From Pandoraea communis (GTDB lineage: Bacteria; Pseudomonadota; Gammaproteobacteria; Burkholderiales; Burkholderiaceae): a DNA stretch of 64,000 nucleotides. The DNA is taken from assembly GCF_902459745.1 (NCBI RefSeq), contig NZ_CABPSJ010000004.1:310001-374000 (forward strand), given 5' to 3'. Within the stretch, counting starts at the first letter, position 1. Each line of letters starts with the position of its first letter. The position numbers and the translations under genes are program-made. Of the stretch, positions 1 to 64,000 are shown one piece after another. Under the pieces are notes generated by a model that worked only from the letters and a program-made list of their open reading frames with translations, did not search any database and was not told the origin of the DNA.

Positions 1-208
1 GGAAGTACAGTGCGTAGCCGACCGCATTGCCGTCCCATTCCGCCATAAGGCACTCAGCCGCCGGAGCGTTCCCAAACAACGCTTCGTGCACGCTATCAGG
101 CGTGGCTTCGAAAATATCGAGCAACTTCTCGTAGACAGCCAGTTCGCGCATCAGGTGGTAGATCGCGCCGACATCATCGGCGGTGGCGGCACGCAGGGTC
201 AGGGACAT
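1..208 (-). CDS. GNAT-family N-acetyltransferase (partial, 3' end outside window)
   Basis: Only the first 69 codons are visible; the gene runs off the left edge. The protein opens MSLTLRAATADDVGAIYHLM, the typical beta1-alpha1 opening of GNAT acetyltransferases, followed by an acidic helix (MRELAVYEKLLD) and the beta2-beta3 strands (AAECLMAEWDGNAVGYALYF). The acetyl-CoA-binding P-loop would lie outside the window, so the substrate cannot be judged; the YEKL segment recalls diamine/thialysine acetyltransferases, but this is a weak inference. The start is the ATG complementary to 206-208. Confidence 0.8.
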   Translation of the reverse strand, partial: MSLTLRAATADDVGAIYHLMRELAVYEKLLDIFEATPDSVHEALFGNAPAAECLMAEWDGNAVGYALYF

Positions 209-281
209 GGGAGCAAAAGAATGAGAGGCGGGGCTGTCTCCGGCAAAATACGCCGAATGTCAGCCACCGCAGGTGCGAGAA

Positions 282-566
282 TCAGTATTCTTCTTCGGGG
301 ACGTCGCTCAGCGCGACTTCGATGCCGCCAAATCGTTCAGCCACCCAGTTGTAGGCGTGACAGGCGATCCAGAGCAGCACGAAGCCGACGATGGCGTTGA
401 GGATCAGCGCCGAAATGAACGCGAGGCCCGGCAGGTCGCCATAGCGGATGAATGCCGCCAGGAAGGCGAGCAGCACCAGCGGAATACTGAAAGTGAGATA
501 GACCAGCACCAGCGCTTTGGCCGTCTGGCCGGGACTGATGTAGGTGATCTGTTTTTTCGTTGTCAT
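282..566 (-). CDS. Small two-helix membrane protein of unknown function
   Basis: I do not recognise a named family for this 94-aa protein. A hydrophilic N-terminus (MTTKKQITYISPGQTAK) precedes two clear membrane segments, roughly residues 17-40 (ALVLVYLTFSIPLVLLAFL) and 54-75 (ALILNAIVGFVLLWIACHAY). The tail is short and acidic, ending DVPEEEY. Composition and codon use match a real conserved inner-membrane protein. It lies between the acetyltransferase gene and moeA, all on the minus strand, with about 107 bases separating it from moeA. Confidence 0.7.
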   Translation of the reverse strand: MTTKKQITYISPGQTAKALVLVYLTFSIPLVLLAFLAAFIRYGDLPGLAFISALILNAIVGFVLLWIACHAYNWVAERFGGIEVALSDVPEEEY

Positions 567-673
567 TGACGTGTGTGCTTTTGGTTTGTTGCCGTCATCG
601 TCGAAGCGCCAACGCCGGCGATATAGTGCTATTTCGTTGCTTCGGTTTTTGGGTATCGGGAGCGGTGTTCGCG

Positions 674-1981
674 CTAAACCAGTCCGTCGAACACAATGAC
701 GTCGACCAGTTCGCCTGCCGCCACGTCGCCGCGTGCGGCGCCCAGCGCGACGAAGCAGTTGGCTTCGCTCATCGTGCGCAGAATGCCGGCGCTTTGCGCA
801 TCGGCGACCGTGACCTGCCAGCGGCCCTGTGCGTCGGCGGCGAGAATACCGCGCAGGAAGTCGGTGCGGCCGGGACGTTTGGCAATGGCCGTTGTCGTTG
901 GTACGGGCAAGCTCGGTGTGGCTTGCGGCTCGGCCCCCATCAGTGCGAACAGACCATCGCGAACCAGGTGATAGAACGACGCCATCACGGCTGCCGGATT
1001 ACCCGGCAGCCCGAAGAGCAGCGCGCGTTGACCGTCGCTCTCGAGTTCGCCGAAAGCGAACGGGCGGCCCGGGCGCATCGCCATCTTCCAGAACACCACG
1101 TTGCCAAGGCGCGCCATCATCTCGCGCGTGAAATCGGCTTCACCGACAGAGACCCCGCCTGACGTAATGACGGCATCGGCCTCGCGGCAAGCGGTGCGCA
1201 GCGTGTCTTCAATCGCCTGCGGATCGTCCCGTACCACACCCAGATCGAGCACTTCGACACCCAGCCGTTGCAGCATGCCAAAGAGCGTGTAGCGGTTGCT
1301 GTCGTACAGATTGCCCGGTGCGAGCGGTTCGCCGACAGAGCGGAGTTCGTCGCCCGTCGAGAAGAACGCCACGCGAATGCGACGGCGTACGGGCACTTCG
1401 GCAATCCCCAGCGACGCGAGCAGCCCGAGGGCCGCCGGGCGCAGACGTTTGCCGGCATGCAACGCCGCATGGCCTGTGCTCAGATCTTCACCGACATGGC
1501 GCACATGGCGACCAGCGGTGACGGCATTGGCTGCAAAGGAGATAACTTCGGTGTCGCCTTCGCGACGTACCTGTTCCTGAGGAATGACGGTGTCGCATCC
1601 GGCGGGCAACAGCGCACCGGTCATGATGCGCACGCATTCCCCCGGTGCCGCCACGCCATCGAACGGATGGCCGGCGAAAGAGCGGCCTGCCACGCGCAGG
1701 CGCACCTCGCCGCCAGCGGCCAGCGCGCTGCCGGCGAAGGCATAACCATCCATGGCGGCATTGTCGAAAGCGGGGACGTCGAGCGGCGAAATGACGTCGC
1801 GCCCGAGTACGCGGCCCAGTGCACTGCGTACGGCGACCTGCTCGATGGCCGACACCGGACGCGCGGTGCGCACAATGATGGCACGCGCCAATTCGACCGG
1901 CATGTCGTTGGGGTCGTAGTCCGGCAAGCCGGCCAAGGCGTCGTCTAGTGTTGTCATCGGTGTGGCGTCGTCATCCGGCAC
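674..1981 (-). CDS. moeA: Molybdopterin molybdenumtransferase MoeA
   Basis: MoeA inserts molybdate into adenylylated molybdopterin in the last step of basic molybdenum cofactor synthesis. The 435-aa length fits the family (about 410-430). Visible hallmarks are the N-terminal region DVPAFDNAAMDGYAF (the PxxxNSAMDGYA signature), the central FSTGDEL and SNRYTLFGM segments, TSGGVSVGEADF of the MoaB/MogA-like nucleotide-binding domain, and MRPGRPFAFG and GLPGNPAAVM near the end. A GTG at 1981 is taken as start; an in-frame ATG at 1957 (MTTLDDALAGL) is an equally plausible start. It is the last gene of a minus-strand moaA / secreted protein / mobA / moeA run. Confidence 0.95.
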   Translation of the reverse strand: MPDDDATPMTTLDDALAGLPDYDPNDMPVELARAIIVRTARPVSAIEQVAVRSALGRVLGRDVISPLDVPAFDNAAMDGYAFAGSALAAGGEVRLRVAGRSFAGHPFDGVAAPGECVRIMTGALLPAGCDTVIPQEQVRREGDTEVISFAANAVTAGRHVRHVGEDLSTGHAALHAGKRLRPAALGLLASLGIAEVPVRRRIRVAFFSTGDELRSVGEPLAPGNLYDSNRYTLFGMLQRLGVEVLDLGVVRDDPQAIEDTLRTACREADAVITSGGVSVGEADFTREMMARLGNVVFWKMAMRPGRPFAFGELESDGQRALLFGLPGNPAAVMASFYHLVRDGLFALMGAEPQATPSLPVPTTTAIAKRPGRTDFLRGILAADAQGRWQVTVADAQSAGILRTMSEANCFVALGAARGDVAAGELVDVIVFDGLV

Positions 1982-2029
1982 GTATCCGGCATGAATCCCG
2001 TAAAAGCGGTGGCGACGGATCTGACCGCG

Positions 2030-2665
2030 TCAGTGCCCGGATTTGTCAGGGGCGCGCGGTGTATCGGTATGGAGGTCGTCCAGCGTGTTGACATTGTAAA
2101 ACGGACGCTCGTCGCCGAAGTGAACTTGTACGGCCTTGTGGCGTGCCAGCCACGCTCGCACGCGATGCTCTCCGGCCGCCAGTGTGGCAGCCAGATCGTC
2201 TGCCAGCGAGCGGTGCAAAAGGGCGAATACCGGATGTGGGCCTTGCGCGGTGGCGGCATACGCGGCCAGTGATGGCGTGGCTGCACCGGAGTGCGACGCG
2301 CTTAGCGCGGCGGTCAGTCGTTCGCCGAGGTCCAGGGGAAGATAGGGGGCGTCGCACGGTGCGGTGAGAACGTAGTCCGTACGCGCGGCCCGCAGTCCGG
2401 CCAGCATGCCGGCGAGCGGTCCCGCGAAGTCCTGGGTCTCGTCGCTGATGACTGCCGCGCCGAGGTCCGCATAGGCATCGCGATTCCGATTTGCGCTGAT
2501 GAGTAACGTCCCGACCTGCGGTTGCAGCCGTTCGACGGCATGTGCGGCAAGCGGCCGGCCGCCGAAAATCTGCAAACCCTTGTCACGCCCGCCCATGCGT
2601 TGCCCGCGTCCGCCTGCAAGAATCAGGCCGGTGATGGCATTGCGGGGAATCGGCGTGGCGGTCAT
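2030..2665 (-). CDS. mobA: Molybdenum cofactor guanylyltransferase MobA
   Basis: MobA joins GMP from GTP to Mo-molybdopterin to give the bis-MGD cofactor used by nitrate reductase and formate dehydrogenase types. The 211-aa protein has the diagnostic glycine-rich GTP loop LAGGRGQRMGGRDKGLQ at residues 17-33 and the metal-site segment LTAPCDAPYLPLDL. The C-terminal end shows the NVNTLDDL motif of the family. The start ATG (complement of 2663-2665) is preceded on the minus strand by a purine-rich GGAGCAGGAA. It lies between a secreted protein gene and moeA on the same strand. Confidence 0.95.
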   Translation of the reverse strand: MTATPIPRNAITGLILAGGRGQRMGGRDKGLQIFGGRPLAAHAVERLQPQVGTLLISANRNRDAYADLGAAVISDETQDFAGPLAGMLAGLRAARTDYVLTAPCDAPYLPLDLGERLTAALSASHSGAATPSLAAYAATAQGPHPVFALLHRSLADDLAATLAAGEHRVRAWLARHKAVQVHFGDERPFYNVNTLDDLHTDTPRAPDKSGH

Positions 2666-2703
2666 GGACGTGGGTTCCTGCTCCGTGGGCGCGAGGTGAT
2701 TTC

Positions 2704-3588
2704 CTAGGATCGGTTCAGCCCGATGACGCGGCCGTTTGCATCGAACCAGACAGCGCCGTCACCCAGCATCACGCCCTGATCGCGGGCGAACATCAACCGA
2801 GGTACCGCAGCGCCAATGGTGCGAACGTAACTGTCGGTGAAGATTTCGTTATAACGCGCGAGCAGCGACTTCGGGTTCCGAAGGATCAATGTCTTGCCGC
2901 GCAGCGACACGTGCAGCGGATAACGGATCAATTGTGCGACGACATCGCGACGGTCGTCGAGTACGCCTTTGCGGAACTGTGTCGCCGCCCGGTTGACGGT
3001 TTCATCGTCGCTCACGCCAGCAATGCCGTAGAGATGGCCGATCTTGCCGCTCTGGATGCTCGAGAGCGTCAGTTCGAACGGCATCGACCGGCCGGTGCGC
3101 AGATCCTTCCATTGACCGGAAATGGCCTCGCAGGCGGGGGACGCACCGCGTTGGCGATTGACGTCGTCGCTGGAGGAGAACTCGCCTTCGAAAGTGGCGC
3201 GCGGCATGCCGCCCGCGTCAAATTCGGTCAGATGCAGGCGAGACTTGGCTTCCAGTTTCCCCGTGAGATACGTATCGCTTTGCGACGAGGCGTTGGCATA
3301 GCGGCCTTCGAGTTTGCCGCCCGATGTGGGGCGCAACACCAGCCGCAACGGATTGCGCTCGCCAAGCTGACCGCTGTAGGTCATCAAATGGTTCGCAATG
3401 TCGCGATCGGATGGGTCGCAATTGGCTCGCGCGGCCGATGGTGCAAAAGCGCTCAGCAGCAACGTCAGGGTGCTCAGACCTGCGACGATCAGACGCCGGG
3501 CCTGGAGACGTACGCCAAGATGTGACGTGCGTTGGGGGGCCAGCAGAGAGTCTCGAACGTGGTGAGCGTCCGGGGCAAGAGGAATCAT
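2704..3588 (-). CDS. Secreted hypothetical protein embedded in the Moco operon
   Basis: No named family is recognised. The 294-aa protein has a signal peptide: basic VRLQARR, a hydrophobic core LIVAGLSTLTLLLSAF and an ALA-like site (PSAARA/N) near residue 45, so a periplasmic location is expected. The mature part has a beta-rich first half (YSGQLGERNPLRLVLRP, GGKLEGRYAN) and a C-terminal half with VVAQLIRYPLHVSLRGK and GVMLGDGAVWFDANGRVIG, as in small periplasmic proteins of unknown role. The ATG at 3588 is chosen because further upstream the frame runs into moaA. Its position between moaA and mobA suggests co-transcription, not necessarily a role in Moco synthesis. Confidence 0.75.
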   Translation of the reverse strand: MIPLAPDAHHVRDSLLAPQRTSHLGVRLQARRLIVAGLSTLTLLLSAFAPSAARANCDPSDRDIANHLMTYSGQLGERNPLRLVLRPTSGGKLEGRYANASSQSDTYLTGKLEAKSRLHLTEFDAGGMPRATFEGEFSSSDDVNRQRGASPACEAISGQWKDLRTGRSMPFELTLSSIQSGKIGHLYGIAGVSDDETVNRAATQFRKGVLDDRRDVVAQLIRYPLHVSLRGKTLILRNPKSLLARYNEIFTDSYVRTIGAAVPRLMFARDQGVMLGDGAVWFDANGRVIGLNRS

Positions 3589-3653
3589 GAGTCGAGAAGG
3601 AATTCGATAGTTCGAAAGCGTGCGGATGACCGAACGGGCGATGCCCTGGACGT

Positions 3654-4781
3654 TTAACCGCCGATGTAGGACATCTCCACTTTCGGTGGTGTGTCTTCGG
3701 GCAGGCCGGTGGCCGCCGTACGTAACGCTGAGTACCGGTCGGTGCGACCCCGCCAGATGTCGCCGATGACGGTCGAGATCTGCGCGTCGCTCGCGCCGTT
3801 GCGCAGCAACGTGCGCAAGTCGTACCCGGCGCTGGCGAACAGACACAGGTACAACTTGCCTTCCGTAGACAGGCGTGCCCGGGAACAAGTGCCGCAAAAA
3901 GCGCGCGTGACCGACGAAATGACACCAACTTCGCCGCCGCCATCGCGATATCGCCAGCGCTGCGCGGTCTCGCCGGGGTAATTCGGTTCGAGCGGCTCGA
4001 CCGGCAGGGCTTCGTCGACTCGGGCGATGACGCTTGCCGACGGCAGCACGTCGTCCATGCGCCAGCCGTTCGATGTGCCCACATCCATGTACTCGATGAA
4101 ACGCAACACCACGCCGCTGCCGTGGAAATGCCGCGCCATGGGCACGATTTCGGTGTCGTTGGTGCCGCGTTTGACGACCATATTGACTTTCACCGGGCCG
4201 AGTCCGACGTGCTGCGCTTGCGCGATGCCTTCAAGCACGTTGGCGACCGGGAAGTCGACATCGTTCATTTGCCGGAAGATCGTATCGTCGAGACTGTCCA
4301 GGCTGACGGTCACCCGCGTGAGTCCCGCGTCCTTGAGCGATTGTGCCCGGCGCGCGAGCAGCGACCCATTGGTCGTGAGCGTGATGTCGAGCGGTTTGCC
4401 CGACGGGGTGCGCAGGCGAGCCAGCATCTCGATCAGACGCTCGATGTGCTTGCGCAGCAGCGGTTCGCCACCGGTCAGACGCAGCTTCTCGACACCATGG
4501 TCAACAAACAGGCGCGCGGCACGCTCGATTTCTTCGAAAGACAGCAGGGAAGCGTGCGGAAGGAAGGTGTAGTCCTTGTCGAACACGTCCTTCGGCATGC
4601 AATACACGCAGCGGAAGTTGCAACGATCGGTCACCGAGATGCGCAGGTCGTGCAACGGCCGTGCCAGCGCATCTTCGAGATGGCCGGTGGCTGCGCGCAC
4701 TTGTGCGGGAACCTGCGGGGAGTGCGTCGCATACCGCGCGTCGCTACGCAGATCGGTGAGTCGGATGATCGTTTCAGTCAT
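3654..4781 (-). CDS. moaA: GTP 3',8-cyclase MoaA
   Basis: MoaA is the radical-SAM enzyme that starts molybdenum cofactor synthesis by cyclising GTP, acting with MoaC to give cPMP. The 375-aa protein carries the N-terminal SAM [4Fe-4S] motif CNFRCVYC, the family segment [14 protein letters not shown], and the C-terminal second cluster [20 protein letters not shown]. It ends in SYIGG, with the conserved C-terminal Gly-Gly needed by MoaA. It is first in the minus-strand Moco operon; the secreted protein gene follows after 65 bases. A short N-terminal extension (about 35 residues before [18 protein letters not shown]) is present. Confidence 0.97.
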
Positions 4782-4980
4782 GGTGGGGCCTTAGCTTGCG
4801 TCCCCATTCTAACGAATTGGCTCGTTGGCCGCCGATGCCAGCCATTCGGACATTGGATATCGGTACCAGAGCGTTCATTGGGGACGTCAAGCCCGTACGA
4901 CGTCACAAGATACGGGCAGGGCCGGGAAGGCACAAGTCGGGACAACGCGGAGTTGCGGGAGAAAGGCAATCCCCATCAGC

Positions 4981-5008
4981 AAAAAAGGAGGCCGAAGCCT
5001 CCTTTTCT
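4981..5008 (-). terminator. Rho-independent terminator of rne
   Basis: The arms AAAAGGAGGC (4983-4992) and GCCTCCTTTT (4997-5006) pair perfectly over 10 bp around a CGAA loop. On the minus strand the hairpin is followed by a T run (TTTTTT, complement of 4981-4986), as expected for the 3' end of rne, whose stop is about 75 bases away. The rest of 4782-5080 shows no gene. Confidence 0.85.
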
Positions 5009-5080
5009 GATGTGTCACATCACGTTGGGCGGCGCCTTGCCATGAGGCGCGAGCCGCCCGAACGTGATACGCGGCACACG

Positions 5081-8000
5081 TTATGCCACATGATCCGACG
5101 GGGTGCGTGTTTCCACCTGCTCCATCGGGCCGCTGTTGACCGGCGTGGCCGGACGGCGCTCGCGCCGCACTTGCGGTGCCGGTGCCGTTTGCGCTGCGGC
5201 TTCCTTGGCGGCGTGGTGCTTGTCGGCGTCCGTGTGGACCCAGACGAGACCGGCGCTTGCCAGCGTCGATTCCAGTGCGCCGCGTTCCAGCGCCGGCGCG
5301 ACGGCCGCAGGAGCCGGTTGCCGCGTCACGACTTCCGTAACAACCGCAGCGGCTTCCGGCGCGATCGGCGCGACCGGCGCGGCTTGCACCGGCTTTACCG
5401 TTTCGACCATCTCCACCGGCGTGGCCGGTGCAGCGGCTTCGACAGGTGCCGTCGGCGCGGGGCTAACGTCTGCCGGGGCGTTGGCCGTGGCTGCCGTGGC
5501 GGCGATTTCGGTCAATGCCTCGGCGGGAACCGTGGGCTGAGCCGGGCTCGGCGTTGCGGCGGGCAGCGGTGCGTTAACCGGCGGAACCACCGGCGCGGCG
5601 GCCACTTCTGCGGCGGGCAGCGGTGCTGCATTGACCGGGGCGATCGGCTCGGCGATCACATGGACCGGGACTTCCGGCGTTGCGGCCGGTGCTGCTTCGC
5701 TCACGGTGACGGCCGGTGCTGCGGCAGCCGGGGCTTCCGCTTGTTCGGCGTGAACCTGCACCGGGGCCGGCGTCGGTTCGACTTGCTCGGCAGGTGCCGG
5801 CGTGGCCGCGATGCTCGCCGGGATTGCCGGTGCTGCCGCGCGGACCAGTGCATCGGTCGCTGCGTTTTCGCTGGCTTCGTCCGTCAGCACCGGGGCGCGA
5901 ACGCCTTCGATACCTTCAGACGTCGAGCCTTCGGCGTGTTCGCCGTCGGCATGCTGTTGCTGCTCGTTGGCTTCGCGCTCACGACGACCGCCGCGGCGGC
6001 CGCGACGACGGCTGCGACGACGCTCCTCACCGCCTTGCTCGCCTTCTTCGCCTGCCGAGACCGTTGCACCGTCTTCGACTTGCGCCGTCAGACGATCCTG
6101 CTCGAGGTCTTCATGCTCGGCGACGAGCGGTGCGGTAGCTTGTGCAACACGTTGCGGTGCCGCTTGCTGACCATCCGTGCCTTCCGGCTGACGACGTTCG
6201 CGGCGCTCGTTGCGGTCACGGCGGCTACCGCGCTCGCGGCCTTCGCGCGACTCACGACCCTCTTCGGTGCGCACGTCCTGTGCCGGCTGACGCTGAGCAT
6301 CGTCGCGCTCACGCTTGTCACGACCCTCCTGACGCTCATTGCGGTCGCCACGTTCGTTACGCTCGTTGCGTTCACCACGCTCGGCACGTTCTGCACGTTC
6401 TGCACGTTCCGGACGTGCGCCGCGACCTTCACGGCCTTCGCGACCTTCACGGGCCTCGCGTGCCGGTTGACCCGCGTTGTCCTTGCCCGACTTGTTGTCG
6501 TCGCGGGCATTGCCACGACGATTGCGGTTCTGCTGATGCGGACGGTCATGACGCTCACGCGGCGGGCGTGCGGTCGGCTTGGCTGGCTCTTCGGCCTTGA
6601 CCGGTGCCGGTGCGGCCGGCTCAAGACCCAGCAGGCGCTTGACGAAGCCGATGAAACCACCGCTGCGTGCGGGGGCGGCGGCGGCCGGTGCCGTGGCAGC
6701 GACAGGTTCCGGACGCGGTTGCGCGGCGGGCGCCGGTTGCTCGGGCGTAATGCCCTTGACGGCGGCTTCCTGGCGCGGACGCACGTCTTCCTTCTTCTTG
6801 CTGTAACCCGCCGGATCGTCTTCCAGCGCACGCGCGGCTTCCTCGGCGAGCGCGTAGCTGGCCTTCGGCGCATCCAGACGCGGATCGTCGAAGCGCAGGC
6901 GTTCGAGCTTGTAATGCGGCGTTTCGAGATGCTTGTTCGGGATCAGCAGCACGCCAACCTTGAAGCGCGCTTCGATCTTGTTGATTTCCTGACGCTTTTC
7001 GTTGAGCAGGAAGGCGGAGACCTCGACCGGCACCTGGCAGTGGATAGCTGCCGTGTGCTCCTTCATGGCCTCTTCCTGGATGATGCGCAGGACTTGCAGC
7101 GACGACGATTCGGCGTCACGGATGTGGCCGGTGCCGTTGCAGCGCGGGCAGGTCACGTGCGTGCCTTCCGAGAGCGACGGACGCAGGCGCTGACGCGACA
7201 GTTCCATCAGGCCGAAACGCGAGATCTTGCCCATCTGGACGCGGGCACGGTCGTGCTTGAGCGCGTCCTTCACCCGTTGTTCGACTTCGCGCTGGCTCTT
7301 GGCAGACTCCATGTCGATGAAGTCGATCACGATCAGGCCACCCAGGTCGCGCAGACGCAACTGGCGCGCAACTTCGTCGGCAGCTTCCAGATTGGTGCGA
7401 AGGGCCGTTTCCTCGATGTCGGCACCCTTGGTGGCGCGCGCCGAGTTGACGTCGATCGAGACCAGCGCTTCGGTGTGATCGATCACGATCGCGCCACCCG
7501 AGGGCAGCGGCACCTGACGCGAATACGCCGTTTCGATCTGATGTTCGATCTGGAAACGCGAGAACAGCGGCACATCGTCGCGATACTGCTTCACGCGGTT
7601 CAGGTGATCGGGCATGACCACTTGCATGAAGTTACGTGCCTGTTCGGCAATTTCTTCCGTATCGATGAGAATTTCACCGATGTCAGGCTGGAAGTAGTCG
7701 CGGATGGCGCGAATGACGAGGCTCGACTCGAGATAGATCAGCGCCGAGTCGCGCGGCAGTTCGATGTTGGCGGCGGCGCTTTCGACGGCGTGCCAGAGTT
7801 GCAGCAGATAGTTCAGGTCCCACTGCAGTTCTTCGGCCGAGCGGCCGATGCCTGCGGTGCGGGCGATGATGCTCATGCCTTCCGGCAATTCGAGCTGCGC
7901 CATCGTTTCGCGCAGTTCCTGACGGTCTTCGCCCTCGATGCGGCGCGACACGCCACCGCCACGCGGGTTGTTCGGCATCAGCACGAGGTAACGGCCGGCC

Positions 8001-8362
8001 AGCGAAATGAACGTGGTGAGGGCTGCGCCCTTGTTGCCACGCTCTTCCTTTTCGACCTGAACGATGAGTTCCTGGCCTTCTGAGAGGGCGTCCTGAATGC
8101 GCGCATTGCGCACATCGGCACCTTCGCGGAAGTACGCGCGGGCGACTTCCTTGAACGGCAGGAAGCCGTGGCGGCCCTCACCGTAGTTGACGAAGCAGGC
8201 TTCGAGAGAGGGTTCGATACGGGTGATGACACCCTTGTAGATATTGCCTTTGCGTTGTTCGCGGCCGGCCGTCTCGATATCGATGTCGATGAGTTTCTGC
8301 CCATCGACAATTGCCACGCGCAGTTCTTCCTGCTGCGTGGCGTTGAACAACATGCGTTTCAT
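5081..8362 (-). CDS. rne: Ribonuclease E
   Basis: RNase E is the essential endoribonuclease of mRNA decay and rRNA/tRNA processing and the scaffold of the degradosome. The 1093-aa protein starts [20 protein letters not shown], followed by the S1 domain ([19 protein letters not shown]). The catalytic DNase-I-like subdomain shows [13 protein letters not shown] with the metal-binding aspartates, and the Zn-link is the CPRCNGTG segment. From about residue 560 the C-terminal half is low complexity, first Arg/Glu/Gly-rich and then Ala/Pro/Val-rich, as expected for the disordered RNA-binding and scaffold region. The ATG at 8362 is chosen by homology; upstream sequence in frame is leader. Confidence 0.97.
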
Positions 8363-8983
8363 GAAAACGACTCCCACCCGCCGCAGTTGCCAATGCGCAG
8401 TGCGTCGGGCACGTATCACTCGAGTTATCCAACACGCGAGGTTCGAGCCGGGAGTGGAAGAATTGCCGGGGGGTCCGGGCGATGAGGCCCACGGACGCAA
8501 AGGCGCCTGCAAATACGTTATCGCGCTCACCCGGAACCGCCGAGACACCGGAAAATTCCGGCCCAGCGCAGATCACTTCGGGCTTGCAGTCCTTACCAGG
8601 AGAAACTGGACGAGAAATTTCATCAGCATTTTCTCGGGGCGCCTGCCGACACTTATTCTTCTTGTGACGGCGCCTCACTATGACTATGTGCGCGAACAAT
8701 ATTCACAAAGCGATCAGCTCGGGCAATGGAGCCCGGGCTGATCGCCAAAAAATTCTATAACCACCAACTCTATCCGCGTCCCGCGCGCTGCGACCGAAGC
8801 GGCCTATGGGCCCACTTCCTGCCGACGCTGCGTGACGTGCGTGCGCTCGCTGCTCCAGGGTCACCGGACGAGCAGCCTGCCCGGGGTGCAAGTAAAATAC
8901 CGTTTTGGGGTATGCACCGACAGAGGTGGGGATTTGGCATGATTCCCGCTACCGCCACCTCTGTTGGGCAAATTATATTCATA
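8363..8983. promoter_or_regulatory. Divergent rne / rluC intergenic region with long rne leader
   Basis: About 620 bases carry no credible gene. Most of it should be promoter and 5' leader of rne (leftward) and of rluC (rightward). RNase E is known to autoregulate through its long leader in E. coli; here a hairpin candidate is visible with arms CGAGAAA (8611-8617) and TTTCTCG (8630-8636). Near rluC there is a 10-bp inverted repeat, ACAGAGGTGG (8920-8929) and CCACCTCTGT (8955-8964). I cannot assign promoters with confidence. Confidence 0.5.
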
Positions 8984-9988
8984 ATGAATGAGTTAGGCAA
9001 AAGTCGGCAGAAAATGGTTTCGTCGGCACCCACGCCGCAGGTTCGGCTCGTCGAGGTTGACGACGGCTCGGCCGGCCAGCGAATCGATAATTTCCTCCTG
9101 CGCGAATGCAAAGGCGTCCCGAAAAGCCACGTTTATCGCATATTGCGTAGTGGTGAAGTGCGCGTGAATAAAGGGCGTATAGACGCTTCCTATCGACTCG
9201 TTCTTGGCGATATTGTCAGAATTCCGCCTGTTCGCGTCGCGGCGCCTGCCGCCGAAATCCCGGCCCATGTTCCCGCCGCCACCTTCCCGGTGCTGTTCGA
9301 AGACGATTACCTGATGGCGATCGACAAGCCCGCCGGCGTTGCCGTGCATGGCGGCAGCGGGGTGTCGTTCGGCGTTATCGAGCAGTTGCGCCGGGCGTTG
9401 CCGCACCTGAAGTTTCTCGAACTGGTGCACCGTCTGGACCGTGAAACGTCCGGCATTCTGCTGCTCGCAAAAAAGCGAGCGGCGCTTGTCGGCATGCACG
9501 AGCAGATTCGCCACAACCGGATGGACAAGCGTTATCTGGCGTGTGTCACAGGCGAATGGCGCGATCGCCAACGTGCGGTCAAGGCACCGCTGTATAAGTA
9601 TGTGACGGCGGAAGGAGAGCGCCGCGTGCGCGTGCAGGAAGACGGTCAGGTCTCGCATACCGTATTTCGCATGGTGGAATCTCTGCCGCCTTATACGTTA
9701 CTGGAAGCGGAACTGAAAACGGGGCGAACCCATCAGATCCGAGTTCACCTGGCGCATTGCGGTACGCCGATTGTCGGCGACGACAAGTACGGCGACTTCA
9801 CGCTGAACAAGACACTCGCCCGTCCCGGTGCCCGGCCCGGAATCAAGCGGATGTTCCTGCATGCATGGCGGCTGAAGTTCACTCACCCCGTGTTGGACAC
9901 GCCAATTGCGTTGCAGGCAGCGTTACCGCCAGAATGTGAGCAATTCCTGAATCAACTTCGAGGCGCTTCCGCCGATGCCAAGCCCTGA
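8984..9988 (+). CDS. rluC: 23S rRNA pseudouridine synthase RluC
   Basis: RluC converts uridines 955, 2504 and 2580 of 23S rRNA (E. coli numbering) to pseudouridine. The 334-aa protein has an N-terminal S4 RNA-binding domain (AGQRIDNFLLRECKGVPKSH) and the catalytic HRLDRETSG motif holding the active-site aspartate. Downstream RluA-family signatures are ETGRTHQIRVHLAH-like (here KTGRTHQIRVHLAH) and GDDKYGD. It lies divergently next to rne, the usual arrangement in proteobacteria. The ATG at 8984 is used; an ATG at 9014 is an alternative. Its end overlaps the next gene by 14 bases. Confidence 0.95.
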   Translation: MNELGKSRQKMVSSAPTPQVRLVEVDDGSAGQRIDNFLLRECKGVPKSHVYRILRSGEVRVNKGRIDASYRLVLGDIVRIPPVRVAAPAAEIPAHVPAATFPVLFEDDYLMAIDKPAGVAVHGGSGVSFGVIEQLRRALPHLKFLELVHRLDRETSGILLLAKKRAALVGMHEQIRHNRMDKRYLACVTGEWRDRQRAVKAPLYKYVTAEGERRVRVQEDGQVSHTVFRMVESLPPYTLLEAELKTGRTHQIRVHLAHCGTPIVGDDKYGDFTLNKTLARPGARPGIKRMFLHAWRLKFTHPVLDTPIALQAALPPECEQFLNQLRGASADAKP

Positions 9989-10637
9989 GTTTGACCTGGT
10001 CGTTTTCGACTGGGATGGGACGTTGATGGACTCGACGCCCACGATTACCCGTTGCATCCAGGCGGCCTGCCGCGATCTGGGGCTGCCTGTGCCGTCCGAT
10101 GAGGTGGCGAGTCACGTGATCGGCCTTGGTCTGCGCGATGCGCTGCAAATGGCCGTGCCGTCTCTCGACCCGGCCCACTACCCGCGTTTGTCGGAGCGCT
10201 ATCGCTTTCACTATTTGATAGGCGACAAGGAGACCGTGCTGTTTCCCGGCATTCGCGAACTGCTCGACGAATTGCGTTCGCGGGGGCGTTTCCTCGCCGT
10301 GGCGACGGGCAAGTCGCGTGTCGGCCTGAATCGCGCACTTGAGGCCGCGGGCCTGATGCGGATGTTCGATGCGACCCGTTGTGCCGATGAGACATTTTCG
10401 AAGCCGCATCCGGCGATGCTGCAGGAACTCACGCGTGAGCTCGGTCAGGGCCTTAGCCGCACGGTCATGATCGGTGACACCACGCACGATCTACAGATGG
10501 CGCGTAGCGCCGGAACGGCGGGCGTAGCCGTAGCTTACGGCGGGGCACATCCGCGCGAACAACTGGTGGCGCTGGAGCCCGCGTATTGCGCGGGGAGCGT
10601 GATCGAGCTGCGCGACTGGCTGCTGGAGCGCGTGTGA
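9975..10637 (+). CDS. HAD-family phosphatase, Gph-like
   Basis: This 220-aa haloacid-dehalogenase-superfamily hydrolase resembles phosphoglycolate phosphatase or a pyrophosphatase of the same subclass. HAD motif I is VVFDWDGTLMDS with the nucleophilic and acid/base aspartates at residues 11 and 13. Motif II is AVATGKSRVGL, motif III has the lysine in ETFSKPHP, and motif IV is MIGDTTHDLQMA. An alpha-helical C1 cap follows motif I. It overlaps rluC by 14 bases and the Rieske gene at a GTGA junction, so the three are translationally linked. The exact substrate cannot be read from sequence. Confidence 0.9.
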   Translation: MPSPEFDLVVFDWDGTLMDSTPTITRCIQAACRDLGLPVPSDEVASHVIGLGLRDALQMAVPSLDPAHYPRLSERYRFHYLIGDKETVLFPGIRELLDELRSRGRFLAVATGKSRVGLNRALEAAGLMRMFDATRCADETFSKPHPAMLQELTRELGQGLSRTVMIGDTTHDLQMARSAGTAGVAVAYGGAHPREQLVALEPAYCAGSVIELRDWLLERV

Positions 10638-11047
10638 GCGAGCCCGTGCCGCTGCCGATTTGTCCGGGCTCCGTACTTGAGGACGGCGGTCGAGGTGTGC
10701 GTTTCGAGGTGCTCGTCTGCGGTCGCCGTACGCCTGCGTTCGTCGTTCGGTACGGCGGGCAGGTCTACGGCTATCTCAATCAGTGCGCGCATGTGCCGAT
10801 GGAACTCGACTGGTCGGAGGGGCAGTTCTTCGAGGCGTCCGGCTTATACTTGATGTGCGCGACGCACGGCGCGACGTATGAACCCGATACCGGGCACTGC
10901 GTCGGCGGCCCGTGCCGTGGTGGCGCCTTGCAGCCCGTGCGTGTCGAAGAGCGGCCCGCCATGCAGGACGGGGGCGGCGATGTTCATACGACCGTTGTCT
11001 GGTGGCCCGATGCGTACATCGAGGCGCCGGAGTCCTCGGCGCCCTGA
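10634..11047 (+). CDS. Rieske [2Fe-2S] ferredoxin-like protein
   Basis: This 137-aa single-domain protein carries a Rieske cluster motif: C-x-H in NQCAHVPMELDW and C-x2-H in YLMCATHGATYEP, spaced as in Rieske ferredoxins. There is no membrane anchor or catalytic domain, so it is a soluble electron-transfer protein with unknown partner. The GTG at 10634 is chosen because it overlaps the stop of the phosphatase gene in a GTGA junction, and because residues before it are poor. It is cotranscribed with the phosphatase, with sppA 62 bases downstream. Confidence 0.9.
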   Translation: MSEPVPLPICPGSVLEDGGRGVRFEVLVCGRRTPAFVVRYGGQVYGYLNQCAHVPMELDWSEGQFFEASGLYLMCATHGATYEPDTGHCVGGPCRGGALQPVRVEERPAMQDGGGDVHTTVVWWPDAYIEAPESSAP

Positions 11048-11109
11048 CAGCGCAGCATCCCGATGCCGATCGCATCTTTCGCCTTTTACCCAAGTTCTCT
11101 GGATAACGT

Positions 11110-12159
11110 ATGGCCGACTCCCTGCCGCCCGATTCGTCCCGCACCGAACCCGGTTTCCCGCTGCCAGGCGGGCGTCCGCCGTCTGGTGGCGGTGCCGCGC
11201 GCGATCCCCATGAGGTGAAGCCGTGGGAGCGCGAAATGCTGGAAAAGGTGTTGATGGCCGGCATTCGCGAGCAACGCGCAGCACGTCGATGGAAGATATT
11301 CTTCCGGTTGTCGCTGCTGGCGATCCTCGCGCTTATCGTCTGGTCGATCTTTGATTTCGATGGCGGCACGACGTCGGTCGGTGCAAGCTCAGGCAAGCAC
11401 ACGGCACTCGTGACGTTGAGCGGTGAAATTTCGCCCGACGGTCAGGCGAGTGCCCAGAAAATCAACACGGCGCTCGAGTCGGCTTTCGAAGATTCGTCGG
11501 CCGCAGGGGTGATCCTGCGTATCAATAGTCCGGGCGGCAGCCCCGTTCAGGCCGGCATGATCTACGACGACATCGCGCGGCTGCGGGCGAAATACCCGAA
11601 GAAGCCGCTTTATGTCGTAGTCGAGGAGATTTGCGCCTCGGGCGGCTATTACGTCGCAGCGGCGGCCGACAAGATTTACGTCGACAAGGCGAGTATTGTC
11701 GGCTCCATTGGCGTGCTGATGGACGGTTTCGGCTTCACCGGGCTGATGGACAAGCTCGGGATCGAGCGGCGCTTGCTGACGGCCGGCCGTAATAAAGGCA
11801 TCCTCGATCCGTTCTCGCCGCAGAACGATCAGCAAAAGACGTATGCCCTCGACATGCTGGAGCAGGTTCATCAGCAGTTCATCGGTGCCGTAAAGAAGGG
11901 GCGCGGCAATCGCCTGAAGGATGACCCGGACCTGTTCAGTGGTTTGTTCTGGACTGGCCAGCGTTCCATTGAACTCGGGCTGGCAGACGGTCTCGGAACG
12001 GTCGACTCGGTCGCCCGCGACGTGCTCAAGGCCCCCGATCTCGTCGACTACACCGTCAAGGAGAACCTGCCCGAGCGTGTGGCGCGGCGCTTCGGCGCGG
12101 CCCTCGGCACGGCGGCGATGAAAACGATGATGATGGGCTCGACCCTGTCGTTGAAGTAA
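11110..12159 (+). CDS. sppA: Signal peptide peptidase SppA-type serine protease (S49)
   Basis: An inner-membrane peptidase that cleaves remnant signal peptides. The 349-aa protein is the short single-domain form. A Pro/Gly-rich cytoplasmic N-terminus precedes one membrane anchor at about residues 60-82 (IFFRLSLLAILALIVWSIFDF). The S49 core follows: LRINSPGGSPVQAG, then the nucleophile in EEICASGGYYVAAAA (Ser177 by codon count), and ASIVGSIGVLMDGFGF. An SppA-type catalytic lysine is expected in the downstream LTAGRNKG segment. It is the last gene before a strong bidirectional terminator. Confidence 0.93.
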   Translation: MADSLPPDSSRTEPGFPLPGGRPPSGGGAARDPHEVKPWEREMLEKVLMAGIREQRAARRWKIFFRLSLLAILALIVWSIFDFDGGTTSVGASSGKHTALVTLSGEISPDGQASAQKINTALESAFEDSSAAGVILRINSPGGSPVQAGMIYDDIARLRAKYPKKPLYVVVEEICASGGYYVAAAADKIYVDKASIVGSIGVLMDGFGFTGLMDKLGIERRLLTAGRNKGILDPFSPQNDQQKTYALDMLEQVHQQFIGAVKKGRGNRLKDDPDLFSGLFWTGQRSIELGLADGLGTVDSVARDVLKAPDLVDYTVKENLPERVARRFGAALGTAAMKTMMMGSTLSLK

Positions 12160-12181
12160 CGCTGGCGGCGTGCGAAAAGAC

Positions 12182-12217
12182 AAAACCCCACGGAAAGTCA
12201 GATTTCCGTGGGGTTTG
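12182..12217. terminator. Bidirectional terminator between sppA and the methyltransferase gene
   Basis: Perfect 11-bp arms CCCCACGGAAA (12186-12196) and TTTCCGTGGGG (12203-12213) enclose a 6-base loop, flanked by AAAA on the left and TTT on the right. It serves both the plus-strand sppA and the convergent minus-strand gene. Confidence 0.88.
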
Positions 12218-12242
12218 TGATTCTTGCGTGGGATGTTGGGCG

Positions 12243-12959
12243 CTACTGGCCTAAAAACAGAAAAATCGCTGGCCGTTTGTGCAGGTCGATGCTCGTCTGA
12301 GGCCATCCCTTGATTCGATGGGTCACGATCTGCTCGGCCTCCTGCGTGACATCGACGGCTACACAAAGCAGGGTGGAGGCGTCGCAACTCTGTAGCAGGG
12401 CGTCGAGCATGGCCTTGTTGCGATAGGGTGTCTCAATAAAGAGCTGCGTCTGTTTTTCCTTGCGCGAGCGCTGTTCGAGTTCGCGCAGCCGCTTGGCACG
12501 CTCGGCGGGGTCGGTCGGCAGATAGCCATGGAACGCGAAGCTCTGCCCGTTAAGGCCGCTGGCCATCAACGCGAGAAGAATCGAACTCGGCCCGACGAAC
12601 GGCACCACCTGCACGCCTTTCTCGTGCGCGCGCCGCACCAGCAGCGCACCGGGGTCCGCCACGGCCGGACAACCCGCTTCGGACACAAGGCCGCCATCTT
12701 TGCCGGCGAGAATCGGTGCGAGGAGGGCATCGATGGCCACCTCCGGCGTATTGACGTTCAGCTCGCGGATATCGATTTCCTGAATCGGCGTGCTCACGCC
12801 AGCCAGCTTCAGGAATGCCCGCGTGCTCTTGGCTTGTTCGCCGACGAAATACTTCAGGCCGGCGGTGACCGCACGAACCTCTTCGGGGAGCACTGCGGGC
12901 AGGCCGCCACGGGTGTTCGCCCCCAGCGTATTCGGGATCAGATACAAGGTGCCGCTCAT
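12243..12959 (-). CDS. SAM-dependent methyltransferase, tetrapyrrole-methylase fold (RsmI-like)
   Basis: The 238-aa protein belongs to the family that includes 16S rRNA 2'-O-methyltransferase RsmI, but the sequence opens MSGTLYLIPNTLGANTRGGL rather than with RsmI's usual LYVVATPIGN. The fold's signatures are GGLVSEAGCPAVADPGALLV (SAM pocket) and VVPFVGPSSILLALMASGL, then FHGYLP and FIETPYRN. It is probably the shorter RsmI paralogue common in Burkholderiales, whose target is not known to me. It overlaps maf upstream by 4 bases (ATGA), so the two are translationally coupled. Confidence 0.88.
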   Translation of the reverse strand: MSGTLYLIPNTLGANTRGGLPAVLPEEVRAVTAGLKYFVGEQAKSTRAFLKLAGVSTPIQEIDIRELNVNTPEVAIDALLAPILAGKDGGLVSEAGCPAVADPGALLVRRAHEKGVQVVPFVGPSSILLALMASGLNGQSFAFHGYLPTDPAERAKRLRELEQRSRKEKQTQLFIETPYRNKAMLDALLQSCDASTLLCVAVDVTQEAEQIVTHRIKGWPQTSIDLHKRPAIFLFLGQ

Positions 12960-13576
12960 GCTGACGCTCCCGTCATGCCAGGGCCGGGCAGCGAGATGCC
13001 GGCGTGCATCAGCAGGGTTGTCAACGCGATCAGCGGCAGGCCGATAAGGGCGGTCGGATCGTCGTTTTCGATGGTTTCGAGCAGCATGATGCCGAGTCCT
13101 TCGGACTTGGCGCTGCCGGCGCAGTCGTAGGGCGTTTCGGCGTGAAGGTAGGCGGCGAGTACATCGTCGGGCAGGTTGCGGAACTTCACTCGTGTCACGA
13201 CGTCGGTAGCTTGGCTCTGAGCGCTGCGGGCGTCGTATACGCACAGGGCCGAGTGAAACTCGACCACCTTGCCGCGCATGTCGCGCAACTGGGCCATGGC
13301 GTTCTCGAAATTGCCGGGTTTGCCGATCTGCCGGCCTTCGAAGGTGGCTACCTGATCCGAGCCGATGACGACGGCACCCGGCTGGCGGGCGGCGACGGCC
13401 TCGGCCTTCTGGCGAGCCAGGCGCAGCGAGGTGTCATGCGGCGTTTCGCCGGGGGCGGGGGTTTCGTCGATGTCCGGGACGTCGACCGAAAACGGCAGGC
13501 GCAGGCGCTCGAGCAGTTCACGGCGATAGCGCGATCCGGAGGCCAGGATCAGCGGTGGCAGGGGCTGTGCGGTCAT
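12956..13576 (-). CDS. maf: Maf-family nucleotide pyrophosphatase (YceF type)
   Basis: Maf proteins hydrolyse non-canonical or modified nucleoside triphosphates; the YceF branch prefers m7GTP. The 206-aa protein has the N-terminal LILASGSRYRRELLERL signature, then VVIGSDQVATFEGRQIGKPG with the catalytic Asp of the SDQ motif, and YDCAGSAKSEGLG. The SDQVA form rather than SDTIV suggests YceF over YhdE, which is an inference from family knowledge. It lies upstream of the coupled methyltransferase gene and divergent from yceD, as in many Burkholderiales. Confidence 0.93.
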   Translation of the reverse strand: MTAQPLPPLILASGSRYRRELLERLRLPFSVDVPDIDETPAPGETPHDTSLRLARQKAEAVAARQPGAVVIGSDQVATFEGRQIGKPGNFENAMAQLRDMRGKVVEFHSALCVYDARSAQSQATDVVTRVKFRNLPDDVLAAYLHAETPYDCAGSAKSEGLGIMLLETIENDDPTALIGLPLIALTTLLMHAGISLPGPGMTGASA

Positions 13577-13751
13577 CGGGTTTAAGTGTTTGACGAGAAA
13601 CGAAAAACTATTTAGAATTCACGGCTTTTGCAATCTGGCGCTCGGTCCCGCCAGTCTGCGCGACATCGGTTCGAACGCCCGGAAATGGCGTCAGATCAAG
13701 GCGCTGCGGGTGGCAGGGGACGTTAATGCGCTCAGATGCGCCAAGGCAAGG

Positions 13752-14354
13752 ATGAGCGTGATGAACGAATATATCGTCGATCTGTTCGAATTCGCGCGTA
13801 CCGGCCGGGTGGCGGAAGGTGACGTGCAACTTGCGGCGTTGCCGCGCATGGTAACCGAAGTGCCTGCCGAAGTCTCGGCATCGGGGCGCGCAGACGGCGT
13901 ATTCCACTGGCGTGCCGAAGGTGCCGAAAAACAGGTGCTGCGCGCGGATGGGAAGCCCAAGGTGGCCCAGTTCCTGACGCTCTCGGTGCAGGGCCCGATG
14001 TGGCTCGAGTGCCAGCGGTGCCTCACGCCGTACCAGGAGCCGCTCGATTCGGAAACGACTTTCGAGATTGTGCGCGATGACGCTGAGGCGGAAGGTCGCC
14101 CCCTCGACGAAGACGAACTCGAGGCGCTGGTGGGTTCCAAACATTTCGATTTGCGTGAGCTGATCGAAGAAGAATTGTTGTTGGCTTTGCCGATCGTGCC
14201 GAAACATGAGGTTTGTCCGAGTGTGCACGAGAGCCTGGCCACGGGTGAGGATGGATTGGCTGAGCCGGTCCCAGAGCCCGAAGAAGAGGATAAGCCGTCT
14301 CCGTTCGCGGCGCTGGCAGCGCTCAAGCGCTCGCCGGACAAGGGCGGAAAGTAA
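13752..14354 (+). CDS. yceD: YceD / DUF177 family protein (23S rRNA accumulation protein)
   Basis: YceD proteins have a conserved Cys pair and are encoded next to rpmF; in E. coli and plants (DUF177) they are linked to 23S rRNA accumulation. The 200-aa protein shows FEFARTGRVAEGDVQLAAL at the start, the C-x2-C signature in LECQRCLTPYQEPL, then an acidic stretch (DEDELEALVGSKHFDLRELI) and LLLALPIVPKHEVC. The start is ATG 13752, with ATG 13761 as an alternative that has better spacing to an AAGG sequence. rpmF follows after 128 bases. Confidence 0.9.
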   Translation: MSVMNEYIVDLFEFARTGRVAEGDVQLAALPRMVTEVPAEVSASGRADGVFHWRAEGAEKQVLRADGKPKVAQFLTLSVQGPMWLECQRCLTPYQEPLDSETTFEIVRDDAEAEGRPLDEDELEALVGSKHFDLRELIEEELLLALPIVPKHEVCPSVHESLATGEDGLAEPVPEPEEEDKPSPFAALAALKRSPDKGGK

Positions 14355-14452
14355 TGTGCGGCCGGGTTTCCGGCTCACCAAAGTACATGTTTGCGTTAGT
14401 CGCACAGGTCGGGCCGACAGGCCGACACCGTAGGGCGGCGCTCGAACTGTGT

Positions 14453-14458
14453 TAAAAT
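14453..14458 (+). promoter_or_regulatory. Probable -10 element before rpmF
   Basis: A TAAAAT hexamer (in TGTTAAAATTTCG) lies 25 bases before the rpmF start codon. No good -35 is visible at 16-18 bases upstream, so this is a partial promoter call. Confidence 0.4.
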
Positions 14459-14482
14459 TTCGCGATATTTTGAGGAGTTATC

Positions 14483-14662
14483 ATGGCCGTTCAACAGAAC
14501 AAGAAGTCGCCGTCGAAGCGCGGCATGCACCGTTCGCACGATTTCCTGACCGCACCGGCAACCGCCGTCGAGCAGACGTCGGGTGAAACGCATCTGCGTC
14601 ACCACATCACGCCGAACGGTTTCTACCGTGGTCGCAAGGTCATCAAGACCAAGAACGACTAA
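14483..14662 (+). CDS. rpmF: 50S ribosomal protein L32
   Basis: This small ribosomal protein of 59 aa begins [20 protein letters not shown] and continues [20 protein letters not shown] to end RKVIKTKND. These are the conserved features of bacterial L32 of the Cys-free type (no zinc ribbon cysteines). A strong GAGGAG ribosome-binding site lies at 14472-14477. The yceD-rpmF-plsX order is the standard proteobacterial arrangement. Confidence 0.98.
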
Positions 14663-14721
14663 ACTCGGCCCCGCAAGGCGAAACGCGCCCATCATGGCGC
14701 TGTTTGATCGTCCGATGTGGC

Positions 14722-14752
14722 AAAAGCGGCACTTATCCTGCCGCTTTTTTTG
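14722..14752 (+). terminator. Terminator hairpin between rpmF and plsX
   Basis: Arms AAAAGCGGC (14722-14730) and GCCGCTTTT (14740-14748) flank a 9-base loop and run into TTTTTTT. It is a canonical intrinsic terminator placed after rpmF and only about 30 bases before the plsX start, so plsX expression must rely on readthrough or on a promoter within or after the hairpin. Confidence 0.85.
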
Positions 14753-14782
14753 TTACCTGTACCGCAAGCCAATCACGTCGAC

Positions 14783-15835
14783 ATGACAGTCACCCTGACG
14801 ATCGATTGTATGGGCGGGGATCACGGCCCATCGGTGACGGTGCCGGCCGCGGTTCACTTCGTGCAATCTACCGACGATGTCGAACTTGTGCTGGTCGGAC
14901 AGCAGGAGATCATTAACGCGCAGCTCGCGAAGCTGCGTGTGACGGATCACCCGCGCCTGTCCGTGGTCAATGCGAGCGAAGTCGTCGCCATGGACGACTC
15001 CGTCGAGACCGCCCTGCGCAGGAAAAAAGACTCCTCGATGCGTGTGGCGCTCAATCTGGTCAAGGAAGCGCGTGCGCAAGCGTGCGTGTCCGCCGGTAAT
15101 ACCGGTGCGCTGATGGCCGTTTCGCGCTATGTGCTCAAGACGCTGCCGGGTATCGAGCGGCCCGCCATTGCCACCGTGTTGCCGAACCAGAAGGGCGGCT
15201 ACACCACGATGCTCGATCTGGGCGCGAACGTGGACTGCGAGCCGACTCACCTGTTGCAATTCGCCGAAATGGGCCACGCACTCGTTGCGGCGGTCGATGG
15301 TAAGGACCGCCCGTCGATCGGTTTGCTCAACATCGGCGAAGAAGTCATCAAAGGCAACGACGTCATCAAGCAGGCCGGCGAGCTGCTGCGCGGCTCCACG
15401 CTGAACTTCTACGGCAACGTGGAAGGCAACGACATCTATCGCGGCACGACCGACATCGTCGTGTGCGACGGATTTGTCGGCAACGTCGCACTCAAGACCT
15501 CCGAAGGCCTGGCGCAAATGCTTGGCGACATGATCCGCGAAGAATTCACCCGTACCTGGTGGACAAAAGTGATCGCTGTCGTTGCGCTGCCGATTCTCAC
15601 CCGCTTCAAGAACCGCGTCGATCATCGCCGTTACAACGGTGCCGCGTTGCTCGGATTGCGTGCGCTCGTTATCAAGAGCCACGGCTCGGCCGATGCCTAC
15701 TCGTTTGAATGGGCCATCAAACGCGGCTATGATGCAGTTCGCAATGGTGTGCTGGACCGTCTGTCGCACGCCATGGAAGAGAATCAGACTCAGCTCCGGG
15801 ACAACAAGCCGGCGAGCGCCATTCCGGCGCTCTGA
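14783..15835 (+). CDS. plsX: Phosphate acyltransferase PlsX
   Basis: PlsX makes acyl-phosphate from acyl-ACP, feeding PlsY in phospholipid synthesis. The 350-aa protein begins [20 protein letters not shown], the family's N-terminal signature. Other conserved pieces are [49 protein letters not shown] and [15 protein letters not shown]. The ATG at 14783 is chosen because longer versions would overlap the preceding terminator. fabH follows; its stop lies 38 bases before the fabH start used here. Confidence 0.96.
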
Positions 15836-15873
15836 TGCCGGTGGCTGCTCTTGGCGCCCTAACCGATCATAAG

Positions 15874-16863
15874 ATGACCCAGTCCGCGATTTATTCCCGT
15901 GTCGTCGGCACCGGCAGCTACCTGCCGGCGCGACGCGTGACCAATCAGCAGTTGGCCGACGAGCTTGCTACCCGCGGCATCGAGACGAGCGACGAGTGGA
16001 TCGTTGCACGTACCGGTATCAAGGCGCGCCATTTCGCCGCCCCCGATCAGACGAGCAGCGATATGGCGGTGGAAGCCGCGAAGCGCGCGCTCGACATGGC
16101 CGGGCTGAACGCCGACCAGCTCGATCTGATTCTGGTCGCCACGTCGACGCCCGATTTTGTGTTTCCGAGTACCGCCTGCCTTGTGCAGCACAAGCTCGGC
16201 ATCAAAAACGGTTGCCCGGCATTCGACATTCAGGCGGTCTGCTCCGGTTTCGTCTACGCCATGGCGATGGCCGACACCCTCATCCGCTCCGGTGCGTATC
16301 GCAACGTGCTCGTGATCGGTGCCGAAACGTTCTCGCGTATTCTCGATTTCAACGACCGTACGACGTGCGTGCTGTTTGGTGACGGCGCGGGCGCTGTCGT
16401 GCTGCAAGCTTCGAGCGAACCGGGCGTTCTGTCGACCGCGCTGCATGCGGACGGCAGCCACGCGAACATCCTGTGCGTGCCGGGTAATGTCAGCGGCGGT
16501 GCAGTGCAAGGCGAAGCGTTCCTCTATATGGATGGCCAGGCTGTGTTCAAGCTGGCCGTCAAAGTGCTGGAAAAGGTGGCCACCGAGGCCCTCGAAAAGG
16601 CAGGGTTAGCGTCGTCGGCGATCGACTGGCTGATTCCGCACCAGGCCAATCTGCGCATCATGTCGAGCACGGCCCGCAAGCTGGGGCTCTCGGAAGAGAA
16701 GATGATCGTGACCGTCGACCAGCATGGCAATACGTCTGCCGCTTCGATTCCGCTCGCGCTTGACGTCGCGGTTCGCGACGGGCGTATCAAGCCGGGCCAG
16801 AACGTCATGATCGAAGGCGTGGGTGGTGGCTTTACATGGGGCGCAGTGCTGTTCCGCATGTAA
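15874..16863 (+). CDS. fabH: Beta-ketoacyl-ACP synthase III FabH
   Basis: FabH condenses acetyl-CoA with malonyl-ACP to begin fatty acid synthesis. The 329-aa protein carries the full triad by codon count: Cys123 in [14 protein letters not shown], His256 in [12 protein letters not shown] and Asn286 in [15 protein letters not shown]. The C-terminus [13 protein letters not shown] is typical. The ATG at 15874 ([18 protein letters not shown]) matches the family start; an upstream in-frame ATG at 15835 would add 13 residues that are not family-like. It is in the plsX-fabH-fabD-fabG-acpP-fabF cluster. Confidence 0.97.
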
Positions 16864-17006
16864 CCCCCCCTGGCGCGCTGGAGCGTCACGCGTATTCGAG
16901 GGTGTTCCGTTTGGGGCACAGCGCGTGGCGTCGCTTCTGCGTGCGTCATACAGGCGCGCGACAATGCGCCGCAATGTTTCTGAATCTGACTGCAAAACCA
17001 GGCGCT

Positions 17007-17936
17007 ATGACATTCGCTTTCGTTTTCCCGGGACAAGGGTCCCAATCGGTGGGCATGCTGGACGCGTTCGCGGACAACGCGGTAGTGCGCGAGACGCTCG
17101 CCGAGGCTTCGGATGCCCTTGGGCAGGATATGGCCAAGCTGATCGCCACTGGCCCTGCCGAAGAACTCAACCTCACCACCAATACCCAGCCGGTGATGCT
17201 CACCGCCGCCTACGCGATGTACCGCGCGTGGCTGGCCGAGGGCGGTGCCAAACCCGCATTCGTGGCAGGCCACAGCCTGGGTGAATACACGGCGCTGGTC
17301 GCTGCCGGCGTGATTGCGTTCAAAGATGCTGTTCCGCTCGTGCGCTTTCGCGCGCAAGCCATGCAGGAAGCCGTGCCCGTCGGTCAAGGTGGCATGGCGG
17401 CCATTCTGGGGTTGGACGACGATACCGTGCGCAACGTCTGCGCAGAAGCGTCGGCAGCCGGGGTGGTCGAGGCCGTCAACTTCAACGCGCCGGCGCAAGT
17501 CGTGATCGCCGGTGCCAAGGCGGGCGTGGAGAAGGCTTGCGAACTGGCCAAGGCGGCTGGTGCGAAGCGTGCGCTCGTGCTGCCGGTCTCGGCGCCATTC
17601 CACTCGTCGCTGCTCAAGCCGGCGTCGGATCGTCTGCGTGAGTATCTGGCGAACGTGACGTTTAACGTGCCGCAGATCCCGCTCGTCAACAACGTGGATG
17701 TCGTTGTCGAAAACGACGTGGCACGCATCAAGGATGCGTTGGTGCGTCAGGCGGCGGCACCGGTGCGTTGGGTCGAGTCGGTGAAGTGGCTCGCGGCGCA
17801 AGGCGTGACGCAATTGATCGAGTGCGGTCCAGGCAAGGTGCTGACCGGCCTGACCAAGCGCATCGACGGCAATCTCACGGGGCTGGCGATCACCGATCCG
17901 GCGTCGCTCGCCGACGTGCGCGCCCAACTCTCGTAA
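17007..17936 (+). CDS. fabD: Malonyl-CoA:ACP transacylase FabD
   Basis: FabD loads malonyl groups on acyl carrier protein. The 309-aa protein opens MTFAFVFPGQGSQSVGML, with the oxyanion-hole GQGSQ. The nucleophile Ser90 lies in FVAGHSLGEYTALVAAG, and the second active-site element is the His in VSAPFHSSLL. The tail has IECGPGKVLTGLTKRI. The start at 17007 is set by the FPGQGSQ position about ten residues from the N-terminus in homologues. fabG begins 24 bases later. Confidence 0.97.
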   Translation: MTFAFVFPGQGSQSVGMLDAFADNAVVRETLAEASDALGQDMAKLIATGPAEELNLTTNTQPVMLTAAYAMYRAWLAEGGAKPAFVAGHSLGEYTALVAAGVIAFKDAVPLVRFRAQAMQEAVPVGQGGMAAILGLDDDTVRNVCAEASAAGVVEAVNFNAPAQVVIAGAKAGVEKACELAKAAGAKRALVLPVSAPFHSSLLKPASDRLREYLANVTFNVPQIPLVNNVDVVVENDVARIKDALVRQAAAPVRWVESVKWLAAQGVTQLIECGPGKVLTGLTKRIDGNLTGLAITDPASLADVRAQLS

Positions 17937-17960
17937 GCAATAGGCAAGGGTATTTCTCTC

Positions 17961-18710
17961 ATGAGCAAGCAACTCGACAACCTCGTGGCGCTGGTGACCG
18001 GCGCCTCGCGCGGCATCGGTCGTGCCATCGCCCTCGAACTCGCTCGTCAGGGCGCAACGGTCGTGGGCACCGCCACCAGCGATGCCGGCGCGCAAGGCAT
18101 CAGCGACTATTTCACCGCAGAAGGTGTTAAGGGCAAGGGCATCGTCCTGAATGTGACTGACGCCGCCGGCGTAGCCGCCGCGCTCGACGACATTCTCAAG
18201 CAGTACGGCAAGCTCGACATCCTCGTCAACAACGCCGGCATCACGCGCGATAACCTCGCCATGCGGATGAAGGACGACGAGTGGGACGACGTGATCGACA
18301 CGAACCTCAAGGCGATCTTCCGGCTTTCGCGCGCTGTCATCAAGCCGATGATGAAGGCGCGTAGCGGCCGGATCATCAATGTGACCTCGGTCGTCGGCTC
18401 GGCGGGTAACCCGGGTCAGGCCAACTATGCGGCCGCCAAGGCCGGCGTTGCTGGTATGTCCCGTTCGCTGGCCGCCGAGATCGGCAGCCGAAACATCACT
18501 GTGAACTGTGTCGCGCCGGGGTTTATCGACACCGATATGACCAAGGCGCTGGGCGAAGCGCAGCACGAAGCGCTCAAGACGCGAATTCCGCTGGGGCGCC
18601 TCGGCGCACCGGAAGACATCGCCAATGCGGTGGCATTTCTTGCGTCTCCGCAGGCCGGCTACATCACCGGCACGACGCTCCACGTGAACGGTGGCATGTT
18701 CATGAGTTAA
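17961..18710 (+). CDS. fabG: 3-oxoacyl-ACP reductase FabG
   Basis: FabG is the NADPH-dependent short-chain dehydrogenase that reduces 3-oxoacyl-ACP in each elongation cycle. The 249-aa protein has the nucleotide motif VTGASRGIGRAIALELA at the N-terminus, NNAGITRDNL, and the catalytic Ser143, Tyr156 and Lys160 in NVTSVVGSAGNPGQANYAAA and AAK. It ends TGTTLHVNGGMFM, a FabG signature. It lies 24 bases after fabD and 136 bases before acpP. Confidence 0.97.
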   Translation: MSKQLDNLVALVTGASRGIGRAIALELARQGATVVGTATSDAGAQGISDYFTAEGVKGKGIVLNVTDAAGVAAALDDILKQYGKLDILVNNAGITRDNLAMRMKDDEWDDVIDTNLKAIFRLSRAVIKPMMKARSGRIINVTSVVGSAGNPGQANYAAAKAGVAGMSRSLAAEIGSRNITVNCVAPGFIDTDMTKALGEAQHEALKTRIPLGRLGAPEDIANAVAFLASPQAGYITGTTLHVNGGMFMS

Positions 18711-18722
18711 GGTGTGATCGTG

Positions 18723-18749
18723 AAAATTGTGCTTGATTTGTGCAATTTT
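18723..18749 (+). terminator. Weak hairpin after fabG
   Basis: Arms AAAATTG (18723-18729) and CAATTTT (18743-18749) could form a stem after the fabG stop. The stem is A/T-rich with a long loop, so it may be only a partial terminator or a leader element of acpP. Confidence 0.35.
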
Positions 18750-18800
18750 GAGCGATATTGAACATTATTTGGCGCAGGCTAACTTTGCTTGGCAAACCTG

Positions 18801-18807
18801 TTAAAAT
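18801..18807 (+). promoter_or_regulatory. Probable -10 element before acpP
   Basis: TTAAAAT, in the context CCTGTTAAAATGCG, lies 40 bases before the acpP start and resembles the sequence before rpmF. acpP commonly has its own strong promoter. The -35 is not clear. Confidence 0.4.
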
Positions 18808-18846
18808 GCGCGCACTTGTCTGAACTAACTACCCCGGAGGGTTTGA

Positions 18847-19086
18847 ATGGATAACATTGAGCAACGCGTCAAGAAGATCGTCGCGGAACAACTTGGCGTG
18901 AACGAAGCCGACGTCAAGAACGAATCCAGCTTTGTGAACGATCTCGGCGCTGACTCGCTCGACACGGTTGAGCTGGTGATGGCACTGGAAGAAGAATTCG
19001 AAACGGAAATCCCGGACGAAGAAGCTGAAAAGATCACCACGGTGCAACAGGCCATCGATTACGTTCAAGGCAATTCGAAGGCCTAA
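18847..19086 (+). CDS. acpP: Acyl carrier protein AcpP
   Basis: The 79-aa acidic carrier protein is the scaffold for fatty acid synthesis. Ser37 in [19 protein letters not shown] is the 4'-phosphopantetheine attachment site; AcpS, which attaches it, is encoded later in this window. The start [18 protein letters not shown] is typical. A strong GGAGG site (18836-18840) lies 6 bases before the ATG. Confidence 0.98.
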
Positions 19087-19229
19087 GGGCCGTTGGATCG
19101 CCTGGCCGGCCGGGGTGCCGACTGGTTCCCGGCGCCAGGCATGCCTCTCAGCCGCAGGGAGCACAGGGGCGGACCCTGTCGCCTCTGTGGCTTTTGTTTT
19201 GTATGACCCAGCAGAAGAAGGGGAGTATC

Positions 19230-20468
19230 GTGAGTCGTCGTCGCGTCGTCATTACCGGTCTGGGCCTGATCTCGCCGGTCGGCAACACTGTTGCCGAGGG
19301 TTGGAAAAATCTGGTCGAAGGCCGTTCGGGCATCGCCAACATCACGAAGTTCGATGCGAGCAACCATAGGGTGCATTTCGCGGGAGAAGTGAAAAACTTC
19401 GAAACCGAGAAGTACATCTCCGCCAAGGAAGCCCGTCGTATGGATACGTTTATCCATTACGGGCTGGCTGCCGGTATCCAGGCGTTCGAGGACAGTGGCC
19501 TGCAGGTCACCGAGGCGAACGCGGAGCGCGTCGGCGTAGTGGTCGGATCGGGGATCGGCGGTTTGCCGATGATTGAAGACACCGATAAGGCGCTTATCGA
19601 AGGGGGTCCACGCAAGATCTCCCCGTTCTTCGTGCCGGGCTCGATCATCAACATGATCTCCGGCCATCTGTCGATCAGGTACGGTCTGAAGGGACCGAAC
19701 CTTGCCATCGTCACGGCCTGCACAACCGGCCTGCACTGTATCGGTCAGGCCGCGCGCATGATCCAGTATGGCGAAGCCGACGCGATGCTCGCCGGTGGTG
19801 CCGAATCGACGGTGTCGCCGCTGGGTATCGGTGGTTTTGCGGCCATGAAGGCACTGTCGGAGCGCAACGACGATCCGGCGACGGCTAGCCGTCCGTGGGA
19901 CAGAGATCGCGACGGCTTTGTGCTGGGCGAAGGCGCCGGCGTGATGATGGTCGAAGAGTACGAGCACGCCAAGGCGCGCGGCGCGAAGATCTACGCCGAG
20001 CTGACTGGCTTCGGCATGAGCGCTGATGCGTACCACATGACTGCGCCGTGCGAAGACGGCGACGGTGCGCTGCGCTCGATGACGAACGCGCTGCGCGATG
20101 CCGGCGTCAGTGCCGATAAGGTGAACTATGTGAATGCGCACGGCACGTCGACGCCGCTGGGCGATATCGCCGAGACGGTTGCGGTCAAGCGCCTGATGGG
20201 CGATGCCGCAAAGTCGGTGGTGGTGAACTCGACCAAGTCGATGACCGGTCACCTGCTGGGTGGCGCGGGCGGGCTGGAGTCGGTGTTTACCGTGCTGGCC
20301 GTTTATCATCAAAAGTCGCCGCCGACGATCAATATCTTCAATCAGGACCCCGCTTGCGACCTGGATTACTGCGCAAATGTGGCTCGCGACATGAAAATTG
20401 ATGTCGCATTGAAGAACTCTTTTGGATTTGGCGGGACTAACGGCACGCTGGTCTTCCAGCGCGTCTAA
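19230..20468 (+). CDS. fabF: Beta-ketoacyl-ACP synthase II FabF
   Basis: FabF elongates acyl-ACP with malonyl-ACP. The 412-aa protein starts [18 protein letters not shown] and has the catalytic Cys164 in [17 protein letters not shown], with the two histidines in [12 protein letters not shown] and [12 protein letters not shown]. It ends [16 protein letters not shown]. The GTG at 19230 is chosen because GGGGAG lies 4-9 bases upstream and homologues begin (M)SRRRVV; an ATG at 19203 would add nine residues. Confidence 0.96.
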
Positions 20469-20473
20469 GTTTG

Positions 20474-20500
20474 CGGGACGCCTTGCCGGCGTCCCGTTTC
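20474..20500 (+). terminator. Hairpin after fabF
   Basis: A 9-bp perfect stem, CGGGACGCC (20474-20482) with GGCGTCCCG (20488-20496), starts six bases after the fabF stop and runs into TTTC. The T run is short, so it may terminate only partly before rpoE. Confidence 0.55.
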
Positions 20501-20635
20501 GCTGACCCACGCTCCGGCGAGTGTGCCCGGGCGTGCGGCGTCACAGACACTTCCAAGCCATGGCAGCCAACGCTGCCGTGGTGCAATCGGGCCCGTCAGG
20601 GCCTGGCAGCCAGAGAAAATACGGATCCAAATCAG

Positions 20636-21235
20636 GTGAGTGAACGAGAAATCGACCAAGCGCTCGTTGAGCGCGTGCAAAAAGGCGACAAAGCCGCCTT
20701 CGAGCTATTGGTCGCGAAATATCACCGCAAGATCATCCGCCTCGTATCACGGCTCGTGCGCGACGCCGCCGAGGTTGAGGATGTGACGCAGGAGGCCTTT
20801 ATCAAGGCCTACCGGGCTTTGCCGCAGTTTCGCGGTGAATCGGCGTTCTATACCTGGCTGTATCGTATTGCTGTCAACACGGCGAAGAACCACCTGGCTA
20901 CGCAGGGACGCCGTGCACCGACTTCGACTGAAGCGAACGCTGAAGAAGCTGAAACTTTTGCCGAGGCCGATCAACTAAGGGATATCAACACGCCTGAGTC
21001 GATGCTGATGAGCAAGCAGATTGCTCAAACGGTCAACACAGCGATGGAGGCTTTGCCCGATGAGCTTCGAACGGCAATTACCCTGCGGGAAATCGAGGGT
21101 TTGAGCTACGAAGAGATCGCCGAAGCCATGGGGTGCCCGATCGGAACGGTCCGTTCGCGAATTTTCCGGGCGCGTGAAGCGATTGCCAGCCGGCTCAGGC
21201 CGCTGCTGGACACGCCTGACGGTAAGCGCTGGTGA
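20636..21235 (+). CDS. rpoE: RNA polymerase sigma factor RpoE (ECF, envelope stress)
   Basis: This extracytoplasmic-function sigma factor of 199 aa matches RpoE/AlgU closely: VSEREIDQALVERVQKGDK, sigma-2 with RLVRDAAEVEDVTQEAFIKA and SAFYTWLYRIAVNTAKNHL, and sigma-4 with LREIEGLSYEEIAEAMGCP and GTVRSRIFRAREAI. The GTG at 20636 is chosen because it places the N-terminus exactly as in RpoE homologues. It is followed by rseA, rseB and mucD, so this is the complete envelope-stress circuit. Confidence 0.96.
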   Translation: MSEREIDQALVERVQKGDKAAFELLVAKYHRKIIRLVSRLVRDAAEVEDVTQEAFIKAYRALPQFRGESAFYTWLYRIAVNTAKNHLATQGRRAPTSTEANAEEAETFAEADQLRDINTPESMLMSKQIAQTVNTAMEALPDELRTAITLREIEGLSYEEIAEAMGCPIGTVRSRIFRAREAIASRLRPLLDTPDGKRW

Positions 21236-21273
21236 GCGCGCCGCCGGGAAAGTTATTTTCGTTGGGGGATATC

Positions 21274-21975
21274 ATGGGATCAGCGACGGTGCAAACGCGG
21301 CGGGGGCTGCAAGCCGAGCGGATTTCCGCGTTGATGGACGGGGAATTCGATCCGGACGAGCTGGCCGCTCTGCTGGATGAGGCTGACGCCTTGGGTCGGC
21401 CTCTGTGGGGCGACTACCATCTGATTGGGGACGCGCTGCGTTCCGATGAACTGACACTGCCGCGTTCGGAGTCGGCCTTTATGGCGTCCTTCGCAGCACG
21501 TCTCGACGCCGAGCCGCATTTGCTCGCCCCGGCTGCACTGGCCGACGCTCCGACAGTCACCGCACAAGGTGCTAATGCGGCGGGTTCGCGAGTTGCTCGT
21601 ATCAATCCGTTCCTGCGCGTACGCCGCGTGTTGCCGACGGCGGCTGCCGCCGCTGCGGTTGCCGCGCTGTCGTGGGTCGTGGTGCCGCGTCTGCAGGATC
21701 ATCCGGCAGGTGGCGCACAACCGCAGGTGCTCGCTCAGAACGTTGCACCGGCGACGGCTGCCGGAGGCTCCAGTCTCACTCGCGTAGCGCTTTCGCAGCA
21801 GCCCCAGGCTGCTACGGCTGCCAACGGCGCGAGCGCAGGTGTGCCGAACGATCTGATCGTGCTGCGCGACGAGCGTCTCGATCAGTATCTGGCGGCGCAT
21901 CAGCAATATGCCCCGACACCGATCGGCCAGAGCGTATCCCCTTATATGCGAGCCTCGGCGCAAGCGGACGAATAA
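21274..21975 (+). CDS. rseA: Anti-sigma-E factor RseA
   Basis: RseA holds RpoE at the inner membrane until cleaved during envelope stress. The 233-aa protein has the cytoplasmic anti-sigma domain (ERISALMDGEFDPDELAALL and LWGDYHLIGDALRSDEL), a single membrane helix near residues 117-140 (TAAAAAAVAALSWVVVP) and an Ala/Gln-rich periplasmic tail. The ATG at 21274 has GGGGGA 4 bases before it; a GTG at 21232 overlapping the rpoE stop is the alternative. rseB follows immediately. Confidence 0.9.
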   Translation: MGSATVQTRRGLQAERISALMDGEFDPDELAALLDEADALGRPLWGDYHLIGDALRSDELTLPRSESAFMASFAARLDAEPHLLAPAALADAPTVTAQGANAAGSRVARINPFLRVRRVLPTAAAAAAVAALSWVVVPRLQDHPAGGAQPQVLAQNVAPATAAGGSSLTRVALSQQPQAATAANGASAGVPNDLIVLRDERLDQYLAAHQQYAPTPIGQSVSPYMRASAQADE

Positions 21976-23034
21976 ATGCAGCGTCTGAGTATCGAATCCT
22001 TACCGCGTGCGCCCTTGGGGCGCACTTTCTTCCTGTTCGCTTTCCTGCTGGCGACCACGCTGCAAACGCAAGCGTGGGCACAGGCTTCCGCGCCGTCCGT
22101 CGATCCGTTGGTCGAGCGGCGTGAAGTCAGCGCGTGGCTCAACAAGATCCATCGTGCTGCGCAGACGCAAAATTACGTTGGCACCTTCGTTTACCAGCGT
22201 GGTTCGACCATGCGCTCGTCGAAGATCAGTCACTTCGCCGATAAGAGTAACGAGTACGAAGAACTTGAGACGCTCGACGGACGTCAGCGCCGCATTCTTC
22301 GTCAGAACGAAGATGTCTACACGCTCATTCCCGAGCAGAAGACCGTCTTCCAGGAAAAGCGAGAGAGCAAGGATTCGTTCCCGGCATTGCTCGCCACACC
22401 CAATCGCGACGTGCTCGATTACTACGCACCGAAGGTGCTGCCCAATGAACGCATGGCAGGCTTCGACTGTATGGTGATCGAACTCACGCCGAAGGACGAA
22501 TACCGCTTCGGCTACCGTTTGTGGGCCGATCGCAACACGGGGCTGTTGTTACGCGCCCAGACCCTTGATGCCGAAGGTCACTTGCTCGAGCAAGCCGCGT
22601 TCTCGCAGATTTCGATCGGTGTGCCGAGCGAGAAGGCGCGTATCGTGCATGCGATCCAGGCCACGCATGGCTGGCACGTCATCAAGCCGCAGATTACGGC
22701 CACGCGACTGTCCGACGCTGGCTGGAGTATCGACGTCGACAAGAAGGTGCCGGGATTCAAGTCGGTGCGTGAGGTACGTCGAACGATGCGTTCAACGGTC
22801 GACGGGAAACCGCTGGAAGTCCAGCAGGTGGTATATTCCGACGGCATGGCAGGACTTTCGGTGTTCATCGAGCCGGCCACGCGGGAACGCAAGGAAGGCC
22901 ACGGTAACGCCGGCGCGACGAATATCCTCATCAAGCGCTACGGCGATTTCTGGCTGACCTTGCTCGGCGAAGTGCCGCAGGCCACATTGCAGCAGTTCGC
23001 TTCCAGCATCGAGTACAAACAGCCGGCGAAGTGA
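21976..23034 (+). CDS. rseB: Sigma-E factor regulatory protein RseB
   Basis: RseB is a periplasmic protein that binds RseA and senses lipid/LPS signals. The 352-aa protein has a signal peptide (FFLFAFLLATTLQTQAWA/Q). The MucB/RseB N-domain follows: ARTQNYVGTF-like QTQNYVGTFVYQRGSTMRSS and EELETLDGRQRRILRQNEDV, then the C-domain with PATLQQFASSIEY near the end. The start ATG directly follows the rseA stop, consistent with coupled translation. Confidence 0.94.
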   Translation: MQRLSIESLPRAPLGRTFFLFAFLLATTLQTQAWAQASAPSVDPLVERREVSAWLNKIHRAAQTQNYVGTFVYQRGSTMRSSKISHFADKSNEYEELETLDGRQRRILRQNEDVYTLIPEQKTVFQEKRESKDSFPALLATPNRDVLDYYAPKVLPNERMAGFDCMVIELTPKDEYRFGYRLWADRNTGLLLRAQTLDAEGHLLEQAAFSQISIGVPSEKARIVHAIQATHGWHVIKPQITATRLSDAGWSIDVDKKVPGFKSVREVRRTMRSTVDGKPLEVQQVVYSDGMAGLSVFIEPATRERKEGHGNAGATNILIKRYGDFWLTLLGEVPQATLQQFASSIEYKQPAK

Positions 23035-23164
23035 CCGGCTGTCGGGTGGGCCGCGACCGGCGACGGTGCGGTCCGGACAGCGAGGCGCACAAGAGACGCG
23101 ATGCCGTGTCGGGTGCCGGACTGTCCTCAGAGATTCCGAGACTATCGCGCACCACGATCTTCCA

Positions 23165-24649
23165 ATGAAGAAGACCCTCCTGCTTCGTGTCATCCTCGGC
23201 GGCGCCATTGCCGCTCAATTGGCGGGAGCGCCTGCCGCCTTTGCCGCACCGGCTTCGGCGTCGACCGCACCGCTCGTTACCAATCTTCCCGATTTCACCC
23301 AACTCGTCGAGCGCGTCGGCCCGGCCGTCGTGAATATTCGGACGACCGAGCGTGTCAGCCGCAATCAGCGTGGCCTGCCGCCTGGCGTGGACGACGACAT
23401 GGCGGAGCTGTTCCGCCGGTTCTTCGGCGTCCCGCTGCCGCAGCCGGGTCCGAAGGGCGGTACGCCGCGACGCGGTCAGCCCCAGCCGGATGAAGAACAG
23501 AACAGCGGTGTCGGTTCGGGCTTTGTCGTCTCGGCCGACGGCTACATCCTGACCAACGCGCACGTCGTCGATGGCGCCGACAGCATCTACGTCACCCTCA
23601 CCGACAAGCGCGAGTTCAAGGCGAAATTGGTCGGCGCAGACAAGCGCACAGACGTTGCCGTAGTCAAGGTCGACGCCAAGGATCTGCCGACCGTGCCGGT
23701 AGGCGATTCCAACAGGCTGCGTGTCGGCGAGTGGGTGGTTGCCATCGGCTCACCGTTCGGCCTTGAAAACACGGTGACGGCGGGTATCGTTTCGGCCAAG
23801 GGCCGCGATACCGGCGATTACCTGCCGTTCATTCAGACGGACGTGGCTGTGAACCCCGGCAATTCGGGCGGCCCGCTCATCAATATGCGTGGCGAGGTCG
23901 TCGGTATCAACTCGATGATCTACAGCCAGACCGGCGGCTTCATGGGCATTTCGTTTGCGATTCCGATCGACGAAGTCATGCGCGTGGCCGACCAGCTCAA
24001 GAAGAGCGGCAAGGTGGTGCGCGGCCGGATTGGTGTCGCGATCAGCGAGGTCAGCAAGGATGTGGCCGATTCGCTGGGCCTGCCGCGTGCGCAGGGTGCG
24101 CTCGTGCGCAGCATCGAACCGGGCAGCCCAGCCGAGAAGGCCGGCGTGCAGCCGGGCGACATCATCATGAAGTTCGAGGGCCGCGCCGTCGATCATGCAA
24201 CGGACCTGCCGCGTATGGTCGGCGAGACGAAGCCGGGTTCGTCCGCCACGCTGCAAGTGCTGCGCAAGGGCAAGAATCAGGATCTGCGCATCACGATCGC
24301 GGAAGCGGACACCGATGCGCCGAAGGCATCGAAGGCACAGAGCGGTAGCGCCGATACGCCGCATCCGAACGCGCTGGGTCTGGTGGTCTCCGACCTGACC
24401 GAAGCGCAGAAGAAGGACCTGAAGCTGCGCGGCGGTGTGCAGGTCGAGCTGGCGGAAGGCCCGGCGGGCCGGGCGGGTCTGCAGCAGGGCGACATCATCC
24501 TGCGTGTGGGCGATGCCGACATCGTCAGCGCGAAGCAGTTCGAGGACGTAGTCAAGGCGCTGGATCCGAAGCGTCTCGTGCCGATTCTCGTGCGTCGCGG
24601 CGACGCCACGCAGTTCGTGCCGCTGCGCCCGCGCGCACCCGGCAAGTAA
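23165..24649 (+). CDS. mucD: Periplasmic serine protease MucD/DegP-type (HtrA family)
   Basis: An HtrA protease/chaperone for misfolded envelope proteins, encoded at the end of the sigma-E operon. The 494-aa protein has a signal peptide (LLLRVILGGAIAAQLAGA), a trypsin-like domain with His133 (LTNAHVVDGAD), Asp163 (KRTDVAVVK) and Ser234 (NPGNSGGPL), and two PDZ domains (RIGVAISEVSKDVADSLG; SAVEP-type LGLVVSDLTEAQKKDL). The ATG at 23165 starts the signal peptide MKKTLLLR. It corresponds to MucD/DegP1 rather than the PDZ-lacking or single-PDZ DegS. Confidence 0.95.
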   Translation: MKKTLLLRVILGGAIAAQLAGAPAAFAAPASASTAPLVTNLPDFTQLVERVGPAVVNIRTTERVSRNQRGLPPGVDDDMAELFRRFFGVPLPQPGPKGGTPRRGQPQPDEEQNSGVGSGFVVSADGYILTNAHVVDGADSIYVTLTDKREFKAKLVGADKRTDVAVVKVDAKDLPTVPVGDSNRLRVGEWVVAIGSPFGLENTVTAGIVSAKGRDTGDYLPFIQTDVAVNPGNSGGPLINMRGEVVGINSMIYSQTGGFMGISFAIPIDEVMRVADQLKKSGKVVRGRIGVAISEVSKDVADSLGLPRAQGALVRSIEPGSPAEKAGVQPGDIIMKFEGRAVDHATDLPRMVGETKPGSSATLQVLRKGKNQDLRITIAEADTDAPKASKAQSGSADTPHPNALGLVVSDLTEAQKKDLKLRGGVQVELAEGPAGRAGLQQGDIILRVGDADIVSAKQFEDVVKALDPKRLVPILVRRGDATQFVPLRPRAPGK

Positions 24650-24661
24650 TCCCGCAGTGTC

Positions 24662-24907
24662 ATGACTGCGCCGGCGCTGACCCTTTACGGCCGCAAGTGG
24701 TGTCATCTTTGCGATGACATGCTGGCGGCGTTGGAGGCGATGCGTCCGGCGTGGAATTTCTCGGTGACGGTTGTCGATGTCGACAGCGACCCCGCGCTTG
24801 AGGCGCAGTACGACGAGATCGTGCCGGTGCTTGCGCTGGACGGGCGCGAGCTGTGCAGGTATCGTTTCGACGCAGCGGCGGTCGCTGCTGCATTGCAATC
24901 GGATTGA
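24662..24907 (+). CDS. Glutaredoxin-like protein (DUF836)
   Basis: This 81-aa thioredoxin-fold protein has a CxxC redox motif in GRKWCHLCDDMLAAL and the cis-Pro strand DEIVPVLALDGRELCRYRFD. Such proteins commonly sit between mucD and lepA in betaproteobacteria; the substrate is unknown. It starts 12 bases after the mucD stop and is likely part of its operon. Confidence 0.88.
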   Translation: MTAPALTLYGRKWCHLCDDMLAALEAMRPAWNFSVTVVDVDSDPALEAQYDEIVPVLALDGRELCRYRFDAAAVAAALQSD

Positions 24908-25095
24908 CGTTGCGCCACACCACCATTCCTCGCACGACCTCAGAACCTTCCCGCCATTACCGATGTAGCGCCGTGATCCGCGCGATTCCAGACGGAATCG
25001 GTGTACTTTCGGCTAAAATGTCGTGTTTGCCGATTCTCTCGAAGGCCGCTGCCGAGCCGAATCCGATGGCACCGACTTTTCTATAGCCCCGCCTC

Positions 25096-26901
25096 ATGGA
25101 CCATATCCGCAATTTTTCGATCATCGCCCACATCGACCACGGGAAATCCACCCTGGCCGATCGCATCATCCAGTTGAGCGGCGGTTTGTCCGATCGTGAA
25201 ATGGAATCCCGAGTCCTCGACTCGATGGACCTCGAGCGTGAGCGTGGCATCACCATCAAGGCACAGACGGCCGCGCTGCAATACAAGGCGCGCGACGGCA
25301 AGATCTATAACCTGAACCTCATCGATACGCCGGGACACGTCGACTTCTCGTACGAAGTGAGCCGCTCGCTGTCCGCGTGCGAAGGCGCACTGCTCGTGGT
25401 CGACGCTTCGCAAGGCGTGGAAGCGCAGACGGTCGCGAATTGCTACACGGCAATCGAGTTGGGCGTGGAAGTCGTGCCGGTGCTCAACAAGATCGACCTG
25501 CCGTCCGCCGAGCCGGAAAACGCGATTCAGGAAATTGAAGATGTCATCGGCATCGAAGCCGTCGACGCGGTGCGCTGCTCGGCCAAGACCGGTTTCGGCG
25601 TGGAAGATGTGCTCGAGTCCCTCATCGCCAAGGTGCCGCCGCCCAAGGGCGACGCGAGCGCCCCGCTTCAGGCGCTGATCATCGACTCGTGGTTCGACAA
25701 CTACGTGGGCGTGGTGATGCTGGTGCGCGTGTTCAACGGCACGCTCAAGCCGAAGGAAAAGATTCAACTGATGGCCACCGGCGCGACGTATCCGGTCGAG
25801 CAGGTCGGCGTGTTCACGCCGCGCTCCCAGCAGCGCGACTCGTTGTCGGCCGGTCAGGTGGGCTTCATCATCTCGGGCATCAAGGAACTGCACGCTGCCA
25901 AGGTCGGTGACACCGTGACGCACGCGCTCACCACCACGACCAAGCCTGCGCCGGAACCGCTGCCGGGCTTCAAGGAAGTCAAGCCGCAGGTGTTCGCCGG
26001 CCTCTACCCGGTCGAGGCGAACCAGTACGACGCACTGCGCGAATCGCTCGAAAAGCTCAAGCTCAACGATGCCTCGCTGCAATATGAGCCGGAAGTCTCG
26101 CAGGCCCTCGGCTTCGGGTTCCGTTGCGGCTTCCTCGGCCTGCTGCACATGGAAATCGTGCAGGAACGTCTGGAGCGCGAGTTCGACATGGACCTCATCA
26201 CCACGGCCCCGACCGTGATCTATGAGGTGATCGAACGCGACGGCACGCTGACGACGGTGGAAAACCCGTCGAAGATGCCGGACCCGGGCCGAATCGAAGA
26301 GATTCGCGAGCCTATCGTCACCGTCAACCTGTACATGCCGCAGGAATATGTCGGCGCTGTGGTCACGCTGTGCCAGCAAAAGCGCGGTGTGCAGATCGAT
26401 ATGCAATACCACGGCCGTCAGGTACGTCTGATTTACGAAATTCCGATGGCCGAAATCGTGCTCGATTTCTTCGACCGTCTGAAGTCGGTGTCGCGCGGCT
26501 ATGCGTCGATGGACTACGAATTCAAGGAATATCGCACGTCCGACGTGGTCAAGGTCGACATGCTGATCAACGGCGACAAGGTCGATGCACTGTCGATCAT
26601 CGTGCACCGTTCCGAGAGCCGTCGCCGCGGCAGTCAGGTGGCGGCGAAGATGCGGGAAATCATTCCGCGTCAGATGTACGATGTGGCGATTCAGGCGGCT
26701 ATCGGCGCGAACATTATTTCCCGTGAGAACATCAAGGCATTGCGTAAAAACGTGCTGGCGAAGTGCTATGGTGGCGACATCACGCGTAAGAAGAAGCTGC
26801 TTGAGAAACAGAAGGAAGGTAAGAAACGCATGAAGCAGGTGGGGAGCGTCGAGATTCCTCAGGAAGCGTTCCTCGCCATTTTGCAAGTCGAAGACAAATA
26901 A
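25096..26901 (+). CDS. lepA: Elongation factor 4 LepA
   Basis: LepA is a ribosome-dependent GTPase implicated in back-translocation and 30S assembly. The 601-aa protein has G1 [15 protein letters not shown]2 RGITIK, G3 [12 protein letters not shown] and G4 NKIDLPSA, with later domains matching EF-G III/V. The family-specific C-terminal domain ends [20 protein letters not shown]. lepB follows after 18 bases, the standard lepA-lepB pair. Confidence 0.98.
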
Positions 26902-26919
26902 CGTAGCGACAGGTCCCGC

Positions 26920-27834
26920 ATGAATTTCGCCCTGATTCTTTTGATCCTGGTGCTGGTGACCGGGGTGGCCTGGGTGGCCGACAAGTTGGTGTTTCAACCG
27001 GCGCGCCGCCGGGCAGCACAGGACGCTATGGCGCAATTCGATCAGCAGCAGCTTTCGTTGCAGGGTTCCGGCGTTCAGGGCTCTGGCACGCAGGATGGCA
27101 ATGCGCTTTCGAGCGCCCGCGCGAAAGTGCGTGACGACAAGCTGCGTCAGCCGTGGTGGCTTGAGTATTCGGCGAGCTTCTTCCCGGTGATTCTGGCGGT
27201 GTTCGTGCTGCGCTCGTTCGTGGTCGAGCCGTTCAAGATTCCGTCCGGCTCGATGATTCCGACGTTGCTCGTCGGCGATTTTATCCTCGTGAACAAGTTC
27301 GACTACGGGATTCGTCTGCCGGTGATCAACAAGAAGATCGTCGAACTGGGCGAGCCGAAGCGCGGTGACGTGGTGGTGTTCCGCTATCCGAAAGATGAGT
27401 CGATGGACTACATCAAGCGCGTGATCGGCGTGCCCGGCGACGTGGTGGCGTACGAGAACAAGAAGCTCACCGTGAACGGTCAGCCGGTACCCGAGACGGC
27501 CATGCCGGATTACTTCGACGACGAGCACATCGCCTACTTCAAGCAGTTCGAAGAGACGGTGGGCGGCGTGAAGCACCGCATTCTGAACGATCCGAACGTG
27601 CCGCCGTACATCATGGGGGCCGACGACTTCCCGAACAAGCAGAACTGCCAGTACAACAGCCAGGGCGTGATCTGCAAGGTGCCTCCGGGCAACTACTTCA
27701 TGATGGGCGACAACCGCGATAACAGCGCGGACAGCCGTTACTGGGGCTTCGTGCCCGAACAGAACATCGTGGGCCGGGCATTCTTCATTTGGATGAACTT
27801 CTCGAACCTCAAGCGCCTGGGCGGCTTCCAATAA
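26920..27834 (+). CDS. lepB: Signal peptidase I LepB
   Basis: LepB cleaves signal peptides of secreted proteins. The 304-aa protein has two membrane segments (residues about 3-22, FALILLILVLVTGVAWVADK; and about 90-110, FFPVILAVFVLRSFVVEPF). The catalytic Ser lies in KIPSGSMIPTLLVGD and the Lys in SMDYIKRVIGVPGD. The GDNRDNSADSRYWGFV motif lies near the C-terminus. It ends an apparent lepA-lepB transcript. Confidence 0.97.
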   Translation: MNFALILLILVLVTGVAWVADKLVFQPARRRAAQDAMAQFDQQQLSLQGSGVQGSGTQDGNALSSARAKVRDDKLRQPWWLEYSASFFPVILAVFVLRSFVVEPFKIPSGSMIPTLLVGDFILVNKFDYGIRLPVINKKIVELGEPKRGDVVVFRYPKDESMDYIKRVIGVPGDVVAYENKKLTVNGQPVPETAMPDYFDDEHIAYFKQFEETVGGVKHRILNDPNVPPYIMGADDFPNKQNCQYNSQGVICKVPPGNYFMMGDNRDNSADSRYWGFVPEQNIVGRAFFIWMNFSNLKRLGGFQ

Positions 27835-27880
27835 GCGTTCGGTTCATTGGGGCGGGCATCTCTCTGGACTAGGGTTTGAT

Positions 27881-27930
27881 TAATGCGGAAATTGATGTGA
27901 AATCATAAATTTCCGCATTATTATTTCAAA
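27881..27930 (+). terminator. Long A/T-rich inverted repeat between lepB and rnc
   Basis: A perfect 13-bp inverted repeat, TAATGCGGAAATT (27881-27893) and AATTTCCGCATTA (27908-27920), encloses a 14-base loop and is followed by TTATTTC. It may end the lepA-lepB transcript. Because it precedes rnc (RNase III), a double-stranded leader processed by RNase III is an alternative. The remaining intergenic bases, 27921-28109, show no gene and contain A/T-rich sequence (27921-27946). Confidence 0.55.
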
Positions 27931-28109
27931 AATTAAAATAAAAGATGCGATGGGGGCGAGACCTAGGGGAGATCGATTCGTCGTCACCTCGGAAATGTCT
28001 AATCCACTCGCCTCACGCGAGTCTGAAAAGCCCGCCGGACGGCGGCTAAGCCCGTCGTTTCTTGGCGACGACGCGCGCCGGGGCGGGAGCGTCGCGCTAT
28101 ACTTGCGCC

Positions 28110-29114
28110 ATGTCTCAATCACTGAACCAACTGGAAGAACGTCTCCAGTATCGTTTCCACGATGCGGAATTGCTTCGCCAAGCACTGACGCATCGTAGCC
28201 ATAGTGCCGCCAACAATGAGCGGTTGGAATTCCTCGGCGATTCCATTCTGAATTGTTCGGTCGCAGCGATCCTGTTCCGTCGCTACGGCAAGCTCGACGA
28301 AGGCGACCTTTCGCGTGTGCGCGCCAATCTCGTCAAGCAACAGTCGTTGTACGAAATTGCGCAGACGCTGGGTGTCTCCGATTTCCTGCGCCTGGGCGAG
28401 GGTGAACTCAAGAGTGGCGGTTTTCGCCGTCCGTCGATTCTGGCCGACACGCTCGAAGCGTTATTTGGGGCGATGTACCTCGACGGCGGTTTCGACGCAG
28501 CGTATGCGGCGATCGAGCGTCTGTACACGCCGGTGCTGGAACATGTCGACCCGAAGACGCTTGGAAAAGACGCCAAGACGCTGCTTCAGGAATATCTGCA
28601 AGGTCACAAGATCGCATTGCCGCAGTACACGGTGATTGCGACGCATGGCGCGGCACACAACCAGCAATTCGAGGTGGAGTGCACTGTGCCGAAACTCGAC
28701 ATCAAGGTCGGTGGCTCAGGGGCAAGCCGACGTGCCGCCGAGCAAGCGGCTGCCAAGAAGGCATTGGAAGAAGTGCAGAAGATGCCGGCGCTCGCCAAGC
28801 CGAAGGCCGAGAAGAGCGCCAAGGCTGCGAAGAAGCGTGCCGCGAAGGCCGCAGCTTCCGAGGCGAAGAAAGCCGGGCAGATGAGCACCGCGCAGCCGGT
28901 CGAGGCGCGGGAGCTGAAGGACGCGAAAGACACGAAGGACGCTAAGGAGCCGAAGGACACCCGTGAAGCCGCCGTCGGCTCGGGCAGCGTTCCGGCCATG
29001 ACGGCATCCGCCAGTAACGGCTCGACTCGCCCCGCGGCAATTCCTGCGGAGAAGAGCGCAGAGAAGACAGCCGAGAAGATCGACGCCGCCAAGCAACCCC
29101 CGGCAGCCGCCTGA
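28110..29114 (+). CDS. rnc: Ribonuclease III with extended C-terminal tail
   Basis: RNase III cleaves double-stranded RNA in rRNA maturation. Residues 1-155 form the catalytic domain, with the signature [14 protein letters not shown] and the acidic [19 protein letters not shown]. The dsRNA-binding domain ([16 protein letters not shown] through [16 protein letters not shown]) covers about 155-225. The protein is 334 aa, about 100 longer than E. coli RNase III because of a Lys/Ala/Glu-rich tail. The start [16 protein letters not shown] at 28110 matches the family. era follows after 57 bases. Confidence 0.97.
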
Positions 29115-29171
29115 GCCCCATTCAAGGGGACGGTGCGCGGCGCCGGCCCCCTATCAAGAGAGTTCCCAACC

Positions 29172-30065
29172 ATGAACGATAAGACGGATTTTCGCTGCGG
29201 GACCGTGGCGATCGTCGGGCGTCCGAACGTCGGCAAATCGACGCTGCTCAACGCCCTCGTCGGTCAGAAGATCAGCATTACGTCGCGCAAGGCGCAGACC
29301 ACGCGCCATCGTATTACCGGCATTTGCACCACGGACGACGCGCAATACATCTTTGTCGACACGCCCGGCTTTCAGACCCGTCACGCGACGGCACTGAACC
29401 GCTCGCTCAATCGCGCCGTGACGTCGACACTCTCCAGCGTCGACGTCGTGCTTTTCGTCATCGAGGCAGGCAACTTCGGTCCGGACGACGAGAAGGTGCT
29501 CAATCTGCTGCCCGAGAACACGCCGGTGCTGCTCATCGTCAACAAGCTCGATCGTATTACCGATAAAGCGAAGGTGTTGCCGTTCCTGAAGACGATGGGC
29601 GAGAAGTGGAATTTCCGCGAGATCGTGCCGCTTTCGGCGAAGCGTCCGGAAGACATCAAGCGCTTGCCGGGCATATTGCGCCCGTACCTGCTAGAGGGCG
29701 ATCCGATCTACGGCGAGGACGATCTGACCGATCGCAGCGAGCGATTCATGGCGTCTGAAATCCTGCGCGAGAAGGTATTCCGTTGGACCGGCGACGAGTT
29801 GCCGTACACCAGCACGGTCGTCATCGACAAGTTCGAGCAGGAAGGCAATTTGCGCCGGATCTTCGCGACGATTCTGGTCGATCGCGATAATCACAAGGCG
29901 ATGATCATCGGCAACAAGGGCGCCAAGCTCAAGCAGATTTCCACCGACGCGCGCGTCGATATGGAGAAGCTCTTCGACGGGCCCGTGTATCTGGAAGTCT
30001 GGATCAAGGTCAAGGGCGGTTGGGCCGACAACGAGGCCGGCCTGCGGGCGTATGGCTACGAGTGA
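29172..30065 (+). CDS. era: GTPase Era
   Basis: Era binds 16S rRNA and is required for 30S maturation. The 297-aa protein shows G1 [16 protein letters not shown]2 [13 protein letters not shown]3 [11 protein letters not shown] and G4 IVNKLDRI. The KH domain follows, with [20 protein letters not shown]. It overlaps recO by 14 bases, in the classical rnc-era-recO order. Confidence 0.98.
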
Positions 30066-31050
30066 ACTCGACACTGCACGTGACGAAATTGCGACGCCGG
30101 ACGACGTAACACCGGCGGCAAGCAACGCGTCGGTCGCCGATGCACCGCGTGTGCCACGCGCCGGGGCAACCGGGGCGCGTCCTGCGCGCCAAACGCGTGG
30201 TGCGCGCACGCGGGGTGTGGACGACGAGGCGTCGGAAGCGTTCCAGCAAGCCGAGGCCAGTACCGAGACCGTCAGGCGCGAGACTAAGCGCGCGCGGCGT
30301 GCGCCGTCGCCCGCCCGGGCCGCCGAGCGCGAACAGAGTCGCATCGCCGAGCAACCCGGCTTCGTGCTGCACAGTTATCCCTATCGCGAAACCAGCCTGA
30401 TCATCGACGTGCTCACGCGCGATCACGGTCGTATCGCTCTGGTGGCAAAGGGCGCCAAACGCCCGCACTCTGCGCTGCGCGGCGTGCTCCAGACATTTCA
30501 GCCACTCTCGCTCGCCTGGCTCGGCAAGGGCGAGTTGCGCACGCTGACCAAGGCCGAGTGGGTGGGGGGCTTACGTCCGCTCGAAGGCGATGCGCTGCTG
30601 TCCGGCTTCTACCTGAACGAATTGCTGGTGAAGTTCTGTGCGCGCGACGATCCGCACGACAAGCTGTTTCAACACTATCTGACGACGCTGCACCATCTCG
30701 CGCACGGCGAGCCGGCGGGCATCATTCTGCGGGCATTCGAGCGCGTGTTGCTGCGCGAGACCGGATACGCTGTCGCGTTTGACCGTTGCACCCAGACGCG
30801 CGGCAAGGTGGTGCCCGAGCGCCGTTACGTGTTTCATCCCGACTGGGGCGTGCGCCCGGCGCGCGGCGACGAGCCGTCCGATTGGCCGATCGTCATCGGG
30901 CAAACGCTGCTCGACATGGAACAAGACGACTACTCCCGGGCGCAGACCGTGCAGCAAAGCAAGCTGCTCATGCGCTTTCTTCTCAACCACCATTTGGGCG
31001 GCGTTCCGCTCAATACCCGGCAGATCCTGCTCGACCTGCAAAAACTATGA
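30052..31050 (+). CDS. recO: DNA repair protein RecO with N-terminal extension
   Basis: RecO loads RecA with RecR in recombinational repair. The conserved OB fold begins near residue 102 ([20 protein letters not shown], then [15 protein letters not shown] and [14 protein letters not shown]), followed by the helical C-domain ([17 protein letters not shown]). The 332-aa length reflects about 100 extra, low-complexity Ala/Arg/Glu-rich residues at the N-terminus. The start overlaps era by 14 bases, and the stop overlaps pdxJ in an ATGA. Confidence 0.92.
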
Positions 31051-31808
31051 GCCTTTTCTTCCACGGCAACCCCATCGCCCTTGGGGTGAACATCGATCAC
31101 GTCGCGACGGTGCGCAATGCGCGCGGCACGGCTTATCCCGACCCGATCAAGGCGGCGTTGCTGGCCGAAGCGGCGGGCGCGGATGTCATTACGTTGCATT
31201 TGCGTGAAGACCGCCGCCATATTCGCGACGACGACGTGACGAATCTGCGCGACAAGCTGCTCACGCGCATGAACCTCGAATGCGCCGTGACGGAAGAGAT
31301 GCTGGCGATTGCGTGCCGCGTGAAGGCGCACGACGTTTGCCTGGTGCCGGAGCGCCGTCAGGAACTGACGACCGAGGGCGGGCTGGACGTCGTAGGTCTG
31401 TACGACCGTGTCGCTGCCGCTACGCAACAGCTCAGCGAAGCGGGCAGCCGCGTGTCGCTTTTCATCGATCCGGACGAAGCGCCGATTCGCGCTGCCGCTC
31501 GCATGGGGGCGCCGGTCGTCGAACTGCACACCGGGCGTTATGCCGAGGCGCACGACGAGCAAACGCGCGAGGCCGAGTTTGCTCGCATCGAACGTGCTGT
31601 TGCACTGGGTCTGTCGCTGGGGTTGCGGGTCAATGCCGGTCACGGTCTGCATTACGAGAACGTGCAGCCGATTGCCGCCATCGAAGGCATTGCCGAACTG
31701 AATATCGGACACGCAATCGTGGCCCACGCCATTTTTGCCGGCTGGGAGAACGCCGTGCGCGAGATGAAGGCGATCATCGTGGCCAGCCGCATTGCGGCGC
31801 GCGGCTGA
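31047..31808 (+). CDS. pdxJ: Pyridoxine 5'-phosphate synthase PdxJ
   Basis: PdxJ makes pyridoxine 5'-phosphate from 1-deoxyxylulose 5-phosphate and 3-amino-2-oxopropyl phosphate. The 253-aa TIM-barrel protein has [33 protein letters not shown], the [18 protein letters not shown] segment and [12 protein letters not shown], all family signatures. The ATGA overlap with recO fixes the start. acpS follows 42 bases later. Confidence 0.97.
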
Positions 31809-31850
31809 ATCGCAACGTTGCGCGATCAGACCCATTATCAGGCACCGCCC

Positions 31851-32369
31851 ATGAGCGATTCGACGTCATCGTCGTCCTTGTCCCCAGATACGCCACCGCA
31901 GAGCGGTAACGCTGCTGCCTCCGAGCCGGGCGCGACAGCGATGTTCGGCGTGGGCACCGACATCCTCCAGATCAGTCGCGTCGTGGGCGTGATGACGCGT
32001 ACCAACGGGCGGTTCGCCGAGCGCGTACTGGGGCCGGAGGAACTCAAGGTCTACTACGCTCGTCAGAAGCGATCCGAAGTTCGCGGACTCGCGTATCTGT
32101 GCACGCGCTTCGCCGCCAAGGAGGCCGTATCCAAGGCCATCGGGCTGGGTATGCGCTGGCCGATGACGTGGCGTGCTGTGCAAACGCTCAATGCGCCGTC
32201 CGGCAAGCCGTTCGTGGTGGCCTCGGGCGAGTTGGTGCAGTGGTTGGCTGAGCGGCAACTGTCGATCGAGATTTCGATCACGGACGAGAAGGAATACGCG
32301 GTGGCATTTGCGATCGCGTCACGTAATTTAGGCAACATTCGCAATATCGCATCGGAGAAAACGCAATGA
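31851..32369 (+). CDS. acpS: Holo-ACP synthase AcpS
   Basis: AcpS transfers 4'-phosphopantetheine to AcpP. The catalytic domain begins [14 protein letters not shown] with the metal-binding Asp, and continues [16 protein letters not shown] (the ACPS Glu/Lys motif). The 172-aa length assumes ATG 31851, which gives a 30-residue Ser/Ala-rich extension before MFGVGTD; ATG 31941 would give the usual 142-aa length. It overlaps nagZ by 4 bases (ATGA). Confidence 0.93.
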
Positions 32370-33409
32370 CGAAGCGCAGGCCGGGCCCGGTGATGTTGGA
32401 CGTCGTCGGGCTGACCCTCAGCGAAGACGACATCCGCCGCATCGACCATCCGTTGACCGGGGGTGTCATCCTGTTTGCCCGCAACTTTGATGACCGCACG
32501 CAACTGTGCGCGCTCACGAAGCAGATTCGCGACGTGCGCGACGACATCCTGATCGCTGTCGATCATGAGGGCGGGCGCGTGCAGCGTTTCCGTACCGACG
32601 GTTTCACGCATCTGTCCGCGATGGGCAAGCTGGGCAAACTCTGGCATGAAGACGTGTTCAAGGCGACGCGCGTGACGACGGCCGTGGGCTATGTGCTCGC
32701 GTCAGAATTGCGTGCGTGCGATATCGATCTGAGTTTCACGCCCGTGCTGGACCTGGATTACGGAACGTCGACGGTGATCGGTGATCGCGCGTTCGATGCC
32801 GATCCGCGCGTGGTGGCCATGCTGGCCAAGAGCCTGAATCACGGCCTGCTTCTCGCCGGGATGGCGAACTGCGGCAAGCACTTCCCGGGTCATGGCTTTG
32901 TGGCGGCCGATTCGCACCATGAAATTCCGGTCGACGAGCGCTCGCTCGACGAAATTCTCTCGATCGACGCACAGCCGTACGACTGGCTGGGCATGTCGCT
33001 CGCGGCGGTCATGCCGGCGCACGTGATTTATCCGCAGGTCGATCCCAACCCGGCAGGCTTCTCGGCCAAGTGGCTCAAGGAAATCCTGCGCGGCAAGTAT
33101 GGTTTCGATGGCGTGATTTTCAGCGACGACCTGTCGATGCAGGGCGCGAGCGCCGCGGGGGATGTCGTCACGGCCGCGCATGCCGCGCTGGAAGCGGGGT
33201 GCGACATGGTGCTTATCTGCAACAGCCCGGAAAAGGCGGATCGCCTGCTGCGTGAAATGAAGTCGGCGCCCGATACCGTCTCGCAGCGCCGCATCAAGCA
33301 TCTGAAGGGCCGTGGCAAAGTGCATGGCTGGGAAAAGATGCTTGACCAGCCGGAGTACCAGGCGGCGAAGCGTCTGATCGCGCAGACGTTCGGCGGATAC
33401 GTCGCGTAA
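32366..33409 (+). CDS. nagZ: Beta-N-acetylhexosaminidase NagZ (GH3)
   Basis: NagZ removes N-acetylglucosamine from 1,6-anhydro-MurNAc peptides in cell-wall recycling. The 347-aa protein carries GH3 signatures: [38 protein letters not shown] with the catalytic His, and [16 protein letters not shown] with the nucleophilic Asp. It ends the six-gene rnc-to-nagZ run and is followed by a strong terminator. Confidence 0.97.
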
Positions 33410-33437
33410 GTCCGTCAAACGCCGGACCTTCGGTGCA

Positions 33438-33480
33438 AATAAAAAGCGCTCGACCCCTTGGGGGGCGAGCGCTTTTTTGT
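33438..33480. terminator. Bidirectional terminator between nagZ and efp
   Basis: Stem AAAAAGCGCTCG (33441-33452) with CGAGCGCTTTTTT (33466-33478) is a long hairpin, with an inner pairing CCCCTTGGGG and T runs on both sides. It ends nagZ from the left and efp from the right. Confidence 0.92.
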
Positions 33481-33528
33481 TACCTGACGGCCGCTTCGCC
33501 CGAAGGCGTCACGGCAATCCGCCGTCGC

Positions 33529-34086
33529 TTAGACGCGGCTGCGGTACTCGTCGGTACGCGTATCGATTTCGATCTTGTCGCCGGTGTTCACGAACAGCGG
33601 CACCTGGATTTCCAGCAGATCGTTGATCTTGGCGTTCTTCAGAACGCGGCCCGACGACGTGTCGCCCTTGACGGCCGGTTCGGTGTATTCCACAACGCGC
33701 ACGAGCGAGGTCGGCAGATCGACCGAGATGGCCTTGTCATTGTAGAAAACGACTTCGCATTTCATGCCGTCTTCCAGGTACTTGATCGCGTCGCCCATGT
33801 TTTCGGCTTCGACTTCGTACTGGTTGTAGTCGGCGTCCATGAACACGTACATCGGATCGGCGAAGTACGAATAGGTCACTTCCTTCTTGTCGAGCACGAC
33901 GACGTCGAACTTGTCGTCTGCCTTGTACGAGAATTCGCCGCGACCTTCGGTCAGCAGCTTCTTGTACTTCATCTTCACGACGCTGGAGTTACGACCCGAC
34001 TTGACGTATTCGGTCTTCAGCACGACATTGGGCTCACCATCGATCATGACGACGTTGCCGACGCGGAGTTCTTGAGCGGTTTTCAT
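33529..34086 (-). CDS. efp: Elongation factor P (arginine-32 type)
   Basis: EF-P rescues ribosomes stalled on polyproline. The 185-aa protein has the KOW-like N-domain ([18 protein letters not shown]) and two OB domains. The tip loop reads [10 protein letters not shown] with Arg32, the position rhamnosylated by EarP, instead of the beta-lysylated lysine of E. coli. earP is the next gene upstream, which supports this modification. The ATG at 34086 ([10 protein letters not shown]) matches homologues. Confidence 0.97.
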
Positions 34087-34226
34087 AAAAAAACGAGATC
34101 CTGTGACGAAATAAGCGATTTGCCGCTTGTTTGAGCGCTTCCATACGCCCATTCGCCGCTTGATTCCCGCGTCCGCCCGGAACGATCCGGGGCAGCAGGT
34201 TCAGCAGCAAAGCGTTGAAAAACCAG

Positions 34227-35468
34227 CTATTTTACCTGAATTTCCGCGAAGCTTGCCAACTGTCGCGCTAGATCCGGACGGGCTGCCTGTGCATTTGCCC
34301 ACGCGCGGGCGTGGCGATTCAGTTCCGGCAGCGCGGCAGCGAGCGCCGGCCAATCGGGCGCGGTGCTCGCGTAGCCATTCCAGAGATGCCAGAAAGTGCG
34401 CAACGCCTCGCGCGCGCCATGCGACAGTGAGGCCGCGTCGGGCGTATCGTCTTGCCGATCCGTCAGATATCGACTGAGAAAGGCGTCAAGCTTCCCATGA
34501 TGGGCATTCTCGTCCTGCGGATAGATATGCCAGACGAACGGCTTCGCCGCCCACTGTGCGCGTACGAAGGAATCTTCTCCGCGCACGAAATTGAGGTCGC
34601 AGGCCCAGAGCAGTGCATCGAACTCGGTTTGCGGGACGAACGGCAGTCCGTACACCGTCAGCGCGCCTCGGGCCGCTGACTCCCCGGGCGCCAGCACCTC
34701 ACGACCGAACCAGGCGCCTACGGCGGGTGCGATACGCCCTTGCGGCACGAGGCAGACGATAGGCGTTGCGCTGTCGGCCCACTGCGTGAGCAACGCCGCA
34801 AGCGCGGGGTTTTCATACGCGAAGAGCGATATGACCAACGCATCCTTCGGTGCGGCGGGCAGGCCGAGTGTGCGCTGCCACCAGGCGTCGCGCAGTTCGG
34901 GAGAGGCGAGAAACGCGTCGCGCCGGGAGAACAATTCCCGTTCCCGGATGAGCCCGCCGGTGCGTTCGGTGAAGCCGGGGAAGAAGAACGCTTTCAGCAG
35001 CCCCAACTGCGGGTGGAGCGACTTTTGCAGATGACAGCCGTCTACCCAGTCTTCCGCGCTCAGATACTCAAGATTGATCCACACCGGCGCGTTGCCTGCC
35101 TTCTTGCGCGCGTGCATCGCTTGAACGCAGACGTCGGGAATATTGCAGGCAAAGGCTTCGATGACGATATCGCCCGGCGCGTTGTCGTCGGTGATGGGCC
35201 CAAAGTCGGCATTCCAGCGGCGCACGTCGACGCCGTCGCAGCGTTGCCGGGCCAGCGACGGATCGATGTCGGGACGCAGGTGGCGGAAGCTCGTCAGATC
35301 GTCGACCCAAAGCCTGATCGACCAGCCGTGTTCGCGCACGAGCTGCCGGGCGAGCCGCCAGCACACGCCGATATCGCCAAAGTTGTCGACGACGGTGCAG
35401 AACAGATCGCAGCGCGGCACCAGAGGTAAGGCGCTTGATGCTGGAGAGGAGGCGGTAGGCAGGGACAT
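34227..35468 (-). CDS. earP: EF-P arginine rhamnosyltransferase EarP
   Basis: EarP transfers rhamnose from dTDP-rhamnose to Arg32 of EF-P. The 413-aa protein has the EarP N-terminal signature FCTVVDNFGDIGVCWRLARQ, with two aspartates of the active-site region (Asp28, Asp32), then PVWINLEYLSAEDWVDGCH and FFFPGFTERTGGLIRE. The C-domain contains NFVRGEDSFVRAQWAAKPF and WHIYPQDENAHHGKLDAF, where the nucleotide-sugar site lies. It lies upstream of efp on the same strand. Confidence 0.95.
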   Translation of the reverse strand: MSLPTASSPASSALPLVPRCDLFCTVVDNFGDIGVCWRLARQLVREHGWSIRLWVDDLTSFRHLRPDIDPSLARQRCDGVDVRRWNADFGPITDDNAPGDIVIEAFACNIPDVCVQAMHARKKAGNAPVWINLEYLSAEDWVDGCHLQKSLHPQLGLLKAFFFPGFTERTGGLIRERELFSRRDAFLASPELRDAWWQRTLGLPAAPKDALVISLFAYENPALAALLTQWADSATPIVCLVPQGRIAPAVGAWFGREVLAPGESAARGALTVYGLPFVPQTEFDALLWACDLNFVRGEDSFVRAQWAAKPFVWHIYPQDENAHHGKLDAFLSRYLTDRQDDTPDAASLSHGAREALRTFWHLWNGYASTAPDWPALAAALPELNRHARAWANAQAARPDLARQLASFAEIQVK

Positions 35469-35604
35469 TGAGAAGCGGCGACGCGGATTGGTCTAAACTT
35501 CGGATTCTAGTCCCTGCGACGCGTAACGATGTGGTCGCGGAAGCTGCAAACGGTGCCATGCCTGCATCCATTCGCGCCGGGGGACGTTCAGATTGCCAGA
35601 GTTC

Positions 35605-37839
35605 ATGACCGAAGACGCCCACGACGTCACGCCAACGCGCAAGTCCCGCAAAGCGAAATCCGTCACCGTTGCGGACGTCGCGCCACCTTCGGCGCCGACC
35701 GCGCCGGAGCACGCGAGCGCGCCGTCGTTCGATGTCCGCAAAGTGCTTGCCCAGTTGCCGAATCTGCCCGGCGTCTACCGCTATTACGACACGTCGGGCA
35801 ACGTGCTGTACGTCGGCAAGGCGCGCAATCTCAAGAAGCGGGTGTCGAGCTACTTCAACAAGACGCAACTTTCTCCGCGCATCGCGTTGATGGTCGCGCG
35901 CATCGCGAAACTGGAAACGACAGTCACCCGTTCGGAAACCGAGGCGCTGCTGCTTGAGAATAATCTGATCAAGGCGCTGCATCCGCGTTACAACATTCTG
36001 TTTCGCGACGACAAGTCGTATCCGTTCCTCAAGCTCACCCAGCACAAATATCCGCGCATGGCGTATTACCGGGGTTCGGTGGATCGTCGCGGGCAATATT
36101 TCGGACCGTTCCCCAGCGCGTGGGCGGTGCGCGAGAGCATCCAGATCCTGCAAAAGGTGTTCCAACTGCGGACCTGCGAGGACTCCGTTTTTGCGAATCG
36201 CACGCGGCCGTGTCTGTTGCATCAGATCGAGCGATGCAGCGCGCCGTGCGTTGGTGCCATTCGGGACGAAGACTATGCGCGCGACGTGCATAACGCGGCG
36301 GCGTTCCTTTCCGGACGTCAAAAAGAAGTCCTCGGCGCGCTCGAAGAGAAAATGATGACGTACGCCGACGCGCTTCAATTCGAGCAGGCGGCCGTGGTGC
36401 GCAACCAGATGCAGGCACTGTCCGGCGTGCTTCAGCAACAGTCCGTCGAAACCGTTGGGGATGTGGATGCCGACATCCTCGCCGTCGCCTACGCGGGCGG
36501 CCGTGCGTGCGTGAACCTCGCGATGGTTCGCGGTGGACGTCACCTTGGCGATAAGGCGTATTTCCCGGCGCATGTGGAGCGCGGCGTCGAAGGTGGCATC
36601 GCGGATGAGTTTGAGGAAGACGACGTGGTGACGCCGGCATCGCCGGATGCAGACTCGGACGATTCCGTGCTCGCCGCTGACGAGATCTCGGGCGACGTGC
36701 CGTCGGACAGCCCGTCGGCGTCGCTCGAATCGCGATTGCTCGAGGCCTTTGTCGCGCAGCACTATCTGGGGCAATCGGTGCCGCCGGTGCTGATCGTGAG
36801 CCACGCGTTGCCGAGCGACGAGTTGCTGACGGTGTTGTCCGAGCAGGCGGGGCGGCGCATTACGATGGTGCGTCAACCGCAGGGGCAACGACGTGCGTGG
36901 CTCGATATGGCGCAACAGGGGGCGCAGCTCGCGCTTGCGCGCCTGTTGACCGAGCAGGGCAGCCAGCAGGCGCGCACGCATGAACTGGTGCAGACCATCG
37001 GGCTCGACATCGACGATCCGGCGCTGCTGCGTGTGGAGTGTTTCGACATCAGCCATACGCAGGGAGAAGCCACGCAGGCGTCGTGCGTGGTGTTCCACCA
37101 TCACAAGATGCAGACGAGCGAGTACCGCCGTTACAACATCGCGGGCATTACGCCGGGCGATGACTACGCGGCGATGCGTCAGGTGCTCACGCGCCGGTAC
37201 GGCCGGCTGATGGAGGCCGCCGCAGCAACGGTGAGCGGCGCGGCAGATCCGTCATCCGTGGCGGCCGACGTGGCGCGAGCCGAGGCAGATACCGTGGTGT
37301 TGCCGGACAGCGAGGCAATGACGCCGAGCGGCGAGTCCATCGAGGCCGGCGTGCCGGCGGTGGCTGCGCCGGAGGCTTCCGACGTGGAGGCCAATCTGCC
37401 GCAGTTGGTGCTGATCGACGGCGGCAAGGGGCAGGTCGAAGTGGCGCGTCAGGTGTTCGTCGAACTGGGGATCGATATCGGTCGATTGGTGGGTGTGGCG
37501 AAAGGCGAGGGCCGCAAAGTGGGCCTCGAGACGCTGATTTTTGCCGACGGACGCGCGCCGCTCGAACTGGGGCGCGAGAGTGCGGTGCTGATGCTGATCG
37601 CCCAGATTCGCGACGAGGCGCACCGCTTTGCGATTACGGGCATGCGGGCCAAGCGTGCGAAAGCGCGTCAGACCTCACGGCTCGAGGAAATCGAGGGCAT
37701 TGGCGCGAAGCGCCGCCAGCGGTTGCTCATGCGGTTTGGCGGGCTGCAAGGGGTGGCGTCGGCCAGTGTCGACGAACTGGCCAGCGTCGAAGGCATTTCG
37801 ACAACGCTCGCCGAGCAGATCTATCGTCAACTGCACTGA
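35605..37839 (+). CDS. uvrC: UvrABC excision nuclease subunit C, enlarged
   Basis: UvrC makes both incisions in nucleotide excision repair. The 744-aa protein has an Ala/Pro-rich N-terminus, a GIY-YIG domain ([20 protein letters not shown]), the UVR segment ([20 protein letters not shown]), the RNase-H-like UvrC domain ([19 protein letters not shown] and [18 protein letters not shown]) and tandem HhH at the end ([20 protein letters not shown]). It is about 130 aa longer than the usual 610 because of two acidic/Ala-rich inserts, near residues 335-375 and 535-595. ATG 35605 is used; a TTG at 35593 is possible. Confidence 0.95.
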
Positions 37840-37859
37840 CCCCCACGGCGCTTCACGCT

Positions 37860-39143
37860 TCACGTATCACCGTGGAACAACAGGCGCATCACGGTATCGT
37901 TGTCGACCGTCTCGCCGGACAGCGTGCGCGCGAGAAGCTCCCCGCCGACGACGGGCGGCGCGAAGATCATGTCCGGCTGAACGCGCTTGAGCTTGCTCAA
38001 GTGCTTGCTGTCGTTGACTGACGCGATGGTACGCACGGTGGGCGCGATTTCCTTCGAAGCGAGCACGATGAAGGCATTTTCCGAATCGTCGGCCCGCAGC
38101 GCGAGTAAGGCCCTGGCATGTTCGATGCCGGCATGGGTGAGCACGGCGTTGTCGCTGGCGTCGCCATGCATGACATCGGCATCCTCTGGGTAGGGATTGT
38201 CGGCGCCGCTGGCGATAATGACCGTGACCGGCCAGCCGCGTTTGGTGAGTTCGTGGTGCACGTTGATGGCGAGCGGCGACGCGCCGGCCACGATGAAGTG
38301 GTTCTTGCGTATCACGTGAGTGAACCTCCCCGCGAGAATTTTCCTAAGGTTGCCGCCGACGAGCGGGCCGATGACGACGGTCAACGACGTCGCAAACACA
38401 CTGATTCCGAAAATGATGACCGATGCGGTGAAGAGCCGTGCGTCGGTGGAGTGCGGCACGATGTCGCCGTAACCGACGGTCGTCATCGTGACGATGGAGA
38501 AGTAGAACGCTGTCGCCAGATCGGTGACGGGCGGCGCGAATTCGCGACCGAGATACATCGTGCCGAACGTGGCGTAGACAAGCAGCGCGAACACGGCCAC
38601 GAGGGTGTAGAGCGTGGCGGCGGCGAAGCTCGCGCGGTCGAATTCCCGCCAGTACCAGAGCAGTAATGCGATGCAGACGATCGAGAGGGTGAACGTCAGA
38701 TCGAGGCGGATGTCCAGGTGGAAATTGATGGCGGCGGCCAGCGTGAGCATGACCAGCGTAAAGGCCCAGGCGGTGCGGGCCCGGATGACGAGACCGCAGG
38801 CGAGCGCGACCAGCGAAAGCCCGGCCAGCGCGCGGGGCAGGTGCGAGAAGTCGATGCGCTCGATGGCGTTCAGCCCGAAGAGCAGCCGGGGCAGATGGGT
38901 TGCTTCGATGCGTTCCAGCGCGGAGAGGTCGCCGCGGACGAAGAGATCGATGAGCACTGTGCCGGGCACGCGCAACAGCACCGGCGCGATGAGCAGCAAA
39001 CCGTTGATGCCGACCAGTGTCGCGATGATGACGTGAGGGGGCAGCAGCGGTCGTCGCAGGGCGGGCAGGGGCCAGGGCAGTTTCACGAGATCGGTGCTAT
39101 TGGCGGGGTGTTGCGAGCAAGATAGGGGCACACTGGCGCACAT
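37860..39143 (-). CDS. kch: Kch-like voltage-gated-type potassium channel with RCK domain
   Basis: A potassium channel of the E. coli Kch type, 427 aa. Several hydrophobic segments (VIIATLVGINGLLLIAP, LVALACGLVIRARTAWAF and AAATLYTLVAVFALLVYATF among them) precede the pore with filter TTVGYGD. The cytoplasmic RCK (TrkA-N) domain starts HFIVAGASPLAINVHHELTK and ends DTVMRLLFHGD, resembling E. coli Kch. Position 39143 is the best ATG, but there is no good ribosome-binding site, so the N-terminus is uncertain. It converges with uvrC and is divergent from pgsA. Confidence 0.85.
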   Translation of the reverse strand: MCASVPLSCSQHPANSTDLVKLPWPLPALRRPLLPPHVIIATLVGINGLLLIAPVLLRVPGTVLIDLFVRGDLSALERIEATHLPRLLFGLNAIERIDFSHLPRALAGLSLVALACGLVIRARTAWAFTLVMLTLAAAINFHLDIRLDLTFTLSIVCIALLLWYWREFDRASFAAATLYTLVAVFALLVYATFGTMYLGREFAPPVTDLATAFYFSIVTMTTVGYGDIVPHSTDARLFTASVIIFGISVFATSLTVVIGPLVGGNLRKILAGRFTHVIRKNHFIVAGASPLAINVHHELTKRGWPVTVIIASGADNPYPEDADVMHGDASDNAVLTHAGIEHARALLALRADDSENAFIVLASKEIAPTVRTIASVNDSKHLSKLKRVQPDMIFAPPVVGGELLARTLSGETVDNDTVMRLLFHGDT

Positions 39144-39262
39144 GTCAACCGCTGTGCGGTGCCTTGGCCTTGTGGCTGCGGGGCAGACACGGCACAATGC
39201 GGGTCTGGTACGGCTGCCGAGGGCGCCGTGTGTCGACTGCCGTTTGCCGAACTCATGCTGCC

Positions 39263-39856
39263 ATGCCTTTTAATGTTCCCATATTCCTGACCTGGCTTCG
39301 GATCGTGCTGATCCCGCTGGTGGTCGGCGTTTACTACTTGCCTGCGACGTGGTTCTCGTCGGTGGAGATGAATTGGGTGGCGTGCGGGGTCTTCGTACTG
39401 GCGGCGCTGACCGACTGGTTCGACGGTTTTCTGGCGCGTCGCTGGAATCAGACGTCGGCGTTCGGGGCGTTTCTGGACCCGGTCGCAGACAAGCTGATGG
39501 TCGCGGCGGCGCTGCTGATGTTGTTGCAGATGGGGCGGATCAATGCGTTGGTGGCGTTGATCATCATTGGCCGCGAGATCACGATTTCGGCGTTGCGTGA
39601 GTGGATGGCGCAGATTGGCGCGTCGCGCAGCGTGGCGGTGCATCAGTTGGGCAAGATCAAGACGGCGGCGCAGATGGTGGCGATCCCGCTGTTGTTGTTC
39701 AACGGCACCGTGGTGTGGAACGGTTGGCGTTTCGACTCGCGATTCTGGGGGACGTGGCTGATTTACGTGGCGGCGGTTCTCACGTTGTGGTCGATGTTGT
39801 ATTATCTGCGCCGCGCGTGGCCGCAGATTCGGGAGCGCGGTGCGGGCAAGATGTGA
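39263..39856 (+). CDS. pgsA: Phosphatidylglycerophosphate synthase PgsA
   Basis: PgsA makes phosphatidylglycerophosphate from CDP-diacylglycerol and glycerol 3-phosphate at the inner membrane. The 197-aa protein begins MPFNVPIFLTWLRIVLIPL, with several membrane helices, and has the CDP-alcohol phosphotransferase signature DWFDGFLARRWNQTSAFGAF-LDPVAD, containing all the conserved aspartates. The ATG at 39263 matches homologues. tRNA genes lie downstream. Confidence 0.96.
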   Translation: MPFNVPIFLTWLRIVLIPLVVGVYYLPATWFSSVEMNWVACGVFVLAALTDWFDGFLARRWNQTSAFGAFLDPVADKLMVAAALLMLLQMGRINALVALIIIGREITISALREWMAQIGASRSVAVHQLGKIKTAAQMVAIPLLLFNGTVVWNGWRFDSRFWGTWLIYVAAVLTLWSMLYYLRRAWPQIRERGAGKM

Positions 39857-39928
39857 GCGTAAGTCTCTGAAGACGCGGGATTTGCGCGGTGGAGAAGAAA
39901 AATCTTCACAAATTTTCGGCGCAGGTGC

Positions 39929-39957
39929 TTGACACTGAATCACGGTTTCGACATAAT
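39929..39957 (+). promoter_or_regulatory. Sigma-70 promoter of the tRNA-Gly cluster
   Basis: TTGACA (39929-39934), a 17-base spacer and CATAAT (39952-39957) form a near-consensus promoter about 75 bases before the first tRNA-Gly. Confidence 0.85.
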
Positions 39958-40033
39958 CTCCTTCTCGCTGCTACGGCACATGCCCGGCAGCGAAATTTTG
40001 AGAAGTGGTTGGATTGGTAGTACGCATGACAAT

Positions 40034-40109
40034 GCGGGAGTAGCTCAGTTGGTAGAGCGCAACCTTGCCAAGGTTGAGGTCGCGAGTTCGAGACTCGTCT
40101 CCCGCTCCA
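40034..40109 (+). tRNA. tRNA-Gly (GCC)
   Basis: A 76-base cloverleaf: acceptor GCGGGAG pairs with CTCCCGC, the D arm contains AGCTCAGTTGGTAGAGC, the anticodon stem-loop is CAACC-TTGCCAA-GGTTG (anticodon GCC), the T arm is GCGAG-TTCGAGA-CTCGT, and CCA is encoded. Confidence 0.97.
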
Positions 40110-40158
40110 GTTTTCACACTGGACATTGAGTGAGTTGATCCTTGGTGTTCGGTGTCAT

Positions 40159-40234
40159 GCGGGAGTAGCTCAGTTGGTAGAGCGCAACCTTGCCAAGGTT
40201 GAGGTCGCGAGTTCGAGACTCGTCTCCCGCTCCA
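40159..40234 (+). tRNA. tRNA-Gly (GCC), second copy
   Basis: Identical over its 76 bases to the copy 125 bases upstream, with the same GCC anticodon and encoded CCA. The 49-base spacer between the two differs from the sequence that follows this copy. Confidence 0.97.
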
Positions 40235-40241
40235 AATCCAG

Positions 40242-40268
40242 AGGGAAGCCTGGCTTCCCTTTTTATTT
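40242..40268 (+). terminator. Terminator after the tRNA-Gly pair
   Basis: Arms AGGGAAGCC (40242-40250) and GGCTTCCCT (40252-40260) with TTTTATTT following form a compact intrinsic terminator a few bases after the second tRNA-Gly. Confidence 0.75.
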
Positions 40269-40345
40269 GCCGAAAGCCCACGGCGATCGATCCGACGGGC
40301 GCCCTCGATGGTAACAGCGAGCGGTTACAATGCGGCATACCTGAT

Positions 40346-40419
40346 GGCGGGATGGCAGAGTGGTCATGCAGCGGCCTGCAAAGCCGTGTACGCCGGTTCG
40401 ATTCCGACTCCCGCCTCCA
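40346..40419 (+). tRNA. tRNA-Cys (GCA)
   Basis: A 74-base cloverleaf: acceptor GGCGGGA with TCCCGCC, D arm TGGCAGAGTGGTCA, anticodon loop CTGCAAA (anticodon GCA), T arm CCGG-TTCGATT-CCGA, encoded CCA. Confidence 0.95.
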
Positions 40420-40425
40420 AAATTC

Positions 40426-40460
40426 AAAAGCCCTGACTTGTCAGGGCTTTTTCTTTTTCT
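40426..40460 (+). terminator. Terminator after tRNA-Cys
   Basis: AAAAGCCCTGA (40426-40436) pairs with TCAGGGCTTTT (40441-40451) around CTTG, followed by T-rich TTCTTTTT. Confidence 0.9.
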
Positions 40461-40628
40461 GCTTCCGTCCCTCACGTCAGAAACGATCGGGTTGATGCTT
40501 CATGACGATCGTGATGTCCGCTGCGTGGCGTCATGCGATCGCCATGTTGTAAAGTCTGTATCGGCCATATCCGCCGGTCTGACACAGTCCCCGCCGGATC
40601 GATTCGAACAATCCGTTTATCCGCAAAC

Positions 40629-41198
40629 ATGGGCTCCTCACTTCCGCCTGCCGGTACCGTACTCCTGCTGATCGATTTGCAAAAGGCGATTGATCATCCG
40701 AGTTGGGGAGAGCGAAATAACCCCGACGCCGAGCGGCAAGTCAGTCGACTGCTTGTCCACTGGCGCAGCCAAGGCTGGCCGGTATGGCACGTTCGGCACG
40801 ATTCTACGCACCCGGATTCTCACTACCGGCCGGGGCAGCCGGGGCATGAATTCAAGTCGGAGGCCGCCCCCATGGCCGGTGAGCCGGTCATCCCGAAACG
40901 GACGAACAGTGCATTCATCGGAACTGATCTGGAAGATCGGCTTCGCGTTGGGAGCCACGACACGCTGGTCGTGGCCGGTGTCATCACGAATAATTCAATC
41001 GAGGCAACGGTTCGCATGGCCGGTAACTTGGGTTTTCAGACGTGGCTCGTTGCTGACGGTGGCTTCACGTTCGGCCGGACCGACTGGAACGGAACGGCAC
41101 GAAGCGCCGAGGATGTTCACGCGATGTCGCTAGCCAACCTTGACGCTGAATACTGCACCGTGACGACTGTTGATGCGCTGTTGGGCGCGTCCAGCTAA
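40629..41198 (+). CDS. Cysteine-hydrolase-fold (isochorismatase-like) protein lacking the usual Cys
   Basis: The 189-aa protein belongs to the isochorismatase/nicotinamidase superfamily: TVLLLIDLQKAIDHPSWG with the first Asp, then VIPKRTNSAFIGTDLEDRL with the catalytic Lys. The nucleophile region reads VVAGVITNNSIEATVRMA, where a Ser (or neighbouring Asn) replaces the Cys of GVxTxxCV. It may therefore be a non-amidase member, as isochorismatases proper also lack the Cys, but the substrate is unknown. The start ATG 40629 precedes GSSLPPAGTVLLLID. Neighbours are unrelated. Confidence 0.85.
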   Translation: MGSSLPPAGTVLLLIDLQKAIDHPSWGERNNPDAERQVSRLLVHWRSQGWPVWHVRHDSTHPDSHYRPGQPGHEFKSEAAPMAGEPVIPKRTNSAFIGTDLEDRLRVGSHDTLVVAGVITNNSIEATVRMAGNLGFQTWLVADGGFTFGRTDWNGTARSAEDVHAMSLANLDAEYCTVTTVDALLGASS

Positions 41199-41318
41199 AT
41201 TCGTTCAGAGGCCGAGAGAAAGCGCCGCCGGAATGCGACATTCGACGGCCACGACCAGATCGACAACGATCATTGGCATCCGTGGCAGCCGAACGTCAGC
41301 GCAAGCCATCGGCCCGTA

Positions 41319-42245
41319 TTACTGCGTGAGCATCAGGTTCAGGTTCTGAACCGCAGCCCCGGATGCGCCTTTGCCAAGATTGTCGAACACTGCGCATAGC
41401 AGAACCTGCCCGTGCTCCACGTTGGAAAATACGCTTAAACGCATGTCGTTCGTACCGTTCAATGCTTGCGGATCCAGGTGCTTCAAGGCGCTCGATTCGT
41501 GCAGCGGCAAGACATGTACGTGGGCCGACTCGGCATAGTGGCGTGCCAGGCATGCGTGCAGCATGCCGCCGTCCACGTTTGGCGCCAGCAGTCGCAAGTC
41601 CAGGGGCACTGTCAGCACGATGCCCTGGCGGAACGCCCCATACGCGGGGACGAAGATTGGACGCTGCGCGAGCCCGGCGTGCTGCTGAATCTCCGGGGCG
41701 TGCTTATGTGCGAGTTGCAGGCCATACACCGTGTATGACGATGCGTTGACTGCACCCGGCCCCTCGTGTTCTTCCACGCCGGCACGCCCGCGTCCGGAGT
41801 AGCCGGACACCGCGTGAATGCTGACCGGGTAGTTGTCCGGTATGAGCCCGGCCTTTCGCAGCGGACCCAGCAGGCCGATCGCACCGGTCGGGTAGCAACC
41901 GGGATTGGTGACCCGACGTGCGTTCGCGATGCGTTCCGGCTGCTCCGGCGCCATCTCGGGGAAACCGTATGTCCAGCCCGGTTGCGTGCGGTGGGCCGAA
42001 CTTGCGTCTATGACCCTGACGGCGGGATTGGCGATGGTAGCGATTGCCTGGCGCGCGGCGTCGTCGGGCAGGCAGAGGATGGCGATGTCGCAGGCGTTAA
42101 TGGCTTCCGCGCGACGCTTCGGATCCTTGCGGTCCGCTGCGGGAAGCGTAAACAGCTTCAGGTCGCTTCGACCGCGAAGCCGTTCATGGATTAGCAACCC
42201 GGTGGTGCCTTGGTCGCCGTCAATGAAAACAACGGGAGAGTTCAT
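41319..42245 (-). CDS. argC: N-acetyl-gamma-glutamyl-phosphate reductase ArgC (type 2, short form)
   Basis: ArgC reduces N-acetylglutamyl phosphate in arginine synthesis. The 308-aa protein is the short type 2: [19 protein letters not shown] at the N-terminus, [20 protein letters not shown], and the catalytic Cys in [20 protein letters not shown]. Later [18 protein letters not shown] and [15 protein letters not shown] agree with the family. It is divergent from a LysR gene by 128 bases, a hint of LysR control. Confidence 0.93.
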
Positions 42246-42344
42246 GCGCGAAATACTCCGGTGACTGGGGTCATAACACGTAGAAAGAGCCCCTATCTTC
42301 CGCGTACCGCTAGAATAGTGAAAGTTGCATTTCATAACGCTAAC

Positions 42345-42361
42345 ATTCAGATTTTCTGAAT
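42345..42361. promoter_or_regulatory. Inverted repeat in the argC-lysR intergenic region
   Basis: ATTCAGA (42345-42351) and TCTGAAT (42355-42361) form a 7-bp dyad with 3-base spacing, 12 bases upstream of the lysR start. It could be an autoregulatory LysR operator. Confidence 0.4.
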
Positions 42362-42373
42362 CTGGACGCCGAC

Positions 42374-43258
42374 ATGCGAGAGATCAGCCTGGACCGCTTG
42401 CGTACCTTGGTCGCGATTGCCGACCGTGGCTCATTCGTCGACGCTGCGCGTGCGCTGCATCTGGCGCCACCCACGGTCAGCCTCCACATTGCCGAACTGG
42501 AAGATCGCATTGGGGCGCCGCTCCTGTCGCGCAAGCGTGGGCATGTTCGACCGTCGGCGATAGGCGAGATGTTGATAGGGCGCGCGCGTCGACTGCTGGC
42601 CGACGCGGAGCAGGCGTTGGACGATGTTCATCGCCAGGTGCAAGGACTCGCCGGACGCGTGCGGCTCGGCGCATCGACCGGCGCGATCGCGCATCTGTTG
42701 CCGCAAGCGCTCGAGGTGTTGCGCCAACGCCATCCCGCGATCGACATTCAGATTGCCGTGCTCACTTCACATGAAACGCTAGCCCGGCTGGCCGACGGCA
42801 CGCTGGATGTCGGGCTGGTTGCTCTGCCTCAGTCCCCGGCGGCCGGGCTCGTGGTCAAGCCTTGGCGCCGCGATCCCGTCATGGCCTTCGTGCCGGCACA
42901 TTGGCAGTGTCCGGCGCGCATCACACCTCAGTGGCTCGCGGCTCAACCTCTTATTCTTAATGACGCCACCACGTCTCTCTCGCGTCTGACAGCGGAGTGG
43001 TTTGCTGCTGGCGGTCACCATCCTGTGCCGCGCATTCAGCTCAACTACAACGATGCGATCAAGAGTCTGGTCGCGGCAGGTTACGGGGCTGCGCTGTTGC
43101 CACATGAGGCGACGACGCCTTTGCCCGACCCGCGCATTGCCATGCGTGCGCTGCGTCCTGCGTTGTGGCGCCGCCTCGGCGTTGCCCATCGTGCCGGGTA
43201 CGTCGAGCGCTCCACGCAACACGTACTCGATGTGTTGTGGGCGCTCAGATTGGCGTAG
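42374..43258 (+). CDS. LysR-family transcriptional regulator
   Basis: The 294-aa protein has the LysR N-terminal winged helix ([20 protein letters not shown], helix-turn-helix to [18 protein letters not shown]) and a periplasmic-binding-like effector domain ([20 protein letters not shown] onward). It is divergent from argC, but the genes downstream are not obviously related, so the target and effector are unknown. The C-terminal half is intact to a TAG at 43256-43258. Confidence 0.92.
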
Positions 43259-43712
43259 GAATTGCCATTTTCCGTTTCGGCTTGCGCTGGCCAGCGCGGT
43301 AGCCTATTGCACGTCACGACGAACGAATGGCGGGGCTGTAGAAATCGGATCGTCCGCTGTGAACCGACACCGGCCCGCTATGCCGCGGGTGTCTTTCCAG
43401 GCTCGGGGCCAATGCCGGCAGCATTTCCTGCCGCTTCGATCAGCCAGACCAATCTCTCCATCTTTAACTGCCCAACGTGCTTCGAGGTCAGCCGCGAATC
43501 AACCCGGCTCGAGACGTTGATCACACTTGGCTTTAGCCGCAGCGACACGTGGGCCCCGGACGAGTTGAACCAGCGTTATCTTGAGAACCGCGTCGACGGG
43601 CTGCATATCGGTGCAACACCTGCGCGTCTGGTTCTGGCAACCGTCTGAAAGGACTTCACGACTTGCCATCGCGACGGCCAATCCCCTCCTTCAATGAGGG
43701 CGGGGACGGACG

Positions 43713-43898
43713 ATGGCCGATGCCACCGCGCTATGCGCCTATCTGAAAGCGCACGATGTCCTCATTGTCAAAGGCATTCGCAATGCAGACTTCGGACTGC
43801 GATGCTTCGTCTTCGCCGATCCGGACGGCAACGCATCGATGTCGGCGAGCCCGTCACGCGCGATTGAACGCCGTTGGCTCAGAAACCGAGTTGTTTGA
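43713..43898 (+). pseudogene. Decayed VOC (glyoxalase/bleomycin-resistance) fragment
   Basis: The frame encodes ATALCAYLKAHDVLIVKG and DFGLRCFVFADPDGNA, which matches the C-terminal half of a VOC domain (xLxAxGVxIVxxxR..FGxRxFxFxDPDGN). No N-terminal half or start with a ribosome-binding site is found, and the last part runs into the convergent hydrolase gene. The rest of 43259-43878 (about 620 bases after lysR) has no recognisable gene and looks like degenerate sequence. Confidence 0.4.
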
Positions 43899-44835
43899 CG
43901 AACGCGTCGACGGGCCTCGACCACATCTTTCCGCCATAGGAGAGCAGCAGATGGCCGTCGTGGCCGGGTAAGTCTTCCGTGTGAATGAACTGCGCGGGAC
44001 TGCCCGCTGCGGCAAACGCATCGAACCATTGCCGTGGGGCATCGGAACCCCAGTACTGATCGTTGCGTGCGTAGAGCCAGAGGCCGGGGATATTCGTCGT
44101 CTTGCCAAATTCCCCGTAGACGGTCTGCATCTGCTCCGGATCGCAACTGTGTCCCGGTGCGCGCTCGGGCATGCCGCCCGCGCCGCCCGAGAAGTTGATG
44201 TAGCCGATCACGCCGGGCGGGTTGGTTGCGGCCGTCGCCACGGTGGTGAAGCCACCGACCGAGCGGCCTTCGAGCACGATGCGCGCCTTGTCGGCCCACG
44301 GCTGTGCACGAACCCAACTCACCGCAGCGAGATTGGCTTGCGCCGTAACCTTGCCGAGTTTCTCGAAGTCGGGGCGGCGTGTGCACCTGCCGTGCGTGTC
44401 GAACGAGGCGCCGGAGTTCTCGCGATCCGGCCCTCCCGTCTGGCCGTAGCCAACACGAACCGGCGCGACGATGGCGAAACCCTTGGCGAGCCAGTAACGC
44501 ACGTGCCCCTTGGGAATCGGTTGATTCAGCTTCGCCCGCACCAAGGCATCGGAGGCGCGTCCGTGCTCGAAGATGAGCACCGGGAATGGCCCAGTGCCTG
44601 ACGGTTTGTAAAGCTCGGTGTGCATGGCGATATCGCCGCCGAAGGTGCCCGCGCCCGGCACCACGATGGACACGATTTCCGGCACGGGATCGTTGGCCGC
44701 CGCAGGCGGGGGGGCCTCGGCAGGGGCCTCGCCAGTCGCGGCAACGGCCTTCGGGATGCCGGAGAAAGGCATTGCCAGAAGGAGGGCGCAAAGCCACCCT
44801 GCGCAGAGTTGTGCACGTGCGGCGAAACGTTTCAT
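43879..44835 (-). CDS. Secreted alpha/beta hydrolase (dienelactone-hydrolase-like)
   Basis: The 318-aa protein has a signal peptide (RAQLCAGWLCALLLAMPFSG, cut near AVAA/T) and a Pro/Ala-rich linker, then an alpha/beta-hydrolase core. The nucleophile elbow is VLEGRSVGGFTTVA, the oxyanion strand is FPVLIFEHGRASD and the terminal His is in LPGHDGHLLLS. A Cys pair (CTRR and HSCDPEQM) could form a disulphide in the periplasm. The substrate is unknown. The gene ends where the VOC fragment lies and is followed upstream by the GntR gene. Confidence 0.85.
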   Translation of the reverse strand: MKRFAARAQLCAGWLCALLLAMPFSGIPKAVAATGEAPAEAPPPAAANDPVPEIVSIVVPGAGTFGGDIAMHTELYKPSGTGPFPVLIFEHGRASDALVRAKLNQPIPKGHVRYWLAKGFAIVAPVRVGYGQTGGPDRENSGASFDTHGRCTRRPDFEKLGKVTAQANLAAVSWVRAQPWADKARIVLEGRSVGGFTTVATAATNPPGVIGYINFSGGAGGMPERAPGHSCDPEQMQTVYGEFGKTTNIPGLWLYARNDQYWGSDAPRQWFDAFAAAGSPAQFIHTEDLPGHDGHLLLSYGGKMWSRPVDAFVKQLGF

Positions 44836-44993
44836 GGTGATGTGAGTGTCCCTGTGTCATGTTGCGTACCTTGTGTCCGACGGCGGCATCCCGGCCGCCG
44901 ATTGGCGCACAGACTGGGGCTCATACTACTTCGCGGCGTGGGGCCGCGACACTCATGCGAACGACTGATGTACACGCAGCCGTGTTTGGCGTC

Positions 44994-45746
44994 TTACCCC
45001 TGCGGGCTGGCCGATTCCTGCGCGCGGCGCAGGCGCTCGCGGCTGTTGGTGAGGTGAGTGCGCATCGCAGCGCGGGCCGCTTCCGGATCGCGTCGTGCAA
45101 TGGCGTTGTAGATGTCTTCGTGTTCGCGATTCACGCGATTGAGATACGACACCTGATCGTCGTCGGCCAGTGCGGCGGAATTCACACGCGTACGCGGAAT
45201 GATCGTGTTGCCGAGTTGCTCGAGAATGTCGTGGAAATAGCGGTTGCCGGTCGCGCTCGCCACTTGCAGATGGAAGGCGACGTCGGCCGTCACGGCATTG
45301 CCGGTGCGTTGACGAACGTGCATCTCGAAGTCGTCCAGCGCCTGACGCATCAGCTTGAGTTGCATATCGGTGCGGCGATTCGCCGCCAGACCCGCCGCTT
45401 CCGTCTCCAGCGAAATACGTAATTCGAGAATCGCCATCACGTCGAGCATTGTCAGAATGCTGTTGGTGTCGACCTGTAGAGAATTCTCGCGCGGGGCCTC
45501 AAGCACGAACGTGCCGATGCCGTGACGCGTTTCCACCAGTTGTGCGGCTTGCAGCCGAGAGATCGCCTCGCGGACCACGGTGCGGCTCACCCCGAGGCTT
45601 TCCATGATGGCCGACTCGGTCGGCAGCTTGTCGCCCGGGCGGAACGTGCCGCTGCGAATCTGCTCGGACAAGGCGCTCACGACCTCTTCCGTGAGGCTGC
45701 GAGACTTGCGGCGAGGACGTGCGGGCAAGGGGCTGGTCATGGACAT
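44994..45746 (-). CDS. FadR-subfamily GntR regulator, probable aldarate repressor
   Basis: The 250-aa protein has the GntR winged helix (LTEEVVSALSEQIRSGTFRP, with SLGVSRTVVREAISRLQA) and an FCD effector domain. The FCD metal/ligand residues are visible: Asp-His in DVAFHLQVASATG, His in NREHEDIYNAIARR and His in AMRTHLTNSRERL. Regulators of this type control sugar-acid genes in proteobacteria. It lies beside the porin and gudD, and an inverted repeat lies just before its start, suggesting autoregulation. The effector (an aldarate or pathway intermediate) is inferred. Confidence 0.9.
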   Translation of the reverse strand: MSMTSPLPARPRRKSRSLTEEVVSALSEQIRSGTFRPGDKLPTESAIMESLGVSRTVVREAISRLQAAQLVETRHGIGTFVLEAPRENSLQVDTNSILTMLDVMAILELRISLETEAAGLAANRRTDMQLKLMRQALDDFEMHVRQRTGNAVTADVAFHLQVASATGNRYFHDILEQLGNTIIPRTRVNSAALADDDQVSYLNRVNREHEDIYNAIARRDPEAARAAMRTHLTNSRERLRRAQESASPQG

Positions 45747-45790
45747 GGCGTCGTGGGAATGGTGGGTGACAAAAGACGCCTTCAGTTTAC

Positions 45791-45826
45791 CTTATCGACC
45801 GTCGCATACATACGACAACCGATAAG
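45791..45826. promoter_or_regulatory. Nested inverted repeats before the GntR gene
   Basis: Outer arms CTTATCG (45791-45797) and CGATAAG (45820-45826) flank an inner near-palindrome GTCGCATACATACGAC (45801-45816). They lie about 45-80 bases upstream of the GntR start, where an autoregulatory operator is expected. The core differs from the GTCAT-N3-ATGAC sites seen elsewhere in the locus. Confidence 0.5.
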
Positions 45827-45975
45827 AATCGACCGCCAATGCCACACCCCAATAACTACCGGGCATCGGCGGCCCAACGCACAACCTCGTGCGACTTCTC
45901 GCGACCACTCATGACGATCCGGAGCGGCATCGGTCACGCACCGGTCCGGACAGCTTTGCTACAGGCGGGCAGGCG

Positions 45976-47151
45976 TCAGAAATCGACGCGAATCCCCAAC
46001 ATGCCGACGAACTGCGAACTCGTCGTCGACGGCGTGCTGTTCTGCGAATCGCCGACCACCGGACCCGCGTTGATGATGCTCGTGGCATTCGCCCCGAGCG
46101 ACTTGCCGTTGGCGTGCTGCCACGCTTCGAGCGCGTACAGCGACGTGCGCTTCGAGAGCGAATACACCTGCGCGAGCGAGACCTGGTGGTAGGTGGCGGA
46201 ATCGGTGATGCCGTTGGCCTTCGACGCTGCCGTGTAGCTATACGCCGCCGCCAGACGCCATTGCGGAGCGACGATCCACGATGCATGCACGCCCGCCGTG
46301 TTGAAGACCGCGGTGTCGTGGAACAGCGACGCTGCGCCTGGCTTGTACTGCACGTTGCTGTAGCTCGCGCCCAGCGTCACGCTGCCGATCGTGTAAATAC
46401 CGGCCACGGCGATGTGTTGCAGCACATCGGCCGAAAGGTAACCCTGATTGACGGCCGACGCGCCCGGTGTGCCCGTCGATGCCCCGTTCCAGCTCGCGCC
46501 GGTGCCGCCGACGTTGTTGATGCGCAGATAACCGGCTGCCAGCGAGAGCGGGCCGCCGTCGTAACGCAGCGCCCCGGAATAGGTGTTGCCCTTGCTGAAG
46601 GCTCCGGCCTGACCGCCGACGCCGTATTGCAGGCTGGCCGTCACGCCCCACAGCAGCGGCGAGGTATACGTCACCGAGTTGTTGATGCGGATGGTCGTGT
46701 CGAGACCGTCGATATCGCCCGGGTGGGCGCCGGTTGCGCCCGTCACGTACGAGGTGGGGCCGATGGTGCCGACCATCAGGTAGTAAGGCGAGTACTGACG
46801 CCCGATGGTGACCGTGCCGAGCTGGTCGTTCTTCAGGCCGACGAATGCCTGACGGTTGAACATCACGCCCGACGAACTGAATGCGCCGCTATTGACGTCG
46901 AAACCGTTCTCCAACTGGAACAGCGCTTTGGTGCCGCCGCCGAGATCCTCGGTGCCGCGCAGGCCCCAACGGCTGCCCGCGAGGTTGCCGTTACGCAGGT
47001 AGGTGTTCGACTTGCCGTTCTGGTTGCTGCTGTAAGTCAGTGCATCGTCGACGATCCCGTACAGCGTCACGTTCGACTGCGCGAACGCCGGTACGGCACC
47101 GGCGGCGAGACCGGCCAACACTAGCCCGGCAAACAGTTTCGAATGTCTCAC
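45976..47151 (-). CDS. Outer-membrane porin (Burkholderiales OmpC-like)
   Basis: A trimeric general porin of the Burkholderia type, 391 aa. It has a signal peptide (KLFAGLVLAGLAAGAVPAFA/Q) and begins SNVTLYGIVDDALTYSSNQN, then SRWGLRGTEDLGGGTKALFQ and NRQAFVGLKNDQLGTVTIGR, all porin hallmarks. It ends with the outer-membrane-insertion Phe (GIRVDF). The GTG at 47151 is chosen because GAGGAGAA lies just upstream. It follows gudD by 65 bases without a terminator and probably admits sugar acids as part of the same transcript. Confidence 0.9.
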   Translation of the reverse strand: MRHSKLFAGLVLAGLAAGAVPAFAQSNVTLYGIVDDALTYSSNQNGKSNTYLRNGNLAGSRWGLRGTEDLGGGTKALFQLENGFDVNSGAFSSSGVMFNRQAFVGLKNDQLGTVTIGRQYSPYYLMVGTIGPTSYVTGATGAHPGDIDGLDTTIRINNSVTYTSPLLWGVTASLQYGVGGQAGAFSKGNTYSGALRYDGGPLSLAAGYLRINNVGGTGASWNGASTGTPGASAVNQGYLSADVLQHIAVAGIYTIGSVTLGASYSNVQYKPGAASLFHDTAVFNTAGVHASWIVAPQWRLAAAYSYTAASKANGITDSATYHQVSLAQVYSLSKRTSLYALEAWQHANGKSLGANATSIINAGPVVGDSQNSTPSTTSSQFVGMLGIRVDF

Positions 47152-47216
47152 GACTTCTCCTCTTGTGATGTGTTTTGTTGGACTTCGCTTGAAACGTTGT
47201 TGCGTGCTCACTGGTG

Positions 47217-48500
47217 CTAAAAACGAGGTGCCTTACCGCTCCAGTCGGGCCGGTATTTGCGCATCTGAACCGCGTCGTTGCGGGTGCGCAGTCCGCAACG
47301 CAGGTACTGTTCGTGCAGCTTGGCCAACTGGTCCTGATCGATTTCGAGGCCAAGTCCCGGCGCTTTCGTCACGGCGACCGCGCCATCGCGGATGGCGATC
47401 TTTCCGCCGCGCACAACCTCCTCGTCGGCGGCTTGCCACGGGTAGTGCGTGTCGCATGCATAGGACAGACGCGGCACGCTCGCGGCCAGATGCGTCATCG
47501 CCATCAGGCTGATGCCGAGGTGCGAGTTCGAGTGCATCGACAAGCCGAGATCGAACGTCTCGCACATGCGTGCGAGCATTTGCGTGTCGCGCAATCCGCC
47601 CCAGTAGTGGTGATCGGAGAGGATGATCTGTGCGCCGTTCAGACGCACGTTCTCGCGGAATTGCCGCAGATCGGTGACCACCATGTTGGTGGCGAGCGGC
47701 ATGCCTGTGGCGCGATGCAGTTCCGCCATGCCTTCGAGCGTGGGAGTGGGGTCTTCGTAGTATTCGAGATCGCCTGCGAGTTCACGTCCCATCGCAATCG
47801 CCGTGGGTAGCGACCAGTTGCCATTTGGGTCGATGCGCAACGGCTTGTCCGGAAATGCGCGTTTGAGTGCCTTGAGGCACTTCACTTCCTCCATGGGATC
47901 GAGCACACCGGCTTTGAGCTTGATGCTGCCGAAGCCGTAGGTGTCGATCATCGTCCGAGCCTGCGCAACGAGTTGTTCGGCACTGAGTGTTTCGCCCCAG
48001 CCGTCGGGCGCATAGCCGCTCGCCGGTGCGTCGATGTGCTGCGCGTACTTGAAGAAGAGGTACGCGCTGTACTGCACCTCCTGGCGCACCGCGCCGCCGA
48101 GCAATTCGACGAGCGGAATGCCCAGATGACGCGCCTGCAGGTCGAGGAACGGGACTTCGAACGCGGAATAGATTTTCTCCACGTCCTTGCGCGGGTCGGT
48201 GCCCGGCGCGAGTTCGTATTCCACGCGCTCGCCGCGAACGCCCTGACGCACCACCGCCGCCACGCGCTCGCGCAGACCGTTGGTGTCGAACGGGTCCATC
48301 CCGATCAGGTGCGGGCGGGTGTTTTCGAGCAATGCCAGAACCGGCGCATCGCCATACGTTTCTCCCAACCCGATGTGCCCGTTATCGGTCTCGATTTCGA
48401 TGATCGAGCGCAGTGCGTATGGCTCATGAATGCCGGCGGCGTTGAGCAGCGGCGGGTCGCGAAAAGCAATCGGGGTGATCGTGATGCGATGGATTTTCAC
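47217..48500 (-). CDS. gudD: Glucarate dehydratase GudD (enolase superfamily)
   Basis: GudD dehydrates D-glucarate to 5-dehydro-4-deoxyglucarate. The 427-aa protein has the muconate-lactonising/glucarate-dehydratase pattern: IKLKAGVLDPMEEVKCLKAL with the Lys base, LRIDPNGNWSLPTA and EDPTPTLEGMAELHRA with metal ligands, ATNMVVTDLRQF, and MHSNSHLGISLMAM with the catalytic His. These match E. coli GudD at the active-site positions, though galactarate activity cannot be excluded. The GTG at 48500 (VKIHRITITPIAF) is chosen by homology. It is upstream of the porin and carries a GTCAT-N3-ATGAC site in its promoter. Confidence 0.9.
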   Translation of the reverse strand: MKIHRITITPIAFRDPPLLNAAGIHEPYALRSIIEIETDNGHIGLGETYGDAPVLALLENTRPHLIGMDPFDTNGLRERVAAVVRQGVRGERVEYELAPGTDPRKDVEKIYSAFEVPFLDLQARHLGIPLVELLGGAVRQEVQYSAYLFFKYAQHIDAPASGYAPDGWGETLSAEQLVAQARTMIDTYGFGSIKLKAGVLDPMEEVKCLKALKRAFPDKPLRIDPNGNWSLPTAIAMGRELAGDLEYYEDPTPTLEGMAELHRATGMPLATNMVVTDLRQFRENVRLNGAQIILSDHHYWGGLRDTQMLARMCETFDLGLSMHSNSHLGISLMAMTHLAASVPRLSYACDTHYPWQAADEEVVRGGKIAIRDGAVAVTKAPGLGLEIDQDQLAKLHEQYLRCGLRTRNDAVQMRKYRPDWSGKAPRF

Positions 48501-48576
48501 GGTGGCTGATTCCCTTTCTCCGCAGACACAGGCCACGGACGAATACGCAATATGCGTTTGTTAAAGTAACTTTTAC

Positions 48577-48589
48577 GTCATCGTATGAC
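48577..48589. promoter_or_regulatory. Operator GTCAT-CGT-ATGAC upstream of gudD
   Basis: A perfect 5-3-5 palindrome. On the minus strand it contains TACGAT, a possible -10 (complement of 48580-48585), with a weak GTCACC at -35 after 17 bases. It lies 77 bases before the gudD start. Confidence 0.7.
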
Positions 48590-48746
48590 TGGGCGTAATT
48601 TAGGTGACGCGCAGGGCGCCTCTCTATCGGTGTAATCCCTGATAAGCGACTGGGCGTTCTCATTAAATCGCCTTATATCACGGGGTTTGGCGCGAATATT
48701 TCGCTTTCCTAGGGAAATCTCTGAGGCGGTTCGGCATGTCTCATGA

Positions 48747-48778
48747 TTGCAAATTCGCCATTCGAGTCATATGATGAC
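48747..48778 (+). promoter_or_regulatory. Promoter of the ABC importer with operator on the -10
   Basis: TTGCAA (48747-48752), a 17-base spacer and TATGAT (48770-48775) make a good sigma-70 promoter. The palindrome GTCAT-ATG-ATGAC (48766-48778) covers the -10, so a bound regulator would block polymerase. The GAGGAG ribosome-binding site lies at 48801-48806. Confidence 0.75.
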
Positions 48779-48811
48779 TTACGAGAAATTCAACTCTAAA
48801 GAGGAGACAAC

Positions 48812-49987
48812 ATGGTCTTTAGCCGCAGGGGATTCTGGCAACACGCGTTTGGCGCACTGGCATGTGCCGCCGCACTGGGAAGCATGGCGAGTACCGCAAC
48901 CGCTGCGCCGGTCGCGCTGAACATCGTCGACGTCGCAGGTAACCTCGCCCTTACGCAGAAGGGCTTCGAGGCGTTCCGCGACAAATACCCGGATCTGGTC
49001 TCGAAGATCACGTTTACCAACGCGCCTGCCCCGCAACTGCCGGGCAAGATCAAGGCCATGCAATCGGCCGGGCGCTCGGATATCGACATCGTGCTCACCG
49101 GGACCGACGCCCTTGCCGCCGGTATCCAGCAAAATCTCTGGCAACGTCTGCTGCCCGACTACAGCGCGAAGTTTCCGGGCGTGCTCGACAAGTACGCGCC
49201 CAATGTGCGCGCCATGCAGGAACTCTCCAAGGGTTACGGTCTGGCCGTGACGTTCATGCCGGCAGGCCCCCTCGTCGAATACAACCCGGCCAAGGTGAGC
49301 AACCCGCCGAAGACGCCCGCCGAACTGCTCGCGTGGTGCAAGGCGAATCCGGGCAAGTTGATTTATGCGCGTCCGGCCAACTCGGGGCCGGGCCGCACGT
49401 TCCTCATGGGCTTGCCGTATCTGCTGGGCGACAAAGACCCGCACGACCCGGTCAAGGGGTGGGACAAGACGTGGGCGTTCCTGAAGGAACTCGACGCGTG
49501 TATTCCGTACTACCCGGGCGGCACGTCGGCCGTGATGAAGGAACTGGGTGAGGGCAGTCGCGACATGACGCTCACCGTCACGGGCTGGGACATCAATCCG
49601 CGTGCCCTGGGCATCGTGCCGGCAACGTTCAAGGTGCAATCGTTCGACAAGTTCACGTGGGTCAACGATGCGCACTACATCGTCGTTCCCAAGGGCGTGC
49701 CGAAAGAGAAGATGGACGTCATCGTCAAGCTGATCAACTTCATGCTTGAGCCGGCACAGCAAGCGCTCACGTATGACGACGGCTATTTCTATCCGGGCCC
49801 TGCGGTGAAGGACGTGCCGCTGTCTGCCGCCCCGGCGAAGAGCCAGGAAGTGATCGCGAAGTACGGCCGTCCGGAATACGCGAAACTCATCGCCGACTTC
49901 CCGCATGCCGTGCCGCTCGACGCGACGGCGATGGTGGCGGCGTTCCAGAAATGGGATGCCGAGATCGGCTCGCTGAAATCGAAGTGA
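48812..49987 (+). CDS. ABC importer, periplasmic substrate-binding protein
   Basis: The 391-aa protein is a class of the PotD/iron-thiamine-type binding proteins. The N-terminus has a possible Tat signal (SRRGFW, with core FGALACAAALGSMASTATA). The two-lobed fold shows IVLTGTDALAAGI, YARPANSGPGRTFLMGLPYL and WVNDAHYIVVPKGVPKEKMD. Substrate is not stated by sequence. Its promoter carries the same operator as gudD and kdgD, and no other aldarate transporter is in the locus, so glucarate/galactarate is the inferred substrate. It is first in a four-gene operon. Confidence 0.88.
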   Translation: MVFSRRGFWQHAFGALACAAALGSMASTATAAPVALNIVDVAGNLALTQKGFEAFRDKYPDLVSKITFTNAPAPQLPGKIKAMQSAGRSDIDIVLTGTDALAAGIQQNLWQRLLPDYSAKFPGVLDKYAPNVRAMQELSKGYGLAVTFMPAGPLVEYNPAKVSNPPKTPAELLAWCKANPGKLIYARPANSGPGRTFLMGLPYLLGDKDPHDPVKGWDKTWAFLKELDACIPYYPGGTSAVMKELGEGSRDMTLTVTGWDINPRALGIVPATFKVQSFDKFTWVNDAHYIVVPKGVPKEKMDVIVKLINFMLEPAQQALTYDDGYFYPGPAVKDVPLSAAPAKSQEVIAKYGRPEYAKLIADFPHAVPLDATAMVAAFQKWDAEIGSLKSK

Positions 49988-50008
49988 CCGGAGTGATCGG
50001 AGTCGCGT

Positions 50009-51091
50009 ATGAAGCACAACTTTCAACACCTGCGCCTCGATAACGTCGCGCGCAGTTTCACCAACGCGGAGGGGCAGTCCGTGGCCGCCCTGAACGGCCT
50101 GGACCTGACCATCGAGCGAGGTGAATTCATCGCCCTGCTGGGCCCCTCGGGGTGCGGCAAATCGACGGCGCTCAACTGTATTGCCGGACTCACGCCGCTT
50201 ACCGGCGGCGCGATCTGGCTCGACGACGAGCGCATTGACGTGCTGCCGAGCGAGAAGCGCGGCTTCGGCATGGTCTTCCAGAACTATGCGTTGTTTCCGC
50301 ACATGAGCGTGCTCGATAACGTGGGCTTCGGCCTGCGTATGCGCGGCGTGTCGCGCGCCGAGATCGAAAAACGCGCCCGGGAAGCGTTGCAACTGGTGCA
50401 ACTCGTGGGGCATGAGCGCAAGCTGCCGGGCCAGCTCTCGGGCGGGCAGCAGCAGCGCGTGGCGATTGCTCGCGCCATCGTGATCGAACCGCCCGTCGTG
50501 CTGATGGACGAACCGCTCTCGAACCTCGACGCGAAGCTGCGCATCGAGATGCGCGCCGAGATCCGCCGCATTCACGGCAAGCTCGATCGCGCAACCATCT
50601 ACGTCACGCACGATCAGGACGAAGCGCTGTCCATGGCCGACCGCATCGTGGTGATGAAAGAGGGCGTGGTGCAGCAGATCGGCGCGCCGCGCGATGTGTA
50701 CTGTCGTCCGCGCAATTTGCACGTGGCGCGCTTCATGGGCTATCGCAATGTGCTCGATGTGTCGATCACGTCGGCGCAGGGCGATCATGCGCGTGTATCG
50801 TGCGGCGGCGCTTCGTTCGACGGCGTGCTCATGGAGTCGCCGGGCAGCGAGGGCCAGGTCAGCGTGGCGATTCGTCCCGACGATTTCGAGCGCGCACAGG
50901 CCGCCAACGACAACGCGTTCGAAGCGGTTGTGGAAACCGTCGAGTATGGTGGCCGCGATTCGCTGTTGCGCGTGGCGTCGCCGTTCGGGCCGCTTTATGC
51001 ACGCTTGCCCGGCGACTATGCCGTCGGCGAGCGTGTGCCGCTTCACGTGCCCGCCGACCGCACGCTCGTCTACGCGGGAGAGCGCGTATGA
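50009..51091 (+). CDS. ABC importer, ATP-binding protein
   Basis: The 360-aa ATPase has the Walker [18 protein letters not shown]-loop [12 protein letters not shown], signature [15 protein letters not shown], Walker [13 protein letters not shown] and switch His in [10 protein letters not shown]. The C-terminal TOBE region ([16 protein letters not shown] and [12 protein letters not shown]) is typical of the PotA/UgpC/MalK-like class. It ends in an ATGA overlap with the first permease gene. Confidence 0.95.
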
Positions 51092-51975
51092 GTGCGGCCA
51101 CGACTGCCTCGTCGCTGACCCCGGCGGCGCGCTTCGACAGCCGGGGCTGGCTGGTCGCTCCGGCGCTCGTGTGCCTGATCGGGATGTTCGTGTACCCGTT
51201 CGCCTACGGCTTGTTCCTGTCGTTCCAGCCGATGGAGGGCGGCGGTGTCTTCGCGAACTATCTCAAGTTCTTCACGGAGCCGACGCTGTGGCCGACGGTG
51301 CTCATCACGCTCAAGCTCGCGGTGCCCGCGACGTTGATCAACGTGGGCGCATCGGTGCCGGCCGCCTTCGCGTTGCGCAAGAGCACGCGCGCTTCGAAAT
51401 TCGTGACGATGCTGCTCGTCGTGCCGGTGACGCTCGGCACGGTGCTCATCGCCGACGGCATGCTGACGTACTACGGTCCGAACGGCTGGTTCCCGCAGGC
51501 GCTGCACGCACTGCATTTGTACAGCGACGAAGTGCGTCTGACGCACAACTACTGGGGGGTGTTGATCTCGCTGGTGATCTCGGGCTTTCCGTTCGCGTTC
51601 CTGCTGATTCTGTCGTACGTGACGGGCATCGACCCAACGCTCGCACGCGCGGCCGGCACGCTCGGCGCCGGGCCATGGCAGCAATTCCGGTTGATCTATC
51701 TGCCGCTGCTGGTGCCGGGACTGACGATGGCGGCATGCCTGTCGTTCGTGCAGGCATTCTCGGTGTTTCCGTCGGCCGTGCTGCTGGGTGTGCCGGCCGG
51801 TGCCACGCGAGTGGTATCGATTGCGGCATATGAAGCGGCGTTCGAGAGTTATGACTACTCGCTGGCGTCATGCGTTGCCATTGTGATGGGCTTCGTTCAG
51901 TTGCTGATCGTGGCGGGCATGCTCGGCGCACGCCGGGCGTTCTACAGTGGTCCCACCACGGGAGGTAAGGGATGA
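51088..51975 (+). CDS. ABC importer, permease 1
   Basis: The 295-aa inner-membrane protein of the PotB type has about six hydrophobic helices. The EAA-like loop is ARAAGTLGAGPWQQFRLIYL. The first helix is WLVAPALVCLIGMFVYPFAY. ATGA overlaps on both sides (with the ATPase and permease 2) show tight translational coupling. Confidence 0.93.
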   Translation: MSAATTASSLTPAARFDSRGWLVAPALVCLIGMFVYPFAYGLFLSFQPMEGGGVFANYLKFFTEPTLWPTVLITLKLAVPATLINVGASVPAAFALRKSTRASKFVTMLLVVPVTLGTVLIADGMLTYYGPNGWFPQALHALHLYSDEVRLTHNYWGVLISLVISGFPFAFLLILSYVTGIDPTLARAAGTLGAGPWQQFRLIYLPLLVPGLTMAACLSFVQAFSVFPSAVLLGVPAGATRVVSIAAYEAAFESYDYSLASCVAIVMGFVQLLIVAGMLGARRAFYSGPTTGGKG

Positions 51976-52928
51976 GCGGTACGGATAAGCATCTGGCCGG
52001 AACGCTGGCCGCGCAGAACGGAGATTTCATGACGACGCCTTCGCCCGTGAGTCCGGCCGCAGTGGCGAACCCGGCACGTCGCAAGATGCGTCGCGAAGGA
52101 CCGGGCTCGCGCCTTTGGCGCGCGCTGGTGTGGGGCGCAATGATCTTCTTCCTCGTGAACGTCGGGCTGATGATCGCCACCGTCACGATGAACTCGTTCG
52201 CTACGCGCTGGTTCGGCACCCCCTTGCCTGAAGGCTTCACGCTGCATTGGTACGCGCAGGCATGGCAGGACTTCCAGCTCGCGCAGGTGCTGTGGGTGAC
52301 CGTCGAAGTCGTGGGGGCTGTCGTGCTGCTGTCGATTGCGCTGGGTGTGCCTGCGGCGTATGCGTTGGCGCGGGTGCAGTTCCCCGGCAAGCGGCTCGCG
52401 ATGCTGGTCTTTCTGCTGCCGATGATGGTGCCGCCCGTGACGTACGGCATTCCGATGGCGACGGTGCTCTACAAGGTCGGGCTGGGGGGCACGCTCACGG
52501 GCGTGATTCTCGCAAACCTCGTGCCTTCGCTGCCGTTCGTGATTCTGGTGATGACCCCGTTCATCGAGCAGATCGACCCGAATCTCGAAGCCGCCGCACG
52601 CATCTTCGGCGCGAATACGCAGAAGTACTTCCGTCACGTGTTGCTGCCGTTGCTGGTGCCCGGCATTCTCGCTGCGGGACTGCTGACGCTGGTGCGTACC
52701 ATCGGCATGTTCGAACTGACGTTCTTCACGGCGGGGCCCGATACGCAGACGCTGGTCGTTGCCCTCTACTACGCGGTGTTCTCGACCGGTGTACGGGCGC
52801 CACAATCCATCGACGCGATGGCCATGATCTACATGGCCATCACCCTGCTGTGGGTGCTCATCGCGCTTCAGTTCGTGAGTCCGACGCAGTTGGTGAGCCG
52901 CGTCAAGGAAGCGCCGAAGGACGCGTAA
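51972..52928 (+). CDS. ABC importer, permease 2
   Basis: The 318-aa permease of the PotC type has a basic N-terminus of about 45 residues (ARRKMRREGPGSRLWRALV), followed by six helices and an EAA-like loop (EAAARIFGANTQKYFRHVLL). With permease 1 it forms the heterodimeric channel. It is the last gene of the ABC operon; 234 bases separate it from the next gene. Confidence 0.93.
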   Translation: MSGTDKHLAGTLAAQNGDFMTTPSPVSPAAVANPARRKMRREGPGSRLWRALVWGAMIFFLVNVGLMIATVTMNSFATRWFGTPLPEGFTLHWYAQAWQDFQLAQVLWVTVEVVGAVVLLSIALGVPAAYALARVQFPGKRLAMLVFLLPMMVPPVTYGIPMATVLYKVGLGGTLTGVILANLVPSLPFVILVMTPFIEQIDPNLEAAARIFGANTQKYFRHVLLPLLVPGILAAGLLTLVRTIGMFELTFFTAGPDTQTLVVALYYAVFSTGVRAPQSIDAMAMIYMAITLLWVLIALQFVSPTQLVSRVKEAPKDA

Positions 52929-53094
52929 GCCGTGCGGGTGCCGCGCGCCTTCGGAACCCCGAAGATTCGCGCGGCGCCTGCGGTATCCCCATCGCTGCCA
53001 ACGAGCCATTGAGGCGACGCGCGTCAGTATGCGTTGCGCCGGCTGCGTGGCCCGATTGTTGCGCCGCAACGAAAAAATATCGATCGAATTCGAT

Positions 53095-53120
53095 GGAATA
53101 AGGCGCGGGGTCCAGGCGTT
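53095..53120 (+). promoter_or_regulatory. Probable ECF-type promoter before the COG4315 gene
   Basis: GGAAT (53095-53099), a 17-base spacer and CGTT (53117-53120) resemble promoters read by ECF sigma factors (GGAA...CGTT/CGTC). It lies 43 bases before the COG4315 start and just upstream of an ECF sigma gene, so it is likely that factor's target. Confidence 0.5.
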
Positions 53121-53162
53121 CTGAGAGTGTCGTCACCGACATTTCACTCAGGAGCCAAAGTC

Positions 53163-53555
53163 ATGAACCAACGTCAATCGATGTCCGCCATGCTCACCGC
53201 CGTCGTGGCCGCCGCAGGTCTTTTCGCTGCTGCTGCCGCGCACGCCGAGACCCCGCTCAAGGCCATGGGCGGCATGCTGGTCGATGGTCAGAACCGTACC
53301 GTCTACACGTTCGACAAAGACATGGCCGGCAGCGGCAAGAGCACTTGCAACGGTCCTTGCGCCGAGGCCTGGCCGCCGGTAATGGCCGCGCCGGGGGCAA
53401 AGGCCGAAGGCGACTACGCCGTCATCACGCGCGACGACGGCAAGATGCAATGGGCGTACAAGGGCAAACCGGTCTACCTGTTCTCGAAAGATGCCGCGCC
53501 GGGCGATAAGAAGGGCGATGGCTTCAAGGATGTGTGGCACGTCGTCAAGCCCTGA
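53163..53555 (+). CDS. Secreted COG4315-type protein (repeat in predicted lipoproteins)
   Basis: The 130-aa protein has a signal peptide (LTAVVAAAGLFAAAAAHA/E), with no lipobox Cys, so it is periplasmic rather than a lipoprotein. It then has the COG4315 pattern: GGMLVDGQNRTVYTFDKDMA, the Cys pair STCNGPCAEAWPPV, and YKGKPVYLFSKDAAPGDKKG. Function is unknown. It is followed by the ECF sigma and anti-sigma genes and lies under a probable ECF promoter. Confidence 0.85.
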   Translation: MNQRQSMSAMLTAVVAAAGLFAAAAAHAETPLKAMGGMLVDGQNRTVYTFDKDMAGSGKSTCNGPCAEAWPPVMAAPGAKAEGDYAVITRDDGKMQWAYKGKPVYLFSKDAAPGDKKGDGFKDVWHVVKP

Positions 53556-53732
53556 GAGAGGACGCGGGCAGCATAAACGGGGAGCCCGAGGGTGTTGGTG
53601 TTTCGGCCGGCCATGCGCCAGAATGCAAAGTCGTGGCGGCTCAGTATAATTTCGCGGCAGACGCCGGCGGTATCCGCCGGCGATGCTTCGGACTGGCTTG
53701 CCGCCAAGCACCCTCCGCCAGGAAGTTCGCCG

Positions 53733-54296
53733 ATGACCGGTCAGGATTTGCCCAGTTTGCTCCCGGGCTTGCTGCCACGCCTCTGGGCGTTCGCTCTGCG
53801 CATTACGGGCGACCACCACGATGCCGAGGATCTCGTGCAACGCGCTTGCGTGCACGCGCTCGAGCGCGTGCCTCAATGGCAGCCGGGCACCTCGGCGTTG
53901 AGCTGGATGTACAGCATCGTGCATACCACGTGGATCAACGAGATCCGCGCGCGCCGCGTTCGTTCGCGCGGCAGTCTGGCGTGGGACGACGCCGATGTCG
54001 AAGCGATCCCCGATCTTCAGGCGTCGACGCCGGAGGATCTGGCGAGTTTTCACCAGGTGTTCGGTGCCGTCGACCGTCTGCCCGAAGCGCAGCGATTCGT
54101 CGTGCTGCTCGTGGCTGTGGAGGGGCTCAGCTATCAGGAGGCGGCGCTCGTGCTCGACGTTCCCATCGGCACGGTCATGAGCCGTCTGTCACGCGCACGC
54201 CGTACGATCGGCGACCAGTTCCGTCACCCGGCGAGACAACCCCGTGGCGCCGATGGTGCCGGCCCCGCCTCCGGCGCATGTGAGGAGGACGCGTGA
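53733..54296 (+). CDS. ECF RNA polymerase sigma factor
   Basis: The 187-aa sigma factor has region 2 (RITGDHHDAEDLVQRACVHA and LSWMYSIVHTTWINEIRARR) and region 4 (LLVAVEGLSYQEAALVLDVP and GTVMSRLSRARRTIGDQF). Its C-terminal tail is short and Gly/Ala-rich. ATG 53733 (MTGQDLPSLLPGLLPRLW) has GGAAG upstream. The stop overlaps the anti-sigma start, so the two are coupled. Confidence 0.92.
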   Translation: MTGQDLPSLLPGLLPRLWAFALRITGDHHDAEDLVQRACVHALERVPQWQPGTSALSWMYSIVHTTWINEIRARRVRSRGSLAWDDADVEAIPDLQASTPEDLASFHQVFGAVDRLPEAQRFVVLLVAVEGLSYQEAALVLDVPIGTVMSRLSRARRTIGDQFRHPARQPRGADGAGPASGACEEDA

Positions 54297-55279
54297 TGAA
54301 CGAAGACGATATCCGCCTGCTCGCGTACGTCGACGAAGCCCTTTCCGCTGCGCAGCGGGAGGAAGTGGAAGCGGCGATTACCGCGTCGCCCGAATTGATC
54401 GACGCGGTCGAGTCGCTGCGCGCGTCGCGTCTGCCATATCGCGAGACGTTCGCCGCACAAGTGATTCCGCCGGTACCGGACAGTCTTAGCGCGAATATCG
54501 AAGCCCTGCTGCGTGCACACGCGTTGCAGCAGATGGCGGTGGAGGGCAGGACTGCCGACGTTGTGGTCCCGCTTGAGTCCGCTGCCTCCATTCGTGTCGA
54601 TGATGCGCATAACCTGCCCGCCGCCAACGATGCTCCTGCCGGACGGCGCGTGCGCGCATGGTGGCTCGCTGCGGCGTTTGCTGCGGGTGTGGCGGCGACC
54701 GCCGTCACGCTGTCGTTGGTGCCAGGCGTGCTGAACAAGTCGGGGGCGGGCGGCGGTGGGCTGATGTCCGCCTCGATGCCGCCGCCGAAGTCGCCGCAAG
54801 GCACGACTTGGGTGCGCGCGGCCGCCGAGTATCAGCAACTGTATGCGCGCGACACGATCGCATCGGTTCGCGTGGACGAGAGCGACACCGAGCGCACCGT
54901 TAGCGATATTCGCCAAAACGACAAACTCGATATCAACGTTCCCGATCTGCGCTCGCAGGGGCTGACGTTCAAGCGCGTGCAACGTCTGCGCTGGCAGGAC
55001 CGGGCGCTCGTGCAGATGGTGTATCTGCCGCAGACGGGCGATCCGATTGCGTTGTGCGTATTGCGCGATCCGCGTCCGGATCAGGGGGTGTCGGAGCAAA
55101 AGATCGACCAGATGGGGGTGGTGACGTGGCGCAAGGGACAGATCGGTTACGCCCTCATCGGTGCGCCGGGTTCGGTAGATCTCAAGGCCGTGGCCAAGGC
55201 GCTGTCGGATGGGCCTGTCGCGCCGCTGTACGGCTTGTTGATGCTGCCGGAAATCAGGCAAGGGCATTCGGCTTCGTAG
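54296..55279 (+). CDS. Transmembrane anti-sigma factor
   Basis: The 327-aa protein has an N-terminal helical domain (DIRLLAYVDEALSAAQREEV) without the His-Cys zinc motif of classical ZAS domains, one membrane helix near residues 122-142 (WWLAAAFAAGVAATAVTLSL), and a periplasmic domain of about 180 residues containing KRVQRLRWQDRALVQMVYLP and KGQIGYALIGAPGSVDL. A GAGGAGG site precedes the ATG at 54296; a GTG at 54293 is possible. It is immediately downstream of its sigma factor. Confidence 0.88.
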   Translation: MNEDDIRLLAYVDEALSAAQREEVEAAITASPELIDAVESLRASRLPYRETFAAQVIPPVPDSLSANIEALLRAHALQQMAVEGRTADVVVPLESAASIRVDDAHNLPAANDAPAGRRVRAWWLAAAFAAGVAATAVTLSLVPGVLNKSGAGGGGLMSASMPPPKSPQGTTWVRAAAEYQQLYARDTIASVRVDESDTERTVSDIRQNDKLDINVPDLRSQGLTFKRVQRLRWQDRALVQMVYLPQTGDPIALCVLRDPRPDQGVSEQKIDQMGVVTWRKGQIGYALIGAPGSVDLKAVAKALSDGPVAPLYGLLMLPEIRQGHSAS

Positions 55280-55322
55280 TCGCTGCATAGCCGCTTCGTC
55301 ACCTCTCTGGCACGTCGCCCCG

Positions 55323-55360
55323 ATGACAAACGCCCTCGAATCCGAGGGCGTTTGTCATTT
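55323..55360. terminator. Strong bidirectional terminator
   Basis: A perfect 16-bp stem, ATGACAAACGCCCTCG (55323-55338) and CGAGGGCGTTTGTCAT (55343-55358), with a 4-base loop and TT following. It ends the anti-sigma gene and the convergent dehydrogenase gene. Confidence 0.93.
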
Positions 55361-55398
55361 CTACGCTTGCGTGCGCGGTGCCGGAGCGTGTGCAGACA

Positions 55399-56973
55399 TT
55401 ACGATTGCGACAAGGCGCCGTCGCGAAGTCGCCACAGACCGAGCGGATTGGCTTCTTGCAGCGCTTCGGGCAGCAGCGTATCGGGCAGATCCTGATAGCA
55501 CACGGGACGCAGGAACCGATCGATGGCGCTCGCGCCCACCGACGTGAACATCGCATTCGACGTGGCCGGGAACGGGCCGCCGTGCACCATCGCATGACAC
55601 ACCTCGACACCGGTCGGGAAGCCGTTTGCCAGGATGCGTCCGGCGCGGCGCTCCAGACTCGGCAGCAGACGGCGTGCCGTCGCGGTGTCGCCTGCGTCGA
55701 GTTGCAGTGTAGCCGTGAGTTGGCCTTCAAGACGCTCGGTGATCGCGATCATCTCGTCGATCGTATCGCAGGCAATAACGACCGACGCGGGGCCGAAGAC
55801 TTCGTCATGCAGCGCCGGTGTGGCGAGGAATTCGGCCGCCGTCGTGCGAAAAAGGGCGGCTTGCCCCTGACACCAGCTGCCCGCCTGACCGCGTGCGAGC
55901 ACCGACACGTTTGGCTCGTCGGCCAGTCGTGCCACGCCCTTGTCGTACGCCTGATGAATGCCCGGCGTCAGCATCGTGCCTGCGGCCTTCGCCGTGAGCG
56001 CTTCGGTGGCGCTACGGCAGAAGCGCTCGAGCGCGTCACCGGTGATGCCGAGTACCAGCCCGGGGTTCGTGCAGAACTGACCCACACCCATCGTCAGCGA
56101 ATCGACGAAGCCTTTGGCAATGGCGTCGCCGCGCGCGGCCAGTGCTTCGGGCAGCAGATAGACGGGATTGATGCTGCTCATTTCGGCATACACGGGGATC
56201 GGCACGGCGCGCGCCTGCGCGATACGTTGCAGTGCCAGGCCGCCGTTGCGCGAACCGGTGAAGCCTACGGCGGCGATTGCCGGGTGCGCGACGAGCGCCT
56301 CGCCTACCGCACGCTCGCCGACCAGCAGCGAGAACACCCCTTCGGGCAGGCCGAGCTTCTGCACGGCAGACCGAACGGCACGTGCCACGAGTTCGGACGT
56401 GCCCAAATGTGCCGAGTGTGCCTTGACGATCACCGGGCAGCCCGCAGCGAATGCCGACGCCGTGTCGCCACCCGCCACCGAAAACGCCAGCGGGAAGTTG
56501 CTCGCACCGAACACCGCTACGGGACCCAGACCGATCTTCGCCAGACGCAAATCGCTGCGCGGCAGCGGTTCGCGTGCGGGCTGGGCGGGGTCGATGGTGG
56601 CATCGAGGAAGTGGCCGTCACGTACCACCCGGGCAAACATCCGCAATTGACCGACTGTGCGTCCGCGTTCGCCTTGCAGGCGGGCGACAGGCAATCCGGT
56701 CTCGACGTGAGCGCGCTCGATGAGTGCGTCGCCCAGATCGAGAATCGCCTGTGCCACCGCTTCGAGAAACTCGGCGCGTTTGGCCAGCGGCAGGGTGCGA
56801 AACGGATCGAACGCGGCCCTCGCCAAGTCGCACGCACGCTCGACATCCTGCACGGTGCCTGCACCGAACGCCGGTGTCAGGCGCTCGCCGCGCGACGGAT
56901 CGAACGCCTCGAGCGTTCCCGCATTGCCGCGCACGTCGGTGCGGCCGATCAACATCTCGCCGGTGATCTGCAT
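55399..56973 (-). CDS. 2-oxoglutarate semialdehyde dehydrogenase (KGSADH)
   Basis: This enzyme oxidises 2,5-dioxopentanoate to 2-oxoglutarate. The 524-aa protein is an aldehyde dehydrogenase of the type-III KGSADH group: [20 protein letters not shown] and [20 protein letters not shown] for NAD(P)-binding, [15 protein letters not shown], the Glu in [20 protein letters not shown] and the nucleophilic Cys in [15 protein letters not shown]. The ATG at 56973 is 7 bases from AAGGAG; a first ATG at 56979 is too close to it. It is downstream of kdgD by 11 bases. Confidence 0.93.
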
Positions 56974-56984
56974 GTGCATTCTCC

Positions 56985-57896
56985 TTAGCCTTCCACTTGC
57001 CGGATCAGGGCATTGAGCGCGCCGAGTTCATCCGGCAGCAGGTCGGTCAGCGGTGCGCGCACCGGGCCGGCGTCGTGCCCGACGAGCTTTGCGCCCGCCT
57101 TGACGATACTCACGGCGTAGCCCGCGCGGCGGTTGCGTATCTCCAGATACGGCAGGAAGAACGTATCGAGCAGACGGCCCATCGTCTCCTGGTCGTTCTC
57201 GCACACGGCGCGATAGAACCGCATTGCCGTCTTCGGAATGAAGTTGAAGACGGCCGACGAGTACACCGGCACGCCCAGTGCGCGGTAGGCCGCGGCATAA
57301 ACCTCGGCCGTCGGCAGGCCGCCCAGATAGGAGAAGCGCTCGCCCATGCGACGGCGAATCTGCACCATGCGCTCGATGTCGCCCACGCCGTCCTTGAAAC
57401 CGATCAGGTTCGGACACTTCTCGGCCAGACGCTCCAGCTCGTCCGCGCCCAGTTTCGAATTGGCGCGGTTGTAGACGATCACGCCGATCTTCACCGAACG
57501 GCAGACTTGTTCGACGTGTGCGGCAATGCCATCCAGGCTGGCTTCGGTCAGGTAGTGCGGCATAAGCAGCACGCCCTTGGCGCCAAGGCGCTCGGCCTCC
57601 TGCGCGTACTCGGCGGCCAGACGCGTCGGGCCGCCGGCGCCGGCCAGAATCGGCACTTTGCCTGCGCAGGTGTCCACCGCCGTCTTGATGACTGCGCTGT
57701 AGTCCTGGGGCGTGAGCGAGAAGAACTCGCCTGTGCCGCCTGCGGCGAAGAGCGCCGTTGCACCGAACGGTGCCAGCCACTCCAGACGGGCTGCGTAGCC
57801 ACGGGCGTTGAAGTCGCCATTGGCGTCGAAGTCGGTCACGGGAAAAGACAACAAGCCGTCGGAGACGATCTGCTTGAGTTCTTGAGGTGCAGTCAT
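56985..57896 (-). CDS. kdgD: 5-dehydro-4-deoxyglucarate dehydratase KdgD
   Basis: KdgD converts 5-dehydro-4-deoxyglucarate to 2,5-dioxopentanoate, releasing CO2 and water. The 303-aa (beta/alpha)8 protein belongs to the DHDPS/NAL family: [30 protein letters not shown] with the Tyr, and the Schiff-base Lys in [15 protein letters not shown]. The start [20 protein letters not shown] is standard for the enzyme. It is the first gene of the minus-strand kdgD-KGSADH operon under a GTCAT-type operator. Confidence 0.95.
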
Positions 57897-57976
57897 TTCA
57901 AGAGTTCCTGTCGGCCGCAGGGCCGGATTCGATGAGGGAAAAAGAGGCTCAACCAGCGCTTGGCGCTAAGTTATAT

Positions 57977-58008
57977 GTCATCGTATAACATGTGATCGGA
58001 CCGAACAA
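57977..58008 (-). promoter_or_regulatory. kdgD promoter with operator on the -10
   Basis: On the minus strand TTGTTC (complement of 58003-58008), a 17-base spacer and TACGAT (complement of 57980-57985) form a promoter. The near-palindrome GTCAT-CGT-ATAAC (57977-57989) covers the -10, with one mismatch from the GTCAT-N3-ATGAC form. Confidence 0.7.
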
Positions 58009-58114
58009 GAGGGTGGCTGTCCGAATGGCAGTGGGATAAACCCGCAAAAGGGACGAGAAGGGTTTCTCCCGATTCCGTCGAAGGCCCTTGTCTATGCCCA
58101 AAATGGGGGATCTA

Positions 58115-58127
58115 GATGTATGATGAC
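58115..58127 (+). promoter_or_regulatory. Partial operator before garD
   Basis: GATGT-ATG-ATGAC (58115-58127) keeps the right half ATGAC of the operator and contains TATGAT (58119-58124), a good -10, but the left half is degenerate. No good -35 is seen at 17 bases. Confidence 0.35.
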
Positions 58128-58267
58128 GCATAAGTGACGGGTGGTTGAGCCAGCGTCAACGACAGCGGCAGGTGATTCGGACAATGCGTTGAGGAGCGCG
58201 ACAAATCGCACGCGTGGGTCAAGTGCGGGTGTTGCGTCCCATCAGGACAGCAGGGGGAGTGAGTAAC

Positions 58268-59899
58268 ATGGCATCGACGATGGACACGGCCCGCACGGCG
58301 GCGGGCGAATTGGGATCAGGATCGGGACCGGGGCAGGCGGCGAAGGATGTGCCGCGCTACATCCGGATGCAGGAAGACGACAACGTTGCTATCGTCGTGA
58401 ACGACGGTGGTTTGCCCGCCGGTAGCCGGTTTGCGGGCGGGCTCATGCTAGTCGACGCCGTGCCGCAGGGACACAAAGTCGCCCTGGTGGACTTGTCCGA
58501 GGGGGCGGCGGTGATTCGCTACGGCGTGGTGATCGGCTATGCCTCGCGGGCGTTGCCCGCCGGCAGTTGGGTCAACGAGCGCAATCTCACCATGCCCGAG
58601 GCGCCGTCGCTGGATCGTCTGCCGATCAGCACGCGGGTGCCCGCAGCATTACCGCCGCTCGACGGCTTCACATTTCAGGGCTATCGCAACGCCGACGGTT
58701 CGGTTGGCACACGCAATATCCTCGCGATCACCACAACGGTGCAATGCGTGGCCGGGGTGGTCGAATTTGCCGTTAAGCGCATCAAGGAGACATTGCTGCC
58801 GCAGTATCCGAATGTCGACGACGTGGTCGCGCTCGAGCATACCTACGGCTGCGGCGTAGCCATCGACGCCCCGGACGCCATCGTGCCGATCCGCACGTTG
58901 CGCAACATCGCCACGAACCCGAATTTCGGCGGCGAGGTCATGGTGGTGAGCCTCGGGTGCGAGAAGCTCCAGCCTGAGCGTCTGCTGCCGGCGGGGAGCA
59001 TTCCCATCGGCAGTGCCGATGCTGACGGAAAGCCCGACACCGTGTGTCTGCAAGACGACGCACACGTTGGCTTCCTGTCGATGATCGATTCGATTCTCGC
59101 CATGGCGCAAACGCATCTGGCACGGCTCAACGCGCGGCAGCGCGAGACGGTGCCGGCATCCGAACTGATCGTGGGTGTGCAGTGCGGCGGCAGCGACGCG
59201 TTTTCCGGCGTCACTGCGAACCCGGCCGTGGGCTTTGCAACGGATCTGCTTGTGCGCGCGGGGGCGACGGTGATGTTCTCCGAAGTGACCGAGGTGCGCG
59301 ACGGGATCGACCAACTCACTTCACGCGCGGCCACGCCGGAAGTTGCCGAAGCGATGATTCGGGAGATGGCGTGGTACGACGCGTATCTCGAGCGCGGACG
59401 CGTAGACCGCAGCGCCAACACGACGCCCGGCAACAAGCGCGGCGGGTTGTCCAATATCGTCGAAAAGGCGATGGGGTCGATCGTGAAATCGGGCACCGGG
59501 CCGATTCACGGTGTGGTGGCTCCCGGTGCGAAGCTCGACCGTGCCCACCAGCGCGGACTGATCTACGCCGCGACCCCGGCGAGCGACTTCATCTGCGGCA
59601 CGCTGCAACTCGCCGCAGGCATCAATCTGCACGTCTTCACGACCGGTCGGGGAACGCCATACGGACTGGCCGAGGTGCCCGTGATCAAGGTCGCCACGCG
59701 CTCCGATCTGGCGCGCCGCTGGCACGATCTGATGGATATCGACGCGGGCCGCATTGCGACGGGCGACGCCACCATCGAAGACATCGGGTGGCAACTCTTT
59801 CACCGGATGCTCGCCGTGGCGAGCGGAGAAAAGACCTGGGCCGAGCGGTGGGGGCTGCACAACGCGCTGACGCTGTTCAACCCGGCGCCGGTGACCTGA
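58268..59899 (+). CDS. garD: Galactarate dehydratase GarD
   Basis: GarD dehydrates galactarate (meso-glucarate) to 5-dehydro-4-deoxyglucarate, feeding the same route as GudD. The 543-aa protein has an N-terminal SAF domain ([20 protein letters not shown] and [20 protein letters not shown]), then the long UxaA/GarD domain with [45 protein letters not shown] and [20 protein letters not shown]. The ATG at 58268 has GGGGGAGTGAG before it. It is divergent from kdgD. Confidence 0.95.
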
Positions 59900-59937
59900 T
59901 CCTGCAGCGGGGGCCGGGGCTTCCCGCCGGTTGTGGC

Positions 59938-60414
59938 TCAGAGTTCGGCTTGCGTCTGCGCCAGTCCGAACTCGAGCATGGCGGGGACGAAGCAGTGGTT
60001 GAGCGTGTCGCGTCGCGAGAGCTTTGCGAGCACATAGCGACGAAATGGGGTGAGCGTGGCCCAGTCGCCGACATCGGGTGGCAGCAGGTCGGCCAGCTCG
60101 CATTGCCTGAGTAACCCCGGCGGCAACGCATTCGAATCCTGCCACGCCGTGGGGGCGGGGTCGACAATGCGCTCGACCGCTTGCCCGAGATGGTCGCGGG
60201 CAATCTCATCGAGACGCGCCGCGAAATCCTCGTCGCCCGGCCGGCACGACGCCAGCGTTTCTCGCGCTTCTTGTGGAAGACGCTGCCAATCGGCCAGCGA
60301 CAGATGCCGGCCGTTGCGATCCAGGTTGAAGCGAATCGCCATCGTAATGAACTTCAGGTTCTCGCAGGCTTCGATCTCGAAAACAAAGATGGGAAGACGC
60401 TGATAGAGAGGCAT
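59938..60414 (-). CDS. Nitrate-reductase-associated protein family
   Basis: The 158-aa protein resembles the nitrate reductase associated protein family (often encoded near assimilatory nitrate reductase in cyanobacteria and proteobacteria): PIFVFEIEACENLKFITMAI followed by RFNLDRNGRHLSLADWQRL. The biochemical role is unknown. AGGAG lies 8 bases before the ATG at 60414. No nitrate reductase gene is in the window, but Moco biosynthesis genes are. Confidence 0.75.
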   Translation of the reverse strand: MPLYQRLPIFVFEIEACENLKFITMAIRFNLDRNGRHLSLADWQRLPQEARETLASCRPGDEDFAARLDEIARDHLGQAVERIVDPAPTAWQDSNALPPGLLRQCELADLLPPDVGDWATLTPFRRYVLAKLSRRDTLNHCFVPAMLEFGLAQTQAEL

Positions 60415-60483
60415 GAGAGTCGCTCCTGAGAGCACCGCCGGAAACAATCATGGTACTTCAAGTGAGCGACCCCAGCGCGGCAT

Positions 60484-62088
60484 TCAGTGGACGGTGTATC
60501 GAAGCTGCACGTTCGGCCCGACCGGCAGTTCCAGACCGAATACCCAAAGGCAGAAGAATGCCGTCCATGCGATGGTGAAGACGATGGCGTACGGCAACAT
60601 CAGGGCGAGCAACGTTCCTACGCCGGCATCGCGTTGGTAGCGTGTTGCTACCGCGAGAATGAGCGCGAAGTAACTCAGCATCGGTGTGACGATGTTCGAG
60701 ACGGAATCGCCGATGCGGTACGCGGCCTGCACGACTTCCGGCGCATAGCCGAGCAGCATCATCATCGGCACGATGATCGGCGCCATGAGCGCCCATTGCG
60801 CCATGCCGGAACTGATCATGAGGTTCACTGCGGCACAAAGCACGATGAGTCCGACGAACAACAGCGGCCCGTTGTCGGCAACGCCGCTGAGCCAGCTCGC
60901 GCCCTTGATCGCGAGAATGGTGCCCAATCCGCTGCGCCCGAACAGGGCGACGAACTGCGAAGCGAAAAACACGAGGACGAGGTATTGGCCAAGGCTGCCC
61001 AATGTCTTCGACATGGCGGCTATCACGTCGCGGTCGTTTCGGTACGCGCCAGTCATCACTCCGTAGAGCAACCCCGGCAGCGCGAAGAAGATCACGATGA
61101 ATGCCACGACACTGCCGAACAGCGGTGCACGGCTGCCGTATTCGCCGGCCGCATCGCGAAGTGGCGAACTGCCGGGCCACGCCATCGAGAACAAGGCGAC
61201 ACCGCATGCCAGCATGCAGCCGAGTGCGGCCCACAGTGCGCGACGCTCCTCGGGGGCGATGGGGCGGTGGGTGTGCGCGTCCGGGGACAGCGCTTGCGCG
61301 TCGCCGTCCTGCGGATGCCACGTGCCCAGGCGGGGTTCGATGATGCGTTCGGTGACCCAGGTGGCCGCGAACGTGACGAGCAACGAACTGGCGGCCATGA
61401 AGTACCAGTTGGCAACCGCGCTGACGCTGTATTCCGGGGCGAGTAGTTGCGCCGCACCTTGAGTAATGCCGCCCAGTAGCGGGTCCGACGTGCTGAGCAG
61501 CAGATTGGCGCCGTAGCCGCCGGACACGCCCGCGAATGCCGCCGACAGACCGGCGAGCGGATGCCGGCCCATCGTCGCGAACAGCATGGCGGCCAGCGGC
61601 AGAACCACCACATAGCCGAGATCCGAGGCCACGTTCGAGATCACGGCGGCAAAGACGATCGCCATGGTGATGCAACGACGCGGCGCGGCAACCACCAGCG
61701 CCCGGAGCGCGGTCGACAGCAGACCGGAATGTTCGGCAATCGAGATGCCGAGCAGGGCGACCAGCACCGTCCCCAACGGGGCGTAGCCCGTGAAGTTCAG
61801 GGTCACGGTGCTGGCCCAGCGCACGAGTTCGGTGCCGGTCAGCAAATTCGTCACGGTCATGACGTCGCCCGCGTTGGCGGGGCGCGGGTCAGCCGCCGAA
61901 ATGCCGAGCCAGGCGCTGATCGACGACAGTGCGATGACCGTCACCGTCATGAGGGCAAAGAGCGTGACCGGGTGCGGCAGTGCATTGCCGAGCCACTCGA
62001 CCAGGCCGAGGGCTCCGCGAAGGCGGGTTTTGGCATGAGGCTTGGCGGTGCCAAGCGTGTCTGCCGATTGGGAAGGGGCGTCGGGCAT
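60484..62088 (-). CDS. AbgT-family transporter
   Basis: The 534-aa membrane protein belongs to the AbgT family (p-aminobenzoyl-glutamate importers; some are sulphonamide/antimetabolite exporters such as MtrF). Conserved segments include ISNVASDLGYVVVLPLAAML, FAGVSGGYGANLLLSTSDPL, and MISSGMAQWALMAPIIVPMM. Many hydrophobic helices are visible. The substrate direction is not clear. It shares strand with the nitrate-reductase-associated gene and has 69 bases between. Confidence 0.9.
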   Translation of the reverse strand: MPDAPSQSADTLGTAKPHAKTRLRGALGLVEWLGNALPHPVTLFALMTVTVIALSSISAWLGISAADPRPANAGDVMTVTNLLTGTELVRWASTVTLNFTGYAPLGTVLVALLGISIAEHSGLLSTALRALVVAAPRRCITMAIVFAAVISNVASDLGYVVVLPLAAMLFATMGRHPLAGLSAAFAGVSGGYGANLLLSTSDPLLGGITQGAAQLLAPEYSVSAVANWYFMAASSLLVTFAATWVTERIIEPRLGTWHPQDGDAQALSPDAHTHRPIAPEERRALWAALGCMLACGVALFSMAWPGSSPLRDAAGEYGSRAPLFGSVVAFIVIFFALPGLLYGVMTGAYRNDRDVIAAMSKTLGSLGQYLVLVFFASQFVALFGRSGLGTILAIKGASWLSGVADNGPLLFVGLIVLCAAVNLMISSGMAQWALMAPIIVPMMMLLGYAPEVVQAAYRIGDSVSNIVTPMLSYFALILAVATRYQRDAGVGTLLALMLPYAIVFTIAWTAFFCLWVFGLELPVGPNVQLRYTVH

Positions 62089-62614
62089 ACGTAGCGTCTC
62101 TGCGTCTGAACTCTGAATGTCCTAGCGTAGGTGCGAATTCGCGTGTTCGTACCCGGCGAGGCTCATTTTTGGGGTAACCCTTAGTTCACTTTGAGCGACT
62201 GGCTGATGCCGCGAGGTGGGGGCGCGGCAACGCCGATACGAGAAGAGCGCCCTGGCCTGATCGCGTGTCGCCGCAGCGATGCTTCAGGTTCTTGGGAATA
62301 GTCTCAAAATTGTCTGTTGGAGAGCGAATGTAGGCATTTGCCGTTCACGATGGCGACCGATGCTGAACCTTCGCTATCTCTCAGGGGGTTGCCGGTGGTT
62401 TTCATCAAACCGGCGTTGTGACGGGGGCGCGATATGACGGCGATATGACAACGTTGTTTGCGCACTTCTAGAGTCTCCGTTCTTTTCCGACCCCGTGAGG
62501 GATTCCTAATGTAGACGTTTGACCCGCAGGTATCTGCGCTCCTGCCCGGCATGGCATGAGCGGCCTGTGCGGCAGTCTTTGCGCTGCGTCATCCGTATTT
62601 CGAAAGGAGCCGAC
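62089..62614. other. Non-coding stretch with tandem 11-bp repeat
   Basis: About 526 bases with no gene I can support. It includes a perfect-phase tandem repeat GCGATATGACG (62429-62439) and GCGATATGACA (62440-62450), and a CAACGTTG palindrome just after it. The rest shows no clear structure. Confidence 0.6.
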
Positions 62615-62908
62615 ATGCCGTCCAATGCACCGCCGTCACCTTTTCCTTTTCTTCCTGTCGTGCTTGAGTCGCCCACCGGCGCGCAAGGACGCGCACTGTC
62701 CGCCGGTGATCGGGCTGCGCGTTCCTCCGACAAGACAACGCGCCAGTCGCCGCGCGGCAAGGGGCGCGCCGCATGCCGCAGCACCGCGAATGCAATGCAA
62801 AGCGTGCCCGGCCTGTCGCTGGACGACGGGGCGGCGGCGCTTCGCGTGGAGGTCGTGCGACGCATCGATCCCGCGTGGGTGACGTTGCTCGGGGCCATCG
62901 TCCGATGA
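62615..62908 (+). CDS. 97-aa protein of unknown function
   Basis: I do not recognise this protein. It starts MPSNAPPSPFPFLPVVLE, has a Pro-rich N-terminus, an Arg/Ser-rich centre (RSSDKTTRQSPRGKGRA) with one Cys, and ends in a hydrophobic-cationic segment (LRVEVVRRIDPAWVTLLG). A strong AAGGAG (62603-62608) lies 6 bases before the ATG. Its stop overlaps the next gene's start in an ATGA, so the two are made together. It could be a small partner or leader protein for the larger protein, which is inference only. Confidence 0.6.
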   Translation: MPSNAPPSPFPFLPVVLESPTGAQGRALSAGDRAARSSDKTTRQSPRGKGRAACRSTANAMQSVPGLSLDDGAAALRVEVVRRIDPAWVTLLGAIVR

Positions 62909-63885
62909 GTGCCTCGATCATGTCATCGGTCGCCGACTCCACTTCCGGCTCGCACCCGACGCCGGAGGCATCCACCAAGGCGGTATGGGTCATCGTGTCG
63001 CCGCACGCGCGTTGGACGAGTGACACCCAGGCCGTCACCATCTCGTCGCATGAGGTGTCGTGCACATTGCACGGCGCGCCTGCCGACATTGCTGTCTGGC
63101 TCGATCGTCTGCGGCATGGTTTGTTGCTTGCCGAAGCGCCGGTGCCGGGCACATGGCTTGCCACGCTCGTCGACGAATCGCTGGTGCATGTGTTGCCCGC
63201 GACACGGTGCGATGTCGTTCCGGCATTCGGGAAGATCTGCGATGACTGGGTGCGCGGCATTTTCGCCGCACCGTTCTGGGCCCGGTTTCTGGCCGGCGAG
63301 TCGAGCGACATTCAGGTGCTGGCGTTTCTCGCGCAGCACTACCATCGCGCCGCCGGGGCCGATGTCCACAATCGCATTGCTGTCGAGCGCTGCACCGATG
63401 CGGCACTGCGGCCGTTGCTGTTACGTCAGTATCGTGAACAGCGCGGGCAGGCGACGATGCTCGCTGCCGGGCTTCTGCGCTGTGGTCCGACGGCCCGCAC
63501 GTTCCTCGACAGCGGCGCGTTCGATTCGACCCACGCGCTGATCGATTTCATCATCGACGCAGCGGGCGATATGCCGACTTACGTCGGCTGCTGTGCGCTG
63601 AGCCAGGCCCCGTCAACGGTGCGTGCAGCCAGCGAGATCGAGGCGCAATTCGATTCGCTGGCGCAGCGGTATCCGTCGGCTGCCGAAGGGTTTGCGGCGG
63701 TCTGTGCCCATGCGCGGCACGATGCGAGTGTTTGCGGCGGCACTTCGCTACTCTCGCAGTGGGTGGAGGAAGCCGGTGAGCTCGACGTCGCGGCGCGCTT
63801 GCGCATGTTGCGCGGTGCCTACGGCGTTGCGGCGGCCTACCGTGAGATGTTCGACGCGTTGCATCGACTCGACGAAGATATCTGA
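62905..63885 (+). CDS. Protein with possible RRE-like N-terminus and heme-oxygenase/TenA-like domain
   Basis: No named family is certain. Residues about 26-98 form a compact region (VTISSHEVSCTLHGAPADIA, WLDRLRHGLLLAEAP, LATLVDESLVHVLPA) that recalls the winged-helix leader-binding domains of RiPP pathways (RRE/PqqD-like). Residues about 105-326 are helical, like TenA/PqqC/heme-oxygenase-fold enzymes: FGKICDDWVRGIFAAPFWAR, DIQVLAFLAQHYHRAAGADV, LRPLLLRQYREQRGQATML and DMPTYVGCCALSQAP. Several His/Glu (His145, His147, Glu178, His272) could bind metal. ATG 62905 is set by ATGA coupling. Confidence 0.6.
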   Translation: MSASIMSSVADSTSGSHPTPEASTKAVWVIVSPHARWTSDTQAVTISSHEVSCTLHGAPADIAVWLDRLRHGLLLAEAPVPGTWLATLVDESLVHVLPATRCDVVPAFGKICDDWVRGIFAAPFWARFLAGESSDIQVLAFLAQHYHRAAGADVHNRIAVERCTDAALRPLLLRQYREQRGQATMLAAGLLRCGPTARTFLDSGAFDSTHALIDFIIDAAGDMPTYVGCCALSQAPSTVRAASEIEAQFDSLAQRYPSAAEGFAAVCAHARHDASVCGGTSLLSQWVEEAGELDVAARLRMLRGAYGVAAAYREMFDALHRLDEDI

Positions 63886-63900
63886 GGTCAGCGCCGGAGC

Positions 63901-63934
63901 CATGCCCCCGAATGGGGCATGTGACTCGTATAAT
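63901..63934 (+). promoter_or_regulatory. Inverted repeat and -10 before the gene at the window edge
   Basis: CATGCCCC (63901-63908) and GGGGCATG (63914-63921) form a perfect 8-bp dyad around CGAAT, eight bases before TATAAT (63929-63934). It may end the preceding gene or be an operator over the -35 region of the next promoter. Confidence 0.45.
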
Positions 63935-63986
63935 GGCGTCCCAACGGCGGGGGCGGTTGCGACCCTGTGCCGTCCGCCCCCTGACC

Positions 63987-64000
63987 ATGACAACCGAACT
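63987..64000 (+). CDS. Start of the next gene (partial)
   Basis: An ATG at 63987 follows TATAAT by 52 bases and begins Met-Thr-Thr-Glu. Only four complete codons are in the window, so nothing can be said of function, and the start call itself is tentative. Confidence 0.3.

Follow-up and report, generated by a model that had tools for sequence, protein, structure and literature searches.

The 13-bp palindromes at the aldarate promoters of Pandoraea communis are very probably operators of a GguR-like aldarate repressor, the GntR protein encoded at 44994-45746, which would bind there across the promoters, repress them, and be released by an inducer. Computation established the sites, their conservation, their co-occurrence with the regulator and their overlap with promoter hexamers, starting from a window of 64,000 nucleotides (positions 310,001 to 374,000 of contig NZ_CABPSJ010000004.1). 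This type of switch, the GguR-like aldarate regulon, is already known; our analysis sets out how far it extends and how it is fitted into the promoter. The regulon would be compact, with one repressor and operators at six promoters in three places of the genome. A full-text literature search for GTTGTACGATGAC matched no paper, and a search with most subscription journals outside its reach returned no account of this regulon in Pandoraea.

Genes and operators of the predicted regulon

The gene of the repressor lies on the minus strand, as do a Gram-negative porin gene (45976-47211, Pfam Porin_4) and, beyond it, a divergent glucarate-dehydratase-like gene of the enolase superfamily (47217-48500); the three probably form one operon. 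The sequence-only reading had named the last of these gudD, a name that has to be given up: its protein, with 275.9 bits to TIGR03247 against a cutoff of 828.7, is a divergent paralog, and a gene elsewhere in the genome encodes the canonical glucarate dehydratase. Our analysis corrects the assignment of the canonical enzyme. We propose a GTG start at 48500 for the gudD-like gene; at two loci, L037 and L040, residue 13 of the longer ORF is where the alignments start.

On the plus strand, genes assigned by protein families to an ABC importer (substrate-binding protein, ATPase and two permeases) occupy 48812-52928, and the operator and the context predict that this importer takes up aldarates. 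Further along, kdgD (56985-57896, minus strand; 434.6 bits with TIGR03249, cutoff 373.95) is followed downstream by an aldehyde dehydrogenase gene (55399-56979, minus strand; Aldedh). The galactarate dehydratase gene garD (58268-59899, plus strand) likely starts at the ATG at 58268, and its longer ORF (58214-59899) scores 919.4 bits with TIGR03248 (cutoff 730.85). Canonical gudD and an MFS transporter gene, the latter encoding a partial protein with 272.1 bits to TIGR00893, under the cutoff of 395, occupy two further loci on other contigs, each with a conserved site. The analysis predicts an MFS carrier for aldarates beside the ABC importer.

All four window operators were found exactly where the sequence-only reading had placed them, with GTCATCGTATGAC at 48577-48589, GTCATATGATGAC at 48766-48778, GTCATCGTATAAC at 57977-57989 (kdgD) and GATGTATGATGAC at 58115-58127 (garD), the last being a near-complete site and not the bare half-site that had been described. 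The gudD-like operator reads GTCATACGATGAC on the minus strand and holds the –10 hexamer TACGAT (48580-48585). At the importer, the operator (48766-48785, plus strand) combines its 13-mer with a weak third half-site, ACGAG; the –10 hexamer is TATGAT (48770-48775) and the –35 hexamer TTGCAA (48747-48752). The kdgD operator (57970-57989, minus strand) is made of three half-sites, GTTAT-ACG-ATGAC-AT-ATAAC, with –10 TACGAT (57980-57985) and –35 TTGTTC (58003-58008), the third half-site lying 2 bp downstream of the site. A partial equivalent is present at the importer promoter, and also at garD, where the plus-strand operator contains –10 TATGAT (58119-58124) and is followed by a weak ATAAG at 58130-58134.

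The glucarate/galactarate genes kdgD, garD and canonical gudD, together with the MFS gene, carry conserved sites and are presumably regulated through them, as targets of a GguR-like protein would be. In Halomonas, GguR, likewise of the GntR family, is the predicted regulator of the operon for galactarate and glucarate use (PMC5507952); the likeness lies in family and targets. The Pandoraea targets add an ABC importer, a porin and a divergent dehydratase, whereas a predicted TctABC transporter is described in Halomonas (PMC5507952). An ABC aldarate importer, GarABC, is described from Enterocloster clostridioformis in another study; there too an ABC transporter is linked to a glucarate dehydratase gene, replacing GudP/GarP (PMC11775122). 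Unlike that system as described there, Pandoraea has an operator-bearing MFS carrier gene in addition, and the likeness is one of gene context (PMC11775122).

Conservation and genomic distribution of the sites

The significance of the sites comes from their conservation, not from their count in the window. Allowing at most one mismatch, the window holds 4 matches where 1.58 are expected, and 6 of 100 shuffles reach 4, so that within the window by itself the motif does not clearly exceed chance; the fourth match (15866-15878) sits in an ORF (15835-16863). Genome-wide, exact GTCATNNNATGAC occurs at 8 sites, 6 of them outside the window, and five of these six are in ORFs by a GC3 ORF heuristic, the sixth (L064) having no clear call. 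The refined pattern GTYRTAYGATRAC has 26 places in the 5.7-Mb genome, 23 with one mismatch and three exact, the latter being the gudD-side, ABC and kdgD sites. Ten regions were taken from those 26 places and the 10 places of another scan, and L237, L238 and L239 were read. A relaxed pattern added 11 places outside the window (by the ORF heuristic, 5 in ORFs and 6 incompletely covered by ORFs). The sequence-only reading had named a random genome-wide rate as grounds for doubting the motif; on this point the plain 13-mer does recur elsewhere, mostly in ORFs, but the refined pattern is exact at three places only, all in the cluster.

Lack of conservation upstream of orthologous genes, named there as a second ground for doubt, was not what we found: within Pandoraea the sites vary little or not at all. 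The gudD-side and ABC sites are unchanged in 26 of 26 aligned genomes, our own counted, and occur in a 27th (L042); around the ABC operator the invariant run extends over 48765-48787 in all 26. The core 13-mer of kdgD is present in 27/27 orthologs of at least 93% identity, within a run (57969-57993) that is invariant in 15/15 aligned genomes, and was not found at the 56%-identical kdgD of G014. For garD, 25 of 26 orthologs carry the exact site and the remaining one differs from it by a single base. The MFS transporter site is kept in 23/23 and that of canonical gudD in 24/27, no site being found within 262 bp of canonical gudD in G003, G019 and G028. In G024 the gudD-like gene is gone from its place, yet both operators are still there, and a garD of 77% identity, found at a different locus in G004, has GTCATCGTACAAC and GTTGTATGATGAT.

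The genes travel together as well. Close orthologs of gntR (at least 93% identity), kdgD (at least 93%) and canonical gudD (at least 84%) are found in one and the same set of 27 among the 32 genus genomes; G014 has distant copies (57, 56 and 77%, respectively), and at these cut-offs all three are absent from four of the 32.

The GntR protein as candidate binder

The protein encoded at 44994-45746 belongs to the FadR (FCD) subfamily, with an N-terminal winged helix (Pfam GntR, PF00392, 84.3 bits) and a C-terminal FCD domain (PF07729, 92.2 bits), both above the gathering scores. Ligand or metal binding by FCD domains involves one Asp and three His; D155, H159, H209 and H231, which we take to be these residues, are invariant in an alignment of 7 orthologs.

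Outside the genus, where orthologs are 52-72% identical, exact GTYRTNNNAYRAC is found in 43 of 84 gntR upstream regions, many of them from Pseudomonas and therefore non-independent, against 0 for the reversed control and a shuffle mean of 0.25. For kdgD the figures are 36 of 51 regions, 1 for the control and a mean of 0.16. The exact site is missing from the other 41 gntR and 15 kdgD regions, from all 42 garD upstream regions of other genera, and from the 16.7 kb searched at the two Caballeronia orthologs that, at 71-72% identity, are the nearest outside the genus. The motif thus accompanies GntR orthologs across genera and families, in unrelated neighborhoods, and does not accompany FCD paralogs, where it occurs once in 20 (likewise non-independent) upstream regions.

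Another transcription factor could own the sites, with gntR a bystander: a LysR gene (42374-43258) is located 1.7 kb from gntR, and a search with the GntR protein gives 37 matches in the genome at E <= 0.001, the protein itself counted. We regard this as very unlikely. The LysR protein has no close ortholog in 31 cluster stretches, which extend just ~2.5-3 kb beyond gntR, and only partial 29-36% matches in 7 of them; the FCD paralogs largely lack the motif, which tracks the orthologs of GntR instead. Our results support the sequence-only reading in favoring the GntR protein, which is the best candidate binder of the sites.

Promoter architecture and a second conserved element

Each of the four window operators contains a –10 hexamer TAYGAT, and the 17-bp spacings reported for TTGCAA/TATGAT (ABC) and TTGTTC/TACGAT (kdgD) are correct. 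The gudD-like and garD promoters have no good –35 at 16-18 bp, which makes their –10 assignment weaker. Among 37 kdgD-upstream sites from other genera, TAYGAT is in the sense orientation in 36 and antisense in none, TTG occurs at a spacer of 16 or 17 in 31, and the third half-site follows at a gap of 2 in 31. A sense –10 hexamer in nearly every site fits steric repression. At the MFS transporter the operator lies over the –35, and at canonical gudD just downstream of the proposed –10 (TAGAAT).

Operators of the FadR subfamily are described as palindromes with TKGT/ACMA boxes, and for many GntR-family groups additional, weaker half-sites are reported at 7-12 nt from the center of the site (PMC4494728). 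Ortholog sites such as GTTGTCGTACAAC fit these boxes. The inner G of the box is where the window sites differ: in the gudD-side and ABC sites (GTCAT-N3-ATGAC), AT/AT takes the place of the inner GT/AC described there (PMC4494728), a change that would accommodate the –10 hexamer TAYGAT. The palindrome may be imperfect because it must hold this hexamer too.

That GntR binds these sites and acts mainly as an activator is very unlikely; the poor –35 boxes of the gudD-like and garD promoters do resemble those of activator-dependent promoters, but binding over a –10 or –35 normally blocks polymerase, and the conserved element that lies at activator distance upstream differs in sequence from the operator. 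Least credible is that the 13-mers are conserved –10 elements, symmetrical by chance and bound by no repressor: all four window sites do contain the hexamer, but invariance spans whole palindromes and flanks, the motif overlaps the –35 at the MFS promoter and lies past the proposed –10 at that of canonical gudD, and the third half-site is fixed in most kdgD sites.

Under repression by GntR, a dimer would occupy GTYRT-N3-AYRAC when inducer is absent. At the gudD-like, ABC, kdgD and garD promoters the bound sequence would hold the –10 and exclude RNA polymerase; the –35 would be covered at the MFS promoter, and the DNA just past the –10 at canonical gudD. Release would then follow when the FCD pocket binds an aldarate or an aldarate product (glucarate, galactarate or 5-dehydro-4-deoxyglucarate).

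At five of the six promoters the –10 is preceded, at a distance of 51-57 bp, by a second element resembling GGGWTTNTCCC; at canonical gudD this element lies ~34 bp upstream and is kept in 23/24. It reads GGGATTACACC at the gudD-like gene (48629-48639, minus strand; center 51.5 bp upstream of the –10 center), where 25 of 26 genomes match a regular expression permitting the observed variants, and GGGAAATCTCT at the importer (48712-48722, plus strand; 55.5 bp), with AGGGAAA in 26/26. At kdgD it is GGGTTTATCCC (58033-58043, minus strand; 55.5 bp; 26/27), and at garD GGGTTTCTCCC (58060-58070, plus strand; 56.5 bp), the last being less conserved in a 15-genome alignment. The four-promoter test is weak, its score being reached by 7 of 150 shuffles; with the MFS promoter added and a different score none of 300 did, a test that is partly post hoc since that promoter was added after the element had been seen there.

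Given this element, the promoters are probably targets of a second regulator as well, which makes a purely single-regulator system, as originally proposed, doubtful. It is possible, though we hold it only tentatively, that two co-extensive regulators, GntR at the core promoter and an activator on the upstream element, exert AND-type control over every aldarate promoter of the genus. The element offers a defined DNA bait for seeking the second regulator. Its pattern RGGGWTTHTCCS has 12 genome sites, 2 of them from this regulon, and no candidate second regulator was found among the flanking ORFs at 6 of the other 10. Four of the RGGGWTTHTCCS sites flank taurine-ABC/MocR-like, OsmC, ribonucleotide-reductase and Usp/OsmY-like genes, with no common theme; a further one lies between an ABC ATPase gene and an IclR-type gene, and another just before a Crp-like gene.

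Proposed operators of the aldarate cluster

The cluster carries, on the minus strand, a glucarate-dehydratase-like gene (gudD-like, 47217-48500), a porin gene and a FadR-type GntR gene (44994-45746), followed by the ABC importer genes on the plus strand, kdgD with an aldehyde dehydrogenase gene (minus strand) and garD (plus strand). The sequence-only reading placed GTCAT-N3-ATGAC operators of a single repressor upstream of gudD-like (48577-48589), ABC (48766-48778), kdgD (57977-57989) and garD (58115-58127), and all four sites are found there. This four-site finding is right and largely ordinary: a GguR-like aldarate regulon, of the same kind as the system that PMC5507952 describes for Halomonas, with binding, repression and the effector inferred. 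To that known kind our analysis adds the extent of the regulon, an operator embedded in the promoter, a corrected gudD and a second element.

Counted in the 64-kb window only, the motif shows no clear excess: four matches with at most one mismatch were observed versus 1.58 expected, and 6 of 100 shuffles were equally high. Genome-wide there are eight exact GTCATNNNATGAC sites, six of them beyond the window; a GC3 ORF heuristic puts five of these six inside ORFs and leaves one undecided. Elsewhere in the genome the plain 13-mer recurs mostly in ORFs, whereas the refined pattern GTYRTAYGATRAC occurs only at cluster promoters, with three exact matches in 5.7 Mb (gudD-like, ABC and kdgD). It is conservation, rather than the window count, that leads us to take the sites as non-chance. 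Across the Pandoraea genus set (32 genomes), the sites are conserved upstream of orthologous genes. The gudD-like and ABC sites, which share one intergenic region, do not vary across 26 genomes, including the window's own, and both are kept in a 27th, G024, although no gudD-like gene stands at this position there. All 27 kdgD orthologs of at least 93% identity have the kdgD site, which is absent at the 56% kdgD homolog of genome G014; for garD, 25 of 26 orthologs carry the exact site and the remaining one a one-base variant. In G024 (locus L042, 12838-13300), where the divergent operators are retained, the absence of the gene from this position leaves the promoter facing the porin and gntR genes. 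The stretch separating the ABC importer from the kdgD operon (53034-55288) holds a Lipoprotein_15 gene and then ORFs without Pfam matches; it has matches in most genus stretches examined.

Promoter architecture and targets outside the window

Among 37 kdgD-upstream sites from other genera, TAYGAT lies in sense at the same place in 36 and in antisense in none, and in 31 a TTG stands upstream with a spacer of 16 or 17 bp. The asymmetry of GTTGT-ACG-ATGAC presumably reflects the need for the operator to contain a -10 hexamer as well. A third half-site, AYRAC, follows 2 bp downstream in 31/37; of the window promoters, kdgD has all five of its bases, ABC and garD have 4/5, and gudD-like has 3/5. 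Additional half-sites are a GntR-family feature, as described in PMC4494728. The garD site, proposed as a half-site, was correctly positioned but is better read as a near-complete GATGT-ATG-ATGAC. The garD copy of G004 is 77% identical and sits at a different locus (L133, C1:4081175-4082749) with its own sites, which resemble the type found in other genera.

Genome-wide pattern matches reached two further target genes. The window gene had been called gudD; it is instead a divergent enolase-superfamily dehydratase, scoring 275.9 bits against TIGR03247, well below the cutoff of 828.7, and the canonical glucarate dehydratase (861.9 bits) is encoded on another contig (G000:C2, L237:3280-4608). Upstream of the latter lie GTTGTCTGACGACATACAAC at ~75 bp, exact in 24/27 genus orthologs, and GTTGTACGACAAC at ~210 bp, exact in 22/27 (23 with one mismatch allowed). 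Neither site is present at three orthologs of 84–85% identity, and no site was seen at two G014 homologs, the orientation of one (L275) being unsettled. The second target, on G000:C6, is an MFS gene whose partial protein scores 272.1 bits against TIGR00893 (D-galactonate transporter family; cutoff 395). Here GTCATCGTACATC overlaps a -35 TTGTCA, 17 bp from TAGGAT, in 23/23 loci examined; 9/32 genus genomes lacked a match at the cut-off, and the count excludes an additional G024 copy of 66% identity (L299). The MFS operator, read on the opposite strand as GATGTACGATGAC, has the same left half, GATGT, as the garD site.

The GntR protein as the probable regulator

We drew GntR orthologs of 52–72% identity from other genera and G014, and searched within 250 bp upstream of gntR for exact GTYRTNNNAYRAC, with the reversed motif and shuffles as controls. 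The motif occurred in 43/84 gntR regions (reversed control 0; shuffle mean 0.25) and 36/51 kdgD regions (control 1; shuffle mean 0.16), in none of 42 garD regions from distant loci, and in 1/20 regions upstream of FCD paralogs 28–42% identical to GntR. The 79 distant loci (1.22 Mb) held 112 motif sites versus 20 for the reversed control. Three points count against the assignment to GntR: many loci are from related Pseudomonas and so not independent, about half of the 84 gntR regions have no exact site, and the two Caballeronia orthologs (71–72%) have none in 16.7 kb. These loci, L138 and L139, carry the closest GntR orthologs outside the genus; a tblastn search for garD, kdgD, aldh and gudD-like gave no hit in the surrounding 8 kb.

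The same 27/32 genus genomes have close orthologs of gntR, kdgD and canonical gudD; G014 has distant copies of all three, and G002, G023, G025 and G029 have none at the cut-offs used. The gntR match of G027 contains one in-frame TGA. At G000:C10:5088-5100 (L239), GTTATATGAAAAC lies directly upstream of an FCD paralog gene, beside a GlcD-like oxidase, and may be that paralog's own operator.

A second conserved element

Each of the six aldarate promoters studied has a conserved GGGWTTNTCCC-like element (GGG, an AT-rich stretch, CCC) upstream, the garD version varying more. It lies at 48629-48639 (gudD-like), 48712-48722 (ABC), 58033-58043 (kdgD) and 58060-58070 (garD), and also in loci L276 and L247. 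Conservation was 26/26 at ABC (AGGGAAA), 26/27 at kdgD (GGGATWAACCC), 23/23 at the MFS gene (GGGATTATCCGTAAAC), 23/24 at canonical gudD (GGGTAWACCC) and, by a permissive expression, 25/26 at gudD-like. Its centre lies upstream of the -10 centre by 51.5 (gudD-like), 55.5 (ABC), 55.5 (kdgD) and 56.5 bp (garD), by about 51 bp at the MFS promoter and, taking TAGAAT as the -10, by about 34 bp at canonical gudD; this position suits an activator. An earlier four-promoter test was weak (7/150 shuffles). A five-promoter seed test, partly post hoc because the fifth promoter was picked knowing that the element was present, gave a score of 33, whereas shuffles averaged 26.5 and 0/300 reached 33. A scan of the ORFs flanking six of ten pattern matches elsewhere in the genome did not reveal the protein that binds the element. 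One lead to the probable second regulator is L304 (position 1200; G000:C2:410099), where AGGGATTATCCC is flanked by a gene for a PotA-like ABC ATPase and a divergent gene for an IclR-type regulator.
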